Of a DNA stretch of 60,613 nucleotides, positions 1 to 60,613 are shown one piece after another. The position numbers and the translations under genes were made by a program. The stretch spans positions 64,673 through 125,285 of the forward strand of contig JAOAQX010000011.1 in the NCBI GenBank assembly GCA_025210805.1, read 5' to 3'. Origin of the DNA: Flavobacteriales bacterium (lineage in GTDB: Bacteria; Bacteroidota; Bacteroidia; Flavobacteriales; CAJXXR01). The notes below the pieces were generated by a model. It searched no databases and was not told the DNA's origin. It saw nothing but the letters and a program-made list of their open reading frames with translations. Position 1 is the stretch's first letter; the number at the start of each line of letters is the position of its first letter.

Positions 1-3000
1 GTTTTCTAAGCGTACCAAACCACTTGATTGTTCTCTCTCCCTCTGGTGAAGTGATGTGAATAAAGTAAATTCCTGAAGCGATTGCTACTTCATAATTGTT
101 CTTTAAGTTCCAATCTAAATCACCTCCATCGTCTGAACGAAGTGTTCTAATTAATGAACCGTTTGCGTTTAAGATTGTAATTACAGAATTCTTAGGAAGA
201 TTTGTAATTCTTACTTTATAATCCAAAGGTCCTTTTTCATAAGACGAAAGTCCATAATATGGATTCGGCACTACATTCACTAGATCCAATTGTGTTCCAC
301 CTTTTGTAGATTCTCTGTCATTTAAATCATTCGTGATCGTAATATTATCCGTTTTGAATGTATAAGCTGGATAGGCTTTATTCATTTCTGTCTCGGCACA
401 TCCTCTAAATTTAGAGCTCGATGTAGCAGCTCCCCATCTAGTGAGTTCTTGAGCAATATCGATATTGATTGCAACATCGTTAGATAACCACTCTTTGTCT
501 TTAGCTAACATTGGAACTCCTACCCACATAGCGTCTTCAAAAATCTTGTTTTTATCAGATGAACCACCATTTTTGTTATCAGCTAGATTAGCTACTTTAC
601 TAATTCTATCAAATAACTCATGATTTTTTTCATTATCTCCAGCATATTGAGAACTCATTACATAGAAATAATGACGACCACCAGCTATTTTGTTAGGATA
701 TACTACCAAATTATCTCTGTCTTGGTCTCTTTCGAATTCATCATTACCAGCTTCATCAGTTGGATTAAACATCATGTCATTACCATTATGATCTACTAAA
801 GCAGAATCTTCAGCAATCATCATATTCAATCGTTGACCTGTACTCTTATCTAAAGCATATCCAGGGAACCAAGACCATCCTTTTGTTCCACTATTGTCAG
901 GATTACCATCTTTATCCACAGAAGGTCTTTTTCTAACATCTTTAAGATCCTTATAGTCATCTTGGTCATCTACATAGTGATGTGCTTCGATAACTGGGAC
1001 TCTTGTCCAGTTTGAACGATCTTTTGTAAATACGATCTTCACAGATGAAAGATTCTTAAAACGATCTTTTTCATCACCACTTAGGTGAAGGTTTGTTGCA
1101 TAACTAGATACATATCTAGGGTATCCATTATCAGGACTTGTTAACCAATATGGAGCAATTCCACCACCCGCAATTTCTTTATATCGCTGTCTTGGATCCG
1201 CAAAATCGGGGTTGTCTGGAGAACCTGAAGTTGGAACATCAGGAAGTTTTGAGAGCCTAACATCTTGTATCCAATAACGGTTATCTTGATCTTCACCAGG
1301 AGTTAATTCGAAATCTCTATTTGGTATTTGAGCAGTTCCTGAGAGTATCCAGTTTTGAGATTGAGGATAATCACCATCAAAATAGAAGGTCATCCATTCA
1401 TCATTTGGATTATCATAAGTTATCTCCCAACCGATAAGTCCATTTGTTGCATTTCCACTTTCAGGGTTTAGAGGGGTTTCAAAATCCGTATCGAATTCAA
1501 TAGCAATTCCCCATTCAGGAATGATTTGATCATTTGCTGAAAGTAAAGTTGCCTTAGAATATACAGTATCAGGATTTGCTCCATCGTAATCCTTAATCAT
1601 TCTCCAAGAAGTTCTATCAAACTTCAATTCTTTGGTAGCACCAGTAGATCCAGTATTATAAAGTTCCAGCATAAATTTAGCATTAGGAACCGAGAATGGA
1701 TCTATTACGTATAAATTAATAGGTGTTTTATCTTCTTTATATTCAGCTTGAGCAACACAATATTCTTTTAATACTTTTGCTTCAGATTCAGGTGTAAAGT
1801 CAAGTTCAAAAGAGTTTGAACCAGCACCTTGAATTCTTGTCATTGCTGGGCGTACTCCATAGTCTCCCTTCTTATTTATAGCAGTTTTTCTTGGTCTAGC
1901 CTTATAAATTGAAATTCCGTCTGTACCCGAAGTTTTACGACCTGCCAAATATGGTCTTTTTTGACCCGAAGAATTTCCTTCAAAAATATTTTGCACACTT
2001 CCATAAGGAACATCTGGTTGATATTTCATATATTCATTATAGGCATAAGAAATAGCCATATAATAATACTGCTTATTGTTTACCAAAGCTTGATTCGTAA
2101 AGGCATCTCTACTTAATTTGAAACTATGCTTTATACCAGTATTAGAAGCCTGTATTGTTTTATCTTTGGGCACATTGTTATCTACAGATTGATCATATTC
2201 CCAGTTGATTAGTCCAGTAATTGGCTGATCTAAATTGTCAACAGTATCAACAGAAGTTACTTCTCCGCTAGCATTTAGTTCTTCTTCAATCTTTTTTCTA
2301 AAGTTCTTAATATCTGTTTGGAAAACTAATCTAGCTTTAGATGCATCATAGATATCTGAAGGTACAACAGTTTCATCTTTCAATTGAAAAATTTGATATC
2401 CTTCAAATCGATATTTATTATCTGGAATTGGAAAATCACCAGTTTCAATTAAAGTGACATCCTCATCTTCGTAACTTTCATTTTCATTGTTTCCAACTCC
2501 TATAATTTGAAAAACAAGTTCCTGATCCAATGAAACAATATCTAAATTCGGAGATGTTGGACCATCTAACACTTTAAAACAATTATCAAATAATGCCTGA
2601 GCTTTATCATCGGCAGCTTTTAGTTTAGCAACTGAAGCAAAAGGACCTCCTGAGCTAGCACGTGCCCAAACTAAACCAGTAGTAATATCATTTACAACAT
2701 TTGGCTCCAGAGTAAATGGACCCGCAGAGGTTAAGAAACGTCTATCAGCAGGCGTATTCCCTGCAGTTTGCTCTGTCCACGGAGTAGAAAAGGCTGGATC
2801 TGTATCTTCTGGAAACATATAATCACAAGGTTCTCCATTAATTTCAGTTCCATTAACTCCATACGTTAATGGAGATCCATTTTTCCAACGTCCTCGAAGG
2901 TAGTTATAATGATGTTGACCCTCTGTTGGATTTCCAAAGTTAGAGAAGTCATTATTATAGTATACAAACTTAGACATAATAATTGTTTCACGACCTTCTG

Positions 3001-4222
3001 GAAGTGAATCTGGTATTTCGATTTGATTACCATCCGCATCAGTACCGTAAGTACAGTCAACACAACCATCTTTATCATTATCAATTCCATCACCAACATC
3101 AGCTTTAGGACCTTTAAAGAAATCCAGACCTAATGCAGGAGAATTTTGTCCATATCCATTAGCTCCTTCATCATTTCCATCACCATTATAGGTATATCCT
3201 AATCCACGTTGAACATCACATCCAACATAATCATCAAAAGCAAAACCGACATCAGAATCCACCCAAGTACCAAAATAAGTTTGCTCTAAATCTTCAGGAG
3301 AATAGTTAATAATTCTGAAATTATAGAAAGTCATATCATTAATTTCATCATTAGTAGTATAAGCAAATGCTTGAGCACGAATTTCTACACCAATCGCTTC
3401 AGTTCCTGATTCGGAGTGAATATTTCCTCGGTCATTATATACCCAAAAAATCGTTTGGTCACCGAAAATTAGATTCGCATTATCATCATCACAGCTAATA
3501 TTGGCTGTATTCGCATTATCCACCTCTTTATAAGCAGGGTATTCACAATCTTGCCATTCATAAATTCCATCGTCATCTAAATCCACAAAAGGAGCAAGAA
3601 TATATGGTAATTCACCATCTACACCGTTTCCCGGCCAGTTTTTTATGGATTCTGGAATCTCAATACCTCCAGCTCCACCAGCCTTTTGACAGTCATTATA
3701 AAAAGAGCTAACCTCTTCTAAGGTTACTGAAAAGTGATCATCATAGTCATTACAGATGTCCACATTAGTTTGCCCGTAATCTGGATTTGACACTAAATCC
3801 CCCGAAGCATTTTCTATTTCTTTTCTTCCATCAAGAGGACCTGACCAAAAGTCATTTTGGTTACCTTGACGATAGGTCATGGCGGCAACTTTCAAGTTTC
3901 CATCTGGTGTTAAACCACCCATCCAAATAGATCCTGCAAATACAGAGTGTTTACCTGAATTTTTTGGAATTTCATATTTTGGTTGAGAATTCAAATCCCA
4001 CCAAAAGTCTCCACCACCGAGTAATGTTGTACGCACATTATTGAGTTCCATAACAATCTTAGATGTTGATGGTAAACAATTATTTGCTAAGACCACTTGT
4101 GGTTTAGATTTAGTATTCGCATTAGGAATACCTATATTCTCTTTCGCTATCGCAGTAGTACTAAAAGCACCAATAAGACCTGCCATGGCTAAAAAGCTTT
4201 GTATTTTGCTATTTTTTGTCAT
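1..4222 (-). CDS. Large secreted protein with T9SS C-terminal sorting domain (3' end cut by window edge)
   Basis: About 1407 residues are visible and the reading frame runs off the left edge. The ATG at 4222 is followed by a signal peptide (MTKNSKIQSF..., hydrophobic, ending near residue 26 at an AIA site). The body is rich in Asp, Asn and Gly with calcium-binding-like stretches such as DLDDDGIYEWQDC and DGIDNDKDGCVDC. The last ~110 visible residues have the type A sorting-domain pattern: VVPNPYYG, then ITNLPKNSVITILNANGSLI, then ASGIYFIHI and KWFGTLRK. Probably only a few residues are missing. The TonB-dependent receptor ends 20 bases upstream on the same strand, so the two are likely co-transcribed. 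Inferred role: a cell-surface or secreted protein exported by the type IX system. The ligand is unknown. Confidence 0.85.
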   Translation of the reverse strand, partial: MTKNSKIQSFLAMAGLIGAFSTTAIAKENIGIPNANTKSKPQVVLANNCLPSTSKIVMELNNVRTTLLGGGDFWWDLNSQPKYEIPKNSGKHSVFAGSIWMGGLTPDGNLKVAAMTYRQGNQNDFWSGPLDGRKEIENASGDLVSNPDYGQTNVDICNDYDDHFSVTLEEVSSFYNDCQKAGGAGGIEIPESIKNWPGNGVDGELPYILAPFVDLDDDGIYEWQDCEYPAYKEVDNANTANISCDDDNANLIFGDQTIFWVYNDRGNIHSESGTEAIGVEIRAQAFAYTTNDEINDMTFYNFRIINYSPEDLEQTYFGTWVDSDVGFAFDDYVGCDVQRGLGYTYNGDGNDEGANGYGQNSPALGLDFFKGPKADVGDGIDNDKDGCVDCTYGTDADGNQIEIPDSLPEGRETIIMSKFVYYNNDFSNFGNPTEGQHHYNYLRGRWKNGSPLTYGVNGTEINGEPCDYMFPEDTDPAFSTPWTEQTAGNTPADRRFLTSAGPFTLEPNVVNDITTGLVWARASSGGPFASVAKLKAADDKAQALFDNCFKVLDGPTSPNLDIVSLDQELVFQIIGVGNNENESYEDEDVTLIETGDFPIPDNKYRFEGYQIFQLKDETVVPSDIYDASKARLVFQTDIKNFRKKIEEELNASGEVTSVDTVDNLDQPITGLINWEYDQSVDNNVPKDKTIQASNTGIKHSFKLSRDAFTNQALVNNKQYYYMAISYAYNEYMKYQPDVPYGSVQNIFEGNSSGQKRPYLAGRKTSGTDGISIYKARPRKTAINKKGDYGVRPAMTRIQGAGSNSFELDFTPESEAKVLKEYCVAQAEYKEDKTPINLYVIDPFSVPNAKFMLELYNTGSTGATKELKFDRTSWRMIKDYDGANPDTVYSKATLLSANDQIIPEWGIAIEFDTDFETPLNPESGNATNGLIGWEITYDNPNDEWMTFYFDGDYPQSQNWILSGTAQIPNRDFELTPGEDQDNRYWIQDVRLSKLPDVPTSGSPDNPDFADPRQRYKEIAGGGIAPYWLTSPDNGYPRYVSSYATNLHLSGDEKDRFKNLSSVKIVFTKDRSNWTRVPVIEAHHYVDDQDDYKDLKDVRKRPSVDKDGNPDNSGTKGWSWFPGYALDKSTGQRLNMMIAEDSALVDHNGNDMMFNPTDEAGNDEFERDQDRDNLVVYPNKIAGGRHYFYVMSSQYAGDNEKNHELFDRISKVANLADNKNGGSSDKNKIFEDAMWVGVPMLAKDKEWLSNDVAINIDIAQELTRWGAATSSSKFRGCAETEMNKAYPAYTFKTDNITITNDLNDRESTKGGTQLDLVNVVPNPYYGLSSYEKGPLDYKVRITNLPKNSVITILNANGSLIRTLRSDDGGDLDWNLKNNYEVAIASGIYFIHITSPEGERTIKWFGTLRK

Positions 4223-4242
4223 AATTTTTTTCTGCTTAACGA

Positions 4243-7200
4243 TTAAAACTCAAAACTTACACCAACACGTATTGTTCTTGGAGACGAATATCTGTAAGGA
4301 TTATCTAAGCGTGTGTTATAAAAATCAACATAAGTGTTTCCTTGGTCTCCCAATGCATTAATTTTATCCTGACCTTGTGGAGAACTCAACCAACCATCAT
4401 CATTAGAATTACCTGTTGCTCTAAATACACTTAAAATATTTTCTGTATTTAATAAGTTTTGAACTCCAGCATAAACTCTCATTCCTATATCTTTCTTTCC
4501 CTCACGAGCAATCGTAAATCTTTTGGATAATGATAAATCAATATTGTACCTAAATGGTAGTCTTGAACCATTTACCGTACCTTTTATAGAAGGACTAGTA
4601 GCCGCTCCTGTTTCTTGTGAGGCATATGGTATTCCACCTAATGTATATGGACGTCCAGAAGCAACATTACCCAATAAAAATATAGACATTCCTTGCAAAA
4701 CATTTTTCAATTTCGCAGGACCATTATACGCATCCCCAGATGGGAAGCCATATCTAATTTGAGCTTTTAATGTATGTCTGGTGTCAAAACTTAATGGTAA
4801 TGTTTGTCGTAAATTAGGAATACCTGCTCGTATTAGACCAGCTGCCGTAGCAGAATTTGATCCTGTTCCATCAGCAAACTGTAATGTATAATTTGCTGTT
4901 AAACTTAAATTATCATTTTCACCTACTCTTTTTTCAAACTCTAAAGTAAATCCTTTTGTAGTACCGAAATCTCGATTATCGAATAGAGTATAAGAAATTG
5001 GATAAGCATTTGTTACTTGTGTAATCTGAATCATATCTCTTTGCTCTCGATAAAATGCAGATAATGAAATAGCAGAGATATCTGTTAACTTCTGTTTAAA
5101 ACCTACTTCGTAATTTGTGTTTTTTTGCATTTTCAAATCTGGATTTGCACTTGAACGAACACTTGTAGATCTACGGGCTATATCCAATATTTGACCAGGA
5201 TTAAAAATCCCATTCCCTGTCCCAGGTCTTTGAGTCAAGAGGTCATAATTTGCAAAAAACTTAGCTTCATCAGATATTGGGAAGTTAAATGCAATTCTTG
5301 GCATTACAACTACTTCTGGCTCATAATCAGTAAAAGCTTTATCTGTTACAAAAGAGTTTTTTACTAAACCGCCTTCTTTTGCATCTTCAGTAAGATATGG
5401 TATTGGTGACCCTGAAGCTCCTGCAATTTTCTGCAAATCTGTAACTCTATTACCCTGGGCATCATACCAGTTATCTCCATCTCGATAGGCTGTAATAGAT
5501 TTTGGATTATCTTCATCATCTACATACACAACAAAATCATCACCAATTGCACTTGGACGAGTCGCTCCAAATTTGTCAAAATTAACTTCTGAAGCAGTTC
5601 TTGCGTCATAAATAGTATATTTATCTTTAAGAACTGGCTGATTTGCATCGTATCTATCAACACGGATACCTACACTCAAAATCATATCATTGAATGTCAA
5701 TTTGTCTTGAATATATCCTGCAATATAAATTGGTTCAAATGCTGAAGTTTTTCTCGTTAATGTTCCATCTGCAAGAGAATCCGTAAGAAAATCGTTGAAA
5801 GTAGGTTGTGAACCTGTGATTTCATTTCCATATAAATCATATCCCAAACCAGAAGCTAAACCTTGATCGTAAATTTGTTCTTGACTAAATAAATCAATAC
5901 TCAAATCGTCAGGATTCATGGCATCTGTGTAAACAGGCTTATCATAACTTAATCCAAAACGGTCACGAACATTTTTGGCGTACCCTACAATTTGACTTTC
6001 CTCATATAATGGAATCGCATCTAATATTGCTTGATTCTGCTGGTTATATTCACCATTAAATTCATATTTATAATTAGCCCCAGATAAATGAGAGTTTTCA
6101 ACCAAACGAGCAACATTCCATAAATTAGACGCTCCTACATTATAAGTTTTATATGATCTCTGCTCAAATTCAAACCCCATCTTTAGGTTATGATTCCCGA
6201 TTGATCCTGATGTTGAACCAGTAAATCTAAATTGAGAAACTTTTTGTTTAAATCTAGACCCTGGGTTTATACCTACATTAGACCATAAAGACAGCAAAGA
6301 AGCAGGACTTGTACCATTTCTTACTCCTTGTGGCAAAGAATTGATTGATCCAGTTGTTAAAGGATTAGCAAAACCAAAATACTGTGATGCTAAATTTGCA
6401 TGATTTTCATTAATACTGCTAGGCGTAAATGAAAATGACTCTGGAGTTGCTCCCGCAAACCTTATAACATGAGAAAATGTACTATTGTCTGGAAAGGGCT
6501 CATCACTTGTAGATTGAATTCTTACCGTTTCTTCTTCTCCTGTGATTTTGTTAAATACCGTATATTCATTATTCCTGTAATTAAATGGAAGAAAAGCATC
6601 TCTTTGTTTTGGCGTAAATTTCCCTGCATAACCGTATCTAAAAAGATTATCTTCATGTTTAGGACTTTCTTGTGTTAAATTATTTAACGAATAGTCGGCA
6701 TGAAGTGTATACATTGCATCCTGAATAGTAGCCTTTTCACCATCCTCAGATTCATTCTGAAAAAATTGTTGAAAAGTGGCATAAGCACTAAGATTAGATG
6801 ATTTTGTCTTATATTCATAATCAGGATTGGCAAAAATCAAGGCTCTACTCATTTGATCCGTGTTATTTAAAGTAAAGGTCCCACCAACTTTTAGACGTGA
6901 ATATTCTCCCAACTTAACATCGAATTTGGTTTGAGAAGTTAATCCTAATGACGTAGCACCCTCCAAATGATCTAATTTTTCGATATCGGATGATCTTATA
7001 TAACTCAATGTAGGATTAACAATTGGTGCATTTGGATTCCCCGTGATAATTAACGGATTTTTTCTTGCATTATCTAATACCTCATCCTTAATTTTGTATA
7101 TATATCTAGATTGTGAATAATCTCCTTGATAAAGTAATTGCGCAGACGCAAAAACTCCAATTAATGGAATTTTAGCATCTTTATCTTTCCAAATAAGTGG

Positions 7201-7956
7201 AGTCGTAAAATATCCTCCTAATCTATTATACCCATAAGGGTCTAAGAATTGTGAGGTTTCAAAATCGATACCACCTGCTGTTACTGATGAAGGACCTCTC
7301 GTAACAACTGAAATAATCCCAGAAGCTCCATCTCCATATTCTGCAGGGACACCTCCAATAATTACATTCATCTGATCCAAGGCTTGCTGAGGAAGATTCA
7401 AACTTGATCCTCTCTGTTTCACTCCGTCAACAAAGTAAACAACTTCGCCACCTCGACCTCCTTTTACATTCAGACCACCATTTCTATCTGTTTGATCGAT
7501 ACCACTAGAACCTGAAGATGCTAATGCATTCAAGTTTCTAATTGGAGCTTCTTTGATTTTCTCAGCACTAATAGTCGTGATTTGCTCATCCTTAATTATA
7601 GGATCAACATGAGAGACTAGTTCAACCTCATCCATCAAACCTCCTTCTTGGAGAGCTGCATTAACATTGGTAATTCCCGTTGGAGTAATTATTACTCCAG
7701 CCTTTTTTATTGGAGAATAACCAACATATGAAATTTCCACATTATATGTTCCGGCATCAATACCATTTATTTGATAACGACCATCAATATCAGTGGCTGC
7801 ACCTTTTACAATAGTCTCTCCGTTTTTGACGACAATGTTCGCACCGATCAATGTTTCACCACTGGCAGCATCTGTAACCACACCTCGCAGGGTCTGTGCA
7901 AACGCACTAAAGGACAGCCCTGTAACTAAAAAAATTAAGAGTAGATTTCTCAGCAT
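4243..7956 (-). CDS. TonB-dependent outer-membrane receptor with carboxypeptidase-regulatory-like domain
   Basis: 1237 residues. A Sec signal peptide ends near residue 21 (SAFAQ). Residues ~22-105 form the Ig-like CarboxypepD_reg domain (LRGVVTDAASGETLIGANIVV). A plug domain follows to about residue 230 (GGLNVKGGRGGEVVYFVDGV), then a long beta-barrel ending in the outer-membrane signature VGVSFEF with C-terminal Phe. The length is typical of Bacteroidota receptors. The gene heads a two-gene unit with the T9SS cargo protein. A promoter with exact TTTG and a TAATTTTA box lies upstream. Substrate cannot be read from the sequence. No SusD partner is present, so it is not a classical SusCD glycan locus. 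Confidence 0.92.
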   Translation of the reverse strand: MLRNLLLIFLVTGLSFSAFAQTLRGVVTDAASGETLIGANIVVKNGETIVKGAATDIDGRYQINGIDAGTYNVEISYVGYSPIKKAGVIITPTGITNVNAALQEGGLMDEVELVSHVDPIIKDEQITTISAEKIKEAPIRNLNALASSGSSGIDQTDRNGGLNVKGGRGGEVVYFVDGVKQRGSSLNLPQQALDQMNVIIGGVPAEYGDGASGIISVVTRGPSSVTAGGIDFETSQFLDPYGYNRLGGYFTTPLIWKDKDAKIPLIGVFASAQLLYQGDYSQSRYIYKIKDEVLDNARKNPLIITGNPNAPIVNPTLSYIRSSDIEKLDHLEGATSLGLTSQTKFDVKLGEYSRLKVGGTFTLNNTDQMSRALIFANPDYEYKTKSSNLSAYATFQQFFQNESEDGEKATIQDAMYTLHADYSLNNLTQESPKHEDNLFRYGYAGKFTPKQRDAFLPFNYRNNEYTVFNKITGEEETVRIQSTSDEPFPDNSTFSHVIRFAGATPESFSFTPSSINENHANLASQYFGFANPLTTGSINSLPQGVRNGTSPASLLSLWSNVGINPGSRFKQKVSQFRFTGSTSGSIGNHNLKMGFEFEQRSYKTYNVGASNLWNVARLVENSHLSGANYKYEFNGEYNQQNQAILDAIPLYEESQIVGYAKNVRDRFGLSYDKPVYTDAMNPDDLSIDLFSQEQIYDQGLASGLGYDLYGNEITGSQPTFNDFLTDSLADGTLTRKTSAFEPIYIAGYIQDKLTFNDMILSVGIRVDRYDANQPVLKDKYTIYDARTASEVNFDKFGATRPSAIGDDFVVYVDDEDNPKSITAYRDGDNWYDAQGNRVTDLQKIAGASGSPIPYLTEDAKEGGLVKNSFVTDKAFTDYEPEVVVMPRIAFNFPISDEAKFFANYDLLTQRPGTGNGIFNPGQILDIARRSTSVRSSANPDLKMQKNTNYEVGFKQKLTDISAISLSAFYREQRDMIQITQVTNAYPISYTLFDNRDFGTTKGFTLEFEKRVGENDNLSLTANYTLQFADGTGSNSATAAGLIRAGIPNLRQTLPLSFDTRHTLKAQIRYGFPSGDAYNGPAKLKNVLQGMSIFLLGNVASGRPYTLGGIPYASQETGAATSPSIKGTVNGSRLPFRYNIDLSLSKRFTIAREGKKDIGMRVYAGVQNLLNTENILSVFRATGNSNDDGWLSSPQGQDKINALGDQGNTYVDFYNTRLDNPYRYSSPRTIRVGVSFEF

Positions 7957-7995
7957 AAACGTATTTTAAATTAATTATATCTACTGACAACTTGG

Positions 7996-8026
7996 TAAAA
8001 TTATACAAATCAAATAATTATTCAAA
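7996..8026 (-). promoter_or_regulatory. Predicted promoter of the TonB receptor operon
   Basis: Reading the minus strand, TTTG (8026-8023) is followed by 19 bases and TAATTTTA (8003-7996). This is one mismatch from the Bacteroidota TTTG-N19-TAnnTTTG consensus. The start codon is 40 bases downstream. Confidence 0.5.
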
Positions 8027-8122
8027 GCATTTTTTAACAATTTTTTAACGTAATTTTACTTAATCTAAGGTAACAATTCTTGTTATAGATCGTTTTAATA
8101 GCCTTAAAAACATTATTTTAAA

Positions 8123-8545
8123 ATGTTCAGAAAAATCTTTCTTCTTCCTTTTTTACTCTTAATTATTGCTTGCGATGACAATAATTTCAATCCGAATTTT
8201 CCTAAAAAAAATATTCAGTTAACTATTTACCCTGGTTCTGGTGCTTATTTTGATCTAGGAGCCATTGGTGGAAGCCTATTTCTAGAAGGTGGTGTCCGTG
8301 GACTTGTGGTGTATAGAGATGGCACAAATAGTTTTCAAGTATTTGATAGAGCTTGCCCTTATAATCCTCTAGATGATTGTGAAATTGTAGATTTTGAAAA
8401 AGAAAATAGCTTTAAGCTCATAGATAAATGTTGCGGGTCTCAGTTTCTAATAACCACAGGCGAGGTTCTCAATGGACCGAGTGAATTCAACTTACAACGA
8501 TATAATTATACCTTTGATGGAAATGAATTAAGAATCTGGAACTAG
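8123..8545 (+). CDS. Rieske-fold-like lipoprotein with altered ligand residues
   Basis: 140 residues. The signal peptide ends in a lipobox with Cys17 (LLIIAC). The C-terminal half follows the layout of Rieske-type proteins: FDRACPYN at ~74-81, then KCCGSQF at ~102-108, then GEVLNGPSEFNLQRYNY and a final strand. The usual Cys-x-His / Cys-x-x-His ligands are not kept: Tyr80 replaces the first His and Cys104 sits where the second His belongs. An ordinary 2Fe-2S cluster is therefore unlikely. It is probably a surface or periplasmic lipoprotein of unknown role. It is divergent from the TonB operon and 32 bases upstream of the next lipoprotein, which has its own promoter. Confidence 0.6.
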   Translation: MFRKIFLLPFLLLIIACDDNNFNPNFPKKNIQLTIYPGSGAYFDLGAIGGSLFLEGGVRGLVVYRDGTNSFQVFDRACPYNPLDDCEIVDFEKENSFKLIDKCCGSQFLITTGEVLNGPSEFNLQRYNYTFDGNELRIWN

Positions 8546-8552
8546 TTTTATT

Positions 8553-8560
8553 ACTTTTGC
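8553..8560 (+). promoter_or_regulatory. Bacteroidota -7 box upstream of LEA-like lipoprotein
   Basis: TACTTTTG matches TAnnTTTG and ends 17 bases before the ATG at 8578. No clear -33 element is visible. Confidence 0.45.
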
Positions 8561-8577
8561 ACAAAAATATAAGCCCA

Positions 8578-9042
8578 ATGAAAAAACTTCTTTTATCATT
8601 AGTACTTATTATAAGTATTATTTCTTGTGACGTAAATAAAGATCCAGAGTATAAAGGTCTAGGTAAAGTTAAAATCGAATCTATAAACGCAAAACACGCT
8701 ACACTTCTAGTGGATGCAAAATATTTTAACCCTAATGATCTTGGAGGAAAAATAGACCGTGTAGAAGTAGATGTATTGATCGATAACCGAAAAGTGGCAA
8801 CAGTAAATACTGCCAACTCTTTTGATGTTGAGGCAAAAAAAGATTTTACAGTTCCTATGCGTGTGAATATTCCCTTAAGTAAAATTTATGGGGAATCTAC
8901 AGGAATACTGGGTTCTGTTTTGAATGCCGTACAAAACAAAGAGATAAAAATTCAGTACAAAGGAAAATTAGTGTTCGATTTTGAGGCTTTTTTCTACACC
9001 CACGAAATGGATGATTCTATAGATTTTACGCTTAAAAAATAG
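8578..9042 (+). CDS. LEA type 2-like lipoprotein
   Basis: 154 residues from the ATG at 8578, chosen because it begins a standard lipoprotein signal (MKKLLLSLVLIISIISC). An upstream TTG in frame would overlap the promoter box. The mature part has the LEA_2/water-stress immunoglobulin-like pattern: a short beta domain with VKIESINAKHATLLVDAKYFNPN near the start, a central VDVLIDNRKVATV and a final FEAFFYTHEMDDSIDFTL. Proteins of this kind are common in Bacteroidota and have no assigned function. A strong terminator follows. Confidence 0.7.
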   Translation: MKKLLLSLVLIISIISCDVNKDPEYKGLGKVKIESINAKHATLLVDAKYFNPNDLGGKIDRVEVDVLIDNRKVATVNTANSFDVEAKKDFTVPMRVNIPLSKIYGESTGILGSVLNAVQNKEIKIQYKGKLVFDFEAFFYTHEMDDSIDFTLKK

Positions 9043-9080
9043 AGAACTTTCTAAAAAATATATCCTAATCAATCTAAAAA

Positions 9081-9120
9081 AGATTCAGGAAGAAGCATTA
9101 CGCTTCCTGGATCTTTTTTT
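9081..9120 (+). terminator. Rho-independent terminator
   Basis: An inverted repeat (AGATtCAGGAAG / CTTCCTGGATCT) with a short loop is followed by seven Ts. It ends the lipoprotein transcript. Confidence 0.85.
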
Positions 9121-9164
9121 ATCTACTAGCTCCAAAAGATCCTTTCTATAATAATGTAAGGCTA

Positions 9165-9172
9165 TAACTTTG
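9165..9172 (+). promoter_or_regulatory. Bacteroidota -7 box upstream of thioredoxin-like gene
   Basis: TAACTTTG matches TAnnTTTG, 55 bases before the ATG at 9228. The -33 region is weak. Confidence 0.45.
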
Positions 9173-9227
9173 TAAGTATTTTTAAAATAAACACACAAAG
9201 ACACAACAACCAATTAGAAAAAATAAA

Positions 9228-9812
9228 ATGAATACTTTAAAAAAGCACTTTGGAAAAGGAATGAGCTATGAGCAGTTTTATAAAGAACAAGAGTCTCTAG
9301 CGAAAGAAGGGAAAACATCTGGTGAACTTCAATTAGATAATCTAATTAACTATACCAAAATAAATGCCCAAAGAATGAGAAAGTGGGACAAAAGATACCA
9401 ACCTTCAGAAAATATTACAACTGCTGTGCAAAGCATCAATGAATCTGAAAAGTGGCTCCTACTCACGGAATCTTGGTGTGGCGATGCCGCTCAGGTTTTA
9501 GCACAGATTGCTAAAATAGCGAACAAAAATGAGAATATTGATTTAGAAATTCTCTATCGAGATGAAAATCTAGAATTGATGGATCAATTTTTAACCAACG
9601 GCGGGAGATCTATTCCAAAACTCATTCGGGTGAATTCTGAAACTGGTGAATTAATTAATCATTGGGGACCAAGAACTGCTCAAGCTAGCGAAATTGTAAA
9701 GCGAAATAAAGAAATGGGGCAACCTTATGACAAAGAACTCCACCTTTGGTATGCAAAACATGTGAATGAAAGTTTTGAAGAAGAATTCAAAAAAACAATA
9801 GACAACAACTAA
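9228..9812 (+). CDS. Thioredoxin-like family protein, single active-site cysteine
   Basis: 194 residues, no signal peptide, so cytoplasmic. The N-terminal ~60 residues are helical (MSYEQFYKEQESLAKEGK). The thioredoxin fold follows with LLLTESWCGDAAQVLAQI, where Cys84 is the only cysteine of the usual CxxC site, and a cis-Pro loop RSIPKLI. This matches the Thioredoxin_9-type family common in Bacteroidota, where a single Cys suggests a monothiol or non-redox role. It stands alone between two terminators. Confidence 0.8.
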   Translation: MNTLKKHFGKGMSYEQFYKEQESLAKEGKTSGELQLDNLINYTKINAQRMRKWDKRYQPSENITTAVQSINESEKWLLLTESWCGDAAQVLAQIAKIANKNENIDLEILYRDENLELMDQFLTNGGRSIPKLIRVNSETGELINHWGPRTAQASEIVKRNKEMGQPYDKELHLWYAKHVNESFEEEFKKTIDNN

Positions 9813-9890
9813 GTTATTTATTAAATTTGCTTGAAAGTCAAACGTCACAATTTATTCTTATAGGGTTATCTCTCGCAAATAACCCCAAAA

Positions 9891-9927
9891 AGCTTCCGAA
9901 AAAAAATCATTCGGGAGCTTTTTTTTT
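9891..9927 (+). terminator. Rho-independent terminator
   Basis: Arms AGCTTCCGA (9891-9899) and TCGGGAGCT (9911-9919) are followed by a run of eight Ts. A smaller hairpin, GGTTAT/ATAACC, lies just before it. Confidence 0.85.
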
Positions 9928-9997
9928 AGATATTAAAACTCACATTCTCTAAAATCTAATTGTGATTTTCCTTTGCACGGGTTCTAATTTTTCCACT

Positions 9998-10005
9998 TAC
10001 CTTTG
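9998..10005 (+). promoter_or_regulatory. Bacteroidota -7 box of the copper ATPase gene
   Basis: TACCTTTG matches the consensus. It ends only 7 bases before the chosen ATG, so the mRNA would have almost no leader. Confidence 0.5.
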
Positions 10006-10012
10006 CCCCATT

Positions 10013-12400
10013 ATGGAGGAAAAGAAAGCAAAAGAATGTTATCATTGTGGAAGCCCATGTGAGGATATCATTGTTGAAGATAAAAAGAACTTTTGTTGTA
10101 CAGGTTGTGTATCTGTTTACAAGATTCTCAATGAATCGGATATGTGCGAATTCTATGATTTGTCTGATAAAAATAAGTTTCAAGCACAAATAGAAGATCA
10201 ATCCAAGTTTGCTTTCCTAAAAGAAGAAAAAGTTGCCAATTCGCTTTTGATGTTTAAAGATCAAAACTTTGCACAAGTAGAGTTTTATATTCCCAATATT
10301 CATTGTAGTTCTTGTATTTGGCTCTTAGAAAATCTTCAAAAACTCGATGAGAGTATTAGTTGGTCTAGGGTGAATTTTACTAAAAAAATGGTTCACATTC
10401 AGTTCAAACATCAAGAAATTGACTTATTTAGACTTGTAAATCTCCTCAATCATATTGCATACGCTCCAAAAATCACACTTGACTCAAAAGATAATAAAAA
10501 AGATGATTCCAAAAAGAAAAAGCTCTACAAACTAGGAATTGCAGGTTTTTTCTGGGGAAACATTATGTTTCTTGCCTTACCTGAGTACTTAACAGATAAT
10601 TGGGTTAGTCACAATGATTTGCGAATGTTTTTTCAATATCTCAGTGGTTTTTTTGCCATTCCAGTCATGTTTTATTCGGGTTGGGAATACTTTGAATCTG
10701 CCTACAAAGGAATTCGTTCAAAATATGTCAATATAGATTTCCCTATTGCCTTAGGACTTATCGTTATTTTCTTGAGGAGTTGGTATGAAGTAATTTCTCA
10801 AACAGGAACTGGATATTTTGATTCGCTAACTGCCTTAGTGTTTTTTCTTTTGCTGGGTAAAATGTTTCAAGACAGAACCTATCATTTTCTTTCTTTTGAC
10901 AGAGATTATAAATCCTATTTCCCCATTGCCGTTACCAAAATATTTAAAGACGGAATCGAAAAAAACATTCCCTTGGGAGAGGTAACTGAAAAAGATCTTC
11001 TTCTCATTCGTAATGACGAAATAGTTCCTGCAGATAGTATTTTATCAAAAGGTGAAGCCTATATAGACAATAGTTTTGTTACAGGGGAATCTACTTTAAT
11101 ACAAGTAGAAGTAGGTGATAAAATATTTGCAGGAGGAAGGCAAAAAGGCGCTTCTATTGAAGTCATTGTAGAAAATGTGGTGGACCAAAGTTATTTAACA
11201 AAACTATGGAGCCATGATATTTTTCAAAAAAATACGCAAAAGAATATCCAAAGTTTTACAGATCGCATTAGTAAATATTTCACGCTTGTAGTATTGCTCA
11301 TTGCCACCATTGCCTTTATGTTTTGGTTTCCAAAAGACCCAGGTGGAGCCTTTCAAGTAGTTGCCGCCGTCTTGATAGTTGCTTGCCCATGTGCACTAGC
11401 ACTGGCAGCTCCGTTTACACACGGAAATATTCTTTCTTGGTTTTCTAGAAACAAACTCTTTGTAAAAGATGCGCTCTCTGTAGAAAGAATGAGCGAGGTT
11501 ACCGATATTGTTTTTGATAAAACAGGAACACTCACCATCTCCAATGAAAAAGATATCAGTTGTTCTCAAGAAGAAATAGAAAAGGATACACTGGGTGTTC
11601 TCAAAACCATTACCAGACAATCCAACCACCCTGTGGGAAGAATGATTTATGATTTTCTTCCCGAAGCTTCATTAATTCGTCCAGATTCTTTCGTGGAAGC
11701 CTCAGAGCAAGGTGCAACACTTATTTTTCAAGGAAAAGAATATAAACTGGGCTTACCTACTTACCTAGAAATGGATTTAGGCAGAGAACAGAATAAAACC
11801 CGACTTTATTGGTCTGTTGATGGTGAAATTGGTGGTTTTTTTCAAATTCATAATCATTATAGAGCTGATATGAAAAAAGTGATGGAATCCTTAAAGAAGG
11901 ATTATCGACTTCATATTCTCTCGGGTGACAATGAAGGTGAAAAAGAGCGTTTGGATCAGATGCTTGGAAAACACGTAAAACTCAATTTTAATCAAAGTCC
12001 TCACGAAAAACTAGAATATATTCAAGGTTTACAACAAAAAGGAAGAAAAATTGCCTTTATTGGCGATGGACTCAATGATGCAGGAGGGCTACAGCAAAGC
12101 GAATTTGGGATGAGCATTTCTGAGAACATCAACAGTTTCTCCCCTGCTTGCGATGCCATTTTGGATGCCGAAAAATTTCAGAAATTCACCCAATTTATGA
12201 GGCTCAGCAGAATTTCGAAAAAAATTATCTACGCAAGTTTTGTATTTTCATTTGCCTATAATATTGTTGGATTAGCATTTGCCATAGCAGGAAAACTCTC
12301 TCCTATTGTTTCGGCGATACTCATGCCCATTAGCTCTATTTCTATAGTGGTCTTCGTAACCTTATTGAGTACTTATTGGGCAAAGAAGGTTTTGAGGTAA
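10013..12400 (+). CDS. ccoI: Heavy-metal (copper) P1B-type ATPase, CcoI/FixI type
   Basis: 795 residues from the ATG at 10013, preferred over an upstream in-frame start because it follows the -7 box and begins the family's Cys-rich head. Domain order: N-terminal metal-binding segment (CYHCGSPC and FCCTGC, residues ~9-32), HMA domain with HCSSCIW (Cys98, Cys101), membrane helices, actuator loop (VTGEST), membrane CPC motif (ACPCALALA), phosphorylation site DKTGTLT, nucleotide-binding SNHPVG and hinge GDGLNDA. In known systems such pumps deliver copper for cbb3 oxidase assembly. The usual partners ccoS and ccoNOP are not beside it here. Confidence 0.88.
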   Translation: MEEKKAKECYHCGSPCEDIIVEDKKNFCCTGCVSVYKILNESDMCEFYDLSDKNKFQAQIEDQSKFAFLKEEKVANSLLMFKDQNFAQVEFYIPNIHCSSCIWLLENLQKLDESISWSRVNFTKKMVHIQFKHQEIDLFRLVNLLNHIAYAPKITLDSKDNKKDDSKKKKLYKLGIAGFFWGNIMFLALPEYLTDNWVSHNDLRMFFQYLSGFFAIPVMFYSGWEYFESAYKGIRSKYVNIDFPIALGLIVIFLRSWYEVISQTGTGYFDSLTALVFFLLLGKMFQDRTYHFLSFDRDYKSYFPIAVTKIFKDGIEKNIPLGEVTEKDLLLIRNDEIVPADSILSKGEAYIDNSFVTGESTLIQVEVGDKIFAGGRQKGASIEVIVENVVDQSYLTKLWSHDIFQKNTQKNIQSFTDRISKYFTLVVLLIATIAFMFWFPKDPGGAFQVVAAVLIVACPCALALAAPFTHGNILSWFSRNKLFVKDALSVERMSEVTDIVFDKTGTLTISNEKDISCSQEEIEKDTLGVLKTITRQSNHPVGRMIYDFLPEASLIRPDSFVEASEQGATLIFQGKEYKLGLPTYLEMDLGREQNKTRLYWSVDGEIGGFFQIHNHYRADMKKVMESLKKDYRLHILSGDNEGEKERLDQMLGKHVKLNFNQSPHEKLEYIQGLQQKGRKIAFIGDGLNDAGGLQQSEFGMSISENINSFSPACDAILDAEKFQKFTQFMRLSRISKKIIYASFVFSFAYNIVGLAFAIAGKLSPIVSAILMPISSISIVVFVTLLSTYWAKKVLR

Positions 12401-12458
12401 TAAAAAACCTCTTATACCCAAAATATAATAACTTAGCATTCTGAACAAAACTGAATCT

Positions 12459-13319
12459 ATGTTGCAATCAATGACGGGCTACGGAAAAGCCCAAGGTACG
12501 TTTAAAAACAAGAAAATTCTTGTAGAATTAAAATCTTTAAACAGTAAACAATCGGACATTTACGCAAGAATCCCTGGTTTTTATAAAAGCTTTGAACTCG
12601 ATTTTAGAAATGCTATTTCCAAAAAATTGCATCGTGGAAAAATGGAACTTTCTATTTCGGTTGAGCAACAAGGTGGTGAACTGGCTTCAAAAATAAATAT
12701 GGCAGTGGTGTCAAACTATATTGAACAACTCAAAAATCTTGAAGCTTCAGAAGATTATCTTGCTATTGCCATGAGATTACCAGAAGCCTTGGTTCAATCC
12801 AAAGAAGAAATCCCCAAAGAGGAAGTAAATCTTGTACAAAAGCTTATTCAAGAAGCCGCTTCAGAACTGAACCAATACAGAACTCAAGAAGGAGAAAAAA
12901 CCCAAAAAGAACTTTTTGGATACATAGAAAATATTCAAAATTTACTCCAAGAAGTAGCACCTTTTGAAGAAGAAAGGATTCAAACGATTAGAGAACGTAT
13001 ATTATCAAATTTGGACAAACATATCGATTCTGTAAAAGTGGATAAAGATCGATTTGAGCAAGAATTGATTTTTTATATCGAAAAATTTGATATTTCCGAA
13101 GAAAAAGTACGCCTCAAAGCTAACTGTGAACTCTTCTTACAAGTTGCCAATACAGATAATCCTCTTAAAGGGAAAAAACTAGCGTTTGTTTGTCAAGAAA
13201 TAGGAAGAGAAGTCAATACTTTAGGTTCAAAGGCAAACCACGCAGAATTGCAAAAAATTGTCATCCAAATGAAAGATGAACTCGAAAAAATAAAAGAGCA
13301 AACATTTAATATTTTATAA
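12459..13319 (+). CDS. yicC: YicC/YloC family endoribonuclease
   Basis: 286 residues. It starts with the family hallmark MLQSMTGYGKAQG and ends with the conserved C-terminal domain (RFEQELIFYIEKFDISEEKVRL, then NTLGSKANHAELQ and a final IVIQMKDELEKIKEQTFNIL). The length is normal for the family. YicC is a stress-linked RNase known to act on RNA in E. coli. In many Bacteroidota it sits beside gmk, but here ligA follows only 6 bases later, so the two are probably co-transcribed. Confidence 0.92.
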   Translation: MLQSMTGYGKAQGTFKNKKILVELKSLNSKQSDIYARIPGFYKSFELDFRNAISKKLHRGKMELSISVEQQGGELASKINMAVVSNYIEQLKNLEASEDYLAIAMRLPEALVQSKEEIPKEEVNLVQKLIQEAASELNQYRTQEGEKTQKELFGYIENIQNLLQEVAPFEEERIQTIRERILSNLDKHIDSVKVDKDRFEQELIFYIEKFDISEEKVRLKANCELFLQVANTDNPLKGKKLAFVCQEIGREVNTLGSKANHAELQKIVIQMKDELEKIKEQTFNIL

Positions 13320-16122
<2,803 letters not shown>

Positions 16123-16514
16123 ACGAAAGAAGGGGAAATGACTTGTAAATCGGGTAATCAAAAGCACAGCATTTAGTACCTATAAACTTTTACCAAGATC
16201 ACCATACAAAGACAATATAGAACCCTAGCAGATATTGATACAAATCAGTTATAACAAATACTCGGTATAACTAGGGTTAGAAATTGATTACGATCACATA
16301 TTCTAACATTATTTCAAATTCGAATAAAAGTATTTAATCAATTTTTTAAAAACTAAAACACTGAAATAAAAAAGATTCAACGATAAACATCCCGAGCATG
16401 GATATGAGATTCACAATAAGCAAAAATAAATTATAGATATGATTGTCGAATTGGAATTATTCAACTACATTTGCAGCAAATTTTAAAGAAACTTACTAGT
16501 TCGCTTTTAAAGTT
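16123..16514. other. 392-bp gene-free stretch before the ATP synthase operon
   Basis: AT-rich with no convincing reading frame. A short piece near 16260-16275 (ACTCGGTATAACT) resembles the end of the dispersed element found at 23.3 and 39.3 kb. The right end holds the atp promoter. Confidence 0.5.
16442..16473 (+). promoter_or_regulatory. Predicted promoter of the atp operon
   Basis: ATTG (16442-16445), a 20-base spacer, then TACATTTG (16466-16473), close to TTTG-N19/20-TAnnTTTG. The ATG is 41 bases downstream. Confidence 0.6.
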
Positions 16515-17609
16515 ATGATGAACAAAAACACCTTACAGGTATTTATCTTGAGCTTCTTGTTTATGATACCAATGGTATTACTAGCAGGAGGACCGGCAAA
16601 GGAAGGACAAGGGCTATTAGCTCCTAGAGGGTCTAAAGAAAAAGCTGATGCAATTGATGCTTACAAAAGACATCACCTTCAGGATTCTTATGATTTTCAT
16701 TTGTTTTCTGATGCTGAATCTGGAACACACATTGGTTTCCCACTTCCTATCATATTGATTGATGAGGGACTACATGTTTTTTCATCGTCTAAATTCCACC
16801 ATGGAGAATCTGTTGCGGAAAGCAATGGAAATTACTACAAAATTTTCCACGGAAAAATCTACAAGACAGATGCTGCAGGAACCATTACTATGGATGATCA
16901 TGGACATGCTACAAATCCAAAACCATTGGATATGTCTATTACTAAAAACGTAATGGGAATGTTATTAACACTCATCTTAATGTTGTGGATGTTTGGATCA
17001 TTGGCAAAATCTTATAAAAAAGGTCAAATCCCTACGGGTATTGGTCGTGTACTAGAGCCGCTAGTACTCTATGTAAGAGATGAAATAGCCGTACCAAATA
17101 TCGGAAAACACAAGTATAGAAAATATATGGGATACCTTTTATCGGTATTCTTCTTTATCTGGATTTTGAATCTTTTGGGACTTACACCACTTGGTTTTAA
17201 TGTTACAGGAAATATTGCCATTACACTTTGTTTGGCATTGTTTACATTCTTTATTACGCAGTTTACTGCAAACAAAGATTACTGGGGTCACATCTTTTGG
17301 ATGCCAGGAGTACCTGTACCAATGAAAATCATTTTGATGCCCATCGAAATCTTAGGGATGTTTACTAAGCCATTCTCGCTTACTATTCGTTTATTTGCCA
17401 ATATTACGGCAGGTCACTTTGTAGTAATGAGTTTGATTGCCTTAGTTTACGTTATGAACTCAGCCGTAGGAGGAACAATTACAGGTATTGCACTTGCTTT
17501 GTTTATTTCCTTAATTGAGTTGTTGGTTGCATTCTTACAAGCCTTTATCTTTACGATGCTTTCGGCATTGTTTATCGGTATGGCGGTGCAAGATCATGAT
17601 CATCACTAA
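16515..17609 (+). CDS. atpB: F0F1 ATP synthase subunit a
   Basis: 364 residues, longer than the E. coli protein because of an N-terminal extension with a signal-like segment (LQVFILSFLFMIPMVLLAGG) and a ~120-residue His-rich extracytoplasmic part, a form common in Bacteroidota. Membrane helices follow. The essential stator Arg is in KPFSLTIRLFANITAGHF. Two adjacent ATGs are possible starts; the first is given. It forms the proton half-channels next to the c-ring and is the first gene of the operon. Confidence 0.95.
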   Translation: MMNKNTLQVFILSFLFMIPMVLLAGGPAKEGQGLLAPRGSKEKADAIDAYKRHHLQDSYDFHLFSDAESGTHIGFPLPIILIDEGLHVFSSSKFHHGESVAESNGNYYKIFHGKIYKTDAAGTITMDDHGHATNPKPLDMSITKNVMGMLLTLILMLWMFGSLAKSYKKGQIPTGIGRVLEPLVLYVRDEIAVPNIGKHKYRKYMGYLLSVFFFIWILNLLGLTPLGFNVTGNIAITLCLALFTFFITQFTANKDYWGHIFWMPGVPVPMKIILMPIEILGMFTKPFSLTIRLFANITAGHFVVMSLIALVYVMNSAVGGTITGIALALFISLIELLVAFLQAFIFTMLSALFIGMAVQDHDHH

Positions 17610-17648
17610 AATTGTTTTTTTTTGTTTAATTTCATAAATCATTAAGTT

Positions 17649-17837
17649 ATGTACAATCTAATTGGAGCAGGATTAATCGTAATCGGAGGAGGATTAGGAT
17701 TAGGTAAAATCGGTGGATCAGCAATGGAAGCTATTGCACGTCAACCAGAAGCTGCTGGTAAAATCCAGACTGCGATGATTATCATCGGAGCCCTATTGGA
17801 AGGATTGGCATTTGGTGCCTTGATCCTAGGAAAATAA
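17649..17837 (+). CDS. atpE: F0F1 ATP synthase subunit c
   Basis: 62 residues, on the short side for subunit c. It is a two-helix hairpin: Gly-rich first helix (GAGLIVIGGGLGLGKIGG), polar loop AIARQPEAAGK, and second helix with the ion-carrying Glu51 (GALLEGLAFGALIL). The lack of the extra polar Na+-ligand set beside Glu51 suggests proton coupling, which is an inference. The gene is separated from atpF by 93 bases that contain a strong hairpin. Confidence 0.95.
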   Translation: MYNLIGAGLIVIGGGLGLGKIGGSAMEAIARQPEAAGKIQTAMIIIGALLEGLAFGALILGK

Positions 17838-17857
17838 TTCCTAAACAAACAAAACCA

Positions 17858-17884
17858 TACTCTGTTGGGATTGCCAGCAGAGTA
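17858..17884 (+). other. Intercistronic hairpin between atpE and atpF
   Basis: Perfect 11-bp stem, counting one G-U pair: TACTCTGTTGG pairs with CCAGCAGAGTA over a 5-base loop. No T-run follows directly. It fits an mRNA-stabilising or processing hairpin that would raise c-subunit output relative to the rest of the operon. Confidence 0.6.
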
Positions 17885-17930
17885 GGTTTTAAAACAAAAA
17901 AAGAAAACAAATTATTCTTAAAACAATATA

Positions 17931-18431
17931 ATGGAAAAGTTAATTAACGATTTTTCATTTGGTTTGTTCATGTGGCAAGCCATTATCCTTATCATTTTGA
18001 TTCTTCTAATGGCAAAATATGCATGGAAGCCAATCATGAATGCACTTACAGAGCGTGAAGAAGGAATTAAAAACGCCCTTGACGCAGCTGAAAAAGCCAA
18101 AGAAGAAATGGCAAATATTTCTGCAAATAATGAAAAGATTTTGACAGAAGCAAGAGCTGAGAGAGATGCGATCTTAAAAGAAGCTCGTGAAATGAAAGAA
18201 AGCATGATTGCTGACGCTAAGGAAGCGGCATCTTCAGAAGCAGAAAAAATGATGAAGCAAACTCAAGATGCTATTATTGCTGAAAAGAATGCTGCCATTG
18301 CCGAAATGAAAAGTGAAATTGCAAAAGTTTCTATCGAAATTGCTGAAAAAGTCCTTAGAAATGAATTGTCTGACCAAGACAAGCAAAAGGCTTTGGTAGA
18401 TAACTTGATCAAAGAAGTTAACCTGAACTAG
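17931..18431 (+). CDS. atpF: F0F1 ATP synthase subunit b
   Basis: 166 residues. One N-terminal membrane helix (LFMWQAIILIILILLMAKYAWKP in part) is followed by a long charged, Ala/Glu/Lys-rich coiled coil (KNALDAAEKAKEEMANISAN...) typical of the peripheral stalk. It joins F0 to delta/alpha. The start ATG at 17931 leads directly into MEKLINDFSFGLFMW. atpH follows after 7 bases. Confidence 0.95.
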   Translation: MEKLINDFSFGLFMWQAIILIILILLMAKYAWKPIMNALTEREEGIKNALDAAEKAKEEMANISANNEKILTEARAERDAILKEAREMKESMIADAKEAASSEAEKMMKQTQDAIIAEKNAAIAEMKSEIAKVSIEIAEKVLRNELSDQDKQKALVDNLIKEVNLN

Positions 18432-18438
18432 TACCAAG

Positions 18439-18987
18439 ATGCAAAATCAAAGAATAGGATCACGCTACGCAGATGCCCTTCTATCTTTGGCACAAAAACA
18501 AAATTGTGACGAAAAGGTATTAGAGGATATGCAAGCTATTTTAAGTACGCTCCAAGAGAATAAAGAATTGGATGATGTACTTAAAAGCCCAATCATCCCT
18601 TCGGATAAAAAGCAAGCAATATTAAACCAGATATTTGCTCAAGAAAGTCATGAAACTACTGTTTCTATGATCAAGCTACTATCTGAAAACAAAAGAGAAG
18701 ATATTTTGAGAGCTTTAGCAACTAGCTATATTGAGCTTTACAAAGAATCAAAAAATATGGTAACGGCTACGGTTACCACTGCTTTTCCACTTGATGAAGC
18801 AACACGCTCACAAATAACTAAATTAGTTAATAGCCAAGTGGACGGAACAGTAGCACTAGAAGAAAAAGTTGATGAAGACATCATTGGAGGATACATCCTT
18901 CAAATTGGAGACCAAAGAATTAACAATAGTTTGGCAAACCAGTTATCATCACTAAAAAGAGAATTTGAATTAAAAACCCTTAGTTAA
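18439..18987 (+). CDS. atpH: F0F1 ATP synthase subunit delta
   Basis: 182 residues, the normal size. The N-terminal helical bundle starts with [14 protein letters not shown]. The C-terminal part has the family motif [21 protein letters not shown] and ends SLKREFEL. It caps the alpha/beta head and binds subunit b. It lies 7 bases after atpF and 11 bases before atpA. Confidence 0.94.
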
Positions 18988-18998
18988 AGAGTTGTAAT

Positions 18999-20579
18999 AT
19001 GTCTAAGTTGAACCCGGCAGAAGTATCTGCCATCCTCAGAGAGCAATTGGCCGGAACAAAGAGCCAAGCTGAATTAGAAGAAGTAGGTACTGTACTAAAC
19101 GTGGGAGACGGTATTGCGCGTTTGTATGGATTATCTAATGTGCAATATGGTGAGCTGATCGAATTCGAATCAGGATTACAAGGTATCACCCTAAACTTGG
19201 AAGAAGACAACGTAGGGGTTGTACTTCTAGGATCTTCAAAAGAAGTAAAAGAAGGAGACGTTGCCAAACGTACAAATACGATCGCCTCTGTACAAGCAGG
19301 TGAAGGATTAGTAGGACGTGTAGTAGATACACTTGGTAACCCAATTGATGGTAAAGGACCTATCCAAGGTGAAACTTTCGAAATGCCTTTAGAAAGAACA
19401 GCACCTGGAGTTATCTACCGTCAACCAGTAGATGAACCAATGCAAACAGGGATTAAGTCAATTGACTCAATGATTCCTATCGGACGTGGACAGCGTGAAC
19501 TGATCATCGGTGACCGTCAGACAGGGAAAACTACTGTTGCAATTGATACCATCATCAATCAAAAAGAATTTTACGATAGAGGAGAAACAGTTTTCTGTAT
19601 CTATGTAGCTATCGGACAAAAGGCTTCTACAGTAGCCAATATTGTTAAAACACTTGAAGATGCTGGAGCAATGGCTTATACAGTTGTTGTTGCCGCAAAT
19701 GCATCTGACCCTGCACCAATGCAATTCTACGCTCCATTTGCAGGAGTTGCTATCGGTGAATATTTCCGTGATACAGGACGTCCAGGATTAATCGTTTATG
19801 ATGATCTATCTAAACAAGCCGTAGCTTACCGTGAGGTATCTTTGCTACTTCGTCGTCCACCAGGTCGTGAGGCTTATCCAGGAGATGTATTCTTCCTTCA
19901 CTCAAGACTTCTTGAGCGTGCTGCAAAATTGAATGATTCAGACGAAATTGCTGCACAAATGAACGACCTTCCAGAATCTTTGAAAGGACACGTAAAAGGA
20001 GGAGGATCGCTAACAGCACTTCCAATTATCGAAACACAAGCTGGAGACGTTTCCGCTTATATTCCTACAAACGTAATTTCAATTACCGATGGACAGATTT
20101 TCTTAGAATCTGATTTATTCAACTCTGGTGTTCGTCCAGCGATTAACGTTGGTATCTCGGTATCTCGTGTAGGAGGTTCTGCACAGATTAAACCAATGAA
20201 GAAAGTATCAGGAACATTAAAGCTTGACCAAGCACAGTTCCGTGAGCTTGAGGCTTTCGCAAAATTTGGATCTGATCTTGATGCTGCTACGCTAAAAGTT
20301 ATCGAAAAAGGTAAGAGAAACGTAGAAATCTTGAAGCAACCGCAAAATGCTCCACTTCCTGTAGAAGAGCAAATTGCAATTATCTATCTTGGAACAAAAG
20401 ATATGCTTAGAGATGTACCAGTAAATAAGGTAAAAGAATTTGAAGCTGAGTACCTAGAGTACATGAGAAACAAGCATGGAGATACCCTTCAAGCATTAAA
20501 AGCTGGAAAATACAACGATGATTTATTGGATGTATTATCTTCAGCAGCAGCAGAATTGACCGCTAAGTACAAAGCTTAA
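18999..20579 (+). CDS. atpA: F0F1 ATP synthase subunit alpha
   Basis: 526 residues. It has the N-terminal beta-barrel ([22 protein letters not shown]), P-loop [14 protein letters not shown], the signature [17 protein letters not shown] with the arginine finger region, and a C-terminal helical bundle. It forms the non-catalytic nucleotide sites. The catalytic partner beta (atpD) and epsilon (atpC) are not in this operon. In Bacteroidota they are usually encoded at a separate locus. Confidence 0.97.
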
Positions 20580-20594
20580 TAATATTTCAGTAGG

Positions 20595-20624
20595 ACTTCC
20601 CAAAAGATCTATTTGGGAAGTTTT
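20595..20624 (+). terminator. Hairpin with short T-run between atpA and atpG
   Basis: ACTTCCCAAA (20595-20604) pairs perfectly with TTTGGGAAGT (20612-20621), followed by TTT. It looks like a weak terminator or attenuator inside the operon and could lower gamma expression relative to alpha. Confidence 0.6.
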
Positions 20625-20658
20625 GCTGGTTTTGAGACCATAAAACTCAAAAAATACT

Positions 20659-21519
20659 ATGGCAAATTTAAAAGAACTAAGAACCCGAATAGGATCCGTA
20701 CAATCAACAATGCAGATTACCTCTGCCATGAAAATGGTATCGGCTGCAAAATTGAAACGTGCCCAAGATGCTATCACACAAATGCGACCTTATGCCGATA
20801 AACTAAAAGAATTACTCGAAAATTTGAGTGCTTCTTTAGGGAGTTCAGCAGACGGAAAATACTCTGAAAAAAGAGATATTAAAAAAGTATTGTTGATCGT
20901 AGTTTCTTCAAATCGTGGTCTGTGTGGAGCATTTAACACACGTATCACAAAAGAATTAACACGTGCTCGCAAAGAGGAGTATCCGAATGCAGATGTAAGT
21001 GTTTTGCCTATTGGTAAAAAAGTGGTAGAATTCGCCGAAAGAAGAGAAATGAATCTTTTTGATTCAAACATCAGTATATTCGATAACCTTACTTTTGACG
21101 CTTCAGCAGCGTATTCTCAAAAAGTAATGGATGCATTTGTAAACGAAGAATTTGATCGTGTAGATATTATCTATAGTAAATTCTACAATGCAGGAAGACA
21201 AGATGTTATTTTCGAACAATTCTTACCCGTAAAACCCATCGAAAGTGATGAAACAAGCGCTGTAGATTATGGTTATGAGCCTTCTAAAGAAGAAATCATT
21301 ACCGATTTGATTCCTAAGTCTCTAAAAATGCAAGTTTTTAAAGCACTATTAGATTCTCATGCCTCTGAGCATGGAGCACGTATGACAGCTATGCACAAAG
21401 CAACTGACAACGCTACAGCTCTTCGAGATGACCTTAAACTACAATATAACCGTCAGCGTCAAGCTGCAATTACCAACGAAATCCTTGAGATTGTTGGTGG
21501 AGCAGAAGCTCTTGGATAA
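20659..21519 (+). CDS. atpG: F0F1 ATP synthase subunit gamma
   Basis: 286 residues. It starts MANLKELRTRIGSVQSTMQITSAMKMVSAAKLKRAQ, the conserved N-terminal helix of the rotor shaft. The C-terminal helix carries ASEHGARMTAMHKATDNA and ends NEILEIVGGAEAL. It is the central rotating shaft. It is the last gene of this partial operon and is followed by a clear terminator. Confidence 0.96.
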   Translation: MANLKELRTRIGSVQSTMQITSAMKMVSAAKLKRAQDAITQMRPYADKLKELLENLSASLGSSADGKYSEKRDIKKVLLIVVSSNRGLCGAFNTRITKELTRARKEEYPNADVSVLPIGKKVVEFAERREMNLFDSNISIFDNLTFDASAAYSQKVMDAFVNEEFDRVDIIYSKFYNAGRQDVIFEQFLPVKPIESDETSAVDYGYEPSKEEIITDLIPKSLKMQVFKALLDSHASEHGARMTAMHKATDNATALRDDLKLQYNRQRQAAITNEILEIVGGAEALG

Positions 21520-21542
21520 GGTTCTATTTGTATTCAAATAAA

Positions 21543-21572
21543 AAAAAGTCAGCAATTTTGCTGACTTTTTTT
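21543..21572 (+). terminator. Rho-independent terminator of the atp operon
   Basis: AAAAAGTCAGCA / TGCTGACTTTTT with a 4-base loop and a T-run. The A-run on the other side could let it also serve the convergent minus-strand gene. Confidence 0.9.
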
Positions 21573-21625
21573 GTTGTATAAATAATTGATTTTTAGCAAT
21601 ATTTTGCCAAACTCAAAATCCAGAA

Positions 21626-22021
21626 TTATCTTTCAAAAGTCATACTCACTTTTTCTCCTTCAATACTTCCAGTTATTTCAAGTTCGTCTTTTTCGATACT
21701 GAAATCTAATAGCTCAGGTCCATCACCATCATCGATAGTTAATTTAGTTTCGTCATCATTCATTTTCCAAGTTCCAAATTCTTTAGAACTATCGCAATCC
21801 TTATCATTTGATTCTCCATCATAGTTGATTGCCTCCAAACTACCACCTTCTTTAAAAGTCCAGCTCGATTTTTTCATACAATCATTAACTTCTATACTAA
21901 TAGTGTTAACTGAAATTGTTCTCAAATACCAAGTATCTACAATTTCTTCAGAAAGATCCTTATTACAGGAAACAAGGCTGAATAATAACATCAGTGATGT
22001 AGTAAAAAATAATTTCTTCAT
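21626..22021 (-). CDS. Lipocalin-like lipoprotein
   Basis: 131 residues with a lipoprotein signal (LLFSLVSC, Cys19). The mature part has the small lipocalin-like pattern seen in Bacteroidota: an early DTWYLRTISV strand, a Cys (DCMKKSSWTF) paired later with DKDCDSS, then FGTWKMNDDETKLTI and EDELEITG-like strands. It resembles the next gene (22240-22659) in order of motifs, so the two are probably diverged paralogues. Ligand unknown. Confidence 0.65.
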   Translation of the reverse strand: MKKLFFTTSLMLLFSLVSCNKDLSEEIVDTWYLRTISVNTISIEVNDCMKKSSWTFKEGGSLEAINYDGESNDKDCDSSKEFGTWKMNDDETKLTIDDGDGPELLDFSIEKDELEITGSIEGEKVSMTFER

Positions 22022-22239
22022 ATTATATAATTTTAGTTGAGTACCGTAAATCTACAACAATATTTCAATTCAATATATTTCCCCCAAAAAAACAATCACA
22101 GATTTCTAATAAAATAGATCTAATAGATAGCAACACTCCTCAGCTTAATCATTGCAAGATTAAAGGATTAAAGAAACGATTAAATAATAACAATAATTAA
22201 AATGTTTTATTCGGGAATTTTAGAACGAATTGGCAGCTG

Positions 22240-22659
22240 CTACTCCACTCTTTTATACGTATAATGAATAGAATCTCCTAAATGTGTTTGCCAGAGTTCC
22301 AATTGCTCCTCTGCTATCATTAGTCCATGTTTATTAGGTATCATGGAATCTTGAAGTGAGTTATAAGATAAGGAAAGAATACTTTCCTGATCATCGAGAA
22401 TCCATTTTCCAGAATTATTCTGTCCCAAACAATTGCCATTTTCGGTTTTGAAAGAATTATAGGTTAGATTTCCATTTTCATAAAAAGTAATCTTAGATTT
22501 CTTGACACAATTACTTAGAGGAATTTCAGATTCTAAATGATAAATTCTATCCATTTTCCAGGTACCAATAAGTTGATGAGACACTGAATCGTTTGTATCG
22601 CAGGCATGGAACAATAAAGTACTCATACTAACTAATAGAAAAGAGAATGTCTTTTTCAT
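22240..22659 (-). CDS. Lipocalin-like lipoprotein, paralogue of the neighbour
   Basis: 139 residues with a lipoprotein signal (STLLFHAC, Cys20). Motifs match the adjacent gene: LIGTWKMDRIYHLE, then SNCVKKSKITFYENGNL, then NGNCLGQNNSGKWILDDQESILSLSY. The spacing of the two Cys residues (NC...NC) is kept. A TAACTTTG promoter box lies 30 bases upstream. Function unknown. Confidence 0.65.
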   Translation of the reverse strand: MKKTFSFLLVSMSTLLFHACDTNDSVSHQLIGTWKMDRIYHLESEIPLSNCVKKSKITFYENGNLTYNSFKTENGNCLGQNNSGKWILDDQESILSLSYNSLQDSMIPNKHGLMIAEEQLELWQTHLGDSIHYTYKRVE

Positions 22660-22688
22660 TGCTATAATTTTTTTGAGATTCTACTTTT

Positions 22689-22696
22689 CAAAGTTA
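22689..22696 (-). promoter_or_regulatory. Bacteroidota -7 box
   Basis: The minus strand reads TAACTTTG, a full match to TAnnTTTG, upstream of the lipocalin-like gene starting at 22659. Confidence 0.5.
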
Positions 22697-22791
22697 ATCA
22701 CAAGCATTATCAAGCAGATAAATAGACAGTTATCAAAAGTTGTAGCGAATTAATTTTTTATAAAATTAACGGAATTACATCATTTCTCACA

Positions 22792-23250
22792 TTAAATATT
22801 GGCTCTTATGGCATCAAGTGCTTCGTTAAGATGACCGAGCGCTTTTGAACAGACATTAGACTCTAGTCCGTGAAGTTCATCTAAAGGCTGTTGAATTTTG
22901 TCTAATAAATCCAGACCTTTTTGAGTGATGGTTAGATCTACTTTCCGACGATTTTCAAGGTTATTTTCTCTTTCGACAATTTCCAAGTTTACCATCTTAT
23001 CTAACAATCTTGTAAGATCAGAAGTTTTATCAATCAATACTTCTCTGATATCAGAAGGTGTTGCTGATTTTGGGTAACGCCCTCTGAGAATTCTCAAAAC
23101 ATTATAATGCTGATTATTAATCTGATAAGGCTTAAGGATTAAAAGGGTTCTTTTTTCCAAAACTTTGGCGGTATAAAAAATATTGACAATCGTTTTTTCG
23201 TTTATATCAGTAAAATCCTTACTCATTTTGAGTTCCTTAAACAATTCCAT
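22792..23250 (-). CDS. MarR-family transcriptional regulator
   Basis: 152 residues from the ATG at 23250 (MELFKELK). A further in-frame ATG exists at 23226. The winged helix is visible: NQHYNVLRILRGRYPKSATPSDIREVLIDKTSDLTRLLDKMVNLEIVERENNLENRRKV in pieces, then a wing VDLTITQKGLDLLDKI and a C-terminal dimer helix. Such proteins are dimeric repressors responding to small molecules or oxidants. The target is not evident. The persulfide hydrolase gene just upstream on the same strand is separated by a terminator and a repeat. Confidence 0.85.
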   Translation of the reverse strand: MELFKELKMSKDFTDINEKTIVNIFYTAKVLEKRTLLILKPYQINNQHYNVLRILRGRYPKSATPSDIREVLIDKTSDLTRLLDKMVNLEIVERENNLENRRKVDLTITQKGLDLLDKIQQPLDELHGLESNVCSKALGHLNEALDAIRANI

Positions 23251-23280
23251 AAGCGCAAGTTTGTGTTTTATTTGTGACAA

Positions 23281-23288
23281 CAAATATA
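23281..23288 (-). promoter_or_regulatory. Bacteroidota -7 box of the MarR gene
   Basis: The minus strand reads TATATTTG, a full match, about 30 bases before the chosen ATG. Confidence 0.5.
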
Positions 23289-23335
23289 AAAAAATGATTC
23301 GAAGTCCCCAAATTAATCTAAGTTAGATTCTAATA

Positions 23336-23455
23336 ATTATACCGATTACTTGCTAAAATTACCCACTTATTTCACTGCGTTCATAACTGGCTTTTAGCAA
23401 TGCATCAGCATTATACCTATGAGTAAAATAACAACGTATATGGTATTACTTGTTA
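23336..23455. repeat. Dispersed element, copy 1 (inverted relative to 39253-39371)
   Basis: About 115 bases match the reverse complement of 39253-39371 at close to 90 percent by eye. Shared blocks include CGATTACTTGCT, TGCGTTCATAACTGGC, CTTTTAGCAATG and TGGTATTACTTGTT. Partial copies are seen near 41900-41950 and 49987. It encodes nothing obvious. Confidence 0.8.
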
Positions 23456-23473
23456 TAATTATTGAGTAAAAAT

Positions 23474-23509
23474 AAAAAAACCGAGTATCTACATCTAGTA
23501 AATACTCGG
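23474..23509 (-). terminator. Rho-independent terminator of the persulfide hydrolase gene
   Basis: On the minus strand CCGAGTAT (complement arm 23502-23509) pairs with ATACTCGG (arm 23481-23488) and is followed by seven Ts. Confidence 0.8.
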
Positions 23510-23559
23510 CACTCTATATTTATACTATTTATTATCGTTACAGATAATTTAATTTTCTT

Positions 23560-24966
23560 TTACAACATAGTACTTGGACATACATATTCAGAAACAGGAG
23601 CTTCGGCTTCCATTAGTGCTTCAAATCCTCCCTTGATATTTACCAAGTTATCAAACCCTTTTGATTTGTAAATAGACATAGCAATCATAGAACGATAACC
23701 ACTCACACAGTGAACATGAAATGTTTTATCTTTAGCTACCTTTTCAAAATTACTGTTCACAAAGTCTAAAGGATTATTTAAAATCTGATCTGAAACAAGA
23801 CGTTGCGAATAGAATTCAGATTCTTTTCTTACATCTAAGATATTGATTTTCTCTAAATCTTCAATCACCTCTTTAGCATCAACTTCGTTAAAGCGTCCAA
23901 CAGTTTTACCAGCATCTTCCCATGCTTTTAAACCACCTTTCAGGAATCCTTGTGCTTGATCATAGCCTACACGAGCAAGTCTTCTTACAACTTCTTCTTC
24001 ACGACCTTCATCTGCAATGATGATCATTTTCTGCTCAATATTTGGAATTAAAGCACCTACCCAAGGAGCAAAATTTCCTTCAATACCGATAAACCACGAA
24101 TTTGGAACATGTCCTACGGCAAATTCTTGCTCAGTACGTGTATCAACCACTAAAGCACCTTCCGCTTGAAGTTTTTCTACATCATTTGCCGATAATTCTT
24201 GTAAACCACGTGCCATTACTGCGTCCACAGACTCATAACCCATTTTGTTCATCACGGCATTCTTTGGGAAATATTGTGGTGGAGCCACAAGACCTGTTAA
24301 TACTTCCTCTACAAATTCCCCTTCTCCCATATCTGGACGAAGTGCATAGTTTGTTTTCTTTTGATTCCCTAGAGTATCTACTGTTTCCTCAGAAAGATTT
24401 TTTCCGCATGCAGAACCTGCACCATGACCTGGGTAAACAATTACCTCGTCCGCCAAAGGCATTATTTTAGTTCTTAGCGAATGATATAGGTGACGTGCCA
24501 AATCTGCTTGAGAAAGATCTGTTTTCACTGCCAAATCTGGTCTTCCTACATCTCCTAAGAAAAGGGTATCTCCAGAAAACAGTGCATGATCATTTCCGTT
24601 TTCATCTATCAATAAAAATGACGAAGACTCCATCGTATGTCCTGGAGTGTGCAATACTTTTATTGTTATATTTCCTATTTTAAATTCTTGATTATCTTCA
24701 GCTACTAGAATATCATATTCGGCACTAGCAGTAGGTCCAAAAACGATATCAGCTCCTGTTTTCTTTGCCAAATCAACATGACCAGAAACAAAATCAGCAT
24801 GAAAATGTGTTTCAAAAATATATTTGATTTTTGCACCGTTTTTTTCTGCAAGCTCTGTATATGGTTTTGTTTCTCTTAATGGATCAATAATTGCCGCTTC
24901 TCCATTAGATTCGATATAATAGGCTGCTTCAGCCAAACAATCTGTATAAAGTTGTTCTATTTTCAT
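23560..24966 (-). CDS. MBL-fold hydrolase with two rhodanese domains (persulfide dioxygenase/CstB type)
   Basis: 468 residues from the ATG at 24966 (MKIEQLYTDC), preferred to an upstream ATG because homologues begin this way. Residues 1-~245 are a metallo-beta-lactamase domain with THFHADF (His54, His56, Asp58) and later CGKNLSEET-type insertion and PGHGAGS. Two rhodanese domains follow. The first lacks a catalytic Cys (MIIIADEGREEE). The second has HCVSGYRS. A last Cys sits near the C-terminus (YVCPSTML). Known relatives oxidise glutathione- or protein-bound persulfide and pass sulfur on. With the YedE-type transporter at 37.3-38.2 kb it suggests reduced-sulfur handling. Confidence 0.88.
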   Translation of the reverse strand: MKIEQLYTDCLAEAAYYIESNGEAAIIDPLRETKPYTELAEKNGAKIKYIFETHFHADFVSGHVDLAKKTGADIVFGPTASAEYDILVAEDNQEFKIGNITIKVLHTPGHTMESSSFLLIDENGNDHALFSGDTLFLGDVGRPDLAVKTDLSQADLARHLYHSLRTKIMPLADEVIVYPGHGAGSACGKNLSEETVDTLGNQKKTNYALRPDMGEGEFVEEVLTGLVAPPQYFPKNAVMNKMGYESVDAVMARGLQELSANDVEKLQAEGALVVDTRTEQEFAVGHVPNSWFIGIEGNFAPWVGALIPNIEQKMIIIADEGREEEVVRRLARVGYDQAQGFLKGGLKAWEDAGKTVGRFNEVDAKEVIEDLEKINILDVRKESEFYSQRLVSDQILNNPLDFVNSNFEKVAKDKTFHVHCVSGYRSMIAMSIYKSKGFDNLVNIKGGFEALMEAEAPVSEYVCPSTML

Positions 24967-25323
24967 TTTCTGGTAAGTTTTTTTGTTCTGATGCAAAATT
25001 CCATCATCCGAATTATTTTCATGGTGCTAATAATCACCTTGCTATTTACCAGTATTTTAGTAAAAAGAATCGGATGTTTTAGATAGGTACATCATCATTT
25101 TGTTCAACACTCAGTTGTGGTTCCTTAAAATGACTCCCAATTTGTTTCATTTTTGAAAATCAAAACATTAGACCACGACTATGGTATAAAATTATTGAAA
25201 TTTCAACTAAAAAACGATATGTTTTCAAACTGATTGTTCTCAAAAGTATGTTTTATCACCTAAATTTTACACTCGTTTTCAGTTTATCTTAATCAAAATC
25301 TTTTTTCTTTATGAGTTAAGACA
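24967..25323. other. 357-bp gene-free stretch
   Basis: AT-rich with no credible coding frame. A small hairpin (GGTG...CACC) lies near 25023-25039. No consensus promoter with both boxes was found. Confidence 0.4.
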
Positions 25324-25830
25324 TTAAAGCGTTCGGAAATATTCGAGCACAGCACGAGCTTGTTTTTCAGTTAAATTTTGATTTGCCATCGGGGCTCCAT
25401 TGAATTCCATCAATAATCTTTTTGCCAAATCATCTTTCTGTACCATTTCATTGGGATTCAGAATCATATTCATGATCCACTCTGGAGTGCGTCTTTTGGT
25501 AATATCTTTTACCATTGGACCAATAAAGCGTTTATCTGTTTTGTGACAAGCTGCACACATTCTAGCGAAGATTTTCTCTCCTTCTTTTGCCATTTTTTGA
25601 TCCACAGTTTCAGGTAATTTCAAAGAACTAATAGGTCCTACTCCTTTACTCACCATGTCCACCGTTTTGGAGGCGGGTATTGTTTTGGTTACCGATTTTT
25701 TCTTTGGAGCTTTTTTCTTGGTCTTAGACTTCGGAATCTTTCTCTTTTCTTTCTTAGGTGCATCAGAGCCTCCGCATGAAATCATTAAAAAAGAAGCGAA
25801 GATAAATAAGAGTGTTGGGATATTTCTCAT
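25324..25830 (-). CDS. Monohaem c-type cytochrome lipoprotein
   Basis: 168 residues. Lipoprotein signal (FASFLMISC, Cys19), then a Lys/Pro-rich tether (~24-55, KKEKRKIPKSKTKKK), then a class I cytochrome c domain with CAACH and a likely distal Met in NGAPMANQNLT. It should be anchored in the periplasm or outer membrane and carry electrons. It is divergent from the Rrf2 regulator, whose start is 100 bases away, so that regulator may control it. Confidence 0.88.
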   Translation of the reverse strand: MRNIPTLLFIFASFLMISCGGSDAPKKEKRKIPKSKTKKKAPKKKSVTKTIPASKTVDMVSKGVGPISSLKLPETVDQKMAKEGEKIFARMCAACHKTDKRFIGPMVKDITKRRTPEWIMNMILNPNEMVQKDDLAKRLLMEFNGAPMANQNLTEKQARAVLEYFRTL

Positions 25831-25841
25831 GTTTTTTTATT

Positions 25842-25849
25842 CAAAAATA
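25842..25849 (-). promoter_or_regulatory. Bacteroidota -7 box of the cytochrome gene
   Basis: The minus strand reads TATTTTTG, a full match to TAnnTTTG, 11 bases before the ATG. Confidence 0.45.
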
Positions 25850-25930
25850 TTATCATTGCATGAAATCATCCATGACAAAAGTCATAACAAAAGAGCTTAA
25901 TATCTTCTATTTTTATTAAAACAAGGAAAT

Positions 25931-26350
25931 ATGTTTTCAAATTCATTAAAATATTCGCTTAGAGCCATTTCTTTTCTCTCCAAAAATGAAGAGGTAGGTA
26001 AAATAGGATTACAAAAACTATCAGAAAATGTTGATGTACCCAATGCATATTTGGGTAAAATCATGCAAAAGCTCGTAAAGAATGATTTCGTTAGCTCTGC
26101 CAAAGGCCCAAGGGGTGGATTTTATTTAACTAGAGAAAATAGAAATACTCCTGTCATGCGACTTATTTATTTTTTCGAAGGAGATGATTTTGCAAAAAAT
26201 TGTGTGTTAAACTTTGATCAATGTAATTTAGAGAATCCTTGCCCGCTACATCATATTTATGTTCCTTTTAGTGAAAAATTAAAAAAGAAATTGTCTGAAC
26301 TAAAGCTGGAAGATTTGAAAAATGGAGATGCTTTTCCGATTCTAAAGTAA
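25931..26350 (+). CDS. Rrf2-family transcriptional regulator
   Basis: 139 residues. N-terminal winged helix (LKYSLRAISFLSKNEEVGKIGLQKLSENV in pieces), then the hallmark AKGPRGGFYLTR, then three cysteines Cys91, Cys98 and Cys104 (CVLNFDQCNLENPCPLHH) in the place where relatives such as NsrR or IscR bind an Fe-S cluster. It is likely a redox, NO or sulfur sensor. It is divergent from the cytochrome c gene and followed by a terminator. Confidence 0.9.
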   Translation: MFSNSLKYSLRAISFLSKNEEVGKIGLQKLSENVDVPNAYLGKIMQKLVKNDFVSSAKGPRGGFYLTRENRNTPVMRLIYFFEGDDFAKNCVLNFDQCNLENPCPLHHIYVPFSEKLKKKLSELKLEDLKNGDAFPILK

Positions 26351-26360
26351 TCATAAATAA

Positions 26361-26401
26361 AATAGGCTACCCATTTCATATTTGGATAGCCTATTTTTTT
26401 T
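26361..26401 (+). terminator. Rho-independent terminator
   Basis: AATAGGCTAcCCA pairs with TGGATAGCCTATT, followed by eight Ts, after the Rrf2 gene. It also lies downstream of the convergent DUF4476 gene. Confidence 0.88.
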
Positions 26402-26417
26402 CTAAATCAATATGTCA

Positions 26418-27251
26418 TTAATCTTTGATATACTCATTCAACTCATCAATACTTGATTCATAAGTAAAAGCATTGTTGATTTTGTAGTAGTTATCTTGAT
26501 CATAGGTGTAATCATAAGCGAATTTTGCAAATTCTAGCTTCGTTGACTCATAGGTAAATAACTTAGTAAGTGATAAAACCTGATTTGAAAACAGACAGTT
26601 TTTCTCCAAGATTTGCTTGGCAATAGTCATTTTACTACTTTCAAATGTCTTACTTCTTATCGTTCTTTTAATATCTCTAAATTTTCCTTCTGTCATTGGC
26701 CAAGGGCATCCTATTGCTCCATGATATCCTTCCATAACAAAGTGATCTGCTTTTGGCTTTTTATCCACCTGCTTATTTTCATTGATCACATTTACATTGA
26801 TATTGATATTGTTGTTGTTGACATTAGAATTGTTATTGGTTACAAAATCGCCACCATTTTCTACTTCTTTTTCATCATACCAATCATAAGTTTTCCCTTG
26901 ATTAGGCGTTCTAAAGTTTCCTATTTTTCCTTCAGCCATCAAAACAAGTTTCATTTTTCCTTGTTTTTCTTTTAATAGAAATAAGTAGTGTTTTCCTTTA
27001 CTTGGCAAATCCAGTACTTCATCAAGGTTTGGATATTGTCTTTTCTTAAACAATAAAGTCAGGTGATTATTTTTAGTTTTAATCCCTTTCACGGTCATTG
27101 ATGAATGAGCTTGCGGATTTACGATTCGGTCATTAAGAATCATTTTAAATTTGGCTTGCGTACCCGAAATAACTGTTATTTGATTGCTTTGAGCAAAAAC
27201 ATTAAGTCCCACAAAGACCATCAAAAAAGTAAATAAAAGTGCTTTTTTCAT
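26418..27251 (-). CDS. Secreted DUF4476-like protein
   Basis: 277 residues. Sec signal peptide (FLMVFVGLNVFAQ). N-terminal beta domain with VISGTQAKFKMILNDRIVN, then an Asn-rich linker (~residues 138-160, NNNSNVNNNNININ-like), then a helical domain starting CPWPMTEGKFRDIKRTIRSKTFESSKMTIAKQIL in pieces, which is the DUF4476 pattern (calcium-binding-like helical repeats). Function unknown; probably periplasmic or surface. Confidence 0.7.
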   Translation of the reverse strand: MKKALLFTFLMVFVGLNVFAQSNQITVISGTQAKFKMILNDRIVNPQAHSSMTVKGIKTKNNHLTLLFKKRQYPNLDEVLDLPSKGKHYLFLLKEKQGKMKLVLMAEGKIGNFRTPNQGKTYDWYDEKEVENGGDFVTNNNSNVNNNNININVNVINENKQVDKKPKADHFVMEGYHGAIGCPWPMTEGKFRDIKRTIRSKTFESSKMTIAKQILEKNCLFSNQVLSLTKLFTYESTKLEFAKFAYDYTYDQDNYYKINNAFTYESSIDELNEYIKD

Positions 27252-27381
27252 AATAAATCATTTGTTTTAAAAATGGAGTTTTTCAAAATTGATACCAAAA
27301 TACGATTTAAAGCTCAAAGCTTGTAATACATATTGCCAAAAAGAATTTAGAATATTTCTTTTCATGAAACCTGTTTGGCAC

Positions 27382-27418
27382 AAAAAAACCGCTTTCTGAT
27401 ACTTCAGAAAACGGTTTC
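27382..27418 (-). terminator. Rho-independent terminator of metK
   Basis: On the minus strand AAACCGTTTTCTGA pairs with TCAGAAAGCGGTTT, followed by a run of Ts, 25 bases after the metK stop. Confidence 0.88.
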
Positions 27419-27442
27419 GTCTATTGTGTAGTTGGAATGCTA

Positions 27443-28696
27443 TTAAATCCCAAATTCTGATTGAATCGCCTCTACAAAGTCTAATTTCTCCCATGTAAAG
27501 AAACTTGCTTTTTTGGTTTCAAAAGTATTTGGTGAAACTTCAATACTTACTTCTTTTTCAAAAGGTTCTCTTCCGAAATGACCGTATTTAGCCGTCTCTC
27601 CATAAATTGGATTTTTTAGTTTCAGTCGATCAATAATTCCTGCTGGTTTTAAATCGAATATTTTTTGCAATTTCGAAGCAATTTCTCCATCAGAAAGATT
27701 CAATTTTGCAGTACCATAAGTATCTACAAAAACTCCTGTTGGCTCTGCAACACCAATAGCATAAGATACTTGGATCAAAATTTTCTCTGCCAAACCTGCT
27801 GCTACAGCATTTTTTGCAATATGTCTTGCTGCATAAGCAGCTGATCTATCCACCTTAGATGGATCTTTCCCAGAAAAGGCTCCTCCACCATGAGCACCTC
27901 TACCCCCATAGGTATCTACAATAATTTTTCTACCAGTTAGTCCAGCATCTCCATGAGGACCACCAATTACAAATTTACCAGTTGGGTTCACATGATACTG
28001 AATATCTGATCCAAAAAGGTCTGCATTTTTCTGATCTAGCTTTGAAATTATTCTTGGAATCAAAATTTTCACAACATCGTCTTTGATTCTTGCCAACATC
28101 GATTTTTCTTCATCAAAGTCGTCATGCTGAGTAGAAAGAACGATCGCTTCAATTCTTTCTGGCTGATGATCGTCTGAATATTGAATAGTTACCTGAGACT
28201 TTGCATCGGGTCTAAGGTATGGCATTGGTGAATTTTCCATTCTACGCAACTCTGCCAACTCAATTAAAAGCATGTGAGACAACTGAAGAGCAAGAGGCAT
28301 ATAGCTTTCCGTTTCATCCGTAGCATATCCAAACATGATTCCCTGGTCTCCTGCACCTTGTTCTTCATCTTCTCTATCTACCCCTCGGTTAATATCCGCA
28401 GATTGTTCGTGAATGGATGATAAAATCCCACAAGAATTTGCATCAAATTGATATTCTGATTTTGTATAACCAATATTGGCAATAGTTTTTCTGGCTTGCA
28501 GTTGTAAATCTACATAAGCATTAGATTTTACTTCACCTGCTAATACTGTAAGACCAGTAGTTACAAGAGTTTCACATGCAACTTTGGCTTCAGAATCTTG
28601 AATAAGGAATGCATCTAATACGCTATCAGATACTTGATCGGCTATTTTATCTGGATGTCCTTCAGAAACAGATTCTGATGTAAAAAAATATGACAT
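27443..28696 (-). CDS. metK: S-adenosylmethionine synthetase
   Basis: 417 residues. Starts [24 protein letters not shown], with the family ATP/methionine signature, [13 protein letters not shown] in the middle and [23 protein letters not shown] for phosphate binding. It makes SAM from methionine and ATP. It is monocistronic, with its own terminator, and is preceded by a SAM-II-like riboswitch and promoter, so SAM probably represses its own synthesis. Confidence 0.97.
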
Positions 28697-28759
28697 AAAT
28701 AAGTTTTTCTAGCAAAAAGGGAGAGTAATAGTCTAAATATGGTGTCTTGCTATGAAAAG

Positions 28760-28813
28760 AAACTGCTTTAGCATTTTTTTTCGTGGTTGCAATCAGACAA
28801 ATCAATCCACCTT
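28760..28813 (-). ncRNA. SAM-II-like riboswitch in the metK leader
   Basis: On the minus strand the leader reads GGTGG (28811-28807), then TTGATTTG, then ATTGCAACCAC, then an A-run and TGCTAAAGCAG (to 28763). This follows the SAM-II order: P1 arms GTGG/CCAC, conserved GATTT, TTGCAA and GCTAAA. The loop CTG can pair with the tail CAG to make the pseudoknot. The metK ATG is 64 bases downstream, farther than usual for a ribosome-site mask. The assignment is by motif recognition only. Confidence 0.75.
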
Positions 28814-28830
28814 TTTAAGTTAATAGGATA

Positions 28831-28838
28831 CAAATATA
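28831..28838 (-). promoter_or_regulatory. Bacteroidota -7 box of metK
   Basis: The minus strand reads TATATTTG, a full match. Transcription would start about 12 bases before the riboswitch. Confidence 0.6.
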
Positions 28839-28850
28839 GTTTTTTCGTTT

Positions 28851-30032
28851 CTAATTGTATAACAAATATTTTTTTCTTTTCGTTTTATAGGTCTTTAAAT
28901 CTTTTTCCCAAGACTTTTTTATCTCACTAGCTGTTTTCCCTTCCATAATTTGTTGAGATAATATTTTGGTTCCAGCCAGTTTATGAAAAAATGGTTTAAA
29001 AAAATCTTTCCTCCCATGTTTTTGGTACGCCGTAATCAGCCAATCTAAGTTTAGGGCATTCAATTTTTCATTTTGTCTTAAGTCAAATCCCTTACATAAC
29101 TTATTTTCGTGTTTAGGATATTTTGCTCCTTCTCTACTCATGGGCTGAAAACTAAAGGATTCTTTCCACTCAGGATGACCAAAAATTTGAAAAGGCATTT
29201 CGGTTCCTCTTCCCACACTCACTGGGGTTCCTTCAAAAAAACAAAGGGACGGATACAGATAAATAGATTGCTGATTGGGTAAATTTGGTGATGGTTTTAT
29301 GGGTAAAACATAGGCTGCTTGATGATCATAATTTTCACAAAGGATAAAATCTAATTCACATTGTATTCCATCTTTCAACCATTTTTCTCCATTAATCATT
29401 TGTGCGTACTCTGCCATAGTCATCCCATGAACAACAGGCACAGGATGCATTCCCACAAAAGACTGATGCTCTTTTTCCAAAATGGGTCCATCTATATAGT
29501 GTCCATTTGGATTTGGACGATCTAAAACCAAAACTGGAATATTTTGCTCTGCACAAGCTTCCATTACATAGTGTAAAGTGGAAATATAGGTATAGAACCT
29601 TGCTCCTACATCCTGAATATCAAAAACCACTAAGTCAATTCCTTTTAAATCCTCTGCTTTCGGTTTTTTATTTTTTCCGTACAAAGATTTTATGGTTAAA
29701 CCTGTTTGAGAATCTACACCTTTTTTTACTTTTTCTCCTGCATCATGTTTTCCTCTAAAACCATGTTCTGGTGCATAAATAAAGGCGATATCTCTTCCAT
29801 TAGAATGTAAAAAATCTACAGTAGTTGCCGAAGTTTGATTTGCCACAATGACAATTTTCTTGTTTCCTACTTTGCGAAACAAATCATCTAACTGAGCTGC
29901 ACCAACAATGATCGCTTTGGCTTCTTCTTGGGCAATAGTTTTCTCAGGTTGAGGTTCAACATTTTTTTGATTTTGCCCGCTACATGAACTTATAATTAGC
30001 ACTAAAAATAAAAATTTCCACATTCTCTTCAT
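28851..30032 (-). CDS. NamZ-like (DUF1343) exo-beta-N-acetylmuramidase lipoprotein
   Basis: 393 residues from the ATG at 30032 (MKRMWKFLFLVLIISSC), chosen because it gives a clean lipobox at Cys17. DUF1343 motifs: VGNKKIVIVANQTSA, FIYAPEHGFRGKHDAGEKV, DIQDVGARFYTYISTL, VLDRPNPNG and LPNQQSIYLYPSLCFFEGT. Characterised relatives release terminal MurNAc from peptidoglycan fragments, so a role in cell-wall recycling is likely. Confidence 0.87.
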   Translation of the reverse strand: MKRMWKFLFLVLIISSCSGQNQKNVEPQPEKTIAQEEAKAIIVGAAQLDDLFRKVGNKKIVIVANQTSATTVDFLHSNGRDIAFIYAPEHGFRGKHDAGEKVKKGVDSQTGLTIKSLYGKNKKPKAEDLKGIDLVVFDIQDVGARFYTYISTLHYVMEACAEQNIPVLVLDRPNPNGHYIDGPILEKEHQSFVGMHPVPVVHGMTMAEYAQMINGEKWLKDGIQCELDFILCENYDHQAAYVLPIKPSPNLPNQQSIYLYPSLCFFEGTPVSVGRGTEMPFQIFGHPEWKESFSFQPMSREGAKYPKHENKLCKGFDLRQNEKLNALNLDWLITAYQKHGRKDFFKPFFHKLAGTKILSQQIMEGKTASEIKKSWEKDLKTYKTKRKKYLLYN

Positions 30033-30041
30033 ATTTAGACA

Positions 30042-30049
30042 CAAAAATA
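30042..30049 (-). promoter_or_regulatory. Bacteroidota -7 box of the NamZ-like gene
   Basis: The minus strand reads TATTTTTG, between the end of the response-regulator gene and the NamZ start. Confidence 0.45.
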
Positions 30050-30054
30050 GACAT

Positions 30055-30786
30055 TTAATCTGTATAGTTTTTCAACCACTCTTTAAAGGGTTTTATTCGG
30101 TCTCTTGAAACAAAAATCTCTTTATCCACAGGAGGATTAAGCGCTATTTTTAGTTTAGTACTAGAATAATATGTCATTTCAGAAATGGCATTAAAATGAA
30201 TAATCATTTGCCTATTAATCTGGAAAAACAATCTAGGGTTTAGTTCTTTTCCAAAGTTTTCAAGAGATTGATCTAAAAAATATTTTTCGCCTTTATTGGT
30301 TCGGATAAAAGTTGTTTTTAGTTCAGAAAATACAAAAGCAACTTCTTGAATTCGGATCGTCTTTAGTTGGTGTCCCGATTTGATAAGAAATACATTTTTG
30401 TAATTTTTTTGTAATTTCTGTACTTGATTTACCGAACTCAGTTTTTGATATTTTTCTATGGCTTGATCAAGATCTTGCCCTTTTATCGGCTTCAGCAAAT
30501 AATGAATACTGTTATGCTTAAATGCCTCAATGGAATATTGGTCATAAGCAGTTACAAAAATGATTTTTGAATCAATTACCAATTGGTTAAAAATATCAAA
30601 AGATTTTCCGTCTCCAAGTTCAATATCTGAAAATATAAGATCTGGTGCTTCATTTTGAGCCAGCCACAACAAAGATTCTTCAACGGAAGTTAAAATGTTT
30701 ACCACTTCTAACTCACGATCCAAAAGAAGCTTGCATAAGTAATTAGCAGTTCTTTTTTCATCTTCAATAACAATACATTTGATCAT
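30055..30786 (-). CDS. LytTR-type response regulator
   Basis: 243 residues. Receiver domain with the acidic pocket VIEDE near the start and phospho-acceptor Asp54 (IFSDIELGDG), then a LytTR DNA-binding domain from about residue 135 (FLIKSGHQLKTIRIQEVAFVFSE, FFQINRQMIIHFNAI). The start ATG overlaps the kinase stop by 4 bases (ATGA), showing coupling. It probably activates genes from LytTR direct-repeat sites. The target is unknown. Confidence 0.92.
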   Translation of the reverse strand: MIKCIVIEDEKRTANYLCKLLLDRELEVVNILTSVEESLLWLAQNEAPDLIFSDIELGDGKSFDIFNQLVIDSKIIFVTAYDQYSIEAFKHNSIHYLLKPIKGQDLDQAIEKYQKLSSVNQVQKLQKNYKNVFLIKSGHQLKTIRIQEVAFVFSELKTTFIRTNKGEKYFLDQSLENFGKELNPRLFFQINRQMIIHFNAISEMTYYSSTKLKIALNPPVDKEIFVSRDRIKPFKEWLKNYTD

Positions 30787-31793
30787 GGTAGTAAAGGGAT
30801 TTGCAGGGCGAAGATGCCATTTTCTTGAATGATTTTTATAGATTTTTTTGTGATAATCTCCGAACGTTTATTAAGGTTTTTTAAACCGATTCCCGTTCCT
30901 GAAGAATCACTGCGCTGCTGTACATTATTCTCGATCACAATATTATTTTGATGAAAATAGATTCTTATTTTTAGTGGATTTTTCATAGAAAAAGTATTGT
31001 GTCTTAGAGCATTCTCAATACCTATTTGAATAGAAAGCGGTAAAATTTCTTGAGAAGCTTCAATTGCTTTTCTTTCTATCTGGATGTCTAAGGCTTCCTC
31101 AAATCTTGTTTCTTGCATAAAAAGATACTTTTCTGCAAATTCTAGCTCATCTTTAAGTTTAACCAAATTTTTCTCATTGTTCTGGGTAATGTATCGATAA
31201 ACATCTGCGAATCGATCTAGGTATTCATTTGCCAATTCTTTATCAGTATAAATCAGCTCTTTGAGTACACTCAAACTATTAAACAAAAAATGGGCATCCA
31301 TTTGTTTTTGAAGCGCTAAAACCTCACTTTCTAGTTTGGCAATTTTTAGTGCTTCATTCTTTTTAATTTGTTCTTTAAATGCTAGAATAAATCCACGAAG
31401 ATGAAACACCAATGAGATAATCAAACTCCATTTGATAATCTCTAAATAGCCTGACATACTTCGATCTCCCCAAAGTACTTCGATAGGCATACCTCTCCTG
31501 AGTACCAACATGATCCAAGCGATGAATACAGCAACTAAAAAAGAATAGCCAATGGTGACAATTACTCCTGTGAAAATTCGCATTTTTAATTGTTTCATCC
31601 AGCTAAATTTCTTGTTCAAACGATCTGAAAGATAACCATTCCCAAATCCTAACAAAAGGGTGTATTGCATACTCCAAAGGAGGTAATTAAAGAAGCCCTC
31701 CCAAGAGGCACCTCCTGGATTAAAAACAACGAATGAGAGCGGAAATAAAATGGCAATAATGACTAAAGCGATAAAATAAAACCTTTTTTCCAT
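30783..31793 (-). CDS. LytS/YehU-type sensor histidine kinase
   Basis: 336 residues. Four membrane helices in residues ~5-140, a coiled linker, then the His_kinase domain with phospho-acceptor His168 (MDAHFLFNSLSVLKEL), N-box IGIENALRHNTF and glycine box SGTGIGLKNLN. No large periplasmic sensor is visible, so it probably senses within the membrane. It is the partner of the LytTR regulator, which overlaps it by 4 bases. Confidence 0.92.
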   Translation of the reverse strand: MEKRFYFIALVIIAILFPLSFVVFNPGGASWEGFFNYLLWSMQYTLLLGFGNGYLSDRLNKKFSWMKQLKMRIFTGVIVTIGYSFLVAVFIAWIMLVLRRGMPIEVLWGDRSMSGYLEIIKWSLIISLVFHLRGFILAFKEQIKKNEALKIAKLESEVLALQKQMDAHFLFNSLSVLKELIYTDKELANEYLDRFADVYRYITQNNEKNLVKLKDELEFAEKYLFMQETRFEEALDIQIERKAIEASQEILPLSIQIGIENALRHNTFSMKNPLKIRIYFHQNNIVIENNVQQRSDSSGTGIGLKNLNKRSEIITKKSIKIIQENGIFALQIPLLP

Positions 31794-31889
31794 GTTTAAA
31801 GATATTTAATTTTAAGAAGATTTTGATTCGTATTTTTCTGATTTTTCAGATCTATATACTCATCAACGAACTTTTTTTATGTGCAATGA

Positions 31890-31948
31890 ACCGTTGCAAA
31901 AATTTTCTAAAATCATAGTATATGAAGTTAAAAAGTCTTTGCAACGGT
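31890..31948. repeat. Inverted repeat upstream of the two-component operon
   Basis: ACCGTTGCAAA (31890-31900) and TTTGCAACGGT (31938-31948) are perfect 11-base inverted arms separated by 37 bases. The pair could be an operator recognised by a dimeric regulator or a long hairpin in the leader of the kinase operon. Confidence 0.5.
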
Positions 31949-31979
31949 CTTTGTTTAGATTTTAAATCTTTCTATGGGT

Positions 31980-32405
31980 TTATTCCGATTGTATTGCTAA
32001 ATCTAAAGCAACTTTTCTTCTTTTTACTTTAAATTTTGTCATTTCGAAGGTTGGTTTTGCCATGAGCGGAAAAATATTTTCTCCAGAGAAACTATAGGGT
32101 TCTGTTGGAATTCCTTTTGAGTTTCTATCCAAGTTCTTATTGTCGTTGATGTCTTGAAACATCGCAACAGCATATTCTCCTCTAGGAAGCTCAAAGGTCA
32201 TAGTATTACCTTTAGATACCGCCATTCTTCTTGCGGTAAAAGGTGCATCTCCTAAGAATGTTTTAGCGTCTTTGTAGATGGCTACCATCCAATACCCTTT
32301 TTGAGATTGAGCATGGGTAAAGGTTAAATTTACTTCGGTAGTCTTTTGTGAAAAACCATTGGAAATCATTAAAAGACTCATAAGTGATAAAATAATTGCT
32401 TTCAT
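31980..32405 (-). CDS. Secreted DUF2141 protein
   Basis: 141 residues from the ATG at 32405 (MKAIILSLMSLLMISNGFSQ), which gives a Sec signal peptide. Longer upstream starts would precede it with polar sequence. The DUF2141 pattern is visible: LTFTHAQSQKGYWMVAIYKDAKTFLG, GEYAVAMFQDINDNKNLDRN and GIPTEPYSFSG. The family is a small periplasmic beta-sandwich of unknown function. It may belong with the two-component operon downstream but is separated by 186 bases. Confidence 0.83.
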   Translation of the reverse strand: MKAIILSLMSLLMISNGFSQKTTEVNLTFTHAQSQKGYWMVAIYKDAKTFLGDAPFTARRMAVSKGNTMTFELPRGEYAVAMFQDINDNKNLDRNSKGIPTEPYSFSGENIFPLMAKPTFEMTKFKVKRRKVALDLAIQSE

Positions 32406-32561
32406 GTTGTTTTGTTTTATGATTAAATAACTGAAGCAAATATCACTCGTATCTAGCGTATCCAAAAAATAAATATCCCCAATGGTGAATTATGATTACT
32501 GAGTGGTGAAAAGTTTTCCGTGAAAGATTTTAAAGAGTATAAAATCTAAGATATTTCTGTT

Positions 32562-33578
32562 CTATTGATCAAATAATCCTTTATTTTGGTGAAAATTGAG
32601 GTCTAGAACTTCATAAGCTTTTTCTGTACAAACACGCCCTCTTTGTGTTCTCATAAGGTAACCTTGTTGGATTAAGAAAGGTTCATATACTTCTTCAATG
32701 GTTTCAACTTTTTCGCTTACTGCCGTAGCAATTGTTCCTACACCCACAGGTCCACCTTTGAATTTCTCAATGATGGTTTGTAAAATTAGAATATCCATTT
32801 CATCCAATCCATTTTCATGAATCTTTAATGCTTGAAGTCCAAATTTGGTAATTTGAAGATCTACTTTTCCGTTCCCTTTGATTTCTGCAAAATCTCTTAC
32901 CCTTCTCAAAAGAGCATTGGCGATTCTTGGTGTTCCTCTACTTCGTCTAGCAAGTTCCAAGGCTGCACTTTCTTCAATGGGAGTTTGCAGAATTCCTGCT
33001 GATCTCTTAATAATATTCGCAAGGGTATTTTGGTCATAATATTGTAATCTACAATTAATTCCAAAACGAGCTCTGAGCGGTGAAGTCAATAAGCCTGCTC
33101 TTGTCGTTGCTCCTATTAAGGTGAAATTATTCAAGCTTATTTGTACAGTTCGAGCACTAGGCCCCGTATCAATCATGATATCAATACGGTAATCCTCCAT
33201 TGCACTGTATAGATATTCCTCAATCACAGGTGATAAACGATGAATTTCATCAATAAAAAGAACATCACCCTCATTTAGGTTCGTTAGTAAACCTGCAAGA
33301 TCTCCAGGTTTTTCTAACACAGGCCCTGAAGTAATTTTTATCTCACTGCCCATTTCATTGGCAATAATATTGGCAAGTGTTGTTTTTCCTAATCCTGGTG
33401 GTCCATGTAGCAATACATGATCTAGAGCTTCTTCACGTAACCGTGCTGCTTCCGTGAAGACTTTTAGGTTTTCTATGACTTTATCTTGCCCTGTAAAATC
33501 GGAAAAACTTAAAGGTCTAATCGATTTTTCAAAGCTGTCCTCTTGTTCAGATTCGTTATCTAAGAATATTTCATTCAT
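32562..33578 (-). CDS. ruvB: Holliday junction branch migration helicase RuvB
   Basis: 338 residues. Walker [16 protein letters not shown], Walker [10 protein letters not shown], sensor 1 [11 protein letters not shown], arginine finger region PLRARFG and winged helix at the end ([33 protein letters not shown]). It forms hexameric rings with RuvA. It is transcribed alone here and its -7 box is 6 bases from the ATG, so the mRNA may be leaderless. Confidence 0.97.
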
Positions 33579-33583
33579 TGTTT

Positions 33584-33591
33584 CAAAGGTA
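33584..33591 (-). promoter_or_regulatory. Bacteroidota -7 box of ruvB
   Basis: The minus strand reads TACCTTTG, a full match, ending 5 bases before the ATG at 33578. Confidence 0.55.
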
Positions 33592-33629
33592 CACTTAATG
33601 CGTGATAAAGAAGAAGTTTATATTGACAA

Positions 33630-34877
33630 TTAAGGAGCTACAACTTGCATCAACTGACCACAAATAAGGGCGGCATAAGTTCCTAATGCATATCCTAATA
33701 CGGCTAAAAGAACTCCTACAGGGGCTAAACTAGGATGAAAAGCACCTGCTACTACAGGAGCAGAAGCTGCTCCACCAATATTCGCCTTTGATCCCACTGC
33801 CACAAAGAAATAAGGTGCTTTGATGATTTTTGCGACCACAAAAAGCAATAATACGTGTATTGCCATCCAAATCAAACCAATTACAAAAAGTTCTGGATTA
33901 TCAAATATCGCAAGTATATCCATTTTCATACCGATACTAGCAACTAGAAAATAAATAAATACCGATCCTATTTTAGAGGCTCCAGCACCTTCATAGTTTC
34001 TAAGCCTTGTAAAAGACAAAATCACTCCACCTGTGGTAGCCAAAACGATGAGCCAGAAAAAACTTGAACCTAATGAGAATTTATTTAAAAAGGGAAGATT
34101 TTCACTAATCCAAGGCGCTAGAATATCTGCACCGTAATGAGAAAAACCAGTAATTCCAAAAGCGATTCCTAGAATCACCATTAAATCAGTAAGTGTCGGA
34201 TTTTTACTAATAGAATCCTGAAAAGCTATCATCTTATTTTTTAAAGTTTCTATTGCCGTGGTATCAGCTTTCAAAAAATGGTCTATTTTATCTTTTTTAC
34301 CTATTCCAAACAATAGAAATGCCATCCAAACATTGGCAACCAAAACATCAACGATGATCATTTTTGAAAACATGGCATCATTCACATTAAATACCTCTTT
34401 CATTGCTACTTGGTTTGCTCCACCTCCTATCCAAGAACCTGCAACAGTTGTCATTCCACGCCAAACGGCTTCGGGGCCGGCTCCACCCACCCATTCTGGG
34501 GCAAAAGAAGAAACTATCAAAATTGTTAGTGGTCCTCCAATAACAATTCCTGCTGTTCCTGTCAAAAACATGATAATGGCTTTAGGACCTAGGTTGAATA
34601 TACCTTTAAGGTCAATACTCAATGTAAGCAGAACTAGAGCCGCAGGTAGCATAAACCTTGTTGCGATATAGTAAATATCCTTAGAGTCTTTTGCCGAAAT
34701 AATATTGAGCGTATTGAGAATCGCTGGCAAAAAATAGCACATCAAAAGTGCGGGTATTATTTTATAAAATTTTGACCAAAACCCTTCTTTTTTAGAAGAG
34801 GTATAGAATACAAATGCCAGCACAATGGCTAAAACTCCAAAAACGGTGGCTTTATTGGTAAATAATGTTTCTGTCAT
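33630..34877 (-). CDS. DUF819 family membrane protein
   Basis: 415 residues and about 11 hydrophobic segments. Family features include VAGSWIGGGANQVAMKEVF and, near the end, KANIGGAASAPVVAGAFHPSLAPVGVLLAVLGYALGTYAAL in pieces. DUF819 proteins (YjcL-like) resemble sodium/solute transporters with two inverted repeats. The substrate is unknown. It is a single gene between ruvB and an outer-membrane cluster. Confidence 0.85.
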   Translation of the reverse strand: MTETLFTNKATVFGVLAIVLAFVFYTSSKKEGFWSKFYKIIPALLMCYFLPAILNTLNIISAKDSKDIYYIATRFMLPAALVLLTLSIDLKGIFNLGPKAIIMFLTGTAGIVIGGPLTILIVSSFAPEWVGGAGPEAVWRGMTTVAGSWIGGGANQVAMKEVFNVNDAMFSKMIIVDVLVANVWMAFLLFGIGKKDKIDHFLKADTTAIETLKNKMIAFQDSISKNPTLTDLMVILGIAFGITGFSHYGADILAPWISENLPFLNKFSLGSSFFWLIVLATTGGVILSFTRLRNYEGAGASKIGSVFIYFLVASIGMKMDILAIFDNPELFVIGLIWMAIHVLLLFVVAKIIKAPYFFVAVGSKANIGGAASAPVVAGAFHPSLAPVGVLLAVLGYALGTYAALICGQLMQVVAP

Positions 34878-34891
34878 GATGATTGAAAATT

Positions 34892-34927
34892 AAAAAAACC
34901 CATTCATAATATACTATGAATGGGTTT
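34892..34927 (-). terminator. Rho-independent terminator of the outer-membrane gene cluster
   Basis: On the minus strand AAACCCATTCATA pairs with TATGAATGGGTTT, followed by Ts, directly after the gene ending at 34949. Confidence 0.85.
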
Positions 34928-34948
34928 AGAATATTTTACGAATGTTTA

Positions 34949-35587
34949 CTACAAGATGAAAATTACTCCGAATCTTGCAGATTTAAAATCAAACCCAAAG
35001 CTTCCATCTGTATTTGTAGTACTCCCTACACCATTTACATCAATAGAAAATGCACCTCCATATACTTGGAAACCAGCCTCAGCCATAATTCCTATTTTAC
35101 CGAATCTGAATCTTACTCCTGGACCTAATTCACCTATTCCTTGGTCTGCAGAGATATCCTGACCATTAACTTTTGCTGTAACCGTCTGCATACCAGCTCC
35201 TGCAAATATATAGGTATAATCGGTAATAAATGGAGCTCGTGATCTTAACTGTATCGTTCTCACGTTTTGATCGATTGATTCAAGCTTTCCGTCAACTGTC
35301 GGAATTTCTATTGTGTTCGGTACGTATGAAGCAAATATAGAATATTTACCCAATCCTATTTCCGCAAAAGCTCCTGGTTTTTCAATTACGGCATCGTAGT
35401 GTACCCCTAAACTTACCAAGAAAAGCTGTCCACCAGAGGCTCCGCCTCCTCCTCTTCCCGAAGAGAAACCACCTCTTGAGAAATTTCCGCCTCCATATCC
35501 GTTAATTCCTCCACTACGGAAATCAATTTGAGCGAAAGATTCGGAGATACTAAATAAAAGAACTAGGGCTAATAATATTTTTTTCAT
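34949..35587 (-). CDS. Outer-membrane beta-barrel-like protein, Gly-rich N-terminus
   Basis: 212 residues. Signal peptide (FSISESFAQ), then a Gly/Ser/Arg-rich stretch at ~24-55 (GGNFSRGGFSSGRGGGG), then alternating hydrophobic strands (LFLVSLGVHYDAVIEKPGAFAEIGLG, APFITDYTYIFAGAGMQTV) ending FGVIFIL. It fits a small outer-membrane barrel of the kind abundant in Bacteroidota. It is the third gene of a three-gene minus-strand unit. Function not recognised. Confidence 0.6.
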   Translation of the reverse strand: MKKILLALVLLFSISESFAQIDFRSGGINGYGGGNFSRGGFSSGRGGGGASGGQLFLVSLGVHYDAVIEKPGAFAEIGLGKYSIFASYVPNTIEIPTVDGKLESIDQNVRTIQLRSRAPFITDYTYIFAGAGMQTVTAKVNGQDISADQGIGELGPGVRFRFGKIGIMAEAGFQVYGGAFSIDVNGVGSTTNTDGSFGFDFKSARFGVIFIL

Positions 35588-35609
35588 TTTACTTTGTTAA
35601 TTTCTTGTT

Positions 35610-36377
35610 TTACAAATGATATCTTACACCAAATATTCCTGAATATCCAGCAATTTGTGGTTTATAAAATGGTTCAAAAATCGGGAATTTAATACTTTGC
35701 TCTCTAGACATAGAAGCAAAGAAAAGAACCTCTGCAAAAATATTTACTCTGTTAAGTCTAAGTTGTAATGTTGATTTATTCATTAACTGTAAAATGGCTG
35801 ATGAATGATTAAAATCATGAGCTCCATTTGTTGTTTCGAATACATAGTTAAAACTTGCATTATACAACATCACACCTATGGTAGGACAAACAGGGGCAAA
35901 AGCAAAACGCGAATTTTGAGAACCAATTACATATCGTCCAAAACTAAATCTTACTTGAGTAGAACTATAACTAAAATAAAACTGAGTAATATCATCAATA
36001 TAAGTCTCTTTGTTATTTTTGTCTTTAAAATCTTTGTCATAAATACTGTTAGGAAAGAAACCTAAATAGGTATTGCTATAAGTGTTATTCCCTAGCATTT
36101 TTCTATCGTTCTCTGTTGTAGAAATAGAAGCTCCTACATCAATAAACGCATAGTCATTCATTTTATACCTAAGAGACAAATCTAGACCATAAGAATCAGA
36201 CATTGCAGAATTTGAGTATTGTTTATCCTTTATCTGTGAATAAAATCCTCCTACCCCTACTTCCCAAGTTCTTAAAAAACCATCTCTAGGGCTTTTTGGG
36301 TAATATTTTTTGATTTGCGCTTGAGCAGACCATGATGCAACGAATGCAATAAATAATAGTAATATTCTTTTTGTCAT
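35610..36377 (-). CDS. Putative outer-membrane protein
   Basis: 255 residues. Signal peptide (FVASWSAQAQ), then WEVGVGGFYSQIKDKQ, SLRYKMNDYAFIDVGASIST and FGRYVIGSQNSRF, ending GYSGIFGVRYHL. The pattern is of an amphipathic beta-barrel. It begins 3 bases after the previous gene of the unit ends and has no recognised family. Its size and place between two other barrel-like genes suggest a joint role. Confidence 0.6.
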   Translation of the reverse strand: MTKRILLLFIAFVASWSAQAQIKKYYPKSPRDGFLRTWEVGVGGFYSQIKDKQYSNSAMSDSYGLDLSLRYKMNDYAFIDVGASISTTENDRKMLGNNTYSNTYLGFFPNSIYDKDFKDKNNKETYIDDITQFYFSYSSTQVRFSFGRYVIGSQNSRFAFAPVCPTIGVMLYNASFNYVFETTNGAHDFNHSSAILQLMNKSTLQLRLNRVNIFAEVLFFASMSREQSIKFPIFEPFYKPQIAGYSGIFGVRYHL

Positions 36378-36380
36378 GGC

Positions 36381-37184
36381 TTAAAATTTAAAAAACATTC
36401 GATAACCGATACTAAATGAAATTGCCGATGAAGGTCGTTCTTTATCAAACACGGAAGTGGTCATATACTGAACTTCACTAAACCACCCTCTATGAAAATG
36501 AACTCCAAAACCTACATTTGCATAAGTTCTAGAGAATTCATGGTTTATTTCTGGCACTTTGATTGATGAACCGTTGGGTAGTTTTATTTCACCGTCTCCA
36601 TTTGGAAGAAGGTCATACTTTGAATTCACTCCTTCTACCCCCACATTTAGATACCATAATTTTTTTGCTAATGCAAAGAAATAATTTGTTTCTAACGCAT
36701 AACTATAGGTCCCTACACTTGCAGAAGCCATATAAGGGTAAGGATTATCATTCAATGTAATTAAATGGTGTTCGTTATTTACAGAATAAGGTAAAAACTG
36801 TGTAAACGAAGCCGTAAGCGTAAACACTTTTAATGGAATATGGGCTCTTAATCTTAAACCATTTTCCATAAAATCCAATGGAATTCCGATATCAGCGGTT
36901 TGTGTATTGGATACTGAAGCGTCCAAAATATCAACTGTTGTTGTCGTAGTTTGAAAACTTTCATTAGTCAAATGAAACATAGAACGAAAAGAGGCATCAA
37001 TATACAAAAATGGTTTTCCTTTTCGGTTGGATCTAGACTTTGCACTCCCAAATGAAATGTTTTTGGATGGTAGTCCTCCTAAATAACGATAAGCTCTTAT
37101 CCCAAATGGCGGATGCTCATCCGACTGGGCGTAAGAGGAAAAGCCTAGAAAAAAAGCAAAAAATACGATTAAAATACTCCTCAT
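36381..37184 (-). CDS. Putative outer-membrane protein, first gene of the cluster
   Basis: 267 residues. Signal peptide (FFLGFSSYAQ). The body shows barrel strands, for example NGLRLRAHIPLKVFTLTASFTQF, YANVGFGVHFHRGWFSEVQY and ISFSIGYRMFFKF with C-terminal Phe. Function not recognised. A TATATTTG promoter box lies 18 bases upstream, so this gene leads the three-gene unit. Confidence 0.6.
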   Translation of the reverse strand: MRSILIVFFAFFLGFSSYAQSDEHPPFGIRAYRYLGGLPSKNISFGSAKSRSNRKGKPFLYIDASFRSMFHLTNESFQTTTTTVDILDASVSNTQTADIGIPLDFMENGLRLRAHIPLKVFTLTASFTQFLPYSVNNEHHLITLNDNPYPYMASASVGTYSYALETNYFFALAKKLWYLNVGVEGVNSKYDLLPNGDGEIKLPNGSSIKVPEINHEFSRTYANVGFGVHFHRGWFSEVQYMTTSVFDKERPSSAISFSIGYRMFFKF

Positions 37185-37201
37185 GAATAGATGATTTACC
37201 C

Positions 37202-37209
37202 CAAATATA
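37202..37209 (-). promoter_or_regulatory. Bacteroidota -7 box of the outer-membrane cluster
   Basis: The minus strand reads TATATTTG, a full match, directly overlapping the end of the upstream terminator. Confidence 0.55.
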
Positions 37210-37250
37210 AAAAAAGAAGTTAAATCTATGACGATTAACTTCTTTTTTTT
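37208..37250 (-). terminator. Terminator of the YedE-type transporter genes
   Basis: AAGAAGTTAA and TTAACTTCTT arms with T-runs on both strands, so it could act in both directions. Confidence 0.8.
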
Positions 37251-37268
37251 GTGTTTAACAATAATTTT

Positions 37269-37685
37269 TTAATGTGGTAATTTATCCTTAATAAGACCAT
37301 AAACAAATGTACCAAGTGCACCCATGAGTACCATCAGAACAAAAACTGAAGCACCTCTCCCAAGCCAAACAAACATAGGACCTGGGCAAGCTCCTGTAAT
37401 AGACCATCCAAGTCCAAAAATTATTCCTCCGATGATGTATTTACGTAGTCCAGCTTCTTTAATTCTGAAATACATATTTTTTTGTCGATTATTTTTCCAA
37501 TAATTCTTTTTGGCAATGGCAATTAAAATAATACCCGTTACTACAGCAGAACCAATGACTCCATACATATGAAAAGATTGGAAATGAAACATTTCTTGAA
37601 TTCTGAACCATGAAATTACTTGTGATTTAGATAATACAACTCCGAAAAGTGTTCCAAGAATAAAAAAGGGAAGTAGTTTTTTCAT
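37269..37685 (-). CDS. YeeE/YedE (DUF6691) membrane protein, second half of a split sulfur transporter
   Basis: 138 residues with four membrane helices and the conserved GWSITGACPGPMFVWLGRG (Cys in a membrane re-entrant loop), the half-transporter signature. Paired with the gene 3 bases upstream it forms a two-part YedE/TsuA-like unit. Known members carry thiosulfate or related reduced sulfur. This fits the persulfide hydrolase at 23.6-25.0 kb. Confidence 0.85.
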   Translation of the reverse strand: MKKLLPFFILGTLFGVVLSKSQVISWFRIQEMFHFQSFHMYGVIGSAVVTGIILIAIAKKNYWKNNRQKNMYFRIKEAGLRKYIIGGIIFGLGWSITGACPGPMFVWLGRGASVFVLMVLMGALGTFVYGLIKDKLPH

Positions 37686-37688
37686 GAT

Positions 37689-38243
37689 TTAGAAAATTAA
37701 AGGTAAAACAATATGAGTAACAAATAAACCGCCTATAAAAAATCCAATTACAGCAATAAGCGAAGGAAGTTGTAGGTTACTTAGGCCTGATATTGCATGA
37801 CCAGAGGTACAACCTTGAGCATAGCGTGCTCCAAATCCTACTAAAAATGGACCAAGAAGCATGAAAAACCAACCGTTTCCAGAAAATAAGTTATCCCAAG
37901 AAAAAATTTCTTTTGGAAATAAACTGTTGCCATCATGGCTCAAATTCCATCCTGCCAAAACCTCTTTGAAAGAATCTGCTAGTTCAATATCTCCAATTTC
38001 AAGAAAATTTGCACTCAAAAATCCTCCAAAAACAACTCCTAAAATAAAAGTAATATTCCATGCCTGATCTTTCCAATTACTATCAAAAAAACTACAGTAT
38101 TTACCAGCGCCGCTCATAGAGCACATAGTCTTGAAATTTGTCGAAATACCCATACCATCTCCTACATAGTGCATAGCAAACATCACCAAGGCTATTAATG
38201 GCCCCGCTATATACCATGGGAAAGGTTGAAAAATAATGTCCAT
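37689..38243 (-). CDS. YeeE/YedE membrane protein, first half of a split sulfur transporter
   Basis: 184 residues from the ATG at 38243 (MDIIFQPFPWYIAGPL). An upstream ATG would add a basic extension. Key motifs are CSMSGAGKYCSFF near residue 40 and GARYAQGCTSGHAISGLSNL, where the Cys residues line the path in the family. About five membrane helices. It is translationally close to its partner (3-base gap). Confidence 0.87.
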   Translation of the reverse strand: MDIIFQPFPWYIAGPLIALVMFAMHYVGDGMGISTNFKTMCSMSGAGKYCSFFDSNWKDQAWNITFILGVVFGGFLSANFLEIGDIELADSFKEVLAGWNLSHDGNSLFPKEIFSWDNLFSGNGWFFMLLGPFLVGFGARYAQGCTSGHAISGLSNLQLPSLIAVIGFFIGGLFVTHIVLPLIF

Positions 38244-38413
38244 AATCTTACGTCTTTTAATCGGCAAAATTCATGGAAATTTTCACTAAAAATGGTAATT
38301 CAAATCACCAGAGAATGGAGTTTTGTATATAACACTATTTTCTCCGCTATTTTATACCAATTACGGTGTTAATTCACTCATTAGACCTCATAAAGCAAAA
38401 ACTAAAAATTTCG

Positions 38414-38421
38414 TAAATTTG
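38414..38421 (+). promoter_or_regulatory. Bacteroidota -7 box of the toxin-antitoxin pair
   Basis: TAAATTTG, a full match, 18 bases before the antitoxin ATG. Confidence 0.5.
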
Positions 38422-38439
38422 TATAATAAACTTTCGATA

Positions 38440-38658
38440 ATGGATTTTCAAGCATCAAAAAAAGAATTACTGAAAACAATATTAGATATTGATAATACCG
38501 CTATGATTCAAAGAATTTCCGAATTTATTAAGAGAGAAAAAGCTGATTTTTGGAATGAACTTTCCATAGAGGAACAAAATGAAATTCAACAAGGCATGTC
38601 GGACTTAAAAAAGGGTGACAAAATTGAGTTTAATGAGTTCCTTAAAAGGATCGGTTAG
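38440..38658 (+). CDS. Antitoxin of a ParE/RelE-type module
   Basis: 72 residues from the ATG at 38440 (MDFQASKKELLKTILDI), chosen because it follows the promoter box. The C-terminal part, FWNELSIEEQNEIQQGMSDLKKGDK, is typical of the small Bacteroidota antitoxins that precede a ParE/RelE toxin. The stop overlaps the toxin GTG start by one base (TAGTG), the usual coupling. Confidence 0.75.
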   Translation: MDFQASKKELLKTILDIDNTAMIQRISEFIKREKADFWNELSIEEQNEIQQGMSDLKKGDKIEFNEFLKRIG

Positions 38659-38956
38659 TGAAAGTGTACTTATCGAAAACAGCTGAAGAAAAGCTTACCA
38701 TTCTTCTGGAATTTCTTTTAACAGAGTGGAATCAAAAAGTTCGAAATGATTTTTTGAATAAATTAAAAGCTAAAATCAACCAAATTTCTGCCCAACCTGA
38801 AAGCTGTCCTCAATCAGAAGAAGTTAAGGGTCTTTTCAAGTGTGTCGTACAAAACAAAACACATTATACTATCAAATAAATATAGAAGAACAAGCTATTG
38901 AGATTATTACCTTTATTGACATAGGCAAAACCCAAATTCTATCAAAAGAGAAATAA
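38658..38956 (+). pseudogene. ParE/RelE-type toxin, frameshifted
   Basis: Starts with GTG at 38658 (VKVYLSKTAEEKLTILLEFLL). The open frame gives only 73 residues and stops at 38879. From about 38867 the +1 frame continues the expected toxin end (LYYQINIEEQAIEIITFIDI) to a stop at 38956, giving ~98 residues, the normal toxin size. A one-base loss near 38860-38868 (after AACAAAACACA) explains this. The C-terminal strand carries important residues in the family, so the toxin is probably inactive unless frameshifting or a sequencing error is involved. Confidence 0.75.
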
Positions 38957-39180
38957 AATCACATAAAATATAACAAAAGTTAAAATCAATAAATGTAATT
39001 AGGGAAAGTGGGTACTCACCTGCCCCGCCATTAAAGTCTTTATTACTTTTAAGGATAAGAAGATAAATCTAATCAAGCGTTAATAGCTATTTAGTAGCTT
39101 GACAGCTAACCTCGCTTAAATACCTTACTAATCTTAGCCTTCGTAGGTATTAGTCTTTGGGAAATTTCGTTGTAGTAAAC

Positions 39181-39229
39181 CCTCTTTCCCCTCCCGAAAA
39201 ATCGGGACAAGCTATTCAAAGGGGGTTTA
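39181..39229 (-). repeat. Palindromic C-rich/G-rich dispersed repeat, copy
   Basis: Contains CCTCCCGAAAAATCGGGA followed by CAAGCTATTCAAAGGGGG. This is the reverse of the block found at 48081-48125 and 55683-55730. Confidence 0.8.
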
Positions 39230-39252
39230 TATCTATGAGTAGGTTAGTATTC

Positions 39253-39371
39253 AACAAGTAATACCATTTTTGGTGTTAATTTACCCATAGGTATTATGCC
39301 GATACATTGCTAAAAGCCAGTTATGAACGCAGTAAAATAAGTGGGTGATTTCAGCAAGTAATCGGTATAAT
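39253..39371. repeat. Dispersed element, copy 2 (inverted relative to 23336-23455)
   Basis: Reverse complement matches 23336-23455 over about 115 bases. It ends at a GGTATAAT boundary next to the decarboxylase gene. Confidence 0.8.
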
Positions 39372-39376
39372 CTATC

Positions 39377-40609
39377 TTATTTTCTGAAATTATCTAAATC
39401 AATAAAAAACTGATCAATCATTCCTCTTTTCACATGAGGCATTACGACAATTTTATACCAATTAGGATTTTCGTGATTATCTGAAACCAAAAAATTCTTT
39501 TCTGCTACCTCTTTTGGAATATATTGTGCCTTCATGGTAATAATGTTGATATGAGGGTTTCTAAAAAACTCTACACCTCTTTTTTCCAACCTATTACAAA
39601 TATCATCACTTCTTTGAATAAGTTTTTCCATGTTCATTTTCCAGCCCTGTGATCCGTGTAAATGAAGAATCATCCACATGGAAATAGCATTGGCTCCTGA
39701 TCTAGATCCACAAATCGTATAATCTTTACCTTGCACATAACTTGCTTCTTCTGTTTTACAATACTGAATAAAACCTTTACGAACTAAGAAAAGTCCTGTT
39801 CCATAAGGAGCTTGAAGCATTTTATGTCCATCAATAGTCATAGAAGTAATATGCGGATTTTTGAAATGATATTGACTCTCTTCGTCTGTAAATGGATAAA
39901 TAAAACCACCATAAGCCGCGTCTATATGAAGTTTGAATGTCAGATTTTCCCTTGTAAAGAAATCACAAATTGCATCGAGATCATCAACTGAACCAAACAT
40001 GGTTGTTGAACAGTTTGCAATGACAATAAAATATTTTGTACCAGTGGTTTTCCTGTTAGAAACTTTTTGTGCAAGATCTTCCAAATCCCATTTACGTGAC
40101 TCTGGGTTTACTTTGATGATTTCTTGATCTAATGCCAATAAATTTGCAGCTTTTGGCATAGAGTAATGAGAATCTTGAGAATAGATCAAACAGATTTCTT
40201 GAGGATTTGCTCCAAATTCTTTTTGGTAATAATTTCTATAACACCACATTGCTTGAATATTCGCCTCTGTTCCTCCTGGTGCTACATAACCATCGATACT
40301 TTTAGGTTCTGCTCGGAAAATTTCTTCAGAAACTAAAGATATCAACTCTCTTTCTAACCTTTGTGTACCCTTAAAAAATACTTCAGATTTTTCCTCTAAG
40401 GTATGACAACCAATGTGATTAGGATTTGCAATTAAGGTTGAAACAAAAGGGGCTTCTTTTAAAAATGGAGCATCGTCATAAAATGTTTCTTTATCGAGGT
40501 AAGATCCAGGAACACCCATCACAGGGAAGTGCTTGTAGTTCATGTTCTCTCCTAATCTACGAAATACGATTTCCTTAATCTGTTCAAAGCTTTTTCTTGG
40601 CCAATTCAT
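39377..40609 (-). CDS. Group II PLP-dependent amino-acid decarboxylase
   Basis: 410 residues. Conserved pieces: GGTEANIQAMWCYR (cofactor phosphate), HYSMPKAANLL, HIDAAYGGFIYPF (Asp binding the pyridine N) and the cofactor lysine in TIDGHKMLQAPYGTG. The family includes histidine, aspartate, glutamate and aromatic amino-acid decarboxylases. The sequence is closest in feel to histidine-type decarboxylases, but the substrate cannot be set from motifs. It is a lone gene. Confidence 0.87.
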   Translation of the reverse strand: MNWPRKSFEQIKEIVFRRLGENMNYKHFPVMGVPGSYLDKETFYDDAPFLKEAPFVSTLIANPNHIGCHTLEEKSEVFFKGTQRLERELISLVSEEIFRAEPKSIDGYVAPGGTEANIQAMWCYRNYYQKEFGANPQEICLIYSQDSHYSMPKAANLLALDQEIIKVNPESRKWDLEDLAQKVSNRKTTGTKYFIVIANCSTTMFGSVDDLDAICDFFTRENLTFKLHIDAAYGGFIYPFTDEESQYHFKNPHITSMTIDGHKMLQAPYGTGLFLVRKGFIQYCKTEEASYVQGKDYTICGSRSGANAISMWMILHLHGSQGWKMNMEKLIQRSDDICNRLEKRGVEFFRNPHINIITMKAQYIPKEVAEKNFLVSDNHENPNWYKIVVMPHVKRGMIDQFFIDLDNFRK

Positions 40610-40816
40610 ACTGATTTTCTTTAGTGTTCAAGCGAGAAGAAATAAGTTGCAAATTTGAACTATTCACGAGAAATACGAATAACCTTTTTATGATTTTTAA
40701 TCCTTTTTGTTTTTCTAAATAGATATTGTTACATAGTTACTCGCATAAATCAAAAATCACTAATCGAAAAAATTCAACATTTCAACTTAATAATAGTGAC
40801 CATTATCTTATTATAT

Positions 40817-40847
40817 ATTGAATGTTTGATACTTAGCCATAGTTTTG
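40817..40847 (+). promoter_or_regulatory. Predicted promoter of the helicase-associated-domain gene
   Basis: ATTG (40817-40820), 19 bases, TAGTTTTG (40840-40847). Good match and spacing; ATG 40 bases downstream. Confidence 0.6.
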
Positions 40848-40886
40848 TTTCGTAATCTAATTTATTGTTATAAAAATTTTTAAACT

Positions 40887-41480
40887 ATGAGTACAGCACT
40901 TAAACGAAAATGGATGTACCGCTACAATCAATTGAAGCGTTACTACGAAAAGAATGGTCACTCAAACATCTCTGCAAGACACAAGAGAAATAAATCTCTT
41001 GGTACTTGGGTCGTGAGACAACGTGTAATAAAAAATTCATTAACTCCAGAACAATTGGATTTACTAGATACTATTCAGTTTGTTTGGGATCCTAGAAAGA
41101 ATTCTTGGGAAGACAACTATGAAAAATTGATTACTTACAAGGACCAACATGGTGATACAAATGTTCCTGTGAACTTTGAAAAAGATCCAATCTTTGGAAG
41201 ATGGGTACAGAAACAACGTAGAATAAAATTAACACTCTCTGAAGACAAAGTAGAGAAGTTAAATAATTTAGGATTTATTTGGAATGGTAATGACTATATC
41301 TGGGAGCAAAATTTTGATACGCTTCAGTCATTTATCAATAAAAATAGAAGGTTGCCATCTTATAAAGAAAATTTAAAACTTTATAACTGGATAAACCAGC
41401 AAAAAATCAAGTTCAAGAACTTGAGATTAGAAGAGGTAAAAGTGCAAAAATTAAGAGGTATAGGTATAGAGATTAATTAG
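40887..41480 (+). CDS. Protein made of three helicase-associated (HA) domains
   Basis: 197 residues made of three consecutive HA repeats: ~9-69 (YRYNQLKRYYEKNGHSNI ... LGTWVVRQR), ~73-133 (WEDNYEKLITYKDQHGDTNV ... FGRWVQKQR) and ~138-196 (WEQNFDTLQSFINKNRRLPS ... LYNWINQQK). Each carries the W-x-x-x-Q-R/K hallmark and a trailing LxxxGFxW-like segment. HA domains usually follow helicases and are thought to bind nucleic acid. Here no helicase is attached or adjacent. Basic and cytoplasmic; likely DNA- or RNA-binding. Confidence 0.8.
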   Translation: MSTALKRKWMYRYNQLKRYYEKNGHSNISARHKRNKSLGTWVVRQRVIKNSLTPEQLDLLDTIQFVWDPRKNSWEDNYEKLITYKDQHGDTNVPVNFEKDPIFGRWVQKQRRIKLTLSEDKVEKLNNLGFIWNGNDYIWEQNFDTLQSFINKNRRLPSYKENLKLYNWINQQKIKFKNLRLEEVKVQKLRGIGIEIN

Positions 41481-41517
41481 TTGAAATTTTAATAAGTAAA
41501 TAAGTTTTTGTAATATT

Positions 41518-41552
41518 TAGGGGATTCGATTCATTTCGAATTCCCTATTTTT
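41518..41552 (+). terminator. Rho-independent terminator overlapping the next promoter
   Basis: TAGGGGATTCGA (41518-41529) pairs with TCGAATTCCCTA (41536-41547), one mismatch, followed by five Ts. The end of the stem plus T-run also spell a TATTTTTG promoter box. Confidence 0.75.
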
Positions 41553-41553
41553 G
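41546..41553 (+). promoter_or_regulatory. Bacteroidota -7 box of thioredoxin
   Basis: TATTTTTG, full match, 20 bases before the ATG at 41574. It shares its Ts with the upstream terminator. Confidence 0.5.
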
Positions 41554-41573
41554 TGCCTAAAAACTACCTATAA

Positions 41574-41879
41574 ATGGAAATGCTTAAAGAACTCGTTGAA
41601 AAACACTCATTCTTATTAATTGATTACTATGCTACTTGGTGTGAACCGTGTAAAATGCTTGACACAATACTTCAAGAAGTCGCAAATCACTTTGGAGAAG
41701 AGCTTAAAATTATAAAAATTGATGTTGATAAAAACCAAGAGCTTGTAGAGGCCTTTGGAATCAAAAGTGTCCCCATTTTACACCTCTATAAAGATGGCGA
41801 CTTAATATGGAAATACAAAGGTTTTATGAATGTTCCTGACACCATCAAGCTTTTAGAAACTTACCTTGAAATGAAATAA
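41574..41879 (+). CDS. Thioredoxin
   Basis: 101 residues, a complete minimal thioredoxin: LIDYYATWCEPCKML (active site WCEPC instead of WCGPC), IDVDKNQELVEAFGIKSVPILHLYKDG with the cis-Pro. Cytoplasmic dithiol reductant. The active-site Glu in place of Gly should shift its redox potential, which is an inference. It is alone between two terminators. Confidence 0.9.
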   Translation: MEMLKELVEKHSFLLIDYYATWCEPCKMLDTILQEVANHFGEELKIIKIDVDKNQELVEAFGIKSVPILHLYKDGDLIWKYKGFMNVPDTIKLLETYLEMK

Positions 41880-41983
41880 ATACCTTTCTAAAATTAGTCT
41901 ACCGAGTAGATATTAAATGAGTGATTTTAGCTAATAATTGGGGTATTCTATATCTCCACAAAGATTATCCATCTAAAAGATAC

Positions 41984-42021
41984 AAAAAACCATATTTCAG
42001 ACAAGCTGGAATATGGTTTTT
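41984..42021 (+). terminator. Rho-independent terminator after thioredoxin
   Basis: AAAACCATATTTCA pairs with TGGAATATGGTTTT with a short loop and T-run. A-run on the left makes it usable from both sides, including the convergent acetyltransferase gene. Confidence 0.82.
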
Positions 42022-42092
42022 ATATTTATGACGAGTAAGTAAATCGTATTACTCTAAAAAAAATCGTCCTATAGAATAATGAAACTCGAAAA

Positions 42093-42545
42093 TTAGATTT
42101 TCCTTACGAATCTAGCAGGATTACCTACCCATAGTTCTCCATCTGGAATATCTTTTGTAACCACACTTCCAGCACCAATCATCGCTTCTTTTCCTATGGT
42201 TACTCCTCCAAGAATCGTGGCATTTGCTCCAACAGAAGCACCATTTTTAAGGAGTGTTTTTTGGAAATTTTCAGGATACTCTTTTGATCTAGGAAATTTG
42301 TCATTGGTAAAAGTTACATTGGGTCCTATAAAAACATTATCTTCTACCCGAATACCGTCCCAAAGATAAACCCCACACTTAACTGTAACATTGTTCCCTA
42401 TAACCACGTCATTTTCTACAAAAGTATGGCTATTAAGGTTGCAGTTACTGCCAACTATTGCGTCTTTTAACACAATTGCAAATTGCCAAATTTGAGTATG
42501 TTCACCAATGTGCGAACTTTGAACATCTGCTAATTTATGTATCAT
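42093..42545 (-). CDS. Left-handed beta-helix acyltransferase (sugar N-acetyltransferase type)
   Basis: 150 residues of hexapeptide repeats from residue ~12 ([39 protein letters not shown] in pieces), an insertion with [12 protein letters not shown], then [37 protein letters not shown]. This is the layout of WbbJ/FdtC-type O- or N-acetyltransferases that act on nucleotide sugars for surface polysaccharide. No sugar-pathway genes are nearby. Confidence 0.85.
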
Positions 42546-42556
42546 TTTTTATTATA

Positions 42557-43210
42557 TTATCTAAACATTACGCCTAATTGAAGACCAAAATAATTGAATC
42601 CACCTTTTCCGTTTTTCCAATATTTTTGATCACTCACTGTGTTAGATAATCCATTATTAAAAGTAAGTCCAAGTGTTAGTAAAGTTTCCTCTGTAAGCTC
42701 ATACTCTACTCCTCCACCAAGGATTAAACTAATATCAAAACCATCTACAAACGAATGATCTGCAAATTCCTCTAAAGGTTCATTTTGTGTTTTTTCGGTC
42801 ATTGAACTGTTCTCACTAATCTGAAAACTAGGTGCCATTCCTACATATACCCAATAAGCAAACATTCCTATTTGTCTTGTGGACATTTTAATAGCAACAG
42901 GGATTTCAATGTTTTCGTAATTATAGTCAATGCTATATTCCTTTTCATCATCTCCTTTGAATCGCATGATTGCTCCTCTCTTTGAATGATCTATCCCAAG
43001 CATAATACTATAGGGCTTATCTTCAAATTTTTTCTCACTCCTAAAACCCCAAGAAAATTTAACTTTCGATGATTTATCGGTAATTTTACTATCCGTTCTA
43101 AAATAAGAAATACTTGGTGAAAAATGCAATCCCACTCGTATTTTTGAATCCTGAGCCTGAGCAGAATAGAATAATGAAGTTAATAGAATTAATACAAATA
43201 ATTTTTTCAT
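42557..43210 (-). CDS. Outer-membrane beta-barrel protein (PorT-like fold)
   Basis: 217 residues. Signal peptide (LLTSLFYSAQAQ). Barrel strands such as IRVGLHFSPSISYFRT, YENIEIPVAIKMSTRQIGMFAYWVYVGMAPSFQI in pieces, LILGGGVEYELTEETLLTLGLTFNNGL and a final NYFGLQLGVMFR. This is the common Bacteroidota OMP_b-brl pattern. It ends 11 bases before the acetyltransferase start and may be co-transcribed with it. Function unknown. Confidence 0.75.
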   Translation of the reverse strand: MKKLFVLILLTSLFYSAQAQDSKIRVGLHFSPSISYFRTDSKITDKSSKVKFSWGFRSEKKFEDKPYSIMLGIDHSKRGAIMRFKGDDEKEYSIDYNYENIEIPVAIKMSTRQIGMFAYWVYVGMAPSFQISENSSMTEKTQNEPLEEFADHSFVDGFDISLILGGGVEYELTEETLLTLGLTFNNGLSNTVSDQKYWKNGKGGFNYFGLQLGVMFR

Positions 43211-43222
43211 GAATCGATTTAG

Positions 43223-43254
43223 TTTGTTGTTTTTTCTACAATATGTTACTTTTG
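43223..43254 (+). promoter_or_regulatory. Predicted promoter of the gldB operon
   Basis: TTTG (43223-43226), 20 bases, TACTTTTG (43247-43254). It fits the Bacteroidota consensus; ATG 40 bases downstream. Confidence 0.65.
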
Positions 43255-43293
43255 TTTGAACTAAAGTAAAGCTAAGATATCAAAATTGATAGT

Positions 43294-44307
43294 ATGAAGT
43301 CTATAACAAAACGACAAATGGTTAAAAATACCCTTGCAATTTTTATTTTTTTAGGATTATTCACAAGTTGTAATAATAAAAATGAAAAAAGTGAAACATC
43401 CCAGACAATTGATAACCGACAAGCGGTTATAAAAAATTTCGATAAAGATTTTTATCAACTTCCAGAAGACTCAATTGGTTTTATTACTCAATTAGAAAAT
43501 CTAAAGAGTGACTATCAAGTATTCTTCTTTGGACAGCAACCCAATGCAACATGGTTAAAAAGAAGAACAAATAAACCTCTACAACAATTTGTAGATTCCC
43601 TTAATAAAGTTTTTGATGGACTTTCTTGGGAAAAAGAACTTCATGAAAGTGTTGATATCTATAAGAAACATATCAAAAATGATGTTTTACCGAATATTTT
43701 TGTATGGAACTCGGCATTTGAAATGAATGAAGGTGCATGGAATTATGGAAATGATATCATTATTGCAACTGATCAATATTTGGGAGCCAATCACTTATAT
43801 TATGATCATCTACCAATGTATATTAGAAAAGAAAAAGATCCTAAATATCTAGTAGCGGACATTCTTAATGCATGGATGGAAAGTCGATTAATCACAAAAG
43901 CGACTACCGAGAAAAAAACTTTGTTAGATGATATGATTTTCGAAGGAAAAAAACTTTTTATGACAGAGCTCATGCTTAGCGGAAAGGCAAGCGATTCATT
44001 TTTAATGAAAACAGATGAAACGAAAATGTCTTGGACAAAAGAAAATGAAAAAGATATATGGAACTTCTTTATATCCAATGATTTATTATTCTCTACAGAT
44101 GATGATGCCAAAATGAGATTTATGCGTCAAGCACCTTTCTCAAAATTTTATCTTAGCTTCGATCAGAAATCACCAGGAAGAATTGGAGAATGGGTAGGAT
44201 TACAAATTGTGAAAGCCTATATGACAAACACAAATTCTACTGTGGAAGACATGATGGCCTTACAAGATGCTCAGAAATTCCTCAATGATTCCAAATACAA
44301 ACCATAA
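43294..44307 (+). CDS. gldB: Gliding-motility lipoprotein GldB
   Basis: 337 residues with lipobox at Cys26 (LGLFTSC). The body has the GldB pattern: FDKDFYQLPEDSI, a YQVFFFGQQPNATWLKRR-like start, ILNAWMESRLI, and the C-terminal SPGRIGEWVGLQIVKAYM, which holds the conserved Gly-Arg-x-Gly. GldB is essential for gliding and T9SS function in Flavobacterium. The match to the family is by motif and by the adjacent gldC, 2 bases downstream. Confidence 0.85.
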   Translation: MKSITKRQMVKNTLAIFIFLGLFTSCNNKNEKSETSQTIDNRQAVIKNFDKDFYQLPEDSIGFITQLENLKSDYQVFFFGQQPNATWLKRRTNKPLQQFVDSLNKVFDGLSWEKELHESVDIYKKHIKNDVLPNIFVWNSAFEMNEGAWNYGNDIIIATDQYLGANHLYYDHLPMYIRKEKDPKYLVADILNAWMESRLITKATTEKKTLLDDMIFEGKKLFMTELMLSGKASDSFLMKTDETKMSWTKENEKDIWNFFISNDLLFSTDDDAKMRFMRQAPFSKFYLSFDQKSPGRIGEWVGLQIVKAYMTNTNSTVEDMMALQDAQKFLNDSKYKP

Positions 44308-44309
44308 GA

Positions 44310-44645
44310 ATGAAAAAAGAAGAAATAAAATTTCACGTGAGCTTAGATGAGAATCATGTTCCAGATAAACTTGCATGGGAATCCACTGATAGTGGAAAAT
44401 CTGAACTTAGAGAATGTGAAGCTTTTATGCTCAGTATTTGGGATAAAAAAGAAAATAATGCACTAAGAATTGATCTTTGGACCAAAGAAATGAAAGTGGA
44501 TGAAATGAAATATTTTGTTCACCAAACACTCGCTTCTCTTTCAGAAACCTATCTTAGAGCGACAGATGATGAAGAATTGGCTACTGATATGAAAAAATTT
44601 AGTGCCTATTTTGCTAAAAAAGCACAACTGTATCAAGATAACTAA
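44310..44645 (+). CDS. gldC: Gliding-motility protein GldC
   Basis: 111 residues, cytoplasmic. It has the GldC pattern: IKFHVSLDENHVPDKLAWESTDSG, FMLSIWDKKENNALRIDLWTKEMKVDEM, LASLSETYLRATDDEELATDM. In Flavobacterium gldC follows gldB directly, as here. It supports GldB but is less strictly needed. The stop overlaps the next start by one base (TAATG). Confidence 0.88.
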   Translation: MKKEEIKFHVSLDENHVPDKLAWESTDSGKSELRECEAFMLSIWDKKENNALRIDLWTKEMKVDEMKYFVHQTLASLSETYLRATDDEELATDMKKFSAYFAKKAQLYQDN

Positions 44646-46165
44646 TGAGTTTTCTAAAAAGAATATTGACCATCATTTTACTCATGATGATTGGTTCTTG
44701 TGCCAAAGTAATTATGCCTACTGGTGGAGGGAAAGACACCCTACCACCAGTAGTTACCAAAGAGACTCCTAAAAACAAACAGATTAATTTTACGGAAAAT
44801 AGCTTCAGTGTTCGTTTTGATGAGTTCATCCAAAACTCCAATTTCGAAACCGAAGTTTTAGTTTCCCCAAAAATTGAAGATCTTAGATATCAATACAAAG
44901 GAAAAAAGATTAAAGTCTCGTGGGAAAAACCTTTGAAGGAGCAAACTACTTATAGCTTTCAGTTTGTTAATGTTATCAAGGACTACCACGAAGGAAACCC
45001 AATTCCTTTCTATGCCTATGTTTTTTCTACTGGTGATAAAATAGATTCTTTGAGCATCCAAGGAAAAGTTTCTAAACCTCTAGAAAATAAAACAGATCAA
45101 TATTATATTGCTTTAGTAGAAGATCAGCAATTTAATGACAGTAGCTTTATCAAAAATGACAAAAGCTATTTAATGCAATCCAATACAGAAGGGATTTATA
45201 AATTTCATTTTCTACCGAAAAAAGAATACTACATTTATGCCTTTGAAGATGTCAATAAAAATGGAAAATGGGATAAAATTGAACCATTTTCATATCAGCC
45301 AAAACCTATAACCCCTAGTGACCAAGGAAAAGTTGACTTACATCTCTATCCTGTCATTCAAAAAAACGCTATTCTTTCTGTTCAGGAAATAGCTAAAGGA
45401 TTACTGTATATTAAACAAAATCAAAAATTTGATTTAGAAAACCTTGTTGTTTTATCTGAAAACAATCGAGCCTTACCTGTTTTTGAATTCAATGATTCCT
45501 TATTTGTGAATTATAATGGAAAAGCCGACAGCTTAACTGTTTTAGCACATCAAGATACTTTTAATGTTTACTTAGCAGAAAAACACCACAAACCGAGTAT
45601 TTGGAGCCCAAAAAAGATTCTGACTCCTCAAGACTCATTCATTTGTTTTACAAATTACCCCATTTCAATACAGAAACCTTTTGGATTAAAATCTAAGGAT
45701 ACAACTATTTATTTATCATTAAATGGTGAAAACAACCAACAGTTTATCATAGATCAACAGCATCTATCGATAGGTAATTACGAATTAATTTTCCCAGATT
45801 CTGCTCTATCTCTTTTTCAAAAACCTTTGAAAAACATAGCATCTATCCCGTTTGAAGTGAAACCTGAAATTGCTTTTTCGGTCTTAGAAATCAATGTTTC
45901 TTCTAAAAAAGACAGTACTCAAATTGTACAGCTTTTAAACAATAAGCTAGAGGTGATGCAAGAATCAAGTATTCAAGGCGGAGGAATGATCAAATTTCAT
46001 TATATTCTTCCTGGAAAATACTATTTAAGAAAAATCGTTGATTTGAATAAAAATGGGGTTCATGACCTTGGTGATCCTGCCAAACATTTACAACCAGAAC
46101 CTATTATACTACACCCAGAAGCACTTGACATGAAGCCAAACTGGGAAGTAGAAATTGACTTTTAA
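44645..46165 (+). CDS. Big_5 Ig-like-domain lipoprotein
   Basis: 506 residues. Lipobox near residue 19 (LLMMIGSC). Then KVIMPTGGGKDTLPPVV, a marked Bacteroidota family feature, and a Big_5 Ig-like domain at ~30-115 (FSVRFDEFIQNSNFETEVLVSP). Later beta domains with FHFLPKKEYYIYAFEDVNKNGKWDK and YYLRKIVDLNKNGVHDLGDP, two calcium-loop-like DxNxNG repeats. Surface lipoprotein of unknown role, translationally coupled to gldC by a 1-base overlap, so a gliding or secretion link is possible. Confidence 0.8.
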   Translation: MSFLKRILTIILLMMIGSCAKVIMPTGGGKDTLPPVVTKETPKNKQINFTENSFSVRFDEFIQNSNFETEVLVSPKIEDLRYQYKGKKIKVSWEKPLKEQTTYSFQFVNVIKDYHEGNPIPFYAYVFSTGDKIDSLSIQGKVSKPLENKTDQYYIALVEDQQFNDSSFIKNDKSYLMQSNTEGIYKFHFLPKKEYYIYAFEDVNKNGKWDKIEPFSYQPKPITPSDQGKVDLHLYPVIQKNAILSVQEIAKGLLYIKQNQKFDLENLVVLSENNRALPVFEFNDSLFVNYNGKADSLTVLAHQDTFNVYLAEKHHKPSIWSPKKILTPQDSFICFTNYPISIQKPFGLKSKDTTIYLSLNGENNQQFIIDQQHLSIGNYELIFPDSALSLFQKPLKNIASIPFEVKPEIAFSVLEINVSSKKDSTQIVQLLNNKLEVMQESSIQGGGMIKFHYILPGKYYLRKIVDLNKNGVHDLGDPAKHLQPEPIILHPEALDMKPNWEVEIDF

Positions 46166-46199
46166 CTCCATCAGTACATTTAATATCAAAAGAAAATTT

Positions 46200-46823
46200 A
46201 TGAGTTGGACAGAATTTTGGAACAATCGTTTTGATCAAGAAGAATATGTTTATGGATTGAACCCTAATTCTTTTCTTAAACAGGAAATAGATAAACTCAA
46301 AGGACAAGAAGGACAGATTCTTTTACCTGCCGAAGGAGAAGGAAGAAACGCCTTGTATTGTAACCAAATCGGGTGGAAGGTTTCAGCTTTTGATATCAGC
46401 TCAGTAGGAAAAGAAAAAGCATTAAAACTTCATAAAAAGCACCAGTTTGAAGTAGATTATCGTGTAGGGCGTTTTTTAGAAGATATTGAATATCCGCCTG
46501 AAACATTTGATGCCATTGGTTTATGTTATGCGCATTTTCCTCCAAGTATTCGAGGGCAATATCATAAACAACTAGCAAAAACCGTTAAAAAAGGTGCTTA
46601 TATTATTCTCGAAGGTTTTTCTAAAAAGCATTTCGAACTCAAAAAAACAAAACCCCATCTTGGAGGTCCAAAAGAAGAAGCATTAATGTTTTCTAAAGAA
46701 ATGATGAAAAAAGATTTTGAGAATTTTGATTTTCTTACCTTAGTAGAAGAAAAAATATCCTTAAACTCTGGTGCACATCAAGACGAGGGATGGGTCATCA
46801 GAATGTTGGCTCAGAAAAAATAA
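46200..46823 (+). CDS. Class I SAM-dependent methyltransferase
   Basis: 207 residues from the ATG at 46200 (MSWTEFWNNRFDQEEYVYGLNPNSFLK), the usual family start. SAM-binding loop ILLPAEGEGRNALYC (motif I), then VSAFDISSVGKEKA (motif II acidic) and FDAIGLCYAHFP. It resembles the TehB/thiopurine-type branch of small-molecule methyltransferases. Substrate unknown. It is followed 5 bases later by the M20 gene. Confidence 0.85.
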   Translation: MSWTEFWNNRFDQEEYVYGLNPNSFLKQEIDKLKGQEGQILLPAEGEGRNALYCNQIGWKVSAFDISSVGKEKALKLHKKHQFEVDYRVGRFLEDIEYPPETFDAIGLCYAHFPPSIRGQYHKQLAKTVKKGAYIILEGFSKKHFELKKTKPHLGGPKEEALMFSKEMMKKDFENFDFLTLVEEKISLNSGAHQDEGWVIRMLAQKK

Positions 46824-46828
46824 ATTCC

Positions 46829-48028
46829 ATGCAAAGAAGTATTCAAAAAATAAAAGAACTTGTAAAAAAAGAACTGGCTCTTGTTATAGAAATCAGAAGA
46901 TATTTACATCAAAACCCAGAGCTTTCATTTGAAGAATACAAAACCTCTGAATATATTCAAGGACTGCTAAAGAAATGGAATATTCCCTTTCAAGCAGGAT
47001 ATGTAAATACAGGAATCAAAGTCTTATTAACATCTGGAGAAGGAACGCAAAATCTGGCTTTAAGGGCTGATATAGATGCGCTCCCTATTCAAGAACAAAA
47101 TGAGGTTGCCTATTGTTCTACCGAACCCAATACCATGCATGCTTGTGGGCATGATGCACACACCGCTTCTCTTTTGGTGGTTCTCAAGATTCTAAATGAA
47201 AACAAAGACCTTTGGGAAGGAAAACTGACAGCTATTTTTCAGCCAGGAGAAGAGGTACTTCCTGGTGGAGCAAAGCTGATGATAGACGAGAGCATTTTTG
47301 AACCCGAATTACCACAAGCAATTTTTGGGCAACATGTTTTTCCAGACTTGCCTGCAGGCAAAATAGGATTTCGATCGGGCTTATATATGGCTTCTTGTGA
47401 TGAAATTCATCTTAGTTTTAAAGGAAAAGGCGGACATGCTGCATTGCCGCACACACATCAAGATACGATACTCGCCAGTGCTGAATTTATTACGCATGCA
47501 CAAAAAATTGTTAGCAGAAAAATCTCTCCTTATGCACCCGTTGTTCTTTCTTTTGGATATATCCAAGGATTGGGGGCAACCAACGTAATTCCTGATGAAG
47601 TTCACCTTAAAGGAACTTTAAGATGCTTGGATGAAGAATGGAGAGCCGTAGCTCATCAAGAACTACGTAAAATTATTGATGCAACTTGCCTTGCTCATGA
47701 TTGCTCGGCAGACTTGGATCTCAAACTGGGATATCCAAGTTTAAAAAACGATCCAGACTTAACAAAATTGTTAAGAAAATCGGCAGAAGAATACCTCGGA
47801 AAAGAAAATGTGGTAGAACTTGGAATGAGAATGACCGCCGAAGATTTTGCCTATTATTCTCAAATGATGCCAGCCTGCTTTTACCGTTTTGGAACCGCTG
47901 AACCCGGAAAAGAAAACGAAAAAAAACTCCATCATCCTCTTTTTGATATTGACGAAAGCTCTTTAGAAACTTCTGTGGGTATGATGACTTATTTAGCCCT
48001 TAATTATTTTAATTCTGAGGAGAAATAA
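46829..48028 (+). CDS. M20 family metallo-amidohydrolase
   Basis: 399 residues from the ATG at 46829 (MQRSIQKIKELVKKEL), just after the methyltransferase stop. M20D motifs: RRYLHQNPELSFEEYKTSEYI, ALRADIDALPIQE, HACGHDAHTASLL (metal ligands), FQPGEEVLPGGAKLMI, the dimerisation domain GKGGHAALPHTHQD, and MTAEDFAYY near the end. Relatives hydrolyse N-acyl amino acids or hippurate. Cytoplasmic. Confidence 0.93.
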   Translation: MQRSIQKIKELVKKELALVIEIRRYLHQNPELSFEEYKTSEYIQGLLKKWNIPFQAGYVNTGIKVLLTSGEGTQNLALRADIDALPIQEQNEVAYCSTEPNTMHACGHDAHTASLLVVLKILNENKDLWEGKLTAIFQPGEEVLPGGAKLMIDESIFEPELPQAIFGQHVFPDLPAGKIGFRSGLYMASCDEIHLSFKGKGGHAALPHTHQDTILASAEFITHAQKIVSRKISPYAPVVLSFGYIQGLGATNVIPDEVHLKGTLRCLDEEWRAVAHQELRKIIDATCLAHDCSADLDLKLGYPSLKNDPDLTKLLRKSAEEYLGKENVVELGMRMTAEDFAYYSQMMPACFYRFGTAEPGKENEKKLHHPLFDIDESSLETSVGMMTYLALNYFNSEEK

Positions 48029-48045
48029 CTCTAGTGGTAAATAAT

Positions 48046-48265
48046 ACCATTTATGGTGTTAATTTACACACTGTCATAAGCCCCCTTGTGAAGAGCTTGT
48101 CCCGATTTTTCGGGAGGAAAAAGGGATGTTCACAAAGTAAACACCTCCGAAAAAGAAACGATAAAAATGTTATTCGATTATGAAACAAGATGCACCATCC
48201 CCCTTTCCCTCACGAAAAGTTGGGAAGGTTTATACCAGTGTGTAAATTAATACCGCAAATGATCT
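48046..48265. repeat. MITE-like element with terminal inverted repeats
   Basis: About 220 bases without a gene. The ends are imperfect inverted repeats of ~28 bases: ACCATTTATGGTGTTAATTT and TTACACACTG on the left; CAGTGTGTGTAAATTAATACC reversed on the right. Inside are the palindrome TCCCGATTTTTCGGGA (48100-48115) and a block (48124-48203) repeated inverted at about 60377-60458. The 321 bases from 48029 to 48349 hold only this element and a terminator. Confidence 0.7.
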
Positions 48266-48292
48266 AATCATTTTCTTTAATACATAACACTA

Positions 48293-48321
48293 AAAAACCC
48301 CATTAACAGATCTGTTAATGG
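48293..48321 (-). terminator. Rho-independent terminator of GAPDH
   Basis: A perfect palindrome, CATTAACAGATCTGTTAATG, flanked by GG/CC pairs, with a T-run on the minus strand. It is 29 bases after the GAPDH stop. Confidence 0.8.
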
Positions 48322-48349
48322 GGTTTATATTTTAAAGAATAATAACTAT

Positions 48350-49786
48350 TTAGTAATTCGTCTTTCTTCTTACGTTAGAAACATATTTTGCAAGTCTCAT
48401 TACTTGTCTTGAGTAACCATACTCATTATCATACCAAGCGTAGATTACAACAGATTTTCCATCTGTAGAAACATGAGTCGCATTGCTATCATAGATAGAA
48501 GCCGCAGCATTTCCTACAATATCACAAGATACAAGCTCTTTTGATGTATTGTATTCTATTTGCTCAACAAGGGCTCCTTCCAAGGCCGCTTTTCTCATTG
48601 TTTCATTAAACTCATCAAGGTTTGTTGCTTTATCTAAATTAAGATTTAGAATTGCCAAAGAACCATCTGGTGTAGGAACACGAACGGCATTCGCAGTAAG
48701 TTTCCCCTCTAATGAAGGAATTACTTTAACAACCGCTTTTCCTGCACCTGTAGAAGTAATTACCATATTTAATGCAGCAGCTCTACCTCTACGGTTTTTC
48801 TTATGCATATTGTCAACCAAGTTTTGGTCGTTTGTATAAGCATGTACTGTTTCTATATGTCCTTTTTCTACTCCAAAGTTCTCACTGACTACTTTTAGCA
48901 TTGGTGTAATGGCATTTGTAGTACAAGAAGCTGCAGAGAAGATATCATGATCTTCTGGTTTATAATCCAAGTGATTCGCTCCAAAAACGATATTTGGAAT
49001 TTCTTTACCTGGAGCTGTAAGGATTACTTTAGAAGTTCCTTTTGCTTGAAGATGTCTGCTCAAAGCTTCTTTATCTGTAAACACTCCAGTATTGTCTAAT
49101 ACTAAAGCATTGTTGATTCCATAAGCTGTATAATCGATATCCTCAGGGTTGTTTGCTTTGATTAGCAACACGTGATGTCCGTTGATGATCAATGCTTTGT
49201 TTTGGAAATCTTCTACAACTGTCCCTGGGAATTCTCCATGAACTGAGTCTGTTCTAAGTAAAGAAGCTCTTTTCGTGATCTCGGCATCGTCGTCTCTTCT
49301 TACCACGATCGCTCTAAGTCTCAATTGATCACCTTTTCCTGCTTGTGTGATAAGTTCACGAGCTAATAAACGACCGATTCTTCCAAAACCGTAAAGAACA
49401 ACATCTTTAGATTCCATTTCTGATGCTGTATCAGATGAGAAGTCTTTTAATGCATTGACTACATGGGCTTCAATATTAGATTTGTCTTCACAGTTGAATA
49501 CCAAATGACCTAAGTCTATTTTGGCAGCACCATAGTTTCCATTTTCTATTATTCTTGCTGCTGTTAAAGCATCAAATACATTAATTGGTTTTTTTACAAA
49601 ATCCTTTGCATAGTCGAAAAGACTCAAGATTTCGCTCATTTTTTGGTCCAAAAGTCTTTTTCTGAACATAACCAATTCTACTTGACGGTCAAGCCAAAGA
49701 TCGCTAACGATTTTGATAAGCTCTACAGCCGCTTTTTCTTCTTTTACACGTTGAATTAGTTCTTCTTCGTAATTTAAGATGCTCAT
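48350..49786 (-). CDS. gap: Glyceraldehyde-3-phosphate dehydrogenase, long (~480 aa) type
   Basis: 478 residues from the ATG at 49786 (MSILNYEEELIQRVKEEK). The NAD domain begins only at about residue 115 (DVVLYGFGRIGRLLARELI), after a helical N-terminal extension typical of one Bacteroidota GAPDH class. Catalytic Cys in FSAASCTTNAITPML, and WYDNEYGYSRQVMRL at the end. Central glycolysis/gluconeogenesis. Single gene with promoter box TACTTTTG upstream. Confidence 0.94.
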   Translation of the reverse strand: MSILNYEEELIQRVKEEKAAVELIKIVSDLWLDRQVELVMFRKRLLDQKMSEILSLFDYAKDFVKKPINVFDALTAARIIENGNYGAAKIDLGHLVFNCEDKSNIEAHVVNALKDFSSDTASEMESKDVVLYGFGRIGRLLARELITQAGKGDQLRLRAIVVRRDDDAEITKRASLLRTDSVHGEFPGTVVEDFQNKALIINGHHVLLIKANNPEDIDYTAYGINNALVLDNTGVFTDKEALSRHLQAKGTSKVILTAPGKEIPNIVFGANHLDYKPEDHDIFSAASCTTNAITPMLKVVSENFGVEKGHIETVHAYTNDQNLVDNMHKKNRRGRAAALNMVITSTGAGKAVVKVIPSLEGKLTANAVRVPTPDGSLAILNLNLDKATNLDEFNETMRKAALEGALVEQIEYNTSKELVSCDIVGNAAASIYDSNATHVSTDGKSVVIYAWYDNEYGYSRQVMRLAKYVSNVRRKTNY

Positions 49787-49831
49787 TTTGATATTTTTTT
49801 TAGGGAATGATTCCCTTGAATAAACATGGGG

Positions 49832-49839
49832 CAAAAGTA
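49832..49839 (-). promoter_or_regulatory. Bacteroidota -7 box of GAPDH
   Basis: The minus strand reads TACTTTTG, a full match, 45 bases before the ATG. Confidence 0.5.
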
Positions 49840-50127
49840 CAAAAGTTCCGCAAATTTTAGGGGTAAAAAGTTGTTGAATTTGAATCTATTATTGGAGTAA
49901 TTGAAGCTTTTGACCTATTTTTTGGAATATCATATCTCAATTTTCGACAGAAATCTCTAAAAAATCAAACAAAAGGTTAGATTTTTATACCGATTACAGC
50001 ATTTTAGAACAACTTGTAACTTAGGGTAAGTTTAAATAAGAAAACAAAAATATCATCCAAGAAAGAACGCCCCCATATTTTTTTAAAGAATAATTTTTTA
50101 CTGACTACTGATTAAAGTTGAATAATA

Positions 50128-50157
50128 TTTGATTTATCAATAAAATTTGTAGCTTTA
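50128..50157 (+). promoter_or_regulatory. Candidate promoter of the AAA ATPase/RloB pair
   Basis: TTTG (50128-50131), 18 bases, TAGCTTTA (50150-50157). One mismatch in the -7 box and slightly short spacing; ATG 19 bases downstream. Confidence 0.4.
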
Positions 50158-50176
50158 CTACATAAAACGAACCCTA

Positions 50177-51451
50177 ATGATACTATACATACGTTTAAAA
50201 AACTTTTACTCGATTAAAGACGAGGTTGTGTTAGATATGCAGGCTGCAAATATCCGAGGGGAAAGAGCTCAAAAATTATCAAATAATATTGTCAAAAAAC
50301 AAAAACACAATATCCTTAAAACGGCGGTAATTTATGGTGCGAATGCTTCAGGTAAATCAAATGTTATAAAAGCAATTAGGCAATGCTGCGGGTATGTTTT
50401 CAGCTCTCATAATTTTAATGAAAATACATTTTTTGACTATGAGGTGTTTAAATTTCAAAAAGAAAGTCAGCCCAGTGAGTTTCAAATGTGTTTTATGATT
50501 GATGAAGTAGAATTTGATTATTCTTTTTCCTTATCCAAAACACAAATTATTTCTGAAAAATTATACTATTACCCTAAAGGTAGAAAAGCAAAAATTTTTG
50601 AGAGAAATGAGTTGAAGTCAGGTAAGAAAAATGATATTTACAACTTCGCTAGCGTCATTAAACGCCCAATGGATGTTGCGATAAACACTTCAAAAAAGAA
50701 TCTATTTATCTCCCGTGCAAGTCAAATGGATCGGGAAATTCCAAAACAAATTTTTCATTTTTTTCATTCAACATTTATTCTCGGCTATCAAGGTTATAAT
50801 GCTTCTTCGGTTGAGCAATTGTTTCACAATAATAAAAAATTTTTATTGGAGGGTTTGAGAATCGCAGACAGCGACATTGTCGATATCATCATTCATAAAG
50901 AGTTGGTTCCCAATACAAGATTTACTTTTGACCCCTTAGAGGATATTCAAAAACCAAAGGTAGATTTTGGTATAGAAGAACATCTAAAAATAAGTACTTT
51001 TCACAAATCGAACCCATCTATTTCTTTTGATTTCAATACTGAAGAGTCTCAGGGAACGAAAAAATTATTTTTTATTCTTTTAAGCATCATTGATATTATT
51101 CAGAATAACAAGATATTACTTATTGATGAAATTGAAGATAGCCTTCACTCTAAAATTGTGGAATTTATTATCCAGTTGTTACACAAATCAAAACAAAGCC
51201 AACTAATTTTCACAACGCACAATACAAATCTTTTGGACTTAGATTTATTGAGAAAAGATCAAATAAATTTTGTTCACAAAAATGAATCAGGAAGTACCGA
51301 ACTCTATTCTTTAATTGATTTTAAAGACTTCAGAGACAATATGAACCCAGAAAAAGGATACCTTCAAGGACGTTTTGATGCGGTACCTATAATAGATTTA
51401 GAAGAATCATTAATAGATAAAATATCAAATAATGGCAAGAAAAAAGAATAA
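50177..51451 (+). CDS. AAA15/RloA-like ATPase of an AbiL-type defence pair
   Basis: 424 residues. ABC/SMC-like ATPase of the COG1106 type: Walker A GANASGKS (54-61) straight after the first strands, an inserted helical middle, Walker B with LLIDEIEDSLHS near residue 313 and FTTHNTNLLD after it. It overlaps the RloB-like gene by 20 bases. Such ATPases paired with TOPRIM-type partners form abortive-infection systems (AbiL; related in design to PARIS and OLD systems). Known biology suggests phage sensing by the ATPase and damage by the partner. The activity here is inferred. Confidence 0.8.
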   Translation: MILYIRLKNFYSIKDEVVLDMQAANIRGERAQKLSNNIVKKQKHNILKTAVIYGANASGKSNVIKAIRQCCGYVFSSHNFNENTFFDYEVFKFQKESQPSEFQMCFMIDEVEFDYSFSLSKTQIISEKLYYYPKGRKAKIFERNELKSGKKNDIYNFASVIKRPMDVAINTSKKNLFISRASQMDREIPKQIFHFFHSTFILGYQGYNASSVEQLFHNNKKFLLEGLRIADSDIVDIIIHKELVPNTRFTFDPLEDIQKPKVDFGIEEHLKISTFHKSNPSISFDFNTEESQGTKKLFFILLSIIDIIQNNKILLIDEIEDSLHSKIVEFIIQLLHKSKQSQLIFTTHNTNLLDLDLLRKDQINFVHKNESGSTELYSLIDFKDFRDNMNPEKGYLQGRFDAVPIIDLEESLIDKISNNGKKKE

Positions 51452-51992
51452 AGCGAGATCCATGAACCCAACATATTTTGTGTTTTGTGAAGGTGATACA
51501 GAAAAGGAATATATCAAAATTTTGAAAAAACAATTCAGACATATCCCTATCGAAATAAAAGAAAAAATAGAAGGAAATCAAATAAATACAAGAAAAGTTG
51601 TTGATATCATTCAAGAGAAAGGATTGTATCTAAAGAATAAAGATAAAGTATTCTTACTCTATGATATTGATGTTCCCAAAATGTTAGAAAAACTTCTAAA
51701 AGTAAAAGATGCCATTTTGTTAGTAAGTAATCCTTGTATAGAATTTTGGTTTTTACTACACTGTGAAGCTCAAAATGCACACATTTCAACTTCCAATGCT
51801 ATTAAGAAATTAGAAAAAAACTGGAAGAATTACAAGAAAGGAAAGCTCACAGAACAGATGGCGAAAATCTTGCAGAATAATCAAAAGCAAGCAATTTTGA
51901 AAGCAAAAAAACTAAAAGCGCATTCAAATCCATCATCTACTATTTATAGAATAATCGAAATCTTATCTGAAAAAAGAATAAGTACAAATTAA
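51432..51992 (+). CDS. RloB-like (AbiLii-type) TOPRIM-fold effector
   Basis: 186 residues. TOPRIM-like signature FVFCEGDTEKEYIKIL (Glu20, Glu24) and a second acidic pair LLYDIDVPK (Asp78, Asp80), then the RloB hallmark NPCIEFWFLLH. The N-terminus is basic (MARKKNKARS). TOPRIM proteins in such pairs act as nucleases when released by their ATPase. It begins inside the ATPase gene (20-base overlap), so the pair is co-translated. Both residue pairs look intact. Confidence 0.82.
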   Translation: MARKKNKARSMNPTYFVFCEGDTEKEYIKILKKQFRHIPIEIKEKIEGNQINTRKVVDIIQEKGLYLKNKDKVFLLYDIDVPKMLEKLLKVKDAILLVSNPCIEFWFLLHCEAQNAHISTSNAIKKLEKNWKNYKKGKLTEQMAKILQNNQKQAILKAKKLKAHSNPSSTIYRIIEILSEKRISTN

Positions 51993-52226
51993 TCAAGGCT
52001 CATAATAACCTAAAAGCTAGCAATGATAATCACCTAAAAATCGTTTGCAATATAATTTTCAAAATACCCATTTAAACTCAATACCACAAAGATTTCCGAA
52101 TTGCTTTGACTCTTAAAATTAAAGCTTTCTTTATCCCAAAATTAGTTTAATAAACCTCCTTAAATCAAAATTTTTTAATGTCTTGAAAATGTCGTATTTT
52201 CGCATGGATTTTTGAATTAAAATACT

Positions 52227-55200
52227 ATGCAAGAACAGACTCCATATAAACCAAAAAACAAAGTAAGAATCGTAACAGCTGCTTCCCTATTCGATGGGCA
52301 TGATGCAGCCATTAATGTTATGAGAAGAATTATTCAATCTACTGGAGTAGAAGTCATTCATCTTGGACACGATAGAAGTGTTGAAGAGGTGGTAAATACC
52401 GCTATTCAGGAAGATGTGCAAGCCATTGCGATGACTTCTTACCAAGGTGGACACAACGAATATTTCAAGTATATGTATGATTTACTCCAAGAAAAAGGAG
52501 CTGGACATATCAAGGTTTTTGGTGGTGGAGGCGGTGTAATCCTTCCTTCGGAAATCAAGGAGCTGATGGATTACGGAATTTGCCGAATCTACTCGCCCGA
52601 TGATGGTAGAGAAATGGGATTGCAAGGTATGATTAATGATTTGGTAGAAAAATCGGACTTTCCTGTAGGTAAAATACTCAATGGTGGGATAGAAAAAATC
52701 CAAGAGAAGGATGTAAACGCCATTGCTCGTGCGATTTCTACGGCAGAAAACTTTCCTGAAAATGCAGAAGATTTGATGAAAACGGTTCATAAACTGAATG
52801 CTTCATCAACCACACCAGTACTTGGAATAACAGGTACGGGTGGAGCTGGAAAATCTTCTTTGGTGGACGAATTGGTTCGTAGATTTATATTGGATTTCCC
52901 AGAGAAACAAATTGCTTTAATCTCCGTAGATCCTTCGAAAAGAAAGACAGGAGGAGCACTTTTGGGTGATAGAATCCGTATGAATGCCATCAACGATCCT
53001 AGGGTTTATATGCGTTCTTTGGCAACTCGTCAAAGTAATTTGGCACTTTCAAAATACGTTCAAGAAGCTGTTGAGATTCTCAAGGCGGCACAATACGATC
53101 TTATTATCCTAGAAACTTCGGGTATTGGACAATCCGATACGGAGATTTTGGAACATTCGGATACTTCACTTTATGTGATGACACCCGAGTTTGGAGCGGC
53201 AACCCAGTTGGAAAAAATCGATATGCTTGATTTTGCAGACCTAGTAGCGATCAACAAGTTTGATAAGCGTGGGGCGCTGGATGCACTTCGTGATGTAAAA
53301 AAGCAATATATGCGAAACTTAGGTCTTTGGGATGTAAACCAAGACGATTTGCCTGTTTTTGGAACGATTGCTTCTCAATTCAATGATCCTGGAATGAATA
53401 GTCTCTATAAGGCTATTATGACCAAACTGAATGAAAAAACGGAAGGTGTTTTTGCTTCTTCTTTTGAGATTTCTAAGGAAATGTCTGAAAAAACTTTTGT
53501 AATCCCTCCTGCCAGAACTCGTTATCTTTCTGAAATTGCAGAAAATAACCGTTCTTATGATTCTTGGGCAAAAACCGAAGTGGAAGTGGCTCAAAAACTT
53601 TATGGAATTTATAAGACCATTGCTACCGTTTCGGGTACCGAGCCAACACTTTCAGCTCATGGATTGGAACTGGACACTACGGCTCTTTCGGAAGACAATA
53701 AAACTTTGGTGGATTTGCTCATCAAAGAATTTGATAAAAATAAAATGAACCTCAATCCTCACAACTGGGAAGTGATTATTTCTTGGGGAGAAAAGGTGAT
53801 GAAATATAAAAATCCGGTTTATACTTTTAAGGTTAGAGATAAGGAGATTAATATCAAAACTTCTTCAAAATCTCTTTCTCAGTTGGATATTCCAAAGGTA
53901 GCCTTACCAAAATACCAAGCTTGGGGAGATATTCTTCAATGGATTTTACAAGAAAATGTACCTGGAGAATTCCCTTATACTTCGGGGCTTTACCCTTTCA
54001 AAAGACAGGGAGAAGATCCTACAAGAATGTTTGCAGGAGAAGGTGGACCAGAACGTACCAATAGACGTTTTCACTATGTGAGTCTTGGAATGCCTGCCAA
54101 GCGTCTTTCTACCGCTTTTGACTCGGTAACGCTTTATGGAAACGACCCCGATTTACGTCCTGATATTTATGGAAAAATAGGAAATGCAGGGGTTTCTATC
54201 TGTTGTTTGGATGATGCCAAAAAACTCTATTCTGGGATTGATTTGGCAGATCCGAAGACTTCGGTTTCTATGACCATCAACGGACCAGCACCTATGATGC
54301 TTGGTTTCTTTATGAATGCTGCTATTGATCAACAATGTGAGCTTTATATCAAAGAAAATGGACTAGAAAGTGAGGTGGAAGCCAAAATAGAAGCCATTTA
54401 CCAAGAATTGGGTGTAGCAAGACCAAGATATCAAGGTGATTTACCTGAAGGTAATGATGGATTGGGATTGATGCTTCTAGGTGTTACGGGAGATCAGGTA
54501 TTACCAGCAGAGGTGTATCAAGAGATCAAAATAAGAACCTTAGCACAGGTAAGAGGTACGGTTCAGGCGGATATCCTCAAAGAAGATCAAGCCCAAAATA
54601 CCTGTATTTTCTCTACGGAATTTGCCCTTCGTTTAATGGGAGATGTGCAGGAGTATTTTATTGAGAATAATGTAAGAAATTTCTATTCGGTTTCTATTTC
54701 GGGTTACCATATTGCCGAAGCAGGTGCCAATCCTATTACGCAATTGGCATTTACCCTTGCCAACGGATTTACTTATGTAGAATACTACCTCAGTAGAGGA
54801 ATGGATATCAATAAATTTGGACCGAATTTATCTTTCTTTTTCTCCAACGGTATTGATCCAGAATATGCCGTTATCGGTCGGGTAGCCAGAAGAATTTGGT
54901 CTAAGGCTTTAGCGAAGAAATACGGAGCCAGCCCAAGAGCTCAAATGTTGAAATATCATATCCAAACTTCGGGGCGTTCGCTTCATGCTCAAGAGATTGA
55001 TTTTAATGATATCCGAACCACGCTTCAAGCTTTGTATGCGATTTATGATAACTGTAACTCATTACATACCAATGCTTACGATGAAGCCATTACTACCCCT
55101 ACGGAGGAATCGGTGCGTAGAGCTATGGCTATCCAGTTGATTATCAATAGAGAATTGGGTCTTGCGAAAAATGAAAACCCAATCCAAGGGGCTTTTATCA

Positions 55201-55652
55201 TAGAAGAATTAACGGACTTGGTAGAAGAAGCGGTACTAACAGAATTTGACCGTATTACCGAGCGTGGTGGGGTTTTGGGTGCGATGGAAACCATGTACCA
55301 AAGATCGAAAATACAGGAAGAAAGTCTGTATTACGAAACCCTAAAACATACGGGTGAGTTCCCAATCATTGGGGTAAACACCTTCTTGAGTTCTAAAGGA
55401 TCGCCAACGGTGATTCCTGCTGAAGTTATCCGTGCTACCGAAGAGGAAAAGCAATACCAAATAGAAATGCTTAAAGAACTTCACCAAGCTGGAGGAAACC
55501 ACCTAGAAGAAAATATTGCCAAACTACAAGAAGCCGCTGTAAACAACCAAAATATCTTTGCCGAAATCATGGAAGCAGCAAAAACCTGTTCTATCGGACA
55601 AATTACCTCGGCGCTCTTCCAAGTAGGAGGACAGTATAGGAGGAATATGTAG
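52227..55652 (+). CDS. icmF: Fused isobutyryl-CoA mutase / G-protein chaperone IcmF
   Basis: 1141 residues. Order: B12-binding domain ([16 protein letters not shown], base-off Asp-x-His at 23-25; GGGGGVI), MeaI-type GTPase with P-loop GTGGAGKS (203-210), [17 protein letters not shown] and NKFD, then a short linker and the large mutase TIM barrel ([30 protein letters not shown] in pieces, [17 protein letters not shown]). It interconverts isobutyryl- and butyryl-CoA, and sometimes other acyl-CoAs, in branched-chain metabolism. The fused GTPase loads cobalamin. It is complete and sits between the two defence systems. Confidence 0.94.
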
Positions 55653-55659
55653 TTTTTTT

Positions 55660-55745
55660 GGGGGATTGTAGTTAATAATAATCCCCCTTTCGAATAGCTT
55701 GTTCTGATTTTTCGGAAGGGAAGGGGGATGTTATACAACGTAAAC
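55660..55745. repeat. Palindromic C-rich/G-rich dispersed repeat, left flank of the CRISPR locus
   Basis: GGGGGATT (55660-55667) pairs with AATCCCCC (55680-55687). Then CCCCCTTTCGAATAGCTTG, a decayed TCTGATTTTTCGGAA palindrome, GGGAAGGGGGATGTT and a second small inverted pair GATGTT/AACATC (to ~55749). The same blocks occur at 39181, 48081 and 60207-60613. No T-run follows, so it is not a clear terminator for icmF. Confidence 0.75.
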
Positions 55746-55757
55746 ATCCTGCTTGGC

Positions 55758-55790
55758 TTTGATTGAAATATTGCGAATGCCTAATATTTG
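55758..55790 (+). promoter_or_regulatory. Candidate promoter of the CRISPR array
   Basis: TTTG (55758-55761) is followed, after 20 bases, by TAATATTTG (55782-55790), which lies inside the degenerate first repeat and is one base longer than TAnnTTTG. Transcription would begin near 55797 and run through the array. Confidence 0.4.
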
Positions 55791-56334
55791 AAGCGGAAAC
55801 ACAACTATTTTCTTATATTTTGTGTTGCTGGTGTGTGTTGTGAATACCTTATATTTGAAGTGGAAACACAACAAGATTTGGACAGTTTGACACGTCAAGG
55901 TGGTTGTGAATACCCTATATTTGAAGTGGAAACACAACTTTCAAATCATAAATATCTTTATACCCCTTGTTGTGAATACCCTATATTTGAAGTGGAAACA
56001 CAACTTACTGAAGACTATTCTTGTAAAATCTGACGTTGTGAATACCCTATATTTGAAGTGGAAACACAACTGTAGCAAGTGTCTGATTTGTATTTATCCC
56101 GTTGTGAATAACCTATATTTGAAGTGGAAACACAACTTTATTCGAGCTTTTAAGAAATGCGTATCGGTTGTGAATACCCTATATTTGCAGTGGAAACACA
56201 ACGTTGATAGCACTTGTTATTCTCAAAGGAATGTTGTGAATACCCTATATTTGCAGTGGAAACACAACTGGTTTTTAATCTTTAGACTTTCATCAACGGT
56301 TGTGAATACCCTATATTTGCAGTGGAAACACAAC
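55770..56334 (+). CRISPR. Type VI-B CRISPR array, 8 repeats plus 1 degenerate repeat
   Basis: 36-base repeats begin at 55837, 55903, 55969, 56035, 56101, 56167, 56233 and 56299. Spacers are all 30 bases. A degenerate repeat (55770-55805, six mismatches) and a 31-base T/G-rich gap precede them. Ends GTTGTG and CACAAC are inverse complements and would close the crRNA hairpin, as in known VI-B repeats. Repeats starting at 55837 to 56101 read TTTGAAGTGG; the last three read TTTGCAGTGG. The 55837 and 56101 copies have one further mismatch each. Sense is plus, from repeat ends, terminator position and VI-B crRNA form (spacer 5', repeat 3'). Confidence 0.96.
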
Positions 56335-56345
56335 CCAAACGAACA

Positions 56346-56383
56346 ACATCCTAGAGGAAATAAGACTTCTAGGATGTTTTTTT
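56346..56383 (+). terminator. Rho-independent terminator closing the CRISPR array
   Basis: ACATCCTAGA (56346-56355) pairs perfectly with TCTAGGATGT (56368-56377), followed by Ts to 56383. It separates the array transcript from cas13b. Confidence 0.88.
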
Positions 56384-56440
56384 ACGTAAATAGGATTAAA
56401 AAAATGGGGAAAAGCAAGTATGAATTATTATTAACTGAAT

Positions 56441-56471
56441 CTTGAAAATCAATAAAAAAGCACTAAATTAG
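56441..56471 (+). promoter_or_regulatory. Candidate promoter of cas13b
   Basis: CTTG (56441-56444), 19 bases, TAAATTAG (56464-56471), each one base off consensus with exact spacing. ATG 30 bases downstream. Confidence 0.45.
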
Positions 56472-56500
56472 TACAGATACAATTATAGATAATCAATAAT

Positions 56501-59500
56501 ATGCAAGAACAAAAAAACACAAATACTTATCTGTTTGAAGAAACAGAGAGTAAGCACTTTTATGCTGGAATATTTAATAATTTCCGACATAATTGGGAGA
56601 TGGCTTGGTCGTCCATCGCTCAGGAATTTCAACTACCTATAAACACTCAATACCCTGAAGATTTAAGAGGCATCAAGGATAAGTCAATCAATTTTTCTTT
56701 AACAGATTGGGAGCGATTTATCAATAAACTTTCTTATTTCTTCCCCTTTGTTTCTTATTTGCCCAAAAAGAAAGAAGATCACGAGGAATTTTGGAAAATA
56801 ATAAATGCCATTAACAAAATTTCTAACGAGTATAGAAATTACAGCTCTCATTATCACAGGGTTTTAAAAGTAGAATGTGAAGAGTTCCAAAAAGCATTGG
56901 AACTTATTACTCCAATATTGGACGACCTGTTTATAAAAGCAATTCTTCATACTTGTCATCAAAGAAAACAAAGCAAAGAACAAATAGAATTTTTTAGAGA
57001 TAAATATAAAGAAGATTTCAATGAAATTCTAATCGAAGCTAATGAAAGGCTAGAAAAGAAAAACAAAGATCCGATTCGTAAAGAAGACGAATACAACTTT
57101 GTATTTAACCATTTAAAAAGAAGATATATAGAAGAAAAAGAGGATAAAACTCTTATTCTCAGAAAGGCAAAATTTGAAGATGGTTTTCTTAAAGCCGATG
57201 CTTTTTTACTCTTTGTTTCCTTTGGACTATCCAAAAGGGAGTTTCAATACCTTTTGAGTCATACCAAATATTACAAAGCAAATCATAAATTACCCTATGC
57301 ATTTACCCAATGGGCGTTGGGGCAGTATTGTTTTAGACAACCTAAAAGCATGCTCAATAGTGCATTTTCAAAGGATGCTTTACTATTGCAAATAGCGGAA
57401 GAATTTAGCAAATGTCCAAAGGAGATTTATGAGCATCTAAGTAGTGAAGATCAATATGAATTTTTTGAAGCTACCAATCGCTATGAGGTAGAGCAAAGCA
57501 ATAAAAATGTGAAAAGTATCTCTGAGTTCGAAATTGAACACGATATTACCAGAGTAAGATATCGAGATAGATTTGCCTATTATGCCATCAGGTATTTGGA
57601 TGAGTTTGTTTTTAAAGACAAAATTCGTTTTCAAGTGAATGTAGGCGTTTATCGTCATGATAAAACAAACAAGGAAAATGATTATTTTTCAACGGATAGA
57701 GTAATTGATGAAAAATTGTTTGTTTTTGAGAAATTATCAGAAGTACAAAGAATCAAAGATCAATACTTTGAAAATAAAGATATAGAGGATTCTTTGGGTT
57801 GGAGACCTTATCCCAATGCTCATTATCAGTTTCATAAAAACAATATAGCGGTTTGGGTTTCAGGATTAGAGGAAGAAACAGATAGTAAACCTAAAAAAAG
57901 AAAACGCCCACCTAAATCAGAATTATTAGAAGAGTTAAAACTCGAGCAATTTAAAAGAAAAGCATGTTTTTATTTAAGTCTCAATGAACTTCCACAATTG
58001 CTTTATTATGTTCTCGTTAAGAAAAAATCAGAGAAGATAATTCATGATATTTTAAAGAACAAAATCCAACATAAAAAAGACAATATTCTCACTGAAGAGC
58101 AGCTTAATTCAAAAAAAATGCGTGGTTTTCAAAAGGGAGATCAGGTATTTTTAAAAGATAAACTGGTAAATCGCATTAAGATTGAACTGAATGAAAATCA
58201 TTCAATCATAGATAAAATTAGGAAAGACTATTCTGACAATAAGATAATCCAAGCAGAGGAAAAAGGCTTAACTAATGTAGAAAAAGGTAAAGTAGCCGTT
58301 TTACTTACCAAAGATATCCGTCGATTTACAAGAAAAGATGCCCGTAAGGACTGGAAAGGTTGGCAGATTGCAGAATTGCAAAGGTATTTTGCGTTCTATG
58401 ATAGATACCGCAATGAATTGGCAGGATATTGCAAGGAGGTTTTGGAAATTCATAATGAGTTAAGCACTTTGTTTCCTATTTTTAATTTTCAAGCTAAGGA
58501 TTTGTTTGAGTTTCTAAAAAATTATGAAAAACAGAAGAATAAATACCTAACAAAGCTTCTAAAGTATGATATAGATAATATTACGATTGATCATCCTATT
58601 TTTGATGCTTTTCCAAAACGAATTTATTATGCCGACAAAAAGGACTATTTAAAAAATGTAAAATCGCATCCCGTATTTTTAGATAGAGGAATTTTTGATG
58701 ACAAACATCCTACTGCGGGAAATGGAAAAGATTTTGTTTCAAAAAATAAATTCTTCACCTTTACTCAAGAGGCACTAAAAAGCAAACAGAAATTCTATGA
58801 TTTTACGAGGATTTACCCATTTCCTGATGAAAGAAATAAGGTAGAACTTACTCAAGAAACCAATTCTATATCCGACGTTTGTGGAAAACCTAAACAAGGA
58901 ACTCCACAATATCTTGCCAAAGGAGCCATCTATAAAAACGAGAAAAGAATTAGAGAAATTCAAAGGCAAGATGCTATTTTATTGGAGATTATTAAAAAAG
59001 AACATAATAGCGAGCATTTAAAACTAGCGGAAACATTCTACACCAAAGAAGAAAAGGAAGTTAACGCGAGAGGAAAAGGTAAGTCTATTCTTGCTAAAAA
59101 AATCACTGTTAGTCTAGTTGATGGGAAACTCAAAATTAAATGTGCTTTAAAAGACCTTCGGAAATACAAAAGGTTAGAAAGAGATAGCAGAGTAAAGACG
59201 CTAGCAACCTATCAAGACAAATCAATAACCAGAGAGGAATTAGATCAAGAATTAGCGGATTATGAAAAAGTTAGGTTTGAGGAGATGTTTTATCAAATTT
59301 TTAAGCTTGAGAAAAAAATATTTTCTTGTCATTTGGATGGGGCTAAAAAAAAGATGGAAACCGAGCCTAATTTTAAAAAAGAAGTGTATGAATACATCAA
59401 CAGCAAGAATATAAAAAGCTACAATTCAGAGGAAACTAATTCACTTAAAAGCAATACTTTAATAAGAGATGAAATCTTAATTAAAATTCTTATTGAAATA

Positions 59501-59650
59501 AGAAATAGATTTGCTCATAATCAGCTACCAAACAAAGCTTATTTTGAACAAAGCAATAAATTATATAAAAAAGACGAAAAAGAAACTTTTAGTACTTATT
59601 ATTTAAAAGTAACAGAGAAGATTTGCAATTGGTTAATTAATTTGAAATAG
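56501..59650 (+). CDS. cas13b: Cas13b, RNA-guided RNase of type VI-B CRISPR
   Basis: 1049 residues, within the range of known Cas13b. Two HEPN RNase motifs of the RxxxxH type sit near the two ends, the Cas13b arrangement: Arg112-His117 (RNYSSH) and Arg1001-His1006 (RNRFAH). The middle has a basic stretch near 465-475 (PKKRKRPPK) followed by FYLSLNELPQLLYYVL near 490, matching the region around the lid that handles the crRNA. Both active sites look intact. It binds crRNA, cuts target RNA and then nearby RNA. A 176-residue gene follows after 9 bases. Codon use and AT content do not stand out from neighbours. Confidence 0.96.
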   Translation: MQEQKNTNTYLFEETESKHFYAGIFNNFRHNWEMAWSSIAQEFQLPINTQYPEDLRGIKDKSINFSLTDWERFINKLSYFFPFVSYLPKKKEDHEEFWKIINAINKISNEYRNYSSHYHRVLKVECEEFQKALELITPILDDLFIKAILHTCHQRKQSKEQIEFFRDKYKEDFNEILIEANERLEKKNKDPIRKEDEYNFVFNHLKRRYIEEKEDKTLILRKAKFEDGFLKADAFLLFVSFGLSKREFQYLLSHTKYYKANHKLPYAFTQWALGQYCFRQPKSMLNSAFSKDALLLQIAEEFSKCPKEIYEHLSSEDQYEFFEATNRYEVEQSNKNVKSISEFEIEHDITRVRYRDRFAYYAIRYLDEFVFKDKIRFQVNVGVYRHDKTNKENDYFSTDRVIDEKLFVFEKLSEVQRIKDQYFENKDIEDSLGWRPYPNAHYQFHKNNIAVWVSGLEEETDSKPKKRKRPPKSELLEELKLEQFKRKACFYLSLNELPQLLYYVLVKKKSEKIIHDILKNKIQHKKDNILTEEQLNSKKMRGFQKGDQVFLKDKLVNRIKIELNENHSIIDKIRKDYSDNKIIQAEEKGLTNVEKGKVAVLLTKDIRRFTRKDARKDWKGWQIAELQRYFAFYDRYRNELAGYCKEVLEIHNELSTLFPIFNFQAKDLFEFLKNYEKQKNKYLTKLLKYDIDNITIDHPIFDAFPKRIYYADKKDYLKNVKSHPVFLDRGIFDDKHPTAGNGKDFVSKNKFFTFTQEALKSKQKFYDFTRIYPFPDERNKVELTQETNSISDVCGKPKQGTPQYLAKGAIYKNEKRIREIQRQDAILLEIIKKEHNSEHLKLAETFYTKEEKEVNARGKGKSILAKKITVSLVDGKLKIKCALKDLRKYKRLERDSRVKTLATYQDKSITREELDQELADYEKVRFEEMFYQIFKLEKKIFSCHLDGAKKKMETEPNFKKEVYEYINSKNIKSYNSEETNSLKSNTLIRDEILIKILIEIRNRFAHNQLPNKAYFEQSNKLYKKDEKETFSTYYLKVTEKICNWLINLK

Positions 59651-59659
59651 AAAACACCC

Positions 59660-60190
59660 ATGTCAGCAATAGAACAATATTATCAAGAAATCTGTAATCA
59701 AAACCGAATCCGTTTAAAAGTGGTTGGAGATGATTTTGCGGGAGATTTTATTGGCGGTGGTGCAGGAAGAGTCTTCACAAAAACCTATTATTTTCAGAAA
59801 GAATACAAGGATTTAAAAATTGAATTCAAACAAGCATTTGGAAGTACAAATCTCTCTGAGGGAATGTGTAATTTATCCAATACACCAGGGATTTATGCGT
59901 TCTCAGTAAAAACAAAAAGTCTATTTTCTTCTTGGTTTTCTAAAGACAAAAACCGATTGCAAATACTGTGTAAAAACGAAGTTTTTGCAAAAAGAATCCA
60001 AGAATTACTGGTAGAATCTGGGATCGAGGACTTAATGAATGATTTTCCGCTTGAGCCCATGATTGAGTTAAGCTTTGAGGATAATAATTGGCAATTGAAC
60101 ACCCGCCACAGCCTACATTTTGCCAATAAAGAAAAGATTTTCTTTCCTTTTTATCGATTTTATGTGCTTTTGATAGATGAGTTGTATTAA
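59660..60190 (+). CDS. Unknown 176-residue protein in tandem with cas13b
   Basis: Not recognised. Begins MSAIEQYYQEICNQNRIRLK; has a Gly-rich turn (FAGDFIGGGAGRVF), a mixed strand/helix middle (FSVKTKSLFSSWFSKDK, EVFAKRIQELLVESGIEDL) and an aromatic end (FFPFYRFYVLLIDELY). No signal peptide and no convincing membrane helix. No RxxxxH HEPN motif; the nearest is RHSLH with three intervening residues. It therefore does not look like Csx27 or Csx28, the known VI-B accessories, which are membrane or HEPN-like. The 9-base gap suggests co-transcription and a possible role in Cas13b immunity, or simply an unrelated passenger. Confidence 0.7.
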   Translation: MSAIEQYYQEICNQNRIRLKVVGDDFAGDFIGGGAGRVFTKTYYFQKEYKDLKIEFKQAFGSTNLSEGMCNLSNTPGIYAFSVKTKSLFSSWFSKDKNRLQILCKNEVFAKRIQELLVESGIEDLMNDFPLEPMIELSFEDNNWQLNTRHSLHFANKEKIFFPFYRFYVLLIDELY

Positions 60191-60206
60191 AATCTTTCGA
60201 GAAAGA

Positions 60207-60613
60207 TAAGCTTTCTTTTGAGTAGTTTGTCCCGAAAATTCGGGTGGTGGGATATTCTCAATGTAACAATCTCGGACAAAAAATGTAATTCGACTATCAA
60301 ACTGATAGGAACTCCCCCTTCCCTCCCGATAAATCGGGACAAGCCTGAAATTAAAATCCCCCTTTGAAGGGGGGAAGGGGGATGTTGCATCTTGTTTAAT
60401 AATCGGATAGCATTTCTTTAGTTTCTTTTTATAGGTGGTGTTCACTTTGTGTAACATCCCCCCTTCCCCCTTCAAAGGGGGATTTGCATGTAAGCACCCT
60501 CGAAAAGAAAATTAAAAAAATGCAATTCGACTTTCGAACTGGTCATTACATCTCCTTAACCCTCCCGAAAAGTCAGAACAAGCCTGAAATTAAAATCCCC
60601 CTTTGAAGGGGGA
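60207..60613. repeat. Cluster of C-rich/G-rich palindromic dispersed repeats at the right edge
   Basis: No gene in these 400 bases. At least three copies of a ~80-base unit: about 60251-60320 (plus), 60377-60458 (minus) and 60478-60552 (plus), sharing AATTCGACTATC/AATTCGACTTTC and AACATCCCCC-type ends. They are separated by palindromes such as TCCCGATAAATCGGGA and by CCCCCTTTGAAGGGGG. The cluster runs off the window. Confidence 0.8.

Follow-up and report, generated by a model that had tools for sequence, protein, structure and literature searches.

What feeds a CRISPR array that has an effector gene beside it but no adaptation genes, and in which direction is such an array read? The question is raised by a window of 60,613 nucleotides from a Flavobacteriales bacterium (throughout, "the window" means this whole stretch of DNA), which carries an array directly upstream of a gene for Cas13b (Table 1). 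The explanation that we favour, with a probability of roughly 60%, is that this is a minimal type VI-B system which would be fed with spacers by a type II-C system in the same genome and whose array would be read toward its growing end.

Table 1. Features at and around the Cas13b locus (positions in the window)
Feature	Position	Strand	Remarks
Dispersed intergenic repeat, left flank of the array	55678..55746		Covers most of the left flank; ~24 bp remain before the array (blastn matches at 39165-39230, 48076-48143 and the copies in 60313-60613)
Dispersed intergenic repeat, other copies	39165-39230, 48076-48225, 60278-60613		All copies, that at 55678-55746 included, are CCCCCTTTGAAGGGGG palindromes (blastn)
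Repeat starts	55770, 55837, thereafter each 66 bases		Final copy 56299-56334
First repeat, degenerate	55770..55805	+	Six substitutions against the consensus; hairpin predicted lost
Eight spacers	55806..56298	+	31 nt for the first, then 7 x 30 nt; separated by the nine repeats
Eight intact repeats, GTTGTGAATACCCTATATTTGMAGTGGAAACACAAC	55837..56334	+	36 nt; C at position 22 in the final three
Array-cas13b gap	56335..56500		Putative leader (growing end)
Terminator hairpin and T7	56345-56384	+	Terminator scan
Poly-A	~56398		Between array and cas13b
Likely cas13b promoter	56464		TTG-N19-TAAATTAG (motif)
cas13b	56501..59650	+	1049 aa, two HEPN RxxxxH motifs
176-aa ORF	59660..60190	+	Starts 10 nt after cas13b; no family match

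The Cas13b gene and its neighbourhood

The first-pass annotation, made from the sequence alone, had identified Cas13b from the array, its repeats and spacers and the terminal RxxxxH motifs of the 1049-residue protein, and profile searches agree. The NCBIfam model NF038190 (VI_Cas13b) matched with 504.9 bits, against a cut-off of 150 bits, over profile positions 2-1065 of 1066; PADLOC also called the effector Cas13b (501 bits), and the closest solved structure was that of Bergeyella zoohelcum Cas13b (6aay, E 1e-45). The protein contains two RxxxxH motifs and no more, both near its ends: RNYSSH (residue 112) and RNRFAH (residue 1001). The R and H of both are invariant across six aligned Cas13b proteins. 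Judged by its genes, the locus is a genuine type VI-B locus with an array and a full-length Cas13b, and, as expected for the family, the protein would cut RNA via its paired HEPN motifs upon pairing with phage mRNA.

The placement of the protein in a Cas13b tree, which had been suggested as a check, grouped it with the proteins of Mesonia hippocampi (L048), Sporocytophaga sp. (L049) and genome G147 (L051) with a support of 100/99 in a tree of only eight sequences; these three are its nearest relatives, with 26-27% identity, and it forms a long branch whose identity to the other sequences reaches 27-28% at most. None of the scanned neighbours of these three cas13b genes was csx27 or csx28, as here, whereas the array lies downstream of cas13b in the three relatives and upstream in the present genome. 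A two-sequence Cas13b profile found only two relatives, and Cas13b had no match in plasmids and phages; the genomes covered were samples of 395 from the same order and 395 from the same class.

No cas1, cas2, csx27 or csx28 gene was found near the Cas13b locus, as the first-pass annotation had observed for the window, and the Csx27 and Csx28 models had no match in the whole assembled genome (3.12 Mb, 99.9% complete). The positive controls for these models were genomes G425 and G617 (313 and 146 bits), picked because the standard control genomes lack Csx27 and Csx28. The last base of the window is the last base of its contig (C11), 423 bases past the last ORF, and the contig break falls within the dispersed intergenic repeat. 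Subtype VI-B1 is defined by csx27, which is inconsistent, and VI-B2 by csx28, which is universal; since neither gene is in the assembled genome, the locus is by gene content not VI-B2 and at most VI-B1-like. The first-pass annotation had treated the absence of these genes as unusual, a view that the literature does not support. VI-B loci generally have no adaptation module, cas1 and cas2 being elsewhere in most hosts, and csx27 is present inconsistently in VI-B1 loci (PMC8209922). The VI-B locus of Flavobacterium columnare has the same gene set as the present one, namely Cas13b alone without csx27, csx28, cas1 and cas2, and its genome likewise has a type II-C locus elsewhere (PMC8092290). The missing genes thus cease to be surprising, as such absence is common in VI-B and a donor system is present in the same genome.

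The ORF of 176 codons that follows cas13b could be thought a new accessory in place of Csx27 or Csx28, given that it lies on the same strand with tight spacing and that its product matches no family. It is a separate ORF, although the span given for the locus in the first-pass annotation (55770-60190) includes it. Among the 395 genomes sampled from the order, a sole homologue was found (26% identity). It is in the only other genome of the same family, in which no Cas13b was detected (83% complete), and it adjoins a gene resembling an Lrp-type regulator and stands beside unrelated genes; no homologue was found in any further genome of the order that has Cas13b. The single-sequence structure model of the protein had a pLDDT of 39.5, too low to be of use. 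An accessory role is very improbable, and the ORF, which is probably a neighbour rather than a replacement for Csx27/Csx28, is not treated as a cas gene. On the other side of the locus, directly upstream of the gene that precedes it, genes for an AAA_21 ATPase (424 aa) and an RloB-like protein (186 aa) at 50177-51992 form a likely anti-phage pair.

A type II-C system as the probable donor of spacers

The search for cas1 and cas2 in the rest of the genome gave a single cas1 match, on contig C33, inside a complete type II-C locus which contains cas9, cas1, cas2, an anti-repeat of the tracrRNA, and an array in which a 48-nt repeat occurs 24 times with spacers of 30 nt. Its Cas9 (1413 aa) has RuvC and HNH motifs, and residues E148, H204 and E219 of its Cas1 correspond to E149, H206 and E221 of the Riemerella anatipestifer protein. 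The anti-repeat, AGAATCAATTCACAAT, lies upstream of cas9 and is complementary to the II-C repeat at 14 of 16 positions, which fixes the II-C crRNA strand, the repeat reading GTTGTGAATTGATTCC... on it. A contig break divides the II-C array, one part of which closes C33 while the other opens contig C9 (L003 15002-15637 and L041 1-1308). Two further features of this array were seen: its oldest repeat is interrupted by a 52-bp insertion (L041 1261-1360, G000:C9), and each 48-nt repeat carries, in the crRNA direction, TTG-N19-TATTTTTA, a sequence close to a Bacteroidota promoter, which would be in keeping with transcription from promoters inside the repeats, a feature of other II-C arrays.

The first nine bases, GTTGTGAAT, are common to the crRNA-strand repeat of the II-C array and the + strand repeat of the VI-B array; in the II-C array, whose leader was placed by homology, they form the leader-distal end. 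It is very likely that the Cas13b locus is a minimal and apparently intact VI-B locus that depends on the II-C Cas1-Cas2 elsewhere in the genome for its spacers. New spacers of 30 nt would be inserted by these proteins on the cas13b side of the array. Of the two possibilities raised by the first-pass annotation, that the array must be old or else is fed from elsewhere, the second fits the complete II-C locus, while the first is not indicated, since the last three repeats are identical and share a derived variant, like recent additions.

Such feeding in trans has been demonstrated in F. columnare, in which the VI-B array gains spacers through the II-C Cas1 (PMC8092290); in the present genome it is inferred. 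The two species resemble each other in that a GTTGT end is common to the repeats of both arrays and that the leader, a putative one in the present genome, contains poly-T and poly-A, but both repeats are 36 bp in F. columnare, whereas the II-C repeat here has 48 nt, 12 more than the VI-B repeat, which counts against trans-feeding. In R. anatipestifer, which has a similar length difference (47 nt for II-C against 36 nt for VI-B), 30-nt II-C spacers like those here and, likewise, a II-C leader between cas2 and the first repeat, the VI-B array appears static and gained no spacers in a test in which the II-C array did, according to two reports (PMC5006608; PMC6008519). In a comparison of nine species with a II-C system and a VI-B system without cas1 and cas2, the II-C repeats averaged 11 bp longer in all but F. 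columnare (PMC8092290). With repeats of 48 and 36 nt that share the GTTGTGAAT end, the present genome fits this species pattern in its sequence features.

Array anatomy and the crRNA strand

The array, nine 36-nt repeats with eight spacers at 55770-56334, is as the first-pass annotation described it (36-base repeats, 30-base spacers), except for a first spacer of 31 nt. The repeats have GTTG and CAAC ends and are predicted to form a hairpin, and their + strand profile score is within the range of real VI-B repeats; no second site for the repeat (at most three mismatches) was found elsewhere in the genome. A single private change is present in repeat 2 and another in repeat 6, while the last three are identical to each other, with A22C in common and no private changes. 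The first repeat has a predicted folding energy of -1.4 kcal/mol, against -6.7 kcal/mol for the consensus. Every intact repeat contains on the + strand a perfect TATATTTG, a box of the Bacteroidota -7 type (TAnnTTTG) that is present in none of the relatives' repeats. A promoter encoded in the VI-B repeat was considered and kept only as an idea, the -33 element being inconsistently placed relative to TATATTTG.

All eight spacers were searched against phage and metagenome sequences, as had been proposed, with no convincing result: the exact 20-24-nt cores had no match in IMG/VR, and blastn against 50,697 phage records gave no convincing target. The best matches, of 23/24 to a Listeria-labelled 3.2-kb contig (E 0.01) and of 24/25 to a 484-kb uncultured phage (E 0.004), were taken as chance hits of AT-rich 30-mers.

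Plain identity did not tell which strand makes crRNA. The present repeat agrees with that of Mesonia at 22 of 36 positions on either strand, and with that of Riemerella at 25 or 24 positions depending on the strand; the Riemerella letters used are consistent with what has been published on its repeat ends and variant positions. A position profile built on the repeats of six relatives, only six in number, scored 26.8 bits on the + strand and 11.6 on the - strand; with each relative left out in turn it found the right strand in 6/6 cases, at 24.6-38.8 bits for the right and at most 9.6 for the wrong one. The spacers gave a second test. On the crRNA strand, the spacers of the relatives are pyrimidine-rich (mean purine fraction 0.449 over 61 spacers from six VI-B arrays; t = -4.0), which is what one expects of guides antisense to purine-rich mRNA, while the II-C spacers are unbiased (0.49). 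The present spacers have a purine fraction of 0.43 on the + strand, corresponding to a ln likelihood ratio of 5.5 for + over -, a statistic in which the spacers of one array are not mutually independent, and leave-one-out assignment by this bias was right in 6/6 relatives. As the strand of the relatives was itself assigned by a TTTG loop and by co-orientation with cas13b, both tests measure consistency with the relatives. The relatives' arrays are co-oriented with cas13b, and so is the present one if read on the + strand; the array is directly followed by a strong + strand terminator (a 13-bp hairpin with T7). Taking repeat profile, spacer bias and cas13b strand together, the crRNA strand appears to be +, and the crRNA would consist of a spacer followed by GTTGTGAATACCC...CAAC. 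The purine-bias test needs no protospacers and could be applied to other VI-B arrays.

Some features nevertheless speak for the - strand. There the repeat carries a conserved 3' end, GGGTATTCACAAC, which the Mesonia repeat (L048) shares and which published variants indicate for Riemerella; it folds slightly better (-8.4 kcal/mol, against -6.7 on the + strand), and the newer A22C adds a pair. These features suit an arrangement like that of F. columnare, in which transcription runs from leader to array: crRNA would then come from the - strand, read from a leader between array and cas13b, with spacers fed by the II-C system, a repeat core that is merely unusual and a polarity that is not new. Such an arrangement is improbable, as the - strand has no TTTG loop at positions 18-21, where 7/7 relatives have one, and its 11.6 bits are just over the wrong-strand maximum of 9.6 and far under the 24.6-38.8 of the right strands. 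It would also require purine-rich spacers, contrary to 6/6 relatives, and would make array and cas13b divergent, unlike those of the relatives.

The growing end and the polarity of the array

Several features distinguish the two ends of the array. In the informative relatives (L048, L053, L055 and L052), the first of which is the Mesonia locus, decayed repeats are at the 3' end on the crRNA strand, whereas in the present array it is the 5'-most repeat that has decayed, its outer bases changed most. Position 22 of the repeat is A or G in the relatives, and the derived C is found only in the three repeats next to cas13b. The GTTGTGAATACC end of the repeat is leader-distal in Mesonia (L048), where its reverse complement, GGTATTCACAAC, has decayed to GGTATTTACAAT. 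The flank between array and cas13b resembles the II-C leader when the two are compared in register (banded score 13, reached in 16 of 2000 shuffles and in 0 of 87 rotations), although an unrestricted alignment, equalled in 237 of 1000 shuffles, was not significant; the left flank scored 6 in register, as did 850 of 2000 shuffles. The elements in register are a hairpin, a poly-T at about +42, then a poly-A. Repeat decay, the derived variant, the repeat end shared with II-C and the II-C-leader-like sequence all point to growth on the cas13b side, as does the occupation of the left flank by the dispersed repeat. Folding the right-end repeat on the - strand or the left-end repeat on the + strand together with its flank revealed no leader-repeat hairpin, of which the Mesonia locus has a part.

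The decay of the leftmost repeat might also mean that growth has ended. The array would then be read from the + strand, with a leader on the left that was destroyed by the dispersed repeat and a leader-proximal repeat that has since decayed. The dispersed element does make up much of the left flank, the leftmost repeat is the decayed one, and a VI-B array that appears static is known from R. anatipestifer. We regard a frozen array as unlikely, since the repeats next to cas13b are uniform and carry the derived allele, opposite to what the oldest repeats of the relatives look like, and since the in-register likeness to the II-C leader is on the right flank and not on the left.

A + crRNA strand combined with growth on the cas13b side means that the array is transcribed toward its growing end. 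It is thus fairly probable, on these comparisons, that the polarity of adaptation is flipped with respect to the crRNA strand, so that the II-C Cas1-Cas2 would insert at the transcript's 3' end, while the oldest repeat, at its 5' end, is inactivated rather than masked by a hairpin. Cas13b would make spacer-repeat crRNAs from a + strand transcript running as far as the terminator upstream of cas13b, and cas13b would be driven by a promoter of its own. The oldest and first-transcribed repeat would otherwise yield a useless crRNA, and the loss of its hairpin may prevent this. Other VI-B systems mask the crRNA of the first repeat by a leader-repeat hairpin (PMC13187072), and II-C systems often mutate the first-transcribed repeat (PMC12080349). 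As the first repeat is mutated here and its hairpin predicted to be lost, the array seems to have adopted the II-C solution to the extraneous crRNA. It resembles II-C arrays in growing at the last-transcribed repeat and in having a mutated first-transcribed extra repeat, the difference being that those arrays serve Cas9 and a tracrRNA and this one Cas13b (PMC12080349).

What may be new is thus the polarity of the array, opposite to that of the VI-B arrays of known direction; in F. columnare, for one, the array is transcribed from the leader (PMC8092290), while here transcription seemingly runs toward it. No published VI-B array of such polarity was found in the open-access literature. If the proposed polarity is correct, the VI-B and II-C crRNAs that derive from one acquisition event would have the same strand, whereas in F. 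columnare their strands are opposite, and the genome would be a natural case of an RNA-targeting and a DNA-targeting array reading one spacer in the same sense. It would also follow that the polarity of Cas1-Cas2 is not tied to the Cas13b crRNA strand.

One of the relatives differs in how it might acquire spacers. At a Cas13b locus in a genome of the same class (L052; G740:C90:1-10801; features at 694-3009, 2939-3307, 3763-4620 and 6772-10296), a reverse transcriptase-Cas1 fusion of 772 aa with RVT_1 and Cas1 domains and a Cas2 stand beside a VI-B-type array with spacers of 31-37 nt. In a survey of 2019, RT-Cas1 adjoined Cas13a only and none of 236 Cas13b genes (PMC6753606). A VI-B system of this kind may possibly acquire RNA-derived spacers.
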